The position numbers were made by a program, and so were the translations under genes. Shown in pieces: positions 1 through 42,780 of a DNA stretch of 42,780 nt. The DNA is from Spirochaetia bacterium (GTDB taxonomy: Bacteria > Spirochaetota > Spirochaetia > B11-G9). The first letter of the stretch is position 1. The number at the start of each line of letters is the position of its first letter. Below the pieces are notes generated by a model. The model worked only from the letters and a program-made list of their open reading frames with translations. It had not been told where the DNA came from and did no database searches. Location of the stretch: assembly GCA_027859095.1 (NCBI GenBank), contig JAQIBN010000035.1:1-42780 (forward strand). The letters run 5' to 3'.

Positions 1-200
1 GAATCAGCCCTAACAGGCTGCTGCCGGTAAGGGCAGCTATTAGCAAATAGGTACTTACTTTGCAGGATAAAAATATGTACAAATATACCTCTGCAATAGG
101 AAGTATTGAGATGAGCATAACTAAAATTAATAATTTAAGAATAAATCCTGTATCAAAAAAACGAATAAGTGTTCTGATTTCAAACATAAGAGGAAAGATA

Positions 201-1355
201 TCATATGCATGTGGAGTCTGCAACCATTCGAATGTATTTGACCAAAAATTCTGATGGGAATATATATGCTGCCTCCTCATCTGTTATCCTAAAATCAGGG
301 TTGTGAAATTTCCCATTTGCACCGGGAAGGCCAAGCATAACAGTAGGTTTCATTTGAGAAATATTTCCAACATCTGAAGAAGCTGAAGAATATTGTTCCT
401 CAATAAATTCAATATTCATATTTTTTGCAGTTTCTTTTATTAGTTTATGGAGAGGGAGATCTGCTTTAAAAGGCTGGTAACCATCCAGTATTGAAACTTC
501 AACCTTTGCTCCAATTGCTGAAGCACACCCCTTTGATGCTTTTTCAAGTTGTTTTACAACTTTATTTACAGATTCAAGATCTGCTGCTCTGACATATGTT
601 TCTACTGTTACATGTTCCGGTATTAGATTGACTGATTGATTACTGTCTAGTTTTAGTATTGGATGAATACGAATATGCTTCTGTTCCTTAAAACTTTCTC
701 TTAAAAAGGCACAGGCCTGCAGAAACAAAGATGCTGCGTTTTGGGCATTTAACCCCAGATGCGGTGCTGCACCAGCATGAGAGGCTTTTCCTATGAAGGA
801 AAAATTCATTACTGTAAAGCCTGACATATTTAAAACACTGCTTATATATAGTTTACTTTTAAAAGCAGCGGAATGGGTGGATATTACAAATTTAGGTGAA
901 TCAAAAAATCCTCTTGTAATTAATTCAAGCTTTCCGCTCATGACTGATATTTGTTTCGCATCTATCAATAGGTTTCTTTTTTCAAAATCAATATATTCTT
1001 CTGCCGGTATGGCAATAAAAGCAACATATTTAAGGAGTTCGGGATTGTTCTTCTTCAATAGATGAGCTGTTCCATAAAGGGCTGTCATCTGTACATGGTG
1101 CCCACAAGAGTGAATATATCTATTTTCAGGATCGCCGGGAAGAGGCAATGCATCCATATCAGAGATTAGAGCGATGGGCTTTGACTTATAGTTAGCATCT
1201 ATTGTCGCAATAAATCCAGGTATATTTTCAAATGTTTGTATATGAAACCCCATACTGCTGAACTTATTGCTTAAGATTTTATGAGTGTTATTTTCAAAGA
1301 AACCAGGTTCTGCATTTTTCCACAACAATTTACCCAGTGATTTTAATTCTTTCAT
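201..1355 (-). CDS. M20 family metallopeptidase/amidohydrolase (AbgB/hippurate-hydrolase-like)
   Basis: 384 aa ORF; SDMDALPLPG, HSCGHHVQMTALYGTA and GKASHAGAAPHLGLNA motifs typical of M20D amidohydrolases. Confidence 0.85.
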   Translation of the reverse strand: MKELKSLGKLLWKNAEPGFFENNTHKILSNKFSSMGFHIQTFENIPGFIATIDANYKSKPIALISDMDALPLPGDPENRYIHSCGHHVQMTALYGTAHLLKKNNPELLKYVAFIAIPAEEYIDFEKRNLLIDAKQISVMSGKLELITRGFFDSPKFVISTHSAAFKSKLYISSVLNMSGFTVMNFSFIGKASHAGAAPHLGLNAQNAASLFLQACAFLRESFKEQKHIRIHPILKLDSNQSVNLIPEHVTVETYVRAADLESVNKVVKQLEKASKGCASAIGAKVEVSILDGYQPFKADLPLHKLIKETAKNMNIEFIEEQYSSASSDVGNISQMKPTVMLGLPGANGKFHNPDFRITDEEAAYIFPSEFLVKYIRMVADSTCI

Positions 1356-1482
1356 TCCATTCCCTCAGGCTTTTAACTAAAAATAGCATGTTTTAGATAA
1401 TTTTGTCTGGGAAAACCCTTTACCTGTCGAATAATTAGTTTAAAATGATCAAAATAATTAATTATTTCGAAAAGGATTTCTA

Positions 1483-2391
1483 ATGAAAAATATTTTTATA
1501 GATTCAGATTGTGGTATCGATGATGCAACAGCAATAATGATTGCTCTTGCCAGTCCGGATATAAACATTGTTGGAATTAGTGCTGTTGCTGGAAATGCTG
1601 GTCTGGATCATGTTGTTAATAATATAACAGGTATACTGGCATATTTTGGGAGAGAGGATATTCCTGTTTATCAGGGAGCGAGTACGTCTTTGCTTGGGAT
1701 GCGAATTCATGCTGAAGGTGTTCATGGTTCAAATGGCCTGGGAGATGTAGAACTTCCTGAAAATTCTAAAATAGTCGAGACTTTAATGGCACCTGATGGT
1801 TTGTGTAAAGCTGCTAAAGAAAACCCTGGTTTGACCCTTGTTACACTGGGTCCTTTAACCAATATTGCTATAAGTATAAATTTATTTCCGGAACTAAAAA
1901 ATCTAATAAAAGAGATTGTTATAATGGGTGGTGCTCTTGAAAAGGGGAATATCACAAAATTTGCTGAGTTTAATTTTGCAGCAGATCCCGAATCTGTTCA
2001 GTTTGTTTTTGATGCCGGAATCCCTTTAACCATTGTGCCCTGGGATGTAGCTGTTGCAGCAATGTATACTGAAGAAGAGTTGGTTGATCTTGGGTTGAAA
2101 GAATCCAGGGCAGGTAAACTTCTTCTTGATATGCAGAAGGTTCCTCTCGATTTTCTTGAACAAGTATTTGGTTTTCGGGGTGTAGGGTTCCCTGATCCTC
2201 TGACTATGGCTTATGTTGTTGATGAATCTATTGTTTCCAGGAAAATTAAAGGGAATTTAAAGATGGAATTGAGTTTTAATACTATGAGAGGGGCATCTGT
2301 TCCCTGTGAGGGATTAGAGATGGATATTATTCTTGAGATTAAAAAAGAAAAATTTAATCCTATACTTTTAAAGATAAAGGCATTAAAATAA
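1483..2391 (+). CDS. Nucleoside hydrolase (inosine-uridine preferring family)
   Basis: 302 aa; N-terminal FIDSDCGIDDATAIMIAL Asp-rich Ca-binding motif, LVTLGPLTNIA and EFNFAADPESVQ motifs of the IUNH family. Confidence 0.92.
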   Translation: MKNIFIDSDCGIDDATAIMIALASPDINIVGISAVAGNAGLDHVVNNITGILAYFGREDIPVYQGASTSLLGMRIHAEGVHGSNGLGDVELPENSKIVETLMAPDGLCKAAKENPGLTLVTLGPLTNIAISINLFPELKNLIKEIVIMGGALEKGNITKFAEFNFAADPESVQFVFDAGIPLTIVPWDVAVAAMYTEEELVDLGLKESRAGKLLLDMQKVPLDFLEQVFGFRGVGFPDPLTMAYVVDESIVSRKIKGNLKMELSFNTMRGASVPCEGLEMDIILEIKKEKFNPILLKIKALK

Positions 2392-2420
2392 AGATTCTCA
2401 AAAAAAATGGAGGTTCTTAA

Positions 2421-3491
2421 ATGAACAAATTAGGAAAAATTCTCATTATGAGTATTGTAATTCTTATGGTTATCTCAACTATGGGAGTTTTCGCTGGTGG
2501 TGAAAAAGAAGCTGCTGGTGATGATAAGGTAAAAGTAGTTCTGTATGTAAATGGAACACTTGGAGATAAATCTTACTTTGACTCTGCTGCCCGTGGTATT
2601 GATAAGGCCGTAAAAGAGTTAGGTATTTTTGGAAAAGTTGTTGAGGGTGGATATGATCCGGCAAGATGGGAACCGGATATCCTACAGTTAGCTGAAGGTG
2701 ACTGGGATATTATTATTGCTGGTTCATGGCAGTTACAGGAATATCTTGAAAAAATAGCACCTAATCATCAGGATAAGAACTTTTTTACTTATGATACTTC
2801 TGTAACCTATGCAAATGGTGGATTGGATAATGTTTATTCTATGCTCTATAGCCAGAATGAAGCTTCATTTTTAACAGGTGCTCTTGCAGCTATGATTACT
2901 TCTTCAGATCTACCCCTTGCTAATAGCGAAAAGGTAGTAGGTTTTCTAGGTGGTATGGACATCACTGTAATTAATGATTTTAAAGTAGGTTTTGAAGAGG
3001 GTGTTGCATATATTGATCCTGATGTAAAAATACTTGTTGCATATGCTGGAGCTTTCAGTGATCCTGCAAAAGGAAAAGAGCTTACTCTTGCAATGTTTGA
3101 TCAGGGTGCAGATATAACATTTAATGTTGCCGGTGAAACAGGTTTAGGTGGTATTGATGCTGCAAAAGACAGATCCTTATATACTCTTGGTGTAGATTCA
3201 GACCAGTATCTTCTTTTTGCAGAAACTGATCCTAAAAAAGCATCTTTTATTGTATCTTCCATGATGAAGAATGTTGACTTTACTATTTTTAGAGCTATTG
3301 AAAAGCATATAGCTGGTACTCTTAAATATGGTGAAGCAGAAGTATTGGGAATAGAGAAAGGTGGTGTAGGCCTTGCTGATAACGAAAACTATAAGAAACT
3401 TGTACCTTCATCTATGAGAGATAAGATAGACGAAATTTCTAAAATGATTGTTAGTGGTGAAATTAAGGTTGGAACTGCTTTCGGTCAGTAA
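2421..3491 (+). CDS. BMP-family ABC transporter substrate-binding protein (copy 1)
   Basis: 356 aa; signal peptide ending VFAGGEKEAA; BMP/PnrA-like layout; followed in operon by nucleoside-type ABC ATPase and two permeases. Confidence 0.88.
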   Translation: MNKLGKILIMSIVILMVISTMGVFAGGEKEAAGDDKVKVVLYVNGTLGDKSYFDSAARGIDKAVKELGIFGKVVEGGYDPARWEPDILQLAEGDWDIIIAGSWQLQEYLEKIAPNHQDKNFFTYDTSVTYANGGLDNVYSMLYSQNEASFLTGALAAMITSSDLPLANSEKVVGFLGGMDITVINDFKVGFEEGVAYIDPDVKILVAYAGAFSDPAKGKELTLAMFDQGADITFNVAGETGLGGIDAAKDRSLYTLGVDSDQYLLFAETDPKKASFIVSSMMKNVDFTIFRAIEKHIAGTLKYGEAEVLGIEKGGVGLADNENYKKLVPSSMRDKIDEISKMIVSGEIKVGTAFGQ

Positions 3492-3508
3492 ACTGTATTT
3501 TATTACTT

Positions 3509-3535
3509 GGCCATAATTTCTCATGGCCTTCTTTT
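3509..3535 (+). terminator. Stem-loop with T-rich tail downstream of binding protein copy 1
   Basis: GGCCAT-aatttctc-ATGGCC followed by TTCTTTT. Confidence 0.6.
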
Positions 3536-3539
3536 CTAA

Positions 3540-3571
3540 TATGTAAGGGTTGATAAATCGGCCCTTACATA
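3540..3571. repeat. Perfect 10-bp inverted repeat TATGTAAGGG...CCCTTACATA
   Basis: TATGTAAGGG (3540-3549), 12-nt loop, CCCTTACATA (3562-3571). Confidence 0.75.
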
Positions 3572-3620
3572 GATTTATATAGTAATACTATTTTCTCTAT
3601 GTTTAAAAAGGATTTATTCT

Positions 3621-4769
3621 ATGAAACACTACCCCGACTGGAACACCACAACAGCTGAAGAATCAAAACAATGGTTTGTGGATAAATTTTGTTCTCCGAA
3701 TAATGCACCAATATCTCCCAGGGACAGGGTTGTAAAAACTCTGAAAAATGAAGCTCCTGACAGAGTCCCTTTTGACTTTTGGGGTGTTCCTGAAACATGG
3801 GATTCTTTAAAGTCCTTTTTAAAAATAGATGATAACAATGAGCTTATGGAGACTCTTGGCGTCGATTGCAGAGTTATTACACCCAATTATATTGGCCCTG
3901 AGCCTGAAGTTTTGGATGATGGCAGCTTTTATAATATTTGGGGTTCAGTTAGAAAAATAGTAAAAAATGGAAGTTCCAGTTATGAAGAGTATGCTGCATA
4001 TCCTCTGGCAGATTTTCAGACACCTTCAGAAGTGGAGCAATGGGATAAATGGCCGAAAAGTTCAATGTGGGATTGGGATTCCTTTATTACAAAAGTTGAA
4101 AAAGCCAATAATAAAGCTCCTTATCATATTAGATACGATATTGGTGGTATATTTGAATCTGCCTGGGGGCTATATGGTCTGGATAAATTCTTAATAGGTT
4201 TTTATGAAAATCCTGATCTGGTTTGTTCAATGATGGAATGTTATACGGACATTTTTATAAGTAATTTTCGTTCATTAATGAGCAAAGCAGAGCATTTGGT
4301 TGATATGGTTTATACATACGATGATGTTGCAACTCAGGATAGTCTTATGATTTCGCCGGATATGTGGCGTCAGTATATTCTTCCTTTTCATCAAAAACTT
4401 AATAAAGTTGTAAGGGAATATGACGTGAAGCTGATGTATCATTCCTGTGGAGCTGTTCGTCCTCTCATCCCTGCATTTATAGAAGAGCTGGATATTGATG
4501 TTTTAAATCCTCTTCAACCCAGGGCGAAAGGGATGGATATGGCTTTTATAAAAAATACCTATGGTGATAGATTGAGCTTTCATGGTGGTGTTGATCTTCA
4601 AAAAACACTTCCTTTTGGAAGTGTGGAAGATGTAAAGGATGAAGTTACAAATCTCTGTCACACTCTGGGAAAAGATGGTGGCTATATCTGTACTTCGGCA
4701 CATTATATTCAGGGAGATGTCCCTGTACGTAATATCCTTGCTCTCTATGGTCAGGACAGAATGTTTTAA
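3621..4769 (+). CDS. Uroporphyrinogen decarboxylase (URO-D) superfamily protein, MtaA/CmuA-like putative Zn-dependent methyltransferase
   Basis: 382 aa; RDRVVKTLKNEAPDRVPFDFWG start, MYHSCGAVRPLIPAFIEELDIDVLNPLQPRAKGMD and GGYICTSAHYIQGDVPVRNI blocks; H-x-C...C pattern (His274, Cys276, Cys357). Confidence 0.82.
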   Translation: MKHYPDWNTTTAEESKQWFVDKFCSPNNAPISPRDRVVKTLKNEAPDRVPFDFWGVPETWDSLKSFLKIDDNNELMETLGVDCRVITPNYIGPEPEVLDDGSFYNIWGSVRKIVKNGSSSYEEYAAYPLADFQTPSEVEQWDKWPKSSMWDWDSFITKVEKANNKAPYHIRYDIGGIFESAWGLYGLDKFLIGFYENPDLVCSMMECYTDIFISNFRSLMSKAEHLVDMVYTYDDVATQDSLMISPDMWRQYILPFHQKLNKVVREYDVKLMYHSCGAVRPLIPAFIEELDIDVLNPLQPRAKGMDMAFIKNTYGDRLSFHGGVDLQKTLPFGSVEDVKDEVTNLCHTLGKDGGYICTSAHYIQGDVPVRNILALYGQDRMF

Positions 4770-4849
4770 AAGAAGTAAATAATTCTATACTTAATTTTGT
4801 AAACAGATTAGAATAAACTGTCTAAATATATTTTTATGGAGGTTCTTAA

Positions 4850-5920
4850 ATGAACAAGTTTAAAAGAGTTCTTATTTTAAGTGTTATAACACTTATGGTT
4901 CTTTCAACCATGAGCGTATTCGCTGGTGGTGATAAAGAAGCTGCTGACGAAAGTAAAGTAAAGGTTGTTCTCTATGTAAATGGAACACTTGGTGACAAAT
5001 CTTTTTTTGATTCTGCGGCACGTGGTATAGACCAGGCTGTAAAAGAGTTAGGTATTGTTGGAAAAGTTGTTGAAGGTGGATATGATCCTGCCAGATGGGA
5101 ACCGGACATTCTTCAGCTTGCTGAAGGCGATTGGGACATTGTTATAATTGGTACATGGCAGTTACAGGAATATCTTGAAAAAATAGCTCCGAATCACCCG
5201 GAGAAAAAGTTTTTTACCTATGATACAACTGCAAACTATGAAAATGGCAATTTGGGAAATGTTTATTCAATTCTTTACAGCCAGAATGAAGCTTCTTTCT
5301 TGGCAGGAGCTCTTGCAGCAATGATCACTACTTCAGATCTTCCTCAGGCTAATTCTGATAAGGTTATTGGTTTTCTTGGAGGTATGGATATACCTGTAAT
5401 CAATGACTTTAAAGTTGGTTTTGAAGAAGGAGCAGCTTATATAGATCCTGCAATAAAAGTACTTGTTACTTATGCTGGTGCATTCAGTGATCCTGCAAAG
5501 GGAAAGGAACTTTCTTTAGCTATGTTTGATCAAGGTGCAGATATTTCATTCAATGTTGCTGGTGAAACAGGACTTGGTGGTATTGATGCTGCAAAAGAAA
5601 AAGGTAAATATACTCTGGGTGTAGATTCAGATCAGTACCTTCTTTTTGCTGATACTGATGCTGAAAAAGCTGCAAATATTGTAACTTCAATGATGAAGAA
5701 CGTTGACTTTTCAATTTATAGAGCTATTGAAATGCATATTGCGGGTACTCTTAAATATGGAGAAGCGGAAATTCTTGATATTGAAAAAGGTGGTGTAGGC
5801 CTTGCTGATAACGAAAATTATCAGAAAGTTACTACAGCAGAGATGAGAGCCGAAATTGAAGAAATTGCCAGGAAAATTACAAGTGGTGAAATCAAAGTTG
5901 GAACTGCATTCGGTCAATAA
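4850..5920 (+). CDS. BMP-family ABC transporter substrate-binding protein (copy 2)
   Basis: 356 aa, aligns without gaps to the 2421..3491 product at roughly 80% identity by eye; same leader ATGGAGGTTCTTAAATGAACAA. Confidence 0.88.
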   Translation: MNKFKRVLILSVITLMVLSTMSVFAGGDKEAADESKVKVVLYVNGTLGDKSFFDSAARGIDQAVKELGIVGKVVEGGYDPARWEPDILQLAEGDWDIVIIGTWQLQEYLEKIAPNHPEKKFFTYDTTANYENGNLGNVYSILYSQNEASFLAGALAAMITTSDLPQANSDKVIGFLGGMDIPVINDFKVGFEEGAAYIDPAIKVLVTYAGAFSDPAKGKELSLAMFDQGADISFNVAGETGLGGIDAAKEKGKYTLGVDSDQYLLFADTDAEKAANIVTSMMKNVDFSIYRAIEMHIAGTLKYGEAEILDIEKGGVGLADNENYQKVTTAEMRAEIEEIARKITSGEIKVGTAFGQ

Positions 5921-5940
5921 ATAAATCAATTTTTATATTT

Positions 5941-5968
5941 GTAGGGGCACGGGTTCTCGTGTTCCTAC
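5941..5968. repeat. Stem-loop GTAGGGGCACG...CGTGTTCCTAC between binding protein copy 2 and the ATPase
   Basis: 11-pair stem including two G-U pairs, 6-nt loop. Confidence 0.6.
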
Positions 5969-6007
5969 GATTATACGTTTTAATATCATGTAAAATTCGA
6001 GGAACGA

Positions 6008-7555
6008 ATGGAAAATATTCTTCAGGTAAAGAACATCACCATGGTTTATCCTACTGGTGTTATAGCTAACAAAGATGTAAGTATGGATGTTAAAAAAAAT
6101 AGTATCCATGCAATTGTTGGAGAGAATGGAGCCGGAAAATCTACCCTCATGAATGTTATATTTGGCAAGATTCACCCTCAGGAAGGTGAGGTTCTTTATA
6201 AGGGTGAAAAAGTGAGTTTTAAGAATCCAAATTATGCCATAAAAGCAGGTATTGGTATGGTTCATCAGCATTTAATGCTGGCTCCAGATTTGACAGTAGC
6301 AGAAAATATGATTCTTGGAATTGAACCCAAAAAAGGTAAAATATTTCTTGATACTGTTAATGCTTTGGAAATTACCAGAGAAGTTTCAAAAAAATATGGG
6401 TTGGATGTTCCTGTCGATAAAAAAATAAAAGATCTTCCTATAGGGGTTCGTCAAAGAGTTGAAATTTTGAAAGCTCTTTTTAGAAATGCAGAACTGCTTA
6501 TTTTGGATGAACCTACTTCAGTACTCACACCCCAGGAAACAGAGATTTTATTTGAAACGCTTATAAACTTAAAGGAAAGTGGAAAAACAATTCTTTTTAT
6601 ATCCCACAAACTCAGTGAGGTTAAACGGCTTGCAGATACTGTCACTGTTATGCGTGATACCAGAGTAATAACTACAAGAGATGCCTCTGATCTTACTGAA
6701 GAAAAAATTGCCCATCTTATGGTTGGAAGAGATATTAATTCTGGCCGTATTGGTGAACCTGAAAATCCAGGGAATATAAGACTTGCTGTAAAAGATCTTT
6801 CCTATGTTGATGATGAAAATGTTCAGATTCTTAAAGATATTAGTTTTGATGTTCGGGCAGGAGAAATTCTTGGTATTGCCGGTGTTGAGGGGAATGGACA
6901 ATCTGAACTTATAAGTATAATAACAGGGCTTCTGAAGCCAGCAGATGGTTCTGTTTCTGTTGATGATAATAATATTATAGGTTTATCACCCCGCCAGATT
7001 CGGGAGCTTAAGGTTTCTCATATTCCGGAAGACAGAATGGAGAATGGAGTTGCTGATATGGCATCTCTTGAAGAAAATTTTATAGTTGACAGGTATTATA
7101 AATCAGAATTTTCTAAAAATGGTAAAATAAACTGGAAATATATAAAGGACTATAGTGTAGATCTTATTAAAAGATTTAATATTCTAACTCAGTCCTCTAA
7201 AACAGCTGCAGGTGCTTTAAGTGGCGGAAATATTCAGAAAGTTGTAGTTGCCAGAGAGTTATCATCTAATCCTGAGCTAATAATTGCTGCTCAACCAACC
7301 AGGGGGGTTGATATTGGTTCTGAAGAACTAATTCATGATCTGTTGAAGAAAGCCAGGGATGATGGTAAAGCTGTTTTTTTAATCTCAGCTGATCTAGATG
7401 AAATCTTGAAACTATCAACCCGGATTATTGTAATATACGATGGACATATAACCAAACAATTTACTGATTGTTCAAATATATCAGGAATGGATCTCGGCCC
7501 TTATATGCTGGGTGTTAAGATGGAGGAGGGCGCAAGTGGAAAAATTCATTCTTAA
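6008..7555 (+). CDS. Nucleoside-type ABC transporter ATP-binding protein (two ATPase domains)
   Basis: 515 aa; Walker A GENGAGKSTLMN, LLILDEPTSVLTP Walker B, GMVHQHLMLAPDLTVAEN, second half LSGGNIQKVVVAREL...QPTRGVDIGS. Confidence 0.95.
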   Translation: MENILQVKNITMVYPTGVIANKDVSMDVKKNSIHAIVGENGAGKSTLMNVIFGKIHPQEGEVLYKGEKVSFKNPNYAIKAGIGMVHQHLMLAPDLTVAENMILGIEPKKGKIFLDTVNALEITREVSKKYGLDVPVDKKIKDLPIGVRQRVEILKALFRNAELLILDEPTSVLTPQETEILFETLINLKESGKTILFISHKLSEVKRLADTVTVMRDTRVITTRDASDLTEEKIAHLMVGRDINSGRIGEPENPGNIRLAVKDLSYVDDENVQILKDISFDVRAGEILGIAGVEGNGQSELISIITGLLKPADGSVSVDDNNIIGLSPRQIRELKVSHIPEDRMENGVADMASLEENFIVDRYYKSEFSKNGKINWKYIKDYSVDLIKRFNILTQSSKTAAGALSGGNIQKVVVARELSSNPELIIAAQPTRGVDIGSEELIHDLLKKARDDGKAVFLISADLDEILKLSTRIIVIYDGHITKQFTDCSNISGMDLGPYMLGVKMEEGASGKIHS

Positions 7556-8615
7556 ATATTTTACTCTTATAAGAACAATAATTGCGATTCTTGTTGGAAT
7601 GATAATAAGTGTTGTACTTATCTACCTAATTAGTGAAATGCCGGCTTACTCTATTAAGCAGTTTTTTTTAGGGCCTGTACTATCTAAAGGAAGATTTGCA
7701 AATGTAATAGAGAATGCTTCTCCTATGATTTTCTGCGGTGTTGCCATTGCCATTGCTTTTCAGGCTAAGCAGTTTAATATTGGCGCGGAAGGAGCTCTTT
7801 TTATAAGTGCTGCTGTAGGAACTGCATTTGCAGTTTCTACAGGAATGCCGACAGTATTACATGTAATAATGGTTTTAGTTGTTGCTGGAGCCACCGGAGC
7901 AATCTGGGGTTTTATTCCTGGTATCTTAAAAGCTAAATGGGGTGCCAGTGAACTTGTTGCCTCATTGATGATGAACTATATAGCATATTATGGAGGACTA
8001 TATCTAATAAATTCCCATTTCAGGGATAAAGATGCAGGGTTCCTTGTTTCTATACGATTACCTGAAACGGCCTGGCTTCCTCAATTTATGCCTGGGACAC
8101 GACTTCATTTGGGTATTTTGTTAGCAGTAATATTTGCATTCCTTGGATACTATTTTCTTTATCATACTACTTCCGGGTATGAAATTCGAACTACTGGGAA
8201 TAATCAGAAGTTTGCAAAGTTCGGTGGTATGAATATTGTTAAAGTTATTGTTCTTGCTCAGGTTTTAAGTGGAATGCTTGCTGGTCTTGGTGGTATGACT
8301 GAAGTAATGGGAATACATAGAAGGTTTAACTGGCAGATGAGTCCGGGATATGGATGGGATGGGGTAATTGTAGCTATAATTGGCCGAAATCATCCATTAC
8401 TTATAATTTTTGCTGCTTTTTTTCTATCGTATATGCGAGTGGGAGGGCAGATTCTTAATCTTATGGCGGACGTTCCATCTGAACTTGTTCTAGTTATTCA
8501 GTCCGTAATTATTATTCTAATTACTGCAGAAGCTTTTCTTTCGACCTGGAAAAATAAAATAACCATTAAAGAAGCAGAAAGAGTGGAGGTGGCAAATGAG
8601 TCCGTTACTCAGTAG
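7536..8615 (+). CDS. Nucleoside ABC transporter permease
   Basis: Hydrophobic BPD_transp_2-type protein (FNIGAEGALFISA, LVASLMMNYIAYY). ORF track starts at GTG 7512, but GTG 7536 follows GGAGGAGGG, so I prefer 7536. Confidence 0.9.
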   Translation: MEKFILKYFTLIRTIIAILVGMIISVVLIYLISEMPAYSIKQFFLGPVLSKGRFANVIENASPMIFCGVAIAIAFQAKQFNIGAEGALFISAAVGTAFAVSTGMPTVLHVIMVLVVAGATGAIWGFIPGILKAKWGASELVASLMMNYIAYYGGLYLINSHFRDKDAGFLVSIRLPETAWLPQFMPGTRLHLGILLAVIFAFLGYYFLYHTTSGYEIRTTGNNQKFAKFGGMNIVKVIVLAQVLSGMLAGLGGMTEVMGIHRRFNWQMSPGYGWDGVIVAIIGRNHPLLIIFAAFFLSYMRVGGQILNLMADVPSELVLVIQSVIIILITAEAFLSTWKNKITIKEAERVEVANESVTQ

Positions 8616-9591
8616 TATTTTTTCAACAGGTTTTGCATTCGCTATTCTAAGGGTAATGACCCCTCTCTTATTTCCTGCTTTAGGTGTTGCAGTTTCTGAA
8701 CTGGCGGGTTCTATAAATATTTCCCTGGAAGGTATTATGCTTATGGCGGCTTTTTTTGGCGTTATAGTAAGTGCTTTTACCGGTAGTCTTTTTCTGGCCT
8801 TAATTGCTGGGATGGCCGCAGGTGTAATGATGGGAGCATTACTTGCTTATTTCCATTTAAAAATGAAAGCTGATATTATAATGGGTGCTATCGCTCTAAA
8901 TATGTTTGCAATGGGAATGACTATATTTCTTCTTTACATCTTTACCGGAGATAAAGGAAGTACCAGTTCCCTGCAGAGTCTTGTATTCCCAAGTATAGAA
9001 ATCCCTCTTTTGAAATCTATTCCAATACTGGGAGAAATTTTTAGTGGTCATAACATATTAACCTATGTAGCTTTACTTGCTGTTCCATTTTTCTATGTAC
9101 TTATGTTTAAAACTCCTCTTGGTCTACGAATAAGGGCCGTTGGGCAAAATCCTCATGCAGCTGAATCCGTTGGTATTAATGTCGATAAAATTAAACTCTA
9201 TGCATTGATGCTGTCAGGTTTTTTCGGTTCATTAGGAGGCCTTTATCTTTCTATGGGATATGTATCCTGGTTCTCCAGAGACATGACTGCCGGTCGTGGA
9301 TTCATCGCTATTGCAGCTGCAACTTTAGGTGGTAATATGCCTTTAGGTGTTCTTCTCTCATCGTTGCTTTTTGGATTTGTTAACTCAATCGCAATATACA
9401 TAGCATCTTTAAATGTACCTTCAGAACTTATTCAGATGATACCTTATCTTGTAACACTCATAGCTCTTGCTGTTTTTGCCATGCGGGCTCAAAGGATAAA
9501 AAATAGGGTTGGAGAAATTCAGGAACATTTTGATGAAGATGCTGTGAAGGCTGTAGTAAAGGATGTTCTGAAAACCGGGGGAGAATCGTGA
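8596..9591 (+). CDS. Nucleoside ABC transporter permease
   Basis: 331 aa, INISLEGIMLMAAFFG, GQNPHAAESVGINV, TAGRGFIAIAAATLGG motifs. Confidence 0.92.
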   Translation: MSPLLSSIFSTGFAFAILRVMTPLLFPALGVAVSELAGSINISLEGIMLMAAFFGVIVSAFTGSLFLALIAGMAAGVMMGALLAYFHLKMKADIIMGAIALNMFAMGMTIFLLYIFTGDKGSTSSLQSLVFPSIEIPLLKSIPILGEIFSGHNILTYVALLAVPFFYVLMFKTPLGLRIRAVGQNPHAAESVGINVDKIKLYALMLSGFFGSLGGLYLSMGYVSWFSRDMTAGRGFIAIAAATLGGNMPLGVLLSSLLFGFVNSIAIYIASLNVPSELIQMIPYLVTLIALAVFAMRAQRIKNRVGEIQEHFDEDAVKAVVKDVLKTGGES

Positions 9592-10526
9592 CCAGGGTTA
9601 TAATAGACTGTGATCCCGGCCATGATGACATGATGGCCATTATGCTGGCTTCTGCTTCTGATAGTTTAGATCTTTTAGGTGTAACAACAGTAGCCGGCAA
9701 TCAAACTGGTGATAAAACATTTGAGAATGCTTTACGTGTTCTTACACTTATTAATGAAGAAATTCCTGTTGCAAGAGGTTCTGATAAGCCTCTCTTGAGA
9801 GAGCTGGTGACAGCTCCTGAATTCCATGGACAGAGCGGTCTTGATGGTGCTGAACTTCCTGAGCCGGGTATTAAGGCTTTGGATATTGATGCTGTAGATT
9901 TTATTATAAATATGCTGGAAGAGAGCCTGGAAAAAATTGTTCTTATTCCTACAGGTCCACTTACAAATATTGCAATGGTTCTCCTTAAAAAACCGGAGAT
10001 AAAGCATAAGATTGAACGGATTGTCCTTATGGGTGGGGGAATGCATGATTCAAATGTTACCCCTGTAGCAGAATTTAATATTTATGTAGATCCGGAAGCT
10101 GCTAAAGTAGTTTTTGAATCCGGTGTTCCCATTACTATGGTTGGTTTGGATGTTACAAACAGGGCCCTTATGTCTTTTGAAGAGATTGATGGTATTGTTG
10201 CTGAAAATGGTGTTATTTCATCAAAAGTTGGCCCTTTATTAAAGTTCTTTGCAAATGCAAATAAAAAAATATTCGGTTTGAATGGAGCTCCTATTCACGA
10301 TGCTCTTGCAGTTGCAGCTGTAATTGACCCTTCTGTTGTAGAAACAAAGTTTCTCAATGTTCAGATTGAAGTTTCCAGTGAGCTTACCCGTGGTGCAACT
10401 GTTGTTGATATTTATGGTGCAACAGGAAAAGCTCCCAATGTAGATGTCGCTCTGGGAGTGGATACTCCTAAATTTGTTGGATTTATGATCGATTCCATAA
10501 AGAAACTGGACAAAAATTTTGTATGA
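9588..10526 (+). CDS. Nucleoside hydrolase (second copy in operon)
   Basis: 312 aa; VIIDCDPGHDDMMAIMLA, PTGPLTNIAMVL, EFNIYVDPEAAK; overlaps permease stop by 4 bp. Confidence 0.93.
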   Translation: MTRVIIDCDPGHDDMMAIMLASASDSLDLLGVTTVAGNQTGDKTFENALRVLTLINEEIPVARGSDKPLLRELVTAPEFHGQSGLDGAELPEPGIKALDIDAVDFIINMLEESLEKIVLIPTGPLTNIAMVLLKKPEIKHKIERIVLMGGGMHDSNVTPVAEFNIYVDPEAAKVVFESGVPITMVGLDVTNRALMSFEEIDGIVAENGVISSKVGPLLKFFANANKKIFGLNGAPIHDALAVAAVIDPSVVETKFLNVQIEVSSELTRGATVVDIYGATGKAPNVDVALGVDTPKFVGFMIDSIKKLDKNFV

Positions 10527-11824
10527 TAATTAAAAATATCTCAATTCTATCTTTTAAAAAAATGAATATTCAGAAAAATATGAATATTCTAATTGATCAG
10601 GGCAGGATTAAAGATATTTCTTCTGTTTTAACAGATTCTGAATTATCCAATGAAGTTGTTATTGATGGTACAGGAAAGTATATCATTCCAGGGCTTGTAA
10701 ATGCTCATGCTCATACTGCCATGACTCTCTTAAGAGGTGTAGCAGAAGATGTTACTGTAGATGACTGGTTTAACAAGCATGTCTGGATTTATGAGCAGAG
10801 TCTTACGCCTGATGATGTTTATGTTGGGACCCTCCTTGGTGCTGCAGAAATGCTTCTTTCCGGTGTTACAGCAGTTGCAGATCACTATTTTGCTATGGAT
10901 AGAGCATTTGATGCATATGTAGAATCAGGAATGCGTGCGAATATTTCATGGGCTGTATTTGGAACAGGACCAGATAATGAAACACAGTTTGAAACAGCAA
11001 TGAAGTTTACTAAAGATTATAGTGGTAAAAATTCAAGAATATCTATTTCTTTAGGTCCTCATTCTCCCTATATCTGTCCTGAAGATTTTCTAAAAAAAGT
11101 TTCGACAGTTTCTTCCAAACTGGAATTGCCTATGCATATTCATGTTTCTGAGACAGAAGCCCAGGTATTAGATTCTCTAAAAAAAACAGGACTGACACCT
11201 ATTCAGGTTCTCGATAAAACAGGAGTGCTAAGAAAGGGAACAATACTTGCCCATGCTTTCTGGGCAACTGATGACGATCTTCGGCTTATAAAGGAAAGAG
11301 GATCCGGGATTGCCCACTGTGCAAAGAGTTATATGAAGTTTGGTGATATCAATGATTTACTTCCCAGAGCTATTAAGGCTGGTGTAAAAATTGCTTATGG
11401 AAGTGATGGACTTGCTTCAAATAATACAGCAGATATTTTTGAAGTAGCCAGAGATGCGGCACTCCTTGCAAAATGTGCAAGCCGGAATTCAGAAGATGCA
11501 AAAATTTCGGAATTGCTTCCTCTTCTTAATAATGGTGATGTAATAGGGCTAGATGACTATGGTGAGATAAAAGAAGGAGCTCTAGCTGATCTGGTAATAA
11601 TTGACCCTTCAACTCCAAATATGATGCCTGGTAATAATATCTTTGCAGATATACTTTATTCTCTAAACAACAGGAATATTCATTCTGTCATTGTTGATGG
11701 TAAGCTCGTTGTTGAAAATGGAAAACTATTAACTGTCAATGTGGAAGATTTGAAGGCTGAAGCAACTCAGATCGCAAAAAGATTACTAGCAACAGTTTCA
11801 AAAAAACCAATGCAGAACTATTAA
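10523..11824 (+). CDS. Amidohydrolase, MTA/SAH deaminase (MtaD)-like
   Basis: 433 aa; GLVNAHAHTAMTLLRG, MHIHVSETEAQV, HCAKSYMKFGD, AYGSDGLASNNTADIFE motifs; 4-bp overlap with preceding gene. Confidence 0.85.
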   Translation: MIIKNISILSFKKMNIQKNMNILIDQGRIKDISSVLTDSELSNEVVIDGTGKYIIPGLVNAHAHTAMTLLRGVAEDVTVDDWFNKHVWIYEQSLTPDDVYVGTLLGAAEMLLSGVTAVADHYFAMDRAFDAYVESGMRANISWAVFGTGPDNETQFETAMKFTKDYSGKNSRISISLGPHSPYICPEDFLKKVSTVSSKLELPMHIHVSETEAQVLDSLKKTGLTPIQVLDKTGVLRKGTILAHAFWATDDDLRLIKERGSGIAHCAKSYMKFGDINDLLPRAIKAGVKIAYGSDGLASNNTADIFEVARDAALLAKCASRNSEDAKISELLPLLNNGDVIGLDDYGEIKEGALADLVIIDPSTPNMMPGNNIFADILYSLNNRNIHSVIVDGKLVVENGKLLTVNVEDLKAEATQIAKRLLATVSKKPMQNY

Positions 11825-11827
11825 TTA

Positions 11828-12526
11828 TTAGATCATTTTGGCCCAGAACCCAGTGCATTCCGGTAATATTGCAGTATTATTATTCTTAAAATAGTTACCC
11901 AGTTCATCTCCAAAAAAAGTTCTAACTGTTTTTTCAGCATCTTCTACAGAACTGAATTTATAATCTGTTCTTATCCATGAGCGGGAAAACCCAAGTTCAT
12001 TTTCCAGATAACTATAGTATTCTGACAGTTCCGAACTTGGTTCAACAGGTGTCTCATGCCCTGTTCCAAGTGTTTCAATTATAATAGCTGTTCCTCCGGT
12101 TCGAAGCATTCTTTCCATTTCATCAACAGCTTTGTGTGTGTCCTTCTTCCATTTTTCGTTCTTCCAGGAAGCAAAGTATCCAATACTCCATCCTGATACG
12201 GCAAGGTCCGCACAATTGTCAGGTAAAGGGATTTCTCTGTTGTCGGCTACAGCAAAGGAGAAGTTGCTTAGATTAAGTTTATTTAGTTTTTCAATACCAA
12301 AATCAAGCATATGCTGTGAAATATCAAATGCCTTTATTGAATTTACAGCTGGTGCAAGGATACCGGTTATACGTCCTGTACCAGCACCCATTTCAACAAC
12401 ATCTTTTCCTGATAAAGGGGATAGTCTTTCTATTTCTGCCAGGATATTACCGGAATAATCTTCATGGGAAACAAGATTGTCATAAATATCTGCATTTTTT
12501 TTGTAAATTTCATGGTGGTCTGCCAT
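11828..12526 (-). CDS. Class I SAM-dependent methyltransferase
   Basis: 232 aa; VVEMGAGTGRITGILAP motif I and later Rossmann-fold motifs. Confidence 0.85.
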   Translation of the reverse strand: MADHHEIYKKNADIYDNLVSHEDYSGNILAEIERLSPLSGKDVVEMGAGTGRITGILAPAVNSIKAFDISQHMLDFGIEKLNKLNLSNFSFAVADNREIPLPDNCADLAVSGWSIGYFASWKNEKWKKDTHKAVDEMERMLRTGGTAIIIETLGTGHETPVEPSSELSEYYSYLENELGFSRSWIRTDYKFSSVEDAEKTVRTFFGDELGNYFKNNNTAILPECTGFWAKMI

Positions 12527-13428
12527 TACCTTGACTCCTTTGCTTCAACATCTTTTAGCCAGGGTATTGAAGACTGGGCCCCTATTTTTGTCACCGAGAG
12601 GGAAGCGGCTTTTACTGCAAACTTTGCTGTTTTTTTCATATTCCAATCTTTGGTCAGCCCATAGGTAAATGCTCCGGCAAAGGTATCTCCTGCTGCAGTT
12701 GTGTCTATGGCTTTCATCTTTGGAGCTGTTAGTGTTATTTCACTATCTTTTTCTACAATAGTTACGCCTTTTGAACCTTCTGTGAGTATTAGTGTTCCCA
12801 CTCCCTTTTTAAAAAGGTAATCTGCTTTTTCTCTTAGGGTTCCTTCTGTGTTACCCAGAACCAGATCAAGTTCATGTTCGTTTGGAAGAAGATAGTCGAT
12901 ATTTGAAAGAAGATTATCAGATAGCTTTACTGCCGGTGCAGGATCTAAAATAACCGTTGTACCAGATTTTTTTGCCAAATCTGCGGCATATTCTACCGTT
13001 TCTATTGGAATTTCAAGCTGCAGAAGAAGGAAATCTGCATCACTTATGATGGAACTAAGAGGTTCTACTATTGATGGAAGTATCTGACCATTTGATCCTT
13101 CTGCCAGTATAATTCTATTGTCTCCATCACTTTCCCGTACAATAAGGGCAATTCCTGTATGAAGATTTGTTCTCTGAATACTTCCGGTATCCACTTTGCT
13201 TTTTTTAAGTTCTTTAATCAGGGTATCTCCAAACTCATCATTTCCACAGGCACTGATAAAAGATATATCTGAACCCATTCTCCCTGCAGCTACAGCCTGA
13301 TTTGCTCCCTTCCCACCAGGTATTTGAGCATAACCGCTTCCTGTTACCGTTTCTCCTTTTTCAGGGAAGGGTGTGGCAAGGATTGTAAGATCCATATTCA
13401 TACTTCCAAGCACAACTATCTTTTTCAT
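12526..13428 (-). CDS. rbsK: Ribokinase
   Basis: 300 aa PfkB family; GGKGANQAVAAGRMG, DTTAAGDTFAGAF signature. Confidence 0.9.
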   Translation of the reverse strand: MKKIVVLGSMNMDLTILATPFPEKGETVTGSGYAQIPGGKGANQAVAAGRMGSDISFISACGNDEFGDTLIKELKKSKVDTGSIQRTNLHTGIALIVRESDGDNRIILAEGSNGQILPSIVEPLSSIISDADFLLLQLEIPIETVEYAADLAKKSGTTVILDPAPAVKLSDNLLSNIDYLLPNEHELDLVLGNTEGTLREKADYLFKKGVGTLILTEGSKGVTIVEKDSEITLTAPKMKAIDTTAAGDTFAGAFTYGLTKDWNMKKTAKFAVKAASLSVTKIGAQSSIPWLKDVEAKESR

Positions 13429-13443
13429 ATAGATTCCTTATTA

Positions 13444-14601
13444 TCATTTTTCTGATTTTCTAAATACTATCAGTGTCTCAAAATGTCTTGTTCCCGGGAA
13501 TAGATCTATTAGATGCATCTCTACTATATCATATTTATCTTTTATTTTTACAGTATCTCTTTTAAGAGTAGCCGGATCACAACTAATATAAAAAATATAG
13601 GGGGCATCAAAGTATTTTATATAACTATCAATAAATTTTACACCTGCTCTTGGAGGGTCAAAGATGATCAGGTTAGGATCTGATTTTTTTAAACCCTTAA
13701 GGGTTTTTCTTATCTCATTTACTGGATCTTTTTTATACAGATCAATATTCACATAATGTTGACTTTCTGTTTGCATTTTAGAACCGGTTTTATTCTCTGT
13801 ATTAAGGTCATAAACTTTTATATGCGCATTATTAAAATTCTTTGACAGATTTCCATTTCCCCCAAAAATATCCAGAACCAGAAGTTCCCTGCAGTTATCC
13901 ATGTAGTTTTTGTACATTTTAGTAACGAGATCTGTCAGAACTTCCCCCATTTTATTGTTAACCTGGGTAAACCCACCTTCAGCATAAGGTTTATTAATAT
14001 ATATCTTGGGTTTAGATTCCTCTGGTTCTTGATAGACTTCAATATAACCCGTCTTTTCATTGCTATTTCCAGCAATATCTTTCCATTTATTACCTGAATA
14101 TATGTCATTTACTGCATCCTTTACTGAGTCAGAAGGAAGAAGACAGTCTTGTACATCAATTAAATGGTTGGAAAAATTACTGAAATATCCCAATTCTTCT
14201 TTTGGGAGATCATAGTGTATTTGGACTCTGTTTCTATATCCAAATCTTTCCTGTGCAGGATGAACTATTAGCTTAACTGAGTCTGGCAGCAAATATTTAA
14301 ACATTCTTTTTAAAGATTCTGATTTAAAAAGAATTTCATTATTGTAATTGGTATGGAGAAACTGACAGCCTTTGCATTTATAAAAATGAGGACATTCAGG
14401 TTCAATCCGATCCAGAGATTTAGTATCCAGGCAATCCGGGCCTGATAAGTTCCCAAAAATAACACCTTTTGCTTTACGGTATATTTCTGCAGTACCTGTT
14501 TCACCAGGGAGTGTTTTCTCTATAAAAGCTATTTGACTTTCTTTAGAGACACCTTGTCCCATTGGATCAATGTGGTCAATTTTGAAATTAATATGTTCCA
14601 T
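13444..14601 (-). CDS. Class I SAM-dependent RNA (uracil-5) methyltransferase, RumA/RlmD/TrmA family
   Basis: CPHFYKCKGCQFLH putative Fe-S cysteines, DIFGGNGNLS, IIFDPPRAGV, FYISCDPATLKRD. Start at MEHINF preferred over the ORF-track start at 14619. Confidence 0.82.
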   Translation of the reverse strand: MEHINFKIDHIDPMGQGVSKESQIAFIEKTLPGETGTAEIYRKAKGVIFGNLSGPDCLDTKSLDRIEPECPHFYKCKGCQFLHTNYNNEILFKSESLKRMFKYLLPDSVKLIVHPAQERFGYRNRVQIHYDLPKEELGYFSNFSNHLIDVQDCLLPSDSVKDAVNDIYSGNKWKDIAGNSNEKTGYIEVYQEPEESKPKIYINKPYAEGGFTQVNNKMGEVLTDLVTKMYKNYMDNCRELLVLDIFGGNGNLSKNFNNAHIKVYDLNTENKTGSKMQTESQHYVNIDLYKKDPVNEIRKTLKGLKKSDPNLIIFDPPRAGVKFIDSYIKYFDAPYIFYISCDPATLKRDTVKIKDKYDIVEMHLIDLFPGTRHFETLIVFRKSEK

Positions 14602-14744
14602 AGAACCATAGTATAGCAAATTCCATCTTTAGTGGAAATCCGTTCTTTGTACTTGCGATTCCAATTTTTAAATATTATAATTTAATTTGTAATCATTTAT
14701 CCAGGTAAAATTTAAATAGTAAATATATCCACTGGAGGTTGAAT

Positions 14745-16187
14745 ATGAGTATTTTCAAGTTTGTTACTCCATTTATATATTGGCTTCTAATAATTTCCTG
14801 GGCATATATATCTATATTCTATCTAAAAAAGTATCGAAGTGTTATTACTCAGGATAAACTAATTAAAACACTGCTTATTATTTTGTCAATAGATTCTTTA
14901 AGAACAGTAATAGAAAGTATATACTTTGGTGCCTGGTATACGTCTCTGTCAGGTATTATTCCAATATCAGTTTTTGAATTCCTTGCTCAACCACAGATAG
15001 TCTTTATTCCCAAATTGCTAAATTTATTTGCTGCATCTCTTGTTATTGCAATTATGACCAGAAAATGGATACCCCAGGAAGCAGCAAGACTGAAAGACCT
15101 CCAAGATATAGTCTCAAGGCAGGTAATAAAAATAACCCAGACTCAAGATGTTTTATCCGAAACCCAGGCACGTCTGCAGATGGTTTTAGAAGACTCCGGT
15201 ATAGGAATATGGGATCTGGATGTAATAAAGGATCATATTTATTGCAGTGGAAAACTTTTTTCAACTCTGGGTCATGATTTAAACAATAAATATGTTTCAT
15301 TAAAGTTATTTACAAGTCTAATAAATCAGGAAGATGCAGGATCTATTTCTGATGTTTTTAAAGATTGTATAAGTAATAAGGTCAATAATTTCCAAATAGA
15401 TTGCAGGTTCCAATTTGCAAATGGAGAATGGCGATGGATTCAGATATCTGGTAGGACTATTGAATATGATGAAAAAGATACATCTGTGAGACTTGTTGGG
15501 GCATTTCTGGATATAAATGACCGGAAGAAATCCGATCAACTAATTTCACATTCTTTAAAAGAAAAAGAAACCCTGCTTCAGGAAATTCATCACAGGACTA
15601 AAAATAATATGAATCTGATATATTCAATGATGAAACTCAGTTCAAATAAATACTCTAATGAGCAAGTGGATGAGTTGGTTAAAGAAACAGGAAGTAGAAT
15701 CAAGTCAATGTCCCTGGTCCATCAAAAACTTTACCAGTCTAAAGATCTTTCTCACATTGATACATATGAATATATTGATGATCTTACCAAATTATTATTT
15801 CAGGTTTACAAGACTCCTTTAGAAAAAGTATCTGTAGTTCTTGATATTGAAAAATTTTCTATCCTGATTGATACTGCGATTCCGCTGGGTTTAATCTTAA
15901 ATGAGCTGCTTTCTAATTCATTAAAGTATGCATTTCCGGGTGATAAGAAAGGAAAGATAAAAATCAGGATTTCCAGAAATAATTCCGGGGAAATCAATTT
16001 TATATTTTCAGATGATGGAATTGGTGTTGAATCGTCTTTTGATTATAAGAAACAGGAAACTCTGGGATTTAAAATGATTTTTGGTATTGCAGAACAGCAG
16101 TTGGGTGGCAAAGTAAGTTTTGATGGTAGTGATGGATTAAGCATACAGATTAAATTTTCTGATACCCTTTATATGGCAAGAGTTTAA
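14745..16187 (+). CDS. Sensor histidine kinase, N-terminal membrane segments + PAS + HisKA_2/HATPase
   Basis: LLQEIHHRTKNNMNLIYSMMKL (HisKA_2-type phosphoacceptor), LGLILNELLSNSLKYAF N-box; ATG 14745 follows GGAGG. Confidence 0.88.
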   Translation: MSIFKFVTPFIYWLLIISWAYISIFYLKKYRSVITQDKLIKTLLIILSIDSLRTVIESIYFGAWYTSLSGIIPISVFEFLAQPQIVFIPKLLNLFAASLVIAIMTRKWIPQEAARLKDLQDIVSRQVIKITQTQDVLSETQARLQMVLEDSGIGIWDLDVIKDHIYCSGKLFSTLGHDLNNKYVSLKLFTSLINQEDAGSISDVFKDCISNKVNNFQIDCRFQFANGEWRWIQISGRTIEYDEKDTSVRLVGAFLDINDRKKSDQLISHSLKEKETLLQEIHHRTKNNMNLIYSMMKLSSNKYSNEQVDELVKETGSRIKSMSLVHQKLYQSKDLSHIDTYEYIDDLTKLLFQVYKTPLEKVSVVLDIEKFSILIDTAIPLGLILNELLSNSLKYAFPGDKKGKIKIRISRNNSGEINFIFSDDGIGVESSFDYKKQETLGFKMIFGIAEQQLGGKVSFDGSDGLSIQIKFSDTLYMARV

Positions 16188-16188
16188 A

Positions 16189-16560
16189 ATGAAAGCAGAA
16201 GTACGTATTCTTCTTGTAGAAGATGAGTTTCTCATAGCTTTGAACCTGGAACAGGAATTAGTTGGAATTGGATATAGAGTCATAAAAATTGTTAATAATG
16301 GGGAAGAAGCAATAGAAATAACCATGCTTGGAGATCTGGATGTTATACTGATGGATATAGGTTTAGCTGGCAGCATAGATGGTATTGAGGCTGCCAGGCA
16401 GATAGAGCTTTTCTCAAAAACTCCAATTATTTTTATGTCTGGATATGCAAATAAATTATGTGAAAGTAGCGACTGTCCTCAGAATTCTATTGGATATCTG
16501 ACAAAACCAGTTTTTATTAATGATCTTAAATCTATTCTGGATACATATTTCATGGGTTAG
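16189..16560 (+). CDS. Stand-alone response regulator receiver domain
   Basis: 123 aa; ILLVEDEFLIA, DVILMDIGLAG, PIIFMSGYA, LTKPV. Confidence 0.9.
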   Translation: MKAEVRILLVEDEFLIALNLEQELVGIGYRVIKIVNNGEEAIEITMLGDLDVILMDIGLAGSIDGIEAARQIELFSKTPIIFMSGYANKLCESSDCPQNSIGYLTKPVFINDLKSILDTYFMG

Positions 16561-16627
16561 GACTGTATTTAGGTGTTCATATTCTTTTTGTTATCTTCCT
16601 TTGGAAAGTGATATCCTACAGACTGAT

Positions 16628-16676
16628 CGGTATAGCATCTTGATGCTTGCGGTATAGCATCTTGACGTAAATACGT
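16628..16676 (+). promoter_or_regulatory. Candidate TA operator: two direct 16-bp repeats plus palindrome upstream of vapB
   Basis: CGGTATAGCATCTTGA at 16628-16643 and again at 16650-16665 (22-bp period), then ACGTAaaTACGT at 16665-16676. Confidence 0.55.
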
Positions 16677-16696
16677 TTTAATATTATTATTTGTTT

Positions 16697-16957
16697 ATGA
16701 GAACAACTTTAACATTAGATGATAATCTGATACTGACTTTAAAAAAGAAGGCTGTGGAGTATAATATTCCCTTTAAAACTATTGTAAATCAAACCCTTCA
16801 ACGGGGATTGGAAGTAATGGAAGCAACTCCAAAACTGGAAAAAAAATATAAAACACAAGGCCATTCCTTAAAAGCAAAACCAGGTTACGATCTAAATAAA
16901 TTAGGTCAGGTTGCTGATGAAATGGAAGATGAAGTAAGATTTAAAGGGAAAGTATGA
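16697..16957 (+). CDS. vapB: VapB-family antitoxin
   Basis: MRTTLTLDDNLILTLKKKAVEYNIPFKTIVNQTLQRGL; overlaps the PIN gene by 4 bp. Confidence 0.8.
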   Translation: MRTTLTLDDNLILTLKKKAVEYNIPFKTIVNQTLQRGLEVMEATPKLEKKYKTQGHSLKAKPGYDLNKLGQVADEMEDEVRFKGKV

Positions 16958-17376
16958 TCCTTCCTGATGTTAATATTCTTATACATTCTATGAACACAGA
17001 ATCTCCCTTAAATAAACATATTTCAAGGTGGTGGGATGATTGTCTTTCAGGTTCAACACCAGTATATTTACCCTGGGTTGTAATTCTGGGTTTTTTAAGA
17101 ATAAGTACTAATAGACGAATATTTGATGTTCCTCTCTCATTAGATGAAGCTTCGGGTTATATTAATTCATGGCTTAGCCAACCACCGGTCAACACTATTT
17201 CTCCCAGAGAAGGGCATTGGAGCTTAGTTGAAAAACTTTTAAAAGAAGCCGGTACAGCTGGTAATCTAACTACAGATGCGCACATTGCCGCATTAGCTAT
17301 TCAGTGGGATTGTATTGTTTATTCGACAGACACAGATTTTGCACGTTTTCCTGGTGTTAAATGGAAACAACCGTAA
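16954..17376 (+). CDS. vapC: VapC-family PIN domain toxin
   Basis: 140 aa; MILPDVNILIHS, GFLRISTNRRIF, AGNLTTDAHIAALAI, YSTDTDFARFPGVKW. Confidence 0.88.
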   Translation: MILPDVNILIHSMNTESPLNKHISRWWDDCLSGSTPVYLPWVVILGFLRISTNRRIFDVPLSLDEASGYINSWLSQPPVNTISPREGHWSLVEKLLKEAGTAGNLTTDAHIAALAIQWDCIVYSTDTDFARFPGVKWKQP

Positions 17377-17438
17377 AATATAATGAATTCAAAACGGATT
17401 TAATTAAATTTTTTTATGATTGTTTCCATTAACTCATA

Positions 17439-17735
17439 TTATAGTAAAATTTCATCTATAGGTAAAATCTGTTTTCCATGTCGTATTGTAAGGATGGACA
17501 CTCTGTCTTTTTCTACCCGATAGATAATATGATAATTCCCATAAATAAGCTTTCTGATCTCTTCTCTTTCTATCTCTGGGATAATTCTTCCTGCCTTTGG
17601 TGATGATTGCAATATATCAACATTGTTGAGAATATTTTCAATCCATCGTTTATATGCTGATTTATTATCAAGTGCAATATATTCTGCAATTTCTCTGGCC
17701 CTATCTATTGATAGAGGAGACCAAATAATTTTCAA
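17439..17735 (-). CDS. RelE/ParE family toxin
   Basis: 98 aa; MKIIWSPLSIDRAREIAEYIA, SPKAGRIIPEIEREEIRKLIYGNYHIIYRVEKDRVSILTIRHGKQ. Confidence 0.88.
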   Translation of the reverse strand: MKIIWSPLSIDRAREIAEYIALDNKSAYKRWIENILNNVDILQSSPKAGRIIPEIEREEIRKLIYGNYHIIYRVEKDRVSILTIRHGKQILPIDEILL

Positions 17736-17872
17736 TTAGTTATTCTATTTAAGATAATTTCTTTTGCATTGCTATGGTCTACACTTTTACCATTTTCAAT
17801 CTGGTGTATTGATGTCTGTATGTCGTGAAATAATTCAAGTATCTTGATGCTGCTTAATTGATATATTATCAT
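17732..17872 (-). pseudogene. Truncated antitoxin partner of the RelE/ParE gene (C-terminal half only)
   Basis: 46 aa from ATG 17872: MIIYQLSSIKILELFHDIQTSIHQIENGKSVDHSNAKEIILNRITN, resembles the C-terminal tail of RelE-partner antitoxins; 4-bp overlap with the toxin start; no recognisable DNA-binding N-terminus. Confidence 0.55.
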
Positions 17873-17939
17873 TGAATATATTAGAATAACTTTGACTTTA
17901 ATGGAAAGGCAAGTATCAGATGAGGAGTAGGGGTGTACT

Positions 17940-18401
17940 ATGCGTAGAAAAGAGAAAAAAATAACAGATAAAAAAGAAATAGAACAGATATTTAAGGATG
18001 CACAGGTATGCCGTTTGGGTTTATTTGATGGAAAATATCCATATATAGTCCCCATGAATTTTGGATATAGAGATAATATTCTCTATTTCCATTCTGCTCT
18101 TGTAGGTAGGAAAATAGATATTTTAAAAAAGAACCCGGATATTTGTTTTGAAATAGACATTCCTGGTAAAACAATTATTTCAGAAAAAGCCTGTAACTGG
18201 AGCATGGCATTTTCATCAAATATTGGTGAAGGCAAGGTTGTCTTTATTAATGATAAAGGTGAACAGGCAGAAGCTTTGAATATTATTATGGAGCACTATT
18301 CCAGGAAAGGTGAGTGGGATTTTAATAGAAAAATGATGGATAAAACTTTGGCTTTTAAAGTTAATATTGACAATATTTCTGTAAAGAGATCGGGGAATTA
18401 A
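17940..18401 (+). CDS. Pyridoxamine 5'-phosphate oxidase family FMN-binding protein (NimA-like)
   Basis: 153 aa; AQVCRLGLFDGKYPYIVPMNFGYRDNILYFHSALVGRKIDILKKNPDICFEID. Confidence 0.85.
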   Translation: MRRKEKKITDKKEIEQIFKDAQVCRLGLFDGKYPYIVPMNFGYRDNILYFHSALVGRKIDILKKNPDICFEIDIPGKTIISEKACNWSMAFSSNIGEGKVVFINDKGEQAEALNIIMEHYSRKGEWDFNRKMMDKTLAFKVNIDNISVKRSGN

Positions 18402-18468
18402 TTGATCCTGATGATTTAATTATTACAATCCATTTAGCAGTATAAAAGACAAAATACGGAGCACAAAG

Positions 18469-19122
18469 ATGTTATTAAACTTACCACTTCAGCAGCTATT
18501 AATACTTATACCTATACTGTTATTGAGCCTATCAGTACATGAGCTCTCTCATGGACTGGTTTCCACTTTCCTGGGGGATAGCACTCCCCGTATGGAGGGA
18601 AGACTTACTCTGAACCCCCTCAGGCATCTGGATCTCTATGGAACAATAATGCTTCTGGTCGCAGGGTTTGGATGGGCAAAACCTGTCAGAATAAATATAA
18701 ACAGTTATAAGAATAAGTATTCCGGATTAGTTCTTACTTCCATGGCAGGGCCACTTTCGAATCTGCTGATTGCATTATTATTTGCATTTTTTCTCCGCAT
18801 AATAGTTCTTAGCGAAACGCTGTCCTTTCTTCAGACTGATTCCATTATCAATATTATTCAGTATGTTATGATTATCAATATTCTTCTATTTGTTTTTAAC
18901 ATGATTCCAATTCCTCCCCTGGACGGTTCCAGGATTGTTACTGCTGTGTTTAAAGGGAAGGGCAATTTTATTAAAAATTATAATCGTTATGGAGTTTTTA
19001 TACTTCTGGCTCTGCTTCTTATGAATAGATTTTTTAATGTAGATATTCTCCCTATTTCACGGATGATGGGTTCTATCCTTCGTGTTATGATTTCTTTGGT
19101 TCTTCCTGAATTGGCGGGGTGA
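18469..19122 (+). CDS. Site-2 protease family (M50) membrane metalloprotease
   Basis: 217 aa; SLSVHELSHGL (HExxH-type), GRLTLNPLRHLDLYGTI, NMIPIPPLDGSRI. Confidence 0.9.
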   Translation: MLLNLPLQQLLILIPILLLSLSVHELSHGLVSTFLGDSTPRMEGRLTLNPLRHLDLYGTIMLLVAGFGWAKPVRININSYKNKYSGLVLTSMAGPLSNLLIALLFAFFLRIIVLSETLSFLQTDSIINIIQYVMIINILLFVFNMIPIPPLDGSRIVTAVFKGKGNFIKNYNRYGVFILLALLLMNRFFNVDILPISRMMGSILRVMISLVLPELAG

Positions 19123-19190
19123 TTTCATTGTTTTACCTTTTGAGTCAATCGATTCGATTTGGGTGGCATCAGGGGAGTTAGGACCGGTTT

Positions 19191-19478
19191 TTACGCTTGT
19201 AAATATCGGAAATAGACTTCATCAGTTTCCCCAATCAATGATAAGGCAGGACAATCCATCCAGGCTTTAACTTGAGCAATTGCATCGCCAAGAGGTGTCG
19301 GAGGGGAGTATATTTTAGGATGGGTGGTAATAGCAAGGAATTCATGAATTACAGGCCAGGGGATTGCCCACATTCTTCCCGATTCAGCAAGGTCTCTTAT
19401 CGCCTCGAAAGCCGGTTTATGAAAAACTGAATCTTCCCGGTGGGAGTAGACCAGAATATTAGTATCAATTGCAATCAT
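19191..19478 (-). pseudogene. C-terminally truncated VapC-like PIN domain
   Basis: 95 aa MIAIDTNILVYSHREDSVFHKPA...VIHEFLAITTHPKIYSPPTP...; stops after YFRYLQA, before the C-terminal D...D block of PIN toxins (compare the 140 aa product of 16954..17376). Confidence 0.7.
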
Positions 19479-19723
19479 CCACCTCTACCCTCGTATATTT
19501 CGCTGCGTGTCTTTTCCCAGCCTCCTTCTTCAACTCCTTCGCAAACACCATTTCCTTTGTAGGAGTGATTTATGAAGCGAAACTGCTTTTTAGATGCCAT
19601 CTGCTTATCTAGGTAAAGACGTAGAGCTACTTCCATCAATTCCTTCATGGTAGTGCTTTTTTCACGTGCCTGCTGTTTAAGTTGGCTAACAAGCACATCA
19701 TTTAATTCAACTGTAGTTTTCAT
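19475..19723 (-). CDS. VapB-like antitoxin (ribbon-helix-helix type)
   Basis: 82 aa MKTTVELNDVLVSQLKQQAREKSTTMKELMEVALRLYLDKQ; 4-bp overlap with PIN fragment. Confidence 0.78.
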   Translation of the reverse strand: MKTTVELNDVLVSQLKQQAREKSTTMKELMEVALRLYLDKQMASKKQFRFINHSYKGNGVCEGVEEGGWEKTRSEIYEGRGG

Positions 19724-19861
19724 ACTTATAAGATAGTAGTTTTATGGGTTGCTGTCAAGAAAAATATGGGTGCCCATATTATACTATTTTACTTTACAAA
19801 ACGAGAATTAATTTTTCTTTTATTTGTCAAATCCTGCCTACTCGTGTAAAATACCCCCATT

Positions 19862-21301
19862 ATGATACTACTAATATTAGTAATCCTCCTTATTGGAGTA
19901 CTTCTTTTCCAAACTTTTGCCTACAGAGATGTGAAGCAAATTATAAATAATGAAAACTATTCTCTCTTCCCCGCTTCAGAAGAATCAATTAATCATCTGT
20001 CAAAATTTATTCAGTTAAAAACAGTTACCTACAATGATTTTTCCGAAATAGATATGGCGGAGCACCGGAAAGTTGAAGGCTTTTTTAGAGAAAATTTCCC
20101 CTTAAGCAGTAATACTCTTAATCTGACAAAGCTAAACGATTTTGCATATATATTCTGTTGGGAAGGTAGGGATACGACTAAAAAACCTGTTCTTTTTATG
20201 GCTCATTTCGATGTAGTTCCAGTGCAGGATGAAGGTTGGGATTTCCCGCCATTTTGTGGAGAAGTTAAAGATGGTAATATTCTTGGTCGTGGGACATTGG
20301 ATACAAAAAATTCCCTTTTGGGAATTCTTGAAGCTTCAGAAAAGCTAATTGCAGACGGTTTTACTCCAGAATCTACCATTTACTTTGCATTTGGTGGTGA
20401 TGAAGAAGTTATGGGACTACAGGGCGCTGGTAATATAGTAAAATATTTCCAGGAGCAGAATATTTGCTTTGAATGGCTCTTAGATGAGGGCGCGATAATT
20501 GCAGAGAATATGATTTCTATGACAGATAAACCTCTGGCACTTATAGGAATAGCAGAGAAGGGTTTTGCAAATGTGCGACTTATTGCTCATGGAGTACCTG
20601 GACATGCTTCTATGCCGCCTGATCATACTGCTTCCGGGTTGATAGCAAGGGCTGTTTATAGAATTGAAAATAATCCCTTTCCTGTACAATTAACAAAAAC
20701 AGTAAGGCGGTTTTTAAAGTCACTTATTCCTCATGTAAGCTTTTCTCTTGCTTTAGTATTTTCTAATCTCTGGCTCTTTGCTCCTATTGTAAAACTCATT
20801 TTTAAAAAAAGTCCTTCGACTGCTGCAATGGTTCGTACTACCCAGGCTGTTACAATACTTAAAGGAAGCAAGAAAGATAATATCTTACCGGACAGGGCAG
20901 AAGCAATTGTAAATGTAAGGATATTGCCAGGCCAGACTAAGACTAAAATCTTAAAAAGAATGCGATCTGTCGTAAATGATCCACTGATTTCGGTTGAATT
21001 TATGAATGAGAATGATGCAAGTAATCCTGTGAGTGAATCCAGTAGTAAAGAAAGTGGTTATATAAAAATTAAAAACACTGTAAATAAGGTTTACCCGGAA
21101 GGAATTGTTTCTCCTTTTCTTGTAACAGCCACAACAGATTCCAGGCATTACAAAGATATTACAGAGAATATTTACAGATTTGTACCTATGGTATTAACTG
21201 GTGATGATTTGAAGAAGATTCATGGATTTAATGAATCTATCTCCATAGAAAATTATACCTTAATCATTAATTTTTTTACAGAACTTATGAAAACCATATA
21301 A
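19862..21301 (+). CDS. M20/M25/M40 family metallopeptidase (carboxypeptidase S-like)
   Basis: 479 aa; N-terminal TM, PVLFMAHFDVVPV, GRGTLDTKNSLLGILEA, FGGDEEVMGLQGA. Confidence 0.9.
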   Translation: MILLILVILLIGVLLFQTFAYRDVKQIINNENYSLFPASEESINHLSKFIQLKTVTYNDFSEIDMAEHRKVEGFFRENFPLSSNTLNLTKLNDFAYIFCWEGRDTTKKPVLFMAHFDVVPVQDEGWDFPPFCGEVKDGNILGRGTLDTKNSLLGILEASEKLIADGFTPESTIYFAFGGDEEVMGLQGAGNIVKYFQEQNICFEWLLDEGAIIAENMISMTDKPLALIGIAEKGFANVRLIAHGVPGHASMPPDHTASGLIARAVYRIENNPFPVQLTKTVRRFLKSLIPHVSFSLALVFSNLWLFAPIVKLIFKKSPSTAAMVRTTQAVTILKGSKKDNILPDRAEAIVNVRILPGQTKTKILKRMRSVVNDPLISVEFMNENDASNPVSESSSKESGYIKIKNTVNKVYPEGIVSPFLVTATTDSRHYKDITENIYRFVPMVLTGDDLKKIHGFNESISIENYTLIINFFTELMKTI

Positions 21302-21319
21302 AAGGATTTAGGGAAGTGT

Positions 21320-21847
21320 TTAAGGTTTCCAAAATCCCTTATGAACTTCTCCTGCTTCATCCTCAAGTAGCGGTCCAATGACTTCGGTTTCTCTTCGACT
21401 TTGTTTAAAAACCTCTCTGCAGGGAAGTTGTAATGTTTCGTTAGCGGGATCATCGCCAGTCAACTTAAATAAAGATGTTTCGCTAAGACCGTATACCACT
21501 CGTCTCACCCCTGTCCAATAAATTGCACCTGAACACATTACACATGGTTCTGCACTGGAATAAATTGTACAAGTCTCCAGAAACTCTTTATCATATAGCA
21601 AGGAAGCTTGTCTCATTAGATTTGTTTCTGCATGGCCTGTTGCATCTCTGGTTGTTTCTACACTATTTTGTGTGTGTAAAATAATTACCCCTTTTTTATC
21701 AGCAAGAACTGCACCGAAGGGGTGATTCCCGTTTTTAACCGATAGTTCAGATTCCTTTATTGCTTCCTTTAGACATTGAATGTCATGGTCTTTCATTTTT
21801 AACACAGCAAGCTCCTTTTTGATGAATAATTTTAGGATATCAAACAT
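21320..21847 (-). CDS. Nucleoside deaminase (cytidine/guanine deaminase-like fold)
   Basis: 175 aa; HPFGAVLADK, GHAETNLMRQA, SSAEPCVMCSGAIYWTGVRRVVYG. Confidence 0.9.
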   Translation of the reverse strand: MFDILKLFIKKELAVLKMKDHDIQCLKEAIKESELSVKNGNHPFGAVLADKKGVIILHTQNSVETTRDATGHAETNLMRQASLLYDKEFLETCTIYSSAEPCVMCSGAIYWTGVRRVVYGLSETSLFKLTGDDPANETLQLPCREVFKQSRRETEVIGPLLEDEAGEVHKGFWKP

Positions 21848-21980
21848 TTGATGGTTGATCCATCCTTTTTTGAATCTCTAGTTATTTGAGAAATTTTCGT
21901 ATAAACGTAAAATATTAACTTGCACTTGAGTAATATTGGGTTTACACTTCCAGAAATTGATTAAATCAAAGGAGAACGCA

Positions 21981-22979
21981 ATGAGAAAAATATTGACAAT
22001 AATGATTGTATTATTGATTTTGATGAGCTCTGTAGCATTTGCTGCTGGAAGCAAAGAAGCAGTAGATGATGGTGTAATTAAAATAGCACTCGTAATTCCA
22101 AGTACAATAGATGATATGGCATGGAGCCAGGCTATGTATAATGGAATTATTGCCGTACAAAAAGAGATGGGTGAAGATAAAGTTAAAGTGGACATTAGTG
22201 AAATGCTCTGGAATGCAGTAGATGCAGGTTCAGCAATTATGCAGTATGCCAGTGAGGGGTATAATTTGGTTATTGCTCATGGTGCACAATATCAGAGTCT
22301 TCTGAATGATATAGCACCTGATTTTCCTGAGACCACTTTTGCTTACGGAACAGGTTATTCAACTGATCATCCCAATATTTTTGCATATGACCCCTTTGCT
22401 CAGGAAGGTTCTTACCTCCTTGGTATGATTGCAGGAATGAAAACCAAGAGTAATATTATTGGTATAGTTGGCCCTGTTGAATCAGGGGATGCTATTAAAT
22501 TTAATAAGGGTTTTATTCTTGGTGTTAAAGCCACAAACCCAGAGGCAGTAGTTAGAGTAGCTTATACAGGAAGTTTTGGTGATTTAGTAGCAGCCGGTGA
22601 GATTGCAAAGAGTCAGATTGCAGCTGGCGCGGATATATTAACCGGAACAGCACAACAGTCAGTTGGAGCAATCCGGGTAGCAGAGGGAGCTGGAAATGTT
22701 CTATGGCTTTCTTCAGACCTTGATCAGTCTTCTCTTGCTCCTAATACAATACTAGTAGCTCAGGCTTATAACTTTACTAAGGTCGTAAAGGAGATGATTG
22801 ATAGCCGAAGTAAGGGTGTTCTAGGTGGAAAACATTTACCACTGACACTTGAAAATGGAATGTTACAATTAGTATTCAATCCTCAGCTTGATTCAGAACT
22901 GACAGCTGAAATGAAAGCAAAAATTGATACTGCTAAAAAACAGATTATTGATGGAAGTCTTAAAATAGATATTGAATAG
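21981..22979 (+). CDS. BMP-family ABC transporter substrate-binding protein (third)
   Basis: Signal peptide MRKILTIMIVLLILMSSVAFAAGSKEAVDD; ATG 21981 follows GGAGAACGCA (ORF track starts upstream at 21936). Confidence 0.9.
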   Translation: MRKILTIMIVLLILMSSVAFAAGSKEAVDDGVIKIALVIPSTIDDMAWSQAMYNGIIAVQKEMGEDKVKVDISEMLWNAVDAGSAIMQYASEGYNLVIAHGAQYQSLLNDIAPDFPETTFAYGTGYSTDHPNIFAYDPFAQEGSYLLGMIAGMKTKSNIIGIVGPVESGDAIKFNKGFILGVKATNPEAVVRVAYTGSFGDLVAAGEIAKSQIAAGADILTGTAQQSVGAIRVAEGAGNVLWLSSDLDQSSLAPNTILVAQAYNFTKVVKEMIDSRSKGVLGGKHLPLTLENGMLQLVFNPQLDSELTAEMKAKIDTAKKQIIDGSLKIDIE

Positions 22980-23010
22980 ATTTAGCTTTATTTTTCAGTG
23001 AAACTGTTCA

Positions 23011-23045
23011 GCCCGGAATCATATTAATTCCGGGCAATTTTTTTA
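23011..23045 (+). terminator. Intrinsic terminator/attenuator-type stem-loop between binding protein and ATPase
   Basis: GCCCGGAAT-catatta-ATTCCGGGC followed by AATTTTTTT. Confidence 0.8.
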
Positions 23046-23057
23046 ATAGAGGAAACT

Positions 23058-24578
23058 ATGGTAGAGAAAATCAATCATCTTGAGATGCAGCATATTACAA
23101 AACGTTTTCCCGGAGTTCTTGCTCTGGATGATGTTTCAATAGAGTTGAAGAAGAGTGAAATTCTTGCACTACTTGGGGAGAATGGAGCGGGAAAGACTAC
23201 CCTGATGAATGTTCTCTATGGTCTCTATCATCAGGACGAAGGAAGCATTTTTATAAATGATAAGATAATAGAAATTGAATCACCTATAAATGCAATGGAA
23301 AATCATATAGGTATGGTTCATCAGCACTTTATGCTTGTGCCTAATCTAACAGTTATTGAAAATATTGCATTAGGATATTTCCAAGATACCCGTTTTAAGC
23401 TGGATTTGAATTTGGTGCGAACAAAAATAATGGAAATAGCTAAAAAATATGGTATGGCCGTTGATCCGGAAGCATATATTTGGCAACTGTCAGTCGGTGA
23501 ACAGCAGCGAGTTGAACTGGTTAAAGCCCTGACTCTTGGTGCAAATCTACTTATTCTAGATGAGCCCACTGCAGCGTTAACGCCTCAGCAAACAGATGAA
23601 CTTATTGAACTTCTAAAAGAAATGGCCAGACAGGATAATTCTATTATATTTATCAGTCATAAACTGAATGAGGTAAAATCTGTAAGTAACAGGATAAGCG
23701 TTCTTAGAAATGGAAAACTTGTGCATGAAGGTGATACTGTTTCATATACTGTATCTGAATTAGCAGAGGAGATGGCTGGTCGACAAATAAATTTGCCTAA
23801 GAGTCCTGAAAAATTAGAATTTGGCGAAGTTATGTTGGATATGAAAGATATTTGGGCTTATAACGATCAGGGCGGCTGGGGTCTTCAGGGATTAAATTTA
23901 CAGCTAAAAGCCGGCGAAATAATGGGGATTGCCGGTGTTTCCGGAAATGGCCAGCGGGAACTTGCTGACGTTGTAAGTGGTGTAAGAAAGGTAGAGAAAG
24001 GAAATATTCTTATTGATAATTGGAATATTACAAATCATACTGCAAGTCAAATTATTGAGCGGGGAATGGGATATATCCCCGAGGATCGTCTTCATGAAGG
24101 CTCTCTTCCCGGCTTTTCTGTAAGGGAAAACTTAATTCTTAAGGATTATAATTCCAGTCAAATCTCTTCTTCCATATTTCTAAAAAAGAAAGTGATTGAT
24201 AAATTTGCAAATAATTTAATTGAAACCTATAACATAAAGTGCCCGGATATGAACACGTCCTGTGCTTCTCTTTCCGGTGGTAATATTCAAAAGGTAATTC
24301 TGGCAAGGGAAATTACCAGGAATCCAAAAGTCCTTATTGCTGCCTACCCCATACGGGGTCTGGATATTGGTGCAGCTGAATATGTTCATAATCGCCTGAT
24401 AGAAGCCAGAGAAGCTGGCATGGCTATTCTACTTATTTCAGAGGAGCTTGAAGAGATTCTTGATCTATCTGACAGAATAGGGGTTATTTATGAAGGTGCA
24501 ATTCTCAAAGTTCTTCCTGGTAGAGGAACTGATTATAAAGAGATTGGATTATTGATGGCAGGAGTTATAGATGAGTAA
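23058..24578 (+). CDS. Nucleoside-type ABC transporter ATP-binding protein
   Basis: 506 aa; GENGAGKTTLMNVLYGL, LLILDEPTAALTP, LSGGNIQKVILAREITRNPKVLIAAYPIRGLDIGA. Confidence 0.95.
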   Translation: MVEKINHLEMQHITKRFPGVLALDDVSIELKKSEILALLGENGAGKTTLMNVLYGLYHQDEGSIFINDKIIEIESPINAMENHIGMVHQHFMLVPNLTVIENIALGYFQDTRFKLDLNLVRTKIMEIAKKYGMAVDPEAYIWQLSVGEQQRVELVKALTLGANLLILDEPTAALTPQQTDELIELLKEMARQDNSIIFISHKLNEVKSVSNRISVLRNGKLVHEGDTVSYTVSELAEEMAGRQINLPKSPEKLEFGEVMLDMKDIWAYNDQGGWGLQGLNLQLKAGEIMGIAGVSGNGQRELADVVSGVRKVEKGNILIDNWNITNHTASQIIERGMGYIPEDRLHEGSLPGFSVRENLILKDYNSSQISSSIFLKKKVIDKFANNLIETYNIKCPDMNTSCASLSGGNIQKVILAREITRNPKVLIAAYPIRGLDIGAAEYVHNRLIEAREAGMAILLISEELEEILDLSDRIGVIYEGAILKVLPGRGTDYKEIGLLMAGVIDE

Positions 24579-25704
24579 AAATACTGAAATAAAAAGGCAT
24601 AGACAAGAACGCATGTTGAATTTTGGAATTGTAATTGTTTCTTTGCTTGCTGCTTTAATTATTGGGGCTTTATTATTTCTTATTGCAAAGGGTAATCCTT
24701 TTAAAGCTTATGCTGTGATGTTTACAAAGCCATTTACCAGTACATTTGGAATGACAGAGATATTAGTCAGGGCAGCTCCTTTAATGTTTGTTGGACTGGG
24801 AATTGCTATTGCTTTCAGGTCTGGTATCCTGAATATTGGTGCTGAAGGGCAGATTTTAATGGGAGCTATTGCAGGAGCTGCTGTTGCACTGGCTTTCCCT
24901 GATATGCCGAAGATAATTTTACTTCCGATGGTCTTTTTAGCTTCTTTTATTGGAGGTGCTCTATGGGGAGGGATTGCAGGGTGGATGAGATCATACTTAA
25001 ATGTGAATGAGATTCTAAGCACTGTTATGCTGAATTATATTGCAATTCAGGTTTATATGTTTTTCATTAGAGGCCCTCTTATCGATCCAAAAGAAGTTTC
25101 CTACGGGACAGGAGTTCCTCAAACTGCTGTATTTTCAAAAAATGCATGGCTTACAAGATTGATTCCTGGAACAAGACTCCATACAGGTATTTTTATTGCT
25201 ATAGTATTGGCAGTTCTTGTTTATATTTTGCTCTGGAAAACGACAATAGGATACAGAATGAGAGCAGTAGGTATTGAGCCTAAAGCTGCCAGGGCAGCAG
25301 GTATGAATGTAAAAGCCTACCTTCTGCTGGCCATGCTCTTATCTGGAGGTTTTGCAGGAATGGCTGGTGCCATTGAGATAACAGGCATACACCACAGAGC
25401 TATGGAATCAATATCTGCAGGCTATGGTTTCTCAGGTATTGTCGTAGCTCTTTTTGGAGGTTTGCATCCTCTTGGTATAATACCCTCTTCTGCTCTATTC
25501 GGGTTGCTTATTGTTGGATCAGATATGATGCAGAGAGCGGTCAATGTTCCTGCTTCAATAATTCTTTCCATACAGGGGCTGGTTATTCTTTCGTTAGTAT
25601 CTTCACAAAATTTTTTGACAAACCCCAGGTTTAAAGAAAAAATATTAAAAATATTTGATTCTAAATCTAAAACCAGGAATTTAAAGAAGGGAGGTCGAGC
25701 ATGA
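24571..25704 (+). CDS. Nucleoside ABC transporter permease
   Basis: 377 aa; LNIGAEGQILMGAIAG, ILSTVMLNYIAIQ, hydrophobic. Confidence 0.94.
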   Translation: MSKNTEIKRHRQERMLNFGIVIVSLLAALIIGALLFLIAKGNPFKAYAVMFTKPFTSTFGMTEILVRAAPLMFVGLGIAIAFRSGILNIGAEGQILMGAIAGAAVALAFPDMPKIILLPMVFLASFIGGALWGGIAGWMRSYLNVNEILSTVMLNYIAIQVYMFFIRGPLIDPKEVSYGTGVPQTAVFSKNAWLTRLIPGTRLHTGIFIAIVLAVLVYILLWKTTIGYRMRAVGIEPKAARAAGMNVKAYLLLAMLLSGGFAGMAGAIEITGIHHRAMESISAGYGFSGIVVALFGGLHPLGIIPSSALFGLLIVGSDMMQRAVNVPASIILSIQGLVILSLVSSQNFLTNPRFKEKILKIFDSKSKTRNLKKGGRA

Positions 25705-26627
25705 TACAGGAATTTATTGTTGGAATAATTCTAGGTGGTATACCCTTAAGTGTCTCTCTCTTATTGGCTGGTTTAGGTGAGATGTTTACCCAAAGAAGCG
25801 GTGTGTTTAATCTTGGGGTCGAAGGAATTATGATGCTCAGTGCCTTTATTGGTTTCTTTGTTGTCTACACCATTGGAAGTCCTTTTCTGGGTATTATTGC
25901 AGCTATGGCTGGAGGTGCTCTTATGGGTCTACTTATGGGTTTGGTAAGTATAACATTTAAAGCTTCCCAGGGAATCTCAGGAATTGGTCTTTTTATGTTT
26001 GGATGGGGTCTATCAGGAACTCTTTTTCGTGTTTATGTAGGTGGAGTTACTACTATAAAAGGAATTAATGATATTTATATACCTGTTCTTAGTAATATAC
26101 CTATTATTGGTCCCATACTATTCAGTCAAAATCCTTTAGTTTATGTTGCATATCTGCTTGTGCCTGTTGCAAGCTGGTTATTATTTAAAACTTCATGGGG
26201 GCTAAAGGTGCGAGCAGTGGGGACAACTCCAGCTGCAGCTGATACTGTTGGTGTTAGTGTGGTAAAAATCCGCTATCAGAGCCTTGTTATTGGTGGAGTA
26301 ATGGCAGGTTTAGCTGGTGCTTATCTTAGTATTGCCCAGGCACATTTATTTGCAGATAATATTACTGCAGGCCGGGGTTTTATTGCTGTAGCTCTTGTTT
26401 ATTTTGGTCGTTGGAAACCAGCAGGTATAATGGGGGGAGCCCTTTTATTCAGTATGGCGCATTCTTTTCAGCGTTTAATTCAGGTATATGGAATTAATTT
26501 TCCCTATGAAATAGCAGTAATTATACCTTACATCCTTGTTATAGTAGTACTTGCTTTTACATGGAAAAGTCAAAGCCTTGGCCCACTTGCATTGGGAAAA
26601 CCATATGATAGAGAATTTAGAGGTTAG
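25701..26627 (+). CDS. Nucleoside ABC transporter permease
   Basis: 308 aa; FNLGVEGIMMLSAFIG, ITAGRGFIAVALVYFGRW. Confidence 0.94.
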   Translation: MIQEFIVGIILGGIPLSVSLLLAGLGEMFTQRSGVFNLGVEGIMMLSAFIGFFVVYTIGSPFLGIIAAMAGGALMGLLMGLVSITFKASQGISGIGLFMFGWGLSGTLFRVYVGGVTTIKGINDIYIPVLSNIPIIGPILFSQNPLVYVAYLLVPVASWLLFKTSWGLKVRAVGTTPAAADTVGVSVVKIRYQSLVIGGVMAGLAGAYLSIAQAHLFADNITAGRGFIAVALVYFGRWKPAGIMGGALLFSMAHSFQRLIQVYGINFPYEIAVIIPYILVIVVLAFTWKSQSLGPLALGKPYDREFRG

Positions 26628-26638
26628 GTAAAAATCAT

Positions 26639-26666
26639 TTACGGAGAAAGTAATCTTTCTCCGTAA
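26639..26666. terminator. 12-bp perfect stem-loop downstream of nucleoside transporter operon
   Basis: TTACGGAGAAAG-taat-CTTTCTCCGTAA. Confidence 0.55.
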
Positions 26667-26723
26667 GTTAGGTCTTTTACTTTACATGTGAAATATGAAT
26701 GGGAATTACCATATAATTTTTCA

Positions 26724-27457
26724 CTATTCAATCCCCACCATTTTCTTATTAACAAGCTTCCTGACAACCCTGGTATCCAGTATTCCTGCTGGTACAGGAT
26801 TCTCTTCCGATTCTATTACAGGTAATTGTTCTCTTCCCAGTTGTTTTAGTGTTACCATTGCATCTTCCAGAGAGCTGGATTTTATAATTAGCTCATTACC
26901 CTGATCAATTATGTCTCCCGCCAGAATCCAGTCCCAGGTATCCTGAGAAACTATTATTTGTTTTAGATCATTCATTGTTATCATTCCAATAGTTTTATTA
27001 TCCTTATTTACCACTGGAAGACAGAAATAATCACCTTCTGAGAAATATAAGACTAACTTGTTTACAGAATCTGTTTCTTTAATAATTGGTATATCTTTAT
27101 CCAGGACATCTTCCACCTTCCATTTCGCAATTATATCTTCCTCTGTAATATTTTTACCTGACTCTTTTGCCATTTTTACTGCAATTTTTACCATAGTGGG
27201 TCCAATAATTTGTACTATAAAAGTTGTTGCTGTAACTCCTGTAATAATAATATCTCCCAGATCAATTCCATTTCCAATTATAAGACCATTAAGATGTTGA
27301 CTGGCCATTATGGTCAGACCAATTGCAACACCACCCTGGGAAAATAAACCCATACCTGTATATTTCTGAACAACAGGATCTGCCTTTGTAATTTTTGCAC
27401 CAATCCAGGCACCAAGCATTTTACCTGCACTCCTGAAAAAGACATACAGACCAACAA
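26724..27457 (-). pseudogene. Truncated duplicate (C-terminal part) of the adjacent CPA2 antiporter with CBS domains
   Basis: 231 aa ORF plus ~12 codons of homology upstream of its ATG (IVGLYVFFRSAGK) match the C-terminal part of the 28051..29709 product; about 190/231 identical in my hand alignment; N-terminal TM half absent. Confidence 0.85.
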
Positions 27458-27513
27458 TTGAAGTATTGACAATGTAACTACAAAATATTATATTTAAAAA
27501 GGTGAAAATATAA

Positions 27514-27798
27514 ATGAGATTTGAATGGGATCAAAATAAGGATTTTTCAAATCAAACTAAACATGGAATTAGCTTTGAAGAAGCAATGGAAATATTTGAT
27601 GACCCTTTACATATATCTATTCTTGATAAAAAATATTCGTATTTTGAGGAAAGATGGATTACAGTTGGAACTACCAATAAAATTAGTATTATTGTTGTAG
27701 TAAATCTTTTTTTTGATGATGAAGGTGAAGAAGTAATACGAATAATCTCAGCAAGGGAGGCTACAAATAATGAAAGAAAAAAATATGAAGGAACATGA
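27514..27798 (+). CDS. brnT: BrnT family type II toxin
   Basis: 94 aa; MRFEWDQNKDFSNQTKHGISFEEAMEIFDDP...EEVIRIISAREATNNERKKYE. Confidence 0.9.
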   Translation: MRFEWDQNKDFSNQTKHGISFEEAMEIFDDPLHISILDKKYSYFEERWITVGTTNKISIIVVVNLFFDDEGEEVIRIISAREATNNERKKYEGT

Positions 27799-28003
27799 AG
27801 AAGTTTTTGAGATGAAACAGGAATATGATTTTTCTAATGGTATTCGTGGTAGATTTTATACTCCCAAAAAGAAATCAACAACTATACGTCTTGATGATGA
27901 TATAATCCTATATTTCAAAAAAATTGCAAGTGAACAAAAGATAGGTTATCAAACTTTACTAAACTCAGCTCTTAGGGAGTATATTAATTACCATATTTCT
28001 TAA
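27770..28003 (+). CDS. brnA: BrnA family antitoxin
   Basis: 77 aa overlapping brnT; KKKSTTIRLDDDIILYFKKIASEQKIGYQTLLNSALREYI. Confidence 0.85.
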   Translation: MKEKNMKEHEEVFEMKQEYDFSNGIRGRFYTPKKKSTTIRLDDDIILYFKKIASEQKIGYQTLLNSALREYINYHIS

Positions 28004-28050
28004 TATTATTGAGCACTATCACTTTACAATTGTAACAGTGCTAAAACTTA

Positions 28051-29709
28051 TTACCCGATCCCCATCATCTTCTTATTTACAAGCTTTCTTACAATTCTGG
28101 TATCTAATATACCCAGGGGTACTGGATTCTCTTCCGATTCTATTACGGGGAACTGTTCTCTTCCCAGTTGTTTTAAGGTTACCAATGCATCCTCAAGAGA
28201 CCTTGATTTTGTTATTAGCTCATGGGTTGGGTCAATAATGTCTCTTGCTAAAATCCAATCCCAGGTATCCTGGGAAGCCACCAATTGTTTTAGATCATTC
28301 ATGGTTATCATACCTATGGTCTTATTATTCTTATCTACCACAGGGAGACAAAAGTAATCACCTTCGGAAAAGTAGGGAATAAGCTGATTTATTGAATCTG
28401 TTTCTTTTATATTCGGAATATTCTTTTCAAGTACATCCTCCAGAGTTAATTTTGCTATAATATCTTCTTCTGTAATATTTTTACCTGTCTCTTTTGCCAG
28501 TTTAATAGCAATTTTGACCATTGTCGGTCCTATGATTTGTACAATAAAAGTTGTCGCAGTTACTCCTGCAATAATAATATCCCCTAGATAAACACCATCT
28601 GCAAGTACAAGCTCATTCAAATGTCTGCTTGCCATAATAGCCAGTCCTATAGCAACACCTCCCTGAGCAAATAATCCCATACCTGTATATTTTTGAACAA
28701 CAGGATCAGCTTTAGTTATTTTTGCTCCAATCCAGGCCCCAAGCATTTTGCCTGCACTCCGAAAAAAAACATAAAGGCCAACAATAATCCATAAAAAGCC
28801 CGGCATATTATTCAAGGTTAATCGTGCTCCTACCAGAACAAAAAAGAGTACATAAATAGGAGAGGCAAAACTTTTTATAAGCTCAAATAGTTCTTTGCTC
28901 CTTTTTGGTGCCATATTGGTGATTACAATTCCCAGGGTCATAGATGCAAGAATAACATCCAGATGAAGCATTAGGGATAGAGCAATAACAATAAGTAATG
29001 TTCCAATAGTAAAAACCATTGTACGGGTCTTGTCACTGCTGTAGCGGACAATGATGTTCATGAAAAAGCCGGCTGCTCCTCCCAGGGCAACAGCACCAAA
29101 GAGTTCAATACATATGGATATAAGCTGCTCCAGTATAGAAGTATCTCCTCCTATAAGCATTTGAGCTGCTCCTGTTCCGAGACCGTAAAGGGTCATAGCA
29201 AGAGCATCATCCAGGGCAACAATGGCAATTATTGTTGTAGTTAAAACTCCTTTCGATCTATATTCCCAAAGAACATCCATAGTTGAAGCCGGATCGGTTG
29301 CAGAGGCAATAGCACCAAATACAATGCCTCCTGCAAGGGAAGCTCCCAAGTTTTTGGTAAAAATATAAAGTATCAAGCTAACAGAAATTGTTACGAGTGA
29401 AAAAGCAAGTACCCCTTCTCCAAATAATATTGCAGAAAACTGTTTCCCATATTTTTTCATTGTACTGCCGTGAAGTTCCCCTCCTACCAGGAACCCTATT
29501 ATTCCCAGAGCAAAAAAATTAAAATTATCCAGAGAGAGAATGACATCACTATTAATAAATTTCAGCCCGCTTTTGCCTATTATTAAGCCGATTACCAGAT
29601 ATCCCAGGACCTGGGGAATTTTTATTTTTTGAAAAAACCATGCACCAGCAATTCCTCCAAAAACAGCAAGACCCAAAATGAGAAGAATGCTTGATTGTAC
29701 ATTTAGCAT
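28051..29709 (-). CDS. CPA2-type cation:proton antiporter with C-terminal CBS pair
   Basis: 552 aa; many TM segments, GAIASATDPASTMDVL, ALDDALAMTLYG, VGARLTLNNMPGF; C-terminal CBS-like EDVLEKNIPNIKETDSINQLIPYF...LPVVDKNNKTIGMITMNDL. Confidence 0.88.
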   Translation of the reverse strand: MLNVQSSILLILGLAVFGGIAGAWFFQKIKIPQVLGYLVIGLIIGKSGLKFINSDVILSLDNFNFFALGIIGFLVGGELHGSTMKKYGKQFSAILFGEGVLAFSLVTISVSLILYIFTKNLGASLAGGIVFGAIASATDPASTMDVLWEYRSKGVLTTTIIAIVALDDALAMTLYGLGTGAAQMLIGGDTSILEQLISICIELFGAVALGGAAGFFMNIIVRYSSDKTRTMVFTIGTLLIVIALSLMLHLDVILASMTLGIVITNMAPKRSKELFELIKSFASPIYVLFFVLVGARLTLNNMPGFLWIIVGLYVFFRSAGKMLGAWIGAKITKADPVVQKYTGMGLFAQGGVAIGLAIMASRHLNELVLADGVYLGDIIIAGVTATTFIVQIIGPTMVKIAIKLAKETGKNITEEDIIAKLTLEDVLEKNIPNIKETDSINQLIPYFSEGDYFCLPVVDKNNKTIGMITMNDLKQLVASQDTWDWILARDIIDPTHELITKSRSLEDALVTLKQLGREQFPVIESEENPVPLGILDTRIVRKLVNKKMMGIG

Positions 29710-29711
29710 AT

Positions 29712-30356
29712 TTATTCTCCCTTAGTGAGATAGTTATAGATTTTAGCCGGATCGCCTTCTGTTAGTAGTTTATTCCTGAAGGATTCATCTTTTAACAGCT
29801 TGCTGATAGATGCCAGAAGTTTTAGATATTCGGCATGCTGATTTTGGGCTGCTGCAACCATAAAAACAATCCTCACTGGATTATCATCCAATGTTTGATA
29901 ATCAATTATATCAATTTTATTAACTGCCACTGAAAGGGCAATATCTCTGACAGAGTTAATTCGTATATGGGGGATTCCTATGCCAAGGCCAATTCCAGTA
30001 CTCATCAAGTTCTCTCTTTCCCAAATAGCTGACTCAAGTTTCTTCCTGTCTTTTATCTGGGGAGCCTCTGAAAGATTATCAATAAGAGCTGTAATAATAT
30101 CTCTTTTAGTTGAAAAATTGGTAATAAGAACTCTTTCAGGAGCAAGTAAATGGTTAAGATCACTTAAGCCAATTTCTTTATTATTTTTCTTAAGTCTTTC
30201 ATTAACCCAGCGGTCAATTTCACTCTTACTGAATCTCCAAACATTTCCCAATTTTCCTGCAGGGATATCCCCTTTCTGAGCCCAGTCATAGATTGTTCTT
30301 TCTGATATTTTTATATATTTTGCGACTTCTTCAATCGTAAGGATGGTATCTTCCAT
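29712..30356 (-). CDS. Fusion: excisionase/MerR-type HTH + PTS EIIA (fructose/Ntr type)
   Basis: 214 aa; ILTIEEVAKYIKISERTIYDWAQKGDIPAGKLGNVWRFSKSEIDRWV, then EIIA with IGIGIPHIRINSVRDIALSV active-site His. Confidence 0.9.
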   Translation of the reverse strand: MEDTILTIEEVAKYIKISERTIYDWAQKGDIPAGKLGNVWRFSKSEIDRWVNERLKKNNKEIGLSDLNHLLAPERVLITNFSTKRDIITALIDNLSEAPQIKDRKKLESAIWERENLMSTGIGLGIGIPHIRINSVRDIALSVAVNKIDIIDYQTLDDNPVRIVFMVAAAQNQHAEYLKLLASISKLLKDESFRNKLLTEGDPAKIYNYLTKGE

Positions 30357-30574
30357 TAATTGCCTCCATTTGTTTTAAAATTACTAAAAAAATGTAGTAA
30401 ATGTCAATATATGTTAATAATTGTATAAATAAAGTGAGTTGTTTTTTTCTATATTAATAACATCATAAATATTACAAAAATGTAATTTATCAGTAAGGTT
30501 GTTGTAATTCATCTGATGTAGTATATCTTTCATATTAAAAACAGCAACGTAAGCCTGGTCGCCAACAAGTTGGC

Positions 30575-30654
30575 CTGGTCGGGACTTCGTCCCTGCTCGG
30601 CCATGCAACCGTGGCTGGTCGGGACTTCGTCCCTGCTCGGCCATGCAACCGTGG
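30575..30654. repeat. Two perfect tandem 40-bp GC-rich repeats (plus degenerate partial third) upstream of moxR
   Basis: CTGGTCGGGACTTCGTCCCTGCTCGGCCATGCAACCGTGG at 30575-30614 and 30615-30654; followed by CTGCTCGGCTATGCTATCGTAGG. Confidence 0.9.
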
Positions 30655-30686
30655 CTGCTCGGCTATGCTATCGTAGGAGATTTTAT

Positions 30687-31697
30687 ATGAATGAAGAAGT
30701 ATCTGGTGCTGTGCTTGATGTTGCAGGTACCGGAAAAAAAGTAGACCAGGTATCTGGTTTATTAGCCAGTCTAAGATTGGAAATCCAGAAAATTATTGTT
30801 GGTCAGGACTATCTGATAGATCGTTTAATTATAGGACTTCTATGTAATAATCATGTACTAATTGAAGGAGTTCCAGGGTTGGCAAAAACATTGTCAATTA
30901 CAACCTTGGCAAAAACTCTGAATTTAGACTTTCACAGAATCCAGTTCACTCCCGATTTACTTCCTGCAGATTTAATTGGAACCCTAATTTATAATCCTAA
31001 AACAGGAGAATTTACTCCAAAAAAAGGACCTGTTTTTTCAAATATTATTCTTGCAGATGAAATAAACCGTGCTCCGGCTAAGGTTCAGAGTGCTTTACTG
31101 GAAGCTATGCAGGAACGTCAGGTTACCATTGGCGATGAAACTCATGCTCTGGACACTCCCTTTATGGTGCTTGCTACTCAAAATCCTATTGAGCAGGGTG
31201 GAACTTATCCATTACCTGAAGCACAAGTGGACAGATTTATGCTTAAGTTAAAAATAACCTATCCCAGTAAAGCAGATGAGCTTCTTATATTAAAACGTAT
31301 GGCTAAATCTAATCCTAATATGGAAGTTCTTCCAATCATTGGTTCAAAAGAAATACTAATGTTAAGGGATCTGACTGATGAGATCTACATGGATGAGAAA
31401 ATAGAGGAATATATTGTAAATATTATAGACGCCACCAGGCATCCTGAAGATTATGGCCTGGATTTGGGAAACTATATTCAGTATGGAGCTTCTCCAAGGG
31501 CTACAATTTATCTAACCATGGCTTCAAAAGCCTATGCACTTCTTCAAAGCCGGGGATATGTTACGCCACAGGATGTGAAATCCATAGGAATGGATGTTCT
31601 CAGGCACAGGGTTATAATTAGTTACGAAGCCGAGGCAGATGAGAAAACCCCAGAGGATATTCTCCAGTCAATTTTTAGTGTGGTGGAAGTACCATGA
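30687..31697 (+). CDS. moxR: MoxR family AAA ATPase
   Basis: IEGVPGLAKT Walker A, ILADEINRAPAKVQSALLEAMQERQVT. ATG 30687 follows TAGGAGA; the ORF-track start at 30570 reads through the tandem repeats. Confidence 0.93.
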   Translation: MNEEVSGAVLDVAGTGKKVDQVSGLLASLRLEIQKIIVGQDYLIDRLIIGLLCNNHVLIEGVPGLAKTLSITTLAKTLNLDFHRIQFTPDLLPADLIGTLIYNPKTGEFTPKKGPVFSNIILADEINRAPAKVQSALLEAMQERQVTIGDETHALDTPFMVLATQNPIEQGGTYPLPEAQVDRFMLKLKITYPSKADELLILKRMAKSNPNMEVLPIIGSKEILMLRDLTDEIYMDEKIEEYIVNIIDATRHPEDYGLDLGNYIQYGASPRATIYLTMASKAYALLQSRGYVTPQDVKSIGMDVLRHRVIISYEAEADEKTPEDILQSIFSVVEVP

Positions 31698-32575
31698 TTT
31701 CCCGGGATCTGGCAAAAAAGATCCGCTATATTCAGATCACCACCAGTAGAGCTGCAAACAGCACCTTTGCAGGAGAGTATGAGAGTGTTTTCAAAGGACA
31801 GGGGATTGAGTTCGATGAAGTACGGGAATATCAGGCTGGAGATGATACTAGAGCAATAGACTGGAATGTAACAGCAAGAACAGGTGTTCCCTTTATTAAA
31901 CGCTTTGTTGAAGAACGGGAACTCATTGTTATGTTTCTGGTGGACATGAGTGGATCCGGGGTATTTGGGAGTATTGAGAAAACAAAAAATGGAATTGCTG
32001 CAGAAATTTGCTCTTTACTTGCATTTTCAGCTATTAAAAATAACGATAAGATAGGACTTATAGTATTTACAGATACTGTTGAGTTTTATCTTCCACCGGA
32101 AAAGGGAACCAGGCATGTTTTAAGACTAATTGAAGAAATTCTTAGTTTTAATCCCAAAGGGGTAAAAACAGATATTGGTGCAGCTTTGGATTATTTGGGT
32201 AGGGTAAGTAATAAAAAAACGGTAGCCTTTTTAATATCTGATTATCTTGATACCCACTATGAACAAAAACTTAGAGTAATGAATAAGCGCCATGATCTAA
32301 TTGCTGTTACAATTAGTGATCCCAGAGAGGTCGATTTGCCAAAGATAGGTATGGTTAGACTTCTTGATGCAGAAACAGGAGAAAGTATTGTCATTGATAC
32401 TAATAGTGAAAAGGTACGAAGCTGGTACCGTGTAAAATCTTTGGAACGAAAAGATAAATTAAAAAGAGTTTTTTTTACATCCGGAATAGATCAGATTGAT
32501 ATTCGTACAGATAAAGATTATTTAAAAAGTATAACTACATTTTTTCTGAACAGAGAAAGGCGGCTTAAAAGGTGA
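31694..32575 (+). CDS. DUF58 domain protein
   Basis: 293 aa; FDEVREYQAGDDTRAIDWNVTART, LVDMSGSG MIDAS-like motif; follows moxR. Confidence 0.92.
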   Translation: MISRDLAKKIRYIQITTSRAANSTFAGEYESVFKGQGIEFDEVREYQAGDDTRAIDWNVTARTGVPFIKRFVEERELIVMFLVDMSGSGVFGSIEKTKNGIAAEICSLLAFSAIKNNDKIGLIVFTDTVEFYLPPEKGTRHVLRLIEEILSFNPKGVKTDIGAALDYLGRVSNKKTVAFLISDYLDTHYEQKLRVMNKRHDLIAVTISDPREVDLPKIGMVRLLDAETGESIVIDTNSEKVRSWYRVKSLERKDKLKRVFFTSGIDQIDIRTDKDYLKSITTFFLNRERRLKR

Positions 32576-33540
32576 TTAAGCTGTTAAAGAAAATTTTTCT
32601 AATATTAATATTACTATTGATCATTATTTCCTGTAAAAAAGAACATCAAAGTTTTCAAGCAGATGACTATGAATATACAAATAGCTTTTCTAAAGGACCA
32701 ATTTCTTTAGAGATGATGTTAGATAAGATAGAAATTAATACTTCAGAGAATATTCAAATAATCCTTAAAGGAAAAGCTTCTGATGGGTGGAAACCCTCAT
32801 TTCCTGATATGACTGAGACTCTGGATAAATTTACCTTAGTAAGTGTTTCTGAAACAGTTCCCCGTATAGAAGATGATGGGTCAATCGGAATTAATAGAAC
32901 TATTGTTTTGAAACCATTTTTATCTGGAGAATATGAAATTCCCAGGTTATCTCTTGATTATAGTAATGAACATGAAAATAAAGGTGTTCTTTTAAGTAGT
33001 CCAGTTTCTATTAATGTTACCAGCCTGCTACCGGAAAATACTGATAACCTTCAGTTAAAGGAAATTATGGAACCTGATACTTATAATTATTGGAAACTGG
33101 TTCTTTATATTTCCATAGCAGTGATTATTGTTGGAGGGGTTTTTCTGGTATTATTTTCTATTCGTAAACGGAAAAGAGGGAAGCTTATTCTGGGAATACC
33201 GCCTTCTGAAGAAGCTTTTACTAAACTAACTCTTCTTCTTGATAAAAAACTTCCAGAGGAAGGGAAATACAAAGAGTTTTATTTTCAGTTAAATTTGATA
33301 GTTAGAATATATATAGAAAGGCAATTTGCAATAAGAGCTCCGGAACAGACGACTGAAGAGTTTCTTCAGGATCTGGCTATTTCCAATGAAATATCAGATG
33401 AATTTAAACAGGTTTTGAAGGATTTTTTAATACATTCGGATCTGGTTAAGTTTGCTCTTCTTAAACCAGGAGAAGAAGAACTTACAGGCTCCGTGGAGTC
33501 ATGTAAGAACTTTATAAAGGTAACAGGAGAAATGTCATGA
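32572..33540 (+). CDS. Membrane/lipoprotein of Bat operon (BatD-like N-terminus, DUF4381-like C-terminus)
   Basis: 322 aa; lipobox-like LLIIISC, single TM YISIAVIIVGGVFLVLF, C-terminal YIERQFAIRAPEQTTEEFLQDL. Confidence 0.7.
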   Translation: MIKLLKKIFLILILLLIIISCKKEHQSFQADDYEYTNSFSKGPISLEMMLDKIEINTSENIQIILKGKASDGWKPSFPDMTETLDKFTLVSVSETVPRIEDDGSIGINRTIVLKPFLSGEYEIPRLSLDYSNEHENKGVLLSSPVSINVTSLLPENTDNLQLKEIMEPDTYNYWKLVLYISIAVIIVGGVFLVLFSIRKRKRGKLILGIPPSEEAFTKLTLLLDKKLPEEGKYKEFYFQLNLIVRIYIERQFAIRAPEQTTEEFLQDLAISNEISDEFKQVLKDFLIHSDLVKFALLKPGEEELTGSVESCKNFIKVTGEMS

Positions 33541-34532
33541 TGTTTCAAAATCCACTGGCTTTTCTGTTTCTTTTTGGAATTCCCCTTGCTGTTTTAATGC
33601 GCCACAGGAAAACTAAAAGAGACCAGTCAGGAATACCTTTTCCTTCTGTAGCTATTGCAGCTGGTATACCCAGATCATTTCGTCAGAGACTTAGTTTTAT
33701 TAAACCTTTATTACTGATATTTGCAATGGTTCTTTTAGTTATAGCACTTGCCCGGCCGAGGTATGGGATGGAAGAAGTTAAGACTGTAAATAAAGGAATT
33801 GCTATAGAGATGGTTGTTGACCATTCTGGTAGTATGGGTGCGGGTATTCGTTATGAAGGGAAAAATATTACCAGACTTGATGCCGTTAAACTTGTATTTA
33901 CAAATTTTGTTATGGGTAATGGTAAGGAATTAGAAGGAAGATCAAATGATTTAGTAGGTCTTGTAAGTTTTGCACGATATGCTGATACTGTTTATCCTTT
34001 ATCACTTTCTCATACTACTATAACTGGGTTTTTAAAAAATGTTTCTTTGGTCACTAATAAAAATGAAGATGGAACAGCTATTGGTGATGCGATTGCTTTA
34101 GGTTCTGCAAGACTAAAAACAGTTGAGACCGAATTGGAAAAACAAGGGAATGATGTCGGTTATATAATAAAAAGTAAAATTATTATTCTTTTAACTGATG
34201 GTCAGAATAACTGGGGCAAATTAACACCTCTTGAAGCTGCAGAACTTGCCAGGGATTGGGGTATAAAAATATATACAATAGGTATTGGGGGCGAAGATAT
34301 TAATACTTTGGCTCAGGTTTCAAATATAACCGGAGGTAAGCATTTTACTGCAGATAATGTTAGTGGTTTGACAAAAGTCTATGAGGAAATAGACTCTCTT
34401 GAAAAAAGTGAAATTGAATCAGTAAAATATATGGATTATAAAGAAGCATTTCTACCTTTTGTTATAGCAGCTCTTTTTTCAATTTCATTATATATTATTT
34501 TATCTGCAACACTGTTAAGGAGGATACCTTAG
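33537..34532 (+). CDS. batA: VWA domain membrane protein BatA
   Basis: 331 aa; MVVDHSGSM MIDAS motif, N- and C-terminal TMs, operon position. Confidence 0.88.
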   Translation: MMFQNPLAFLFLFGIPLAVLMRHRKTKRDQSGIPFPSVAIAAGIPRSFRQRLSFIKPLLLIFAMVLLVIALARPRYGMEEVKTVNKGIAIEMVVDHSGSMGAGIRYEGKNITRLDAVKLVFTNFVMGNGKELEGRSNDLVGLVSFARYADTVYPLSLSHTTITGFLKNVSLVTNKNEDGTAIGDAIALGSARLKTVETELEKQGNDVGYIIKSKIIILLTDGQNNWGKLTPLEAAELARDWGIKIYTIGIGGEDINTLAQVSNITGGKHFTADNVSGLTKVYEEIDSLEKSEIESVKYMDYKEAFLPFVIAALFSISLYIILSATLLRRIP

Positions 34533-34534
34533 CT

Positions 34535-35545
34535 ATGATGTTTAGGTTTATTTCATTGACAAATATTAATTATCTATGGCTCGTTCCATTATTAGTTTTA
34601 GTATATGTATATGATCATTATAAGAGAAAAGCAGCTCTTTTAAATTTTATACATGATAATTATCTTCAAAAAATATCTTCTCTTGTAAATATAAAAAGAC
34701 GAAGGACAGAGCAGATACTTTTAATCTTATCTATAATGTTTATTGTTCTGGCAATGGCCAGACCGGGATGGAATCCACAGGCAGTAACTGTTGAACGAAA
34801 GGGAAGGGATGTTGTTTTTATCATAGATATATCCAGAAGTATGCTTGCAGAAGATATAAAACCAAACAGGCTTGAGCGTGCAAAAACAGAGATTATTGAT
34901 ACGGTCTCCAGGCTTTCAGGAAGCAGAGTTGCTCTTCTTGAATTTGCAGGAACAGCCGTAGTTAAATCACCTCTTACTACAGATTATGCTTTTTTTAGAA
35001 CAGCTACTGAAAGTCTTTCTGTTAATGATGTTTCCAGAGGTGGCACCATGCTTGGGGATGCACTGCGAGAGGCCATGACCCAGATTTTAGACCCTAAGGA
35101 AAAGAATTTTAAGGATATAATTCTTATAACAGATGGTGAAGATCATGAGAGTTTTCCTGTGGAAGCTGCAAAAGCAGCAGGAGAACAGGGCGTTCGATTA
35201 ATAATAATTGGTCTTGGAGATGAAAATCAGGGGACCAGAATCCCTATAATAGATACTGAAGGTAAGAAAACATTTCTTACTTATAATGGAGAGGAAGTCT
35301 GGACAAAACTGGATGCCGGGACACTTAGAGAGATGGCTGCAGTTAGCCCTGGAGGAAAGTATTTGAATGTTGGAACAGGTGCTTTCGATCTTGGAGAAAT
35401 TTATCTCCGGTTAATAGCAAGTGCAGAAAAAAAAGACCTTCAGGGTGATACTATTATGAAATATCAGGAGTTATTTCAATATTTTATTTTTCTATCTTTT
35501 ATAATTCTACTCTTTGGATATTTTAAACAGGAGGGAAATTCCTGA
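34535..35545 (+). CDS. batB: VWA domain membrane protein BatB
   Basis: 336 aa; IDISRSMLAEDIKPNRLERAK motif, TMs. Confidence 0.9.
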   Translation: MMFRFISLTNINYLWLVPLLVLVYVYDHYKRKAALLNFIHDNYLQKISSLVNIKRRRTEQILLILSIMFIVLAMARPGWNPQAVTVERKGRDVVFIIDISRSMLAEDIKPNRLERAKTEIIDTVSRLSGSRVALLEFAGTAVVKSPLTTDYAFFRTATESLSVNDVSRGGTMLGDALREAMTQILDPKEKNFKDIILITDGEDHESFPVEAAKAAGEQGVRLIIIGLGDENQGTRIPIIDTEGKKTFLTYNGEEVWTKLDAGTLREMAAVSPGGKYLNVGTGAFDLGEIYLRLIASAEKKDLQGDTIMKYQELFQYFIFLSFIILLFGYFKQEGNS

Positions 35546-35546
35546 T

Positions 35547-36299
35547 ATGATAAAGAAGTTTATTTTAGCATATTTGTTATCAATTTTATTATTGATCCTG
35601 ACTCCTTCATATATATTTTCTATGGGATTTAAAGAGAATGAATTAAATGGAAATAATCTTTACAAAGAAGATGATTTTGAGGGAGCATCTTTAGAATATA
35701 CTGAAGGTCTTACTAAGAAAGCTGATTATAAACTCTACTATAACAGGGGCGTTTCTTATTATAAATTAGGTCAGTACGATAAGTCATTTTCAGATTTTGA
35801 AAACTCTGCTACCTATGCAAATTCTGAAGGTGATCAGATAAAAGCTGTTTATAATGCAGGTAACAGCAATTATATGATGGCAGAAACTGTAAAAAATGAA
35901 AATCCTGGTCAGGCACTGGAGCTATTTGGCAAAGCTGTTAATCATTATGAAAGAGTTTTGGAACTGGATACTGATAACGATGATGCTTCCTACAATCTTG
36001 AATTGGCAAGGTTGAGACTGGACGAAATAAAACAACAGCAAAGTGAAGATCAGCAATCTGAGGATCAACCGGACGGAGATCAACAATCTGACAATGGTTC
36101 TGAAGATGGTCAGCAGGATGGTGAACAGCAGAATTCTGATCAGCAACAGCAAGATCAACAGATAGAAAGTTCTGAGTCATCATACCTCTCTGAAGAAATC
36201 TCACCAAAAGATATTCTAAATGAAGAGGCCAGAAGGCAGGACGCAATACAGGCTCTAATAACAAGTGGTTCCGGAGAGTTAGTGGATAAGGACTGGTAG
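35547..36299 (+). CDS. batC: TPR protein BatC
   Basis: TPR-like repeats (YYNRGVSYYKLGQYDKSFSDFE) and Q/D/E-rich C-terminal region; start MIKKFILAY preferred to track start 35514. Confidence 0.85.
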   Translation: MIKKFILAYLLSILLLILTPSYIFSMGFKENELNGNNLYKEDDFEGASLEYTEGLTKKADYKLYYNRGVSYYKLGQYDKSFSDFENSATYANSEGDQIKAVYNAGNSNYMMAETVKNENPGQALELFGKAVNHYERVLELDTDNDDASYNLELARLRLDEIKQQQSEDQQSEDQPDGDQQSDNGSEDGQQDGEQQNSDQQQQDQQIESSESSYLSEEISPKDILNEEARRQDAIQALITSGSGELVDKDW

Positions 36300-36300
36300 A

Positions 36301-38145
36301 ATGAAAAGAGTTGTTATTTTACTCATTATTACTGTTCTGTTATCTCTATCGTTTCCATTATTTGGAAACGATATTGAGATTGTTGCAGTTGTGGAAAAGA
36401 ATATTTTAAGTGTTGGGGAATCCTTTATTTTTCAGATACAGATAAAGGGAAGTGACAATGCTTCAAATCTCCCGGAAGATAACTGGTCCGATCCTGCTTT
36501 TAAAAATAGTTTTAATGTAGAATTTCTTGGAGGACAAAATAACAGCAGCAGGCAGATTAGTGTAATTAATGGCCGCAGAAAAGAGACCATAAATACTGCA
36601 TATATTATATCCTGGTTATTAACACCCCTGAAATCAGGAACTTTGCTAATTCCTTCTGTGACAGTTAATATAGAGGGGAAAAAATATGTTACAAGATCTA
36701 TTAAAATTGAATCAAAGGAAGCTGAAGAGAGTGAAAATCTCAAACTACTTGTTTCTTTTGATAAAGATCCAGTTTACGTTGGAGAACCTCTGCTAATTAA
36801 ATTTACCTGGTATATTGGAATGAATATAAATGATTTTATCTTTTCAATTCCTTTTTTTAAGGATAATAACTTTAGTTTTATTGATACATCCGGGTCAAAC
36901 CCTGATCCTGCCTCTTTAGTTAGATTCCCTGTAGACGGTGTTCCTGTAACTGCAGTTCAAGGTAAAGGAACCCTTAAAGGAGATTCTTTTACTACAGTTA
37001 CATTCAGTAAGCTTGTTATTCCTAAAACTCCAGGTAATTTTAATATTCCAGAATCTGTTATATCTGTTAGTGCTCAAATTTCAAAGGGAGGCAGGGGAAG
37101 CGATCTCTTTAGTTCCTTTTTTTCTTCTGTTTCACCGGAATATCAACAGTTTACTGTACCTTCAAATAATCTAACTTTAAAGGTTCTACCCCTTCCTTCA
37201 ATAGGAAAGCCGGATAACTTTAATGGATATATAGGTGAATTAAATATTGAAACCAGTGCAAGTCCTCTTAATGTAAGGGTAGGTGATCCTATTACCTTTT
37301 CTATGAAAATAAGCGGCCCAAAGAATATTTCAGAATGGGATCCTCCTGAGTTGCAGAAACAGTATGAACTAGCAGCTAATTTCAAAATGCCTTCAGAAAT
37401 ATCCGCAGGAAAAATTGATGGTAGCAGTGTTGTATTTACTCAGACAATTAGATCTTTAAACGAAGCTGTTACTCAGATACCAGCCCTTGAAATTCCATAT
37501 TTTGATACATTAAAAGGAATCTATAGAATTGCAAGGTCTCAACCAATTCCAATTACTGTTGCAAAGGGATCTTCTGTACGAGTGGAAGGATCAACCAGTT
37601 CAAATCCCAGTGATATGCAGCAGGAAGTTGTTCAGGCTTTAAATAACGGAATTAATTTCAATTATAATGATATTGATATTCTTAAAAATCAGAGTTTTGG
37701 TCTCAGAGTTTTCAGAAAATCCCCGGTAATACTTTTACTTATATTACCTCCGCTATTTTTTCTGGTTATATTATTTTTAATAATTTCAAAAAATATAAAG
37801 TTCTTTCCTAATAAAAACACAAATAAAAATTCATTATCAGAGATAACAAAAGAATTAAAAAAGATTGAATCCAACCTGAATAGTAGCTCTGAGGAACCTG
37901 AAAAAAAAGTAAAAATACTTTTTCAAAGATACATACTAAATAAAATATCCGGATCAGGAGGATTTATTACTGAAAAAGATGTAAATAATTCTAATTTTCC
38001 TCTGATATTTGAGGCTTTTTCTCTTATTGATGAAATCCAATATGCAGGGGTGAACATTCAGAATCGGGAATGGGAGTTAAAATTAAAGAGCCTAATTAAT
38101 AAGGTTATTCTTGCTCTAGAAGATTTTGAAGGGAGAATAAAATAA
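36301..38145 (+). CDS. batD: BatD family protein
   Basis: 614 aa; signal peptide, Ig-like repeats, NIEGKKYVTRSIKI, C-terminal TM; operon position. Confidence 0.88.
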   Translation: MKRVVILLIITVLLSLSFPLFGNDIEIVAVVEKNILSVGESFIFQIQIKGSDNASNLPEDNWSDPAFKNSFNVEFLGGQNNSSRQISVINGRRKETINTAYIISWLLTPLKSGTLLIPSVTVNIEGKKYVTRSIKIESKEAEESENLKLLVSFDKDPVYVGEPLLIKFTWYIGMNINDFIFSIPFFKDNNFSFIDTSGSNPDPASLVRFPVDGVPVTAVQGKGTLKGDSFTTVTFSKLVIPKTPGNFNIPESVISVSAQISKGGRGSDLFSSFFSSVSPEYQQFTVPSNNLTLKVLPLPSIGKPDNFNGYIGELNIETSASPLNVRVGDPITFSMKISGPKNISEWDPPELQKQYELAANFKMPSEISAGKIDGSSVVFTQTIRSLNEAVTQIPALEIPYFDTLKGIYRIARSQPIPITVAKGSSVRVEGSTSSNPSDMQQEVVQALNNGINFNYNDIDILKNQSFGLRVFRKSPVILLLILPPLFFLVILFLIISKNIKFFPNKNTNKNSLSEITKELKKIESNLNSSSEEPEKKVKILFQRYILNKISGSGGFITEKDVNNSNFPLIFEAFSLIDEIQYAGVNIQNREWELKLKSLINKVILALEDFEGRIK

Positions 38146-38966
38146 TGAAGAAACCTGGACTTATAATATTTTATTGTTTTATTTCGATGCAGTTGTTTTC
38201 CCTGGATCAAAATCTTCAGATTGATTTGTATAAACAGGGTAATAATTTTTTCCAAGAGGCTGTGGGCAATCAAATATCCAATCCCAAAGCAGCCGAATCC
38301 CTTTATGAAGACTCCTTGCTTCGATTTTTACAGTTAACTGAAGATATTCAGAATGGTAAACTATATTACAATATTGGAAATATTTATTATAATCTAGGTG
38401 ATATGGGAAGAGCGATTCTTAATTACAGAAAGGCTGCTTTACTTATACCTGGAGACAGGAATTTAAAGGAGAATCTTGAATCTGTCAGAGAACAGAGGGT
38501 AGATACTTTAAGCGAAAATGAGAGTGTAAGAATTCTGGAAACTGTATTTTTTATTCATTATAATCTGTCTTCTTCTTTTAAATCTATTCTTTTTGGTATA
38601 GCTCTTGGTCTTACATGGATAAGTGCAGCAGTTCTTCTACTAAAGAAAAAAATCAATACCTCTTTATTCCAGGCCTTTTTTACAAGTACAATAGTTTTTG
38701 CCGTTCTGACATTATTTTTTCTGGGATCTGTACTTATAGATACCATGGAATTAAAATATCATCCTGGTGGAGTAATTACAACAGATGCAATCATTGCAAG
38801 AAAGGGTGATGGTCTGAGTTATTCTCCCTCTTTTGAGGATCCTCTTCATTCGGGATTAGAATTTACTCTTATTAATGAACGTTCGGGATGGTATTACATA
38901 GAATTATCTGATAAGTCACGAACCTGGATACCGGATAATGCAGCTTCTCTTGTAGCGCTGGAATAG
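38145..38966 (+). CDS. batE: BatE: TPR + TM + SH3-like C-terminus
   Basis: 273 aa; LYYNIGNIYYNLGDMGRAILNYRKAALLIPGD, two TMs, C-terminal GLEFTLINERSGWYYIELSDKSRTWIPDNAA. Confidence 0.85.
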   Translation: MKKPGLIIFYCFISMQLFSLDQNLQIDLYKQGNNFFQEAVGNQISNPKAAESLYEDSLLRFLQLTEDIQNGKLYYNIGNIYYNLGDMGRAILNYRKAALLIPGDRNLKENLESVREQRVDTLSENESVRILETVFFIHYNLSSSFKSILFGIALGLTWISAAVLLLKKKINTSLFQAFFTSTIVFAVLTLFFLGSVLIDTMELKYHPGGVITTDAIIARKGDGLSYSPSFEDPLHSGLEFTLINERSGWYYIELSDKSRTWIPDNAASLVALE

Positions 38967-39064
38967 AAAATTCTGATAAATAAAACTTTCTTGATTCTAG
39001 ATTTGACATTTAGTGTGCATCTATTATACTTATTAGTGTTTATGGTTGAGGGGGATTCATCAAA

Positions 39065-40453
39065 ATGTCCGAAATTAATCAATTTCAAAATTCTGAACAG
39101 CGGCTTGCATTACATCTTGATCAAACTCCCTTAGCTGTTATTGACTGGGATAGAGAATTTCGTGTGATTTCATGGAATAAGGCAGCAGAAAGAATATTTG
39201 GATACTCTTCAAAAGAGGTAATTGGACGAAATCCAGCAGAACTAATAAATCCTGAAGAGATAAAAGAAGAGGTAGGTGGTATTGGCATTAGACTTCTGCA
39301 AAATTCAGGTAGTACCAGAAGTTCTAATGAAAATATCAGAAAAGACGGAATAATTATTTATTGTGAATGGTATAATACTTCAATAGTAGATAATAAGGGT
39401 CAGGTTGTAGGTATTTCTTCTTTGGTGATGGATATTACAGAGAGGAAGAAGGAGCAGGATCTGCTACTTGCAAAAGATTCACTTCTAAAGGCATTTACCA
39501 GGGCCCTTCCTGATGTTTCATTTATATACGATGAAGATGGTAGGTATGTTGAAATTCTGGCTTCAAATATAGAATTACTCTATGCACAGTCTGAAGAAAT
39601 GATGGGGAAGACTCTTTATGAAATTTTTCCAGAAAAATTTGCAAGAGAGCTTCATAAGGTAATAAAGCAAACAATCGATTCAGGAAAACCACAAATTTAT
39701 GAATATAAAATTGAGTTATCAACCGGAGAAACATGGTTTGAGGCACGAACCTCTCCTATGGAAACTAAGGTAAATGGGAAAAATACTGTAGTATGGCTTG
39801 CTCATGATATTACTGCCAGTAAAAAATCAGAGAAAAAAGTACAGGAGCTGCTACTTGAAAAAGAGTTAATTCTTAAGGAGGTTCATCATCGTATTAAAAA
39901 TAATATGCATGTAATTGCCAGTTTATTAACTCTCCAGGCCAGTAAACTGAATGATATTGAATCTATTAAATCATTACAGGATGCAATTAGCAGAATTCAT
40001 AGTATGGGGACCCTGTATGATAAATTATATAAATCTGAGATTTATCAATCTGTTTCCATTAGGGATTATCTTTCCCAGCTAATTGATGAAGTTATGGAGA
40101 TTTTCTCTCAGGTGATTGAAATAAAAATTGAAAAACAAATTGATGATATTAAACTTGATCCCAAAATATTATTTCCTGTGGGGATAATAATAAATGAACT
40201 TATTACGAATACAATGAAATATGCCTTTAATGGGCAAAATTCCGGATTGATAAAGGTAGAAGTAAAGGAAACTGATGGTAAGATAAAAATTTCTGTAATG
40301 GATAATGGTTGTGGACTACCAGAAGGATTTGAAATGGAGACACAGGAAGGATTTGGACTTTCTCCTGTTTCTATGCTGGTTGATCAATTAGATGGAAATT
40401 TTAAAATAGAAAATGATAAGGGAGCAAAAAATACCCTTGAATTTATTGTTTAA
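39065..40453 (+). CDS. Cytosolic PAS-PAS-HisKA_2 sensor histidine kinase
   Basis: 462 aa; AVIDWDREFRVISWNKAAERIFGYSSKEVIG PAS, VHHRIKNNMHVIASLLTLQASK HisKA_2, INELITNTMKYAFNG. Confidence 0.9.
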   Translation: MSEINQFQNSEQRLALHLDQTPLAVIDWDREFRVISWNKAAERIFGYSSKEVIGRNPAELINPEEIKEEVGGIGIRLLQNSGSTRSSNENIRKDGIIIYCEWYNTSIVDNKGQVVGISSLVMDITERKKEQDLLLAKDSLLKAFTRALPDVSFIYDEDGRYVEILASNIELLYAQSEEMMGKTLYEIFPEKFARELHKVIKQTIDSGKPQIYEYKIELSTGETWFEARTSPMETKVNGKNTVVWLAHDITASKKSEKKVQELLLEKELILKEVHHRIKNNMHVIASLLTLQASKLNDIESIKSLQDAISRIHSMGTLYDKLYKSEIYQSVSIRDYLSQLIDEVMEIFSQVIEIKIEKQIDDIKLDPKILFPVGIIINELITNTMKYAFNGQNSGLIKVEVKETDGKIKISVMDNGCGLPEGFEMETQEGFGLSPVSMLVDQLDGNFKIENDKGAKNTLEFIV

Positions 40454-40553
40454 AAGAGGAAATAATTGGATAAAGGATGTATAAATTTGATATATCAATT
40501 TAAATGTGCTAAAATTAAATCTATTCTATAAATTTTTGAGATAAGAGGGAAAA

Positions 40554-41703
40554 ATAAAAAAGATTTTATTGATTGGCGTAACAGTTTTGCTTGCGCTTAC
40601 ATTATTTACGTTTACAAGCTGTGAAGCGATTATAACAGCTATGGCAGCTCCACAGGGGTATGTTTTTGATGCAAGAACAGGAGATCCCATTGTTGGTGCA
40701 ACTGTTACTTTAACTGGTTCTACAAATAAAACTGCAACAACAGGTTCTAGTGGATATTATACTTTTTCTGATGTGGACTATGGAACATTTGAGTTAACGG
40801 CGACATCAACAGGTTATGTTTTTACAAAACAAATGGTTGAAGTTAGTGGTTTAGCACAATATTTACCAAATGTTGCAGGATTCACAAAGGCTTTTGATTC
40901 TAATGGAGACAGTACTGCAAATGAGACTTTAGTATCAGGAATCCTTTCAATTATCGTTTTTTGGGATCGTGATTTTCAGGATGTAGATGCTCATCTTACA
41001 TTTCCTAACATAGAGGTTGGTACAGCTGGTTTTAATGCTAATGGATCTGATTTTTATAACCCTATAAATGGATCAACGGATTTAACCACTAATGGTTTTT
41101 TTCCAACAACAGCAACAGCTCGAGAGCATCTTTACTGGGAATTTGGTTCTTTTGGGACTCCAAGGGATATTTGGATGGATGTTGATAATGTTGGCTTTTC
41201 AACTCAACCTGAAGGTGGTCCTGAATCATTTACTATTTATTATCCACCAATATTTACTACTTATGCTGGTGCAAACACCTATAATAGTTCTGGCCTTACT
41301 GATCCTAGTAAATTACCTGCTGGAGATTATTCTTGTATAGGTGTTATGGAATATTATCTTGATGCATGGAATGCAGATACAGAGCCTTCTACGATTGATG
41401 GAGCTGGTGATGAAACTGATGCTATGCTTTCATCTTCTGATAATATAGGCACTGCTAATCCTGTAGTATATGTATTTGATGGGGAAGAGCAGATTGCCCG
41501 TTATACTTTACCCCAGTATACTGATATAGAGAGCTTCAATTTTTAGAATTAACATGTTTATGCAAAGTGTAGATGGAAGTGTTTATTACCAAATTCTTCC
41601 TGATTTTCGGGTCTTATCAGATGGTCTTCCAGCTTATACAAATATTAGATCATTACAGACTGAAGCTGGTCCAATTGTAGTAAAAGCAAGGACAAGAAGG
41701 TAA
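40554..41703 (+). pseudogene. Lipoprotein with carboxypeptidase-regulatory-like and DUF2135-like domains; ATA at expected start and +1 frameshift at 41541-41544
   Basis: Frame reads (ATA)KKILLIGVTVLLALTLFTFTSCEA...; stops at 41546 in AATTTTTAG. Removing one T gives ...DIESFNFRINMFMQSVDGSVYYQILPDFRVLSDGLPAYTNIRSLQTEAGPIVVKARTRR ending at 41703. Confidence 0.7.
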
Positions 41704-41704
41704 T

Positions 41705-42704
41705 ATGAAAACCAAAAAAATATTATTAGTTATTCTGACAGTACTTTTATTTGTTGGATTAACAATGAACGTTTCTGCCCAAAGTGCTTCCGGGGGGTCG
41801 AAGCAGGCGTGGCTCGACATTTCAATTAACTGTTACAGCAAATGTAAGAGCTTCTGTTTCAATTACTAATCCAGCAGTAAAAGGATTTGCTTCTCTGACT
41901 GGGAATACTACATTTGTACAGGCTCTGGCTCCTGGAAAGTATACTGTTAAAGTTACAGCTCCGGGATATACACCCCAAACAAAAGCAGTTGATCTTAGTG
42001 CAAACCAGACTGTTGATTTTCAACTTCAACCTGCACTTGTGCGTTTAAAAGTAACATCGAACGTTAATGGTTCCTTAGTTCAATTTTCCGGAGCAGGCAC
42101 AGCTTCTGGTAATGCGCCATTTCAGAAGGATATGATTCCAGGGAATTATACAGTATCTATTTCTGCAAATGGTTATGTACCACAATCCAGGGCTGTAAAC
42201 CTTCAAACAGCTCAGAATGTACATTTTAACCTGGAAAAAGCTACAGTTAGTTTAAATATCACATCTAATGTAAGTGGTGCAAAGGTTCAGATTTCAAATC
42301 CTGCAGTCAAAGGTTCGGCATCAAGTGGTACAATCCCTTTCCAGAAAAATTTGGTATTAGGAAACTATACTATTACTGTTTCTGCTGGTGGTTACGTATC
42401 CCAGACTAAATCTCTTGATTTAACAAGAGATACAAACTTTCACTTTGACCTTAAACCAGCAATGGGAACTGTTCAGGTAATGGTTGCACCTGACAGTTTA
42501 AATAAAAGTGATATCTATGCCAGAGACAAAATTCAAATTATTGATAATGGTATTGAAATGGAAAGCCTTAGTTTTCAACTTAGACCAGGCCAGCATACTC
42601 TTCAAATAGTTTCAGGCGGATTATGGACCCAGACAACAATAAATATAGAGGCAGGGAAGACATATACGCTGCAGCCTGTTCTTAGCTTAAAGGTAATCCA
42701 GTAG
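41705..42704 (+). pseudogene. Secreted protein with three PEGA-like repeats, frame broken at a G6 run
   Basis: MKTKKILLVILTVLLFVGLTMNVSAQSASGG in one frame (41705-), RSRRGSTFQLTVTANVRASV... (ORF 41784..42704) in another; removing one G at 41792-41797 joins them. Confidence 0.75.
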
Positions 42705-42740
42705 TAATAAGTTATTTAATTTAACTAATTTTAATTATTG

Positions 42741-42767
42741 CCCGGCTTTAGTAGCCGGGTATTTTTT
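42741..42767 (+). terminator. Intrinsic terminator after PEGA gene
   Basis: CCCGGCT-ttagt-AGCCGGG followed by TATTTTTT. Confidence 0.85.
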
Positions 42768-42780
42768 ATAGGTTTATATG

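Follow-up and report, generated by a model that had tools for sequence, protein, structure and literature searches.

A UroD-superfamily protein encoded among spirochaetal nucleoside genes, a predicted corrinoid-dependent methyltransferase for methylated nucleosides

Nucleoside gene run and its UroD-superfamily member

The analysed DNA (the window) comprises 42,780 nucleotides from a Spirochaetia bacterium and forms a single contig in a genome of 4.2 Mb and approximately 90% completeness. A run of genes on the same strand, spanning positions 1483-11824, encodes the following proteins:

1483-2391, + strand: nucleoside hydrolase NHa (IU_nuc_hydro) with the motif DSDCGIDD (PF01156, 255.6 bits)
2421-3491, + strand: BMP/PnrA-like nucleoside-binding protein, copy 1 (PF02608, 188 bits)
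3621-4769, + strand: UroD-superfamily protein, predicted corrinoid-dependent methyltransferase I (MT1) for methylated nucleosides (PF01208, AlphaFold2 model, fold and conservation)
4850-5920, + strand: BMP/PnrA-like nucleoside-binding protein, copy 2 (PF02608, 196 bits)
6008-7555, + strand: duplicated ATP-binding protein of an ABC importer (PF00005, two stretches)
7512-8615, + strand: ABC importer permease 1 (PF02653)
8596-9591, + strand: ABC importer permease 2 (PF02653)
9588-10526, + strand: RihA-like nucleoside hydrolase NHb (PF01156, 344.5 bits; PRK10443 RihA, 359.6 bits, under the cut-off of 433)
10523-11824, + strand: amidohydrolase of the MTA/SAH/adenosine-deaminase-like group (PF01979, 191 bits; best NCBIfam models PRK06038 and PRK08393, both under cut-off)

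The gene at 3621-4769 is an ATG-initiated open reading frame of 382 amino acids, confirmed as real; orthologues with 82-85% identity occupy the same place in two further genomes of the genus, which sets it far beyond chance. It is the sole URO-D gene found in the window by Pfam scans and lies, as the initial annotation had described, between duplicated nucleoside-binding protein genes, both of which match PF02608 and which are 80% identical to one another. The gap separating BMP copy 1 from the UroD gene contains a 14-pair stem-loop (3540-3571) with a weak T-rich tail after it, which may set the ratio of binding protein to enzyme. An Rfam scan of the window yielded no match. The NHa-type motif DxDCGxDD is found in UroD-linked nucleoside hydrolases of the window (1483-2391) and of two other loci (L123:8204-9139 and L209:6323-7273) and could signal specificity for modified nucleosides, while NHb, unlike these, has DxDPGxDD. 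A second BMP-type import system (M20 peptidase-like protein, BMP, ABC protein and two permeases) is encoded on the same contig at 19862-26627, and a Bat/aerotolerance-type cluster (MoxR ATPase, DUF58, VWA proteins, BatD and TPR protein) at 30570-38966.

The sole family assigned to the UroD protein by Pfam is PF01208 (URO-D; 64.2 bits, E 1.4e-17, gathering score 23.9), and Foldseek matches of its AlphaFold2 model (39 sequences, pLDDT 95.2, pTM 0.92) to URO-D structures likewise place it in this superfamily. The top match in the PDB was MtaA (4ay7; E 3e-14, TM 0.64/0.71), followed by HemE structures (E 1e-12 or weaker) and MetE (E 2e-6), an order that answers the structural comparison proposed with the initial annotation. 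A PDB sequence search with the protein alone retrieved nothing, whereas a profile derived from its alignment retrieved MtaA (E 2e-10), with HemE at just E 0.24. The reading as a true uroporphyrinogen decarboxylase, for which the common superfamily and fold might speak, is refuted by the sequence and is exceedingly improbable. The protein gave no match at E<=1e-3 to the NCBIfam hemE equivalog TIGR01464 (cut-off 303), with which E. coli HemE scored 455.6 bits, and none of the scanned URO-D proteins of its own genome are hemE-grade, the top score being 41 bits against 303. In a maximum-likelihood tree of 93 rows with long deep branches, the joins of which are not relied upon, it falls within a 13-row Spirochaetota/Chloroflexota clade (support 100/98) that is separate from E. 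coli HemE, from MtaA and from the UroD proteins of the corrinoid hubs discussed below. As judged from sequence, the protein is thus a member of the URO-D superfamily other than HemE, as the initial annotation had held; its observation that heme genes are missing nearby also stands among the Pfam-scanned window proteins, a set that leaves out several short ORFs.

Gene neighbourhoods of the orthologues and of a ribose-linked sister clade

Orthologues with adjoining nucleoside genes are encoded in three phyla, Spirochaetota, Chloroflexota and Bacillota, and the neighbours include BMP importers, a nucleoside hydrolase or phosphorylase, DeoB/DeoC and PsuK/PsuG. Importer or cleavage genes for nucleosides occur within 6 kb in 11 of the 15 clade members with enough flanking sequence, whereas the corresponding count for more remote UroD relatives is none of 26 (Fisher p 4e-7), a comparison in which related genomes are not independent. 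In the genus-mates G005 and G004 the order is M20-NH-BMP-UroD, while in the spirochaete genus g28 a DeoC-DeoB-UroD arrangement adjoins a BMP-type importer. Several Chloroflexota share the order BMP-ABC-perm-perm-UroD; in one more the UroD gene adjoins DeoB, and in two others it is found with AMH, NH and PfkB. Among the Bacillota, Peptococcaceae CEB3 encodes PNP-BMP-ABC-perm-perm-UroD-PsuK(PfkB)-PsuG, the last matching PF04227 with 448 bits, and UroD-PNP, UroD-NH-ECF and UroD-PNP-NH-ECF arrangements occur in Faecousia, Sporanaerobium and another Clostridia genome, respectively, with the ECF transporters named by eye. Two loci (L102 and L112) have no nucleoside neighbours by the labels used. The role tied to imported nucleosides that the initial annotation had suggested for this methyltransferase-like protein is therefore matched by a link conserved across three phyla. 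A scan with the single protein found no relatives in the genome contigs and an alignment-based scan did; by the latter, the named records that come closest are metagenome assemblies of spirochaetes. In one g28 genome (L044; G052:C29) just a C-terminal part of the orthologue remains, containing a stop codon, and the gene appears to be a pseudogene; DeoB, DeoC and the importer are still present.

A sister clade of the UroD protein is linked to ribose genes, with its genes placed at the end of ribose operons and RbsD adjoining the UroD gene in 14 of 32 loci. Pleomorphomonas sp. JP5 and P. koreensis DSM 23070 encode a LacI-type regulator, a transporter, RbsB, RbsK, RbsD and UroD, and the JP5 locus continues with a second UroD protein, a corrinoid protein (motif DLHDIGKN), an AraC regulator, a DeoC-like aldolase, the corrinoid reductive activase RACE and DUF1638. 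Ribose genes and corrinoid/UroD genes are joined in these two strains (L140:3857-17310 and L144), and the locus resembles a full demethylation operon for a methylated ribose.

Candidate corrinoid partner and predicted metal site

Although there is no corrinoid protein in the window, as the initial annotation noted, the remainder of the same genome encodes a candidate partner, and the notion that none exists can be discarded. Contig C48 carries genes for a free-standing corrinoid protein, a pterin-binding methyltransferase, a PocR/AraC regulator, EtfA, EtfB and MetF, with EtfAB and MetF named by sequence recognition rather than family search, and RACE is encoded on contig C12. The genome therefore holds the gene set of a corrinoid-dependent MT1 system: corrinoid protein, RACE and pterin-dependent acceptor methyltransferase (MT2). 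The RACE gene occurs at identical coordinates in contigs C12 and C13, probably strain variants kept separate in the assembly. Genus-mate G005, which has the matching UroD orthologue (85% identity), has the C48-type hub as well, interrupted there by the end of a contig; the impression from a Pfam scan that it lacks a corrinoid protein was rejected, the gene being truncated there. In the g28 genomes the hub has the order RACE-PocR-corrinoid-aldose-1-epimerase, in which RACE was confirmed and the epimerase named by eye; the latter adjoins the corrinoid protein gene in four of these spirochaetes (L086, L088, L089 and L090), which hints at sugar substrates.

Across 148 relatives, a UroD-like gene and RACE occur together in 46 genomes, the UroD-like gene only in seven, RACE only in 14 and neither in 81 (odds ratio 38, p 2e-18), counts that take in all homologues of the window protein and partly reflect shared ancestry. 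Seven of 53 genomes with a homologue accordingly show no RACE. At genus level the corresponding numbers are 29, 2, 11 and 37 (p 3e-10). RACE is present in 23 of 24 carrier genomes and in one of 14 controls. Outside the spirochaetes, each of the 15 genomes with an orthologue contains PF02607 matches, with corrinoid ORFs of free-standing size in every case, and 14 of the 15 encode RACE. None of 15 window-clade orthologues has a corrinoid or RACE gene within 6 kb, so that the partnership would have to operate in trans, whereas a corrinoid protein is encoded within this distance at six of the 32 loci of the sister clade. The six other UroD paralogues of the genome could be the partners of the hub instead.

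The MT1 role expected of the protein, in which a methyl group passes from substrate to a corrinoid protein with RACE and a pterin-dependent MT2, is that of the UroD-family O-demethylases and dehalogenases MtvB, OdmB, VdmB, MtoB and CdmB, which act on aryl methyl ethers or haloalkanes and not on nucleosides. Only CdmB among these was returned by the structure search, with a negligible profile match (E 0.33). The Mlp proteins of type 1 mlp gene clusters are likewise MtaA-like UroD proteins with a corrinoid protein and RACE, but they mostly have His-Cys-Cys ligands, are linked to sulphur and selenium metabolism and are co-encoded with their own corrinoid protein (PMC10418091).

The initial annotation had read His274, Cys276 and Cys357 as a Zn-thiolate triad of the type found in methylcobamide:thiol methyltransferases. 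All three residues are present at these positions, and His274 and Cys276, which align with the H-x-C of MtaA, do not vary among the 16 nucleoside-clade orthologues. Cys357 aligns four residues ahead of the third Cys of MtaA and is kept in ten of the 16 orthologues but replaced by Leu in the other six, namely all six Bacillota, which rules it out as the third Zn ligand. The column of the third MtaA Cys is instead occupied by His361, invariant in all 16. In the DSSP assignment of the model, His274 closes strand 270-274, Cys357 is found within strand 355-357 and His361 comes after that strand. D234/D235 and E179 are likewise conserved. The replacement of Cys357 and the invariance of His361 argue for a site of the type H-C-H, with H-D-H in the sister clade, rather than H-C-C: the residue matching position 276 is Asp in 31 of 32 ribose-linked sister-clade proteins and in 25 of 29 more distant UroD relatives. 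The predicted metal site is hence His274-Cys276-His361, with metal and geometry suggested by sequence conservation. Some UroD-family MT1s are zinc enzymes and some are without zinc (PMC13222342).

In the UroD family, His-Cys-Cys marks S-methyltransferases, whereas one or both Cys are replaced in O-methyltransferases and O-demethylases (PMC10418091). By this rule, His361 in the third position makes the protein look unlike a methylcobamide:thiol methyltransferase, and the Zn-thiolate triad of the initial annotation is not supported; the retained Cys276 is less typical for an O-demethylase than the Asp of the sister clade. The methylcobamide:coenzyme M methyltransferases MtaA and MtbA (4ay7, TIGR01463) share the URO-D TIM-barrel and the position of the H-x-C with the window protein. 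They differ from it in having a third Cys in place of His361 and in being encoded with methanogenesis genes rather than in a nucleoside operon, and the window protein, at 61.3 bits, is under the cut-off of 235 for the MtaA/CmuA family TIGR01463.

Proposed nucleoside demethylation and its alternatives

The UroD protein is probably an anaerobic corrinoid-dependent MT1 that demethylates imported methylated nucleosides. In such a pathway, the BMP proteins and ABC importer, recognisable by family, would take up the nucleoside, with the reservation that the importer may bring in merely ordinary nucleosides. The nucleoside would be bound in the UroD-like TIM barrel, where a metal held by the conserved His274, Cys276 and His361 would polarise the methylated oxygen, and Co(I) of the C48 corrinoid protein would then accept the methyl group. 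The pterin-binding methyltransferase of C48 would move the methyl group to a folate, from which MetF with EtfAB could oxidise it, while the RACE of C12 would re-reduce the corrinoid. The demethylated nucleoside would be cleaved by the nucleoside hydrolases, assigned by family, and the ribose would enter the pentose pathway.

The assignment of 2'-O-methyl nucleosides as substrate is tentative and is drawn from context and chemistry. It is favoured because the ribose-linked sister clade suggests a methyl group on the sugar, because the metal site differs from the S-type and because ordinary nucleoside hydrolases, which hold the 2'- and 3'-hydroxyls via calcium, should be blocked by a 2'-O-methyl group. 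Special hydrolases accepting 2'-O-methyl nucleosides exist (PMC12709175, PMC6278475), which makes the order of demethylation and cleavage uncertain. Among the known aerobic counterparts, a 2'-O-methyluridine cluster combines a nucleoside hydrolase with a DERA-like aldolase, and a ribokinase in related genomes (PMC6278475). The clusters of the hydrolases RK9NH and LbNH, with a nucleoside hydrolase and DeoC-like aldolase, resemble the loci described here, but there the base is removed while the ribose keeps its methyl group, and a UroD gene has not been reported (PMC6278475, PMC12709175). The net reaction proposed here, from 2'-O-methyl nucleoside to nucleoside, is that of FJS/PHYHD1, which are unrelated 2-oxoglutarate/Fe dioxygenases that require O2 and release formaldehyde (PMC12709175).

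The same corrinoid MT1 mechanism might act on a methyl group borne by sulphur or by the base, as in 5'-methylthioadenosine (MTA) or in 7-methylguanosine and other cationic N-methyl nucleosides. Cys276 is retained throughout the nucleoside clade, and the MTA/SAH/adenosine-deaminase-like amidohydrolase that ends the gene run, homologues of which also flank the UroD gene in loci L212 and L213, keeps MTA or a methylated purine as an alternative substrate. This reading is nevertheless unlikely, given that UroD S-methyltransferases have His-Cys-Cys (PMC10418091) and His361 occupies the third position here; neither do the PsuG, DeoB and ribose-operon contexts indicate sulphur. It is also improbable that the protein functions without a corrinoid, as a UroD-fold decarboxylase, lyase or isomerase, for example, acting on a modified nucleoside in nucleoside or pentose catabolism. 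On that premise, corrinoid genes co-occur only as both mark anaerobic fermenters of sugars and methyl compounds; the superfamily does contain non-methyltransferases, the genome set has common ancestry and no window-clade member has an adjoining corrinoid gene, but at several loci of the close sister clade the UroD gene has physical linkage to those for a corrinoid protein and RACE, nearly all carrier genomes encode RACE and the nearest fold is that of MtaA. The nearest solved structure being a thiol methyltransferase, and the H-x-C being retained, the protein might also stand on the acceptor side, passing a methyl group from the corrinoid protein to a thiol as MtaA does, with the nucleoside neighbours serving another step. 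This is quite improbable, since every orthologue has His361 in place of the third Cys and the sister clade has Asp in place of the second, and the hub already has a pterin-dependent MT2.

Set beside these alternatives, the full explanation, an MT1 of an anaerobic corrinoid system whose substrates are imported nucleosides bearing a methyl group, most likely 2'-O-methyl ribonucleosides released in RNA turnover, falls only slightly short of an even prospect. More speculative is a wider scheme in which the protein would be an O2-independent 2'-O-methyl-nucleoside demethylase and one corrinoid hub would serve several UroD methyltransferases across nucleoside, ribose and other sugar operons. To our knowledge, no characterised UroD-family enzyme acts on a nucleoside or aliphatic sugar ether, and the literature searched contained no paper on corrinoid- or UroD-linked demethylation of sugars or nucleosides, nor on a link between UroD and ribose or nucleosides. 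RNA in sediments, digesters and guts contains many methylated nucleosides. Their breakdown has been described as largely unexplored, and the demethylases reported there require oxygen (PMC12709175). As a UroD-type corrinoid methyltransferase with a predicted new substrate class, the protein would represent an anaerobic counterpart to the FJS/PHYHD1 reaction, opening to O2-free bacteria a reaction known until now solely from enzymes that use oxygen, and UroD-family enzymes would for the first time be assigned to sugar methyl ethers. The clade, which spans three or more phyla and has members among gut Bacillota, would channel the methyl group into C1 metabolism, and a specific function would be assigned to part of the many genes labelled merely 'uroporphyrinogen decarboxylase family'. 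The presence of the sister clade in P. koreensis DSM 23070, which is named in its record as a culture-collection strain, makes the prediction testable.

The six further UroD proteins of the genome (G000) are encoded on contigs C6, C99, C101, C209, C297 and C188 (L049-L054). Sugar ABC importers are encoded beside both the C6 and the C101 gene, together with apparent catabolic genes of the rhamnose/fucose type on C6 and a sulfatase-like gene on C101; several sugar demethylases may possibly share one corrinoid hub in this genome. A corrinoid protein is encoded together with a 449-aa MtaA-like UroD protein and a CobW-like GTPase in G031:C1, G029:C14, G015:C33 and Faecousia C111 (L091, L097, L098 and L207). 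This protein, which has a thioredoxin-like C-terminus in L091, represents a separate UroD type and is possibly an acceptor-side enzyme.
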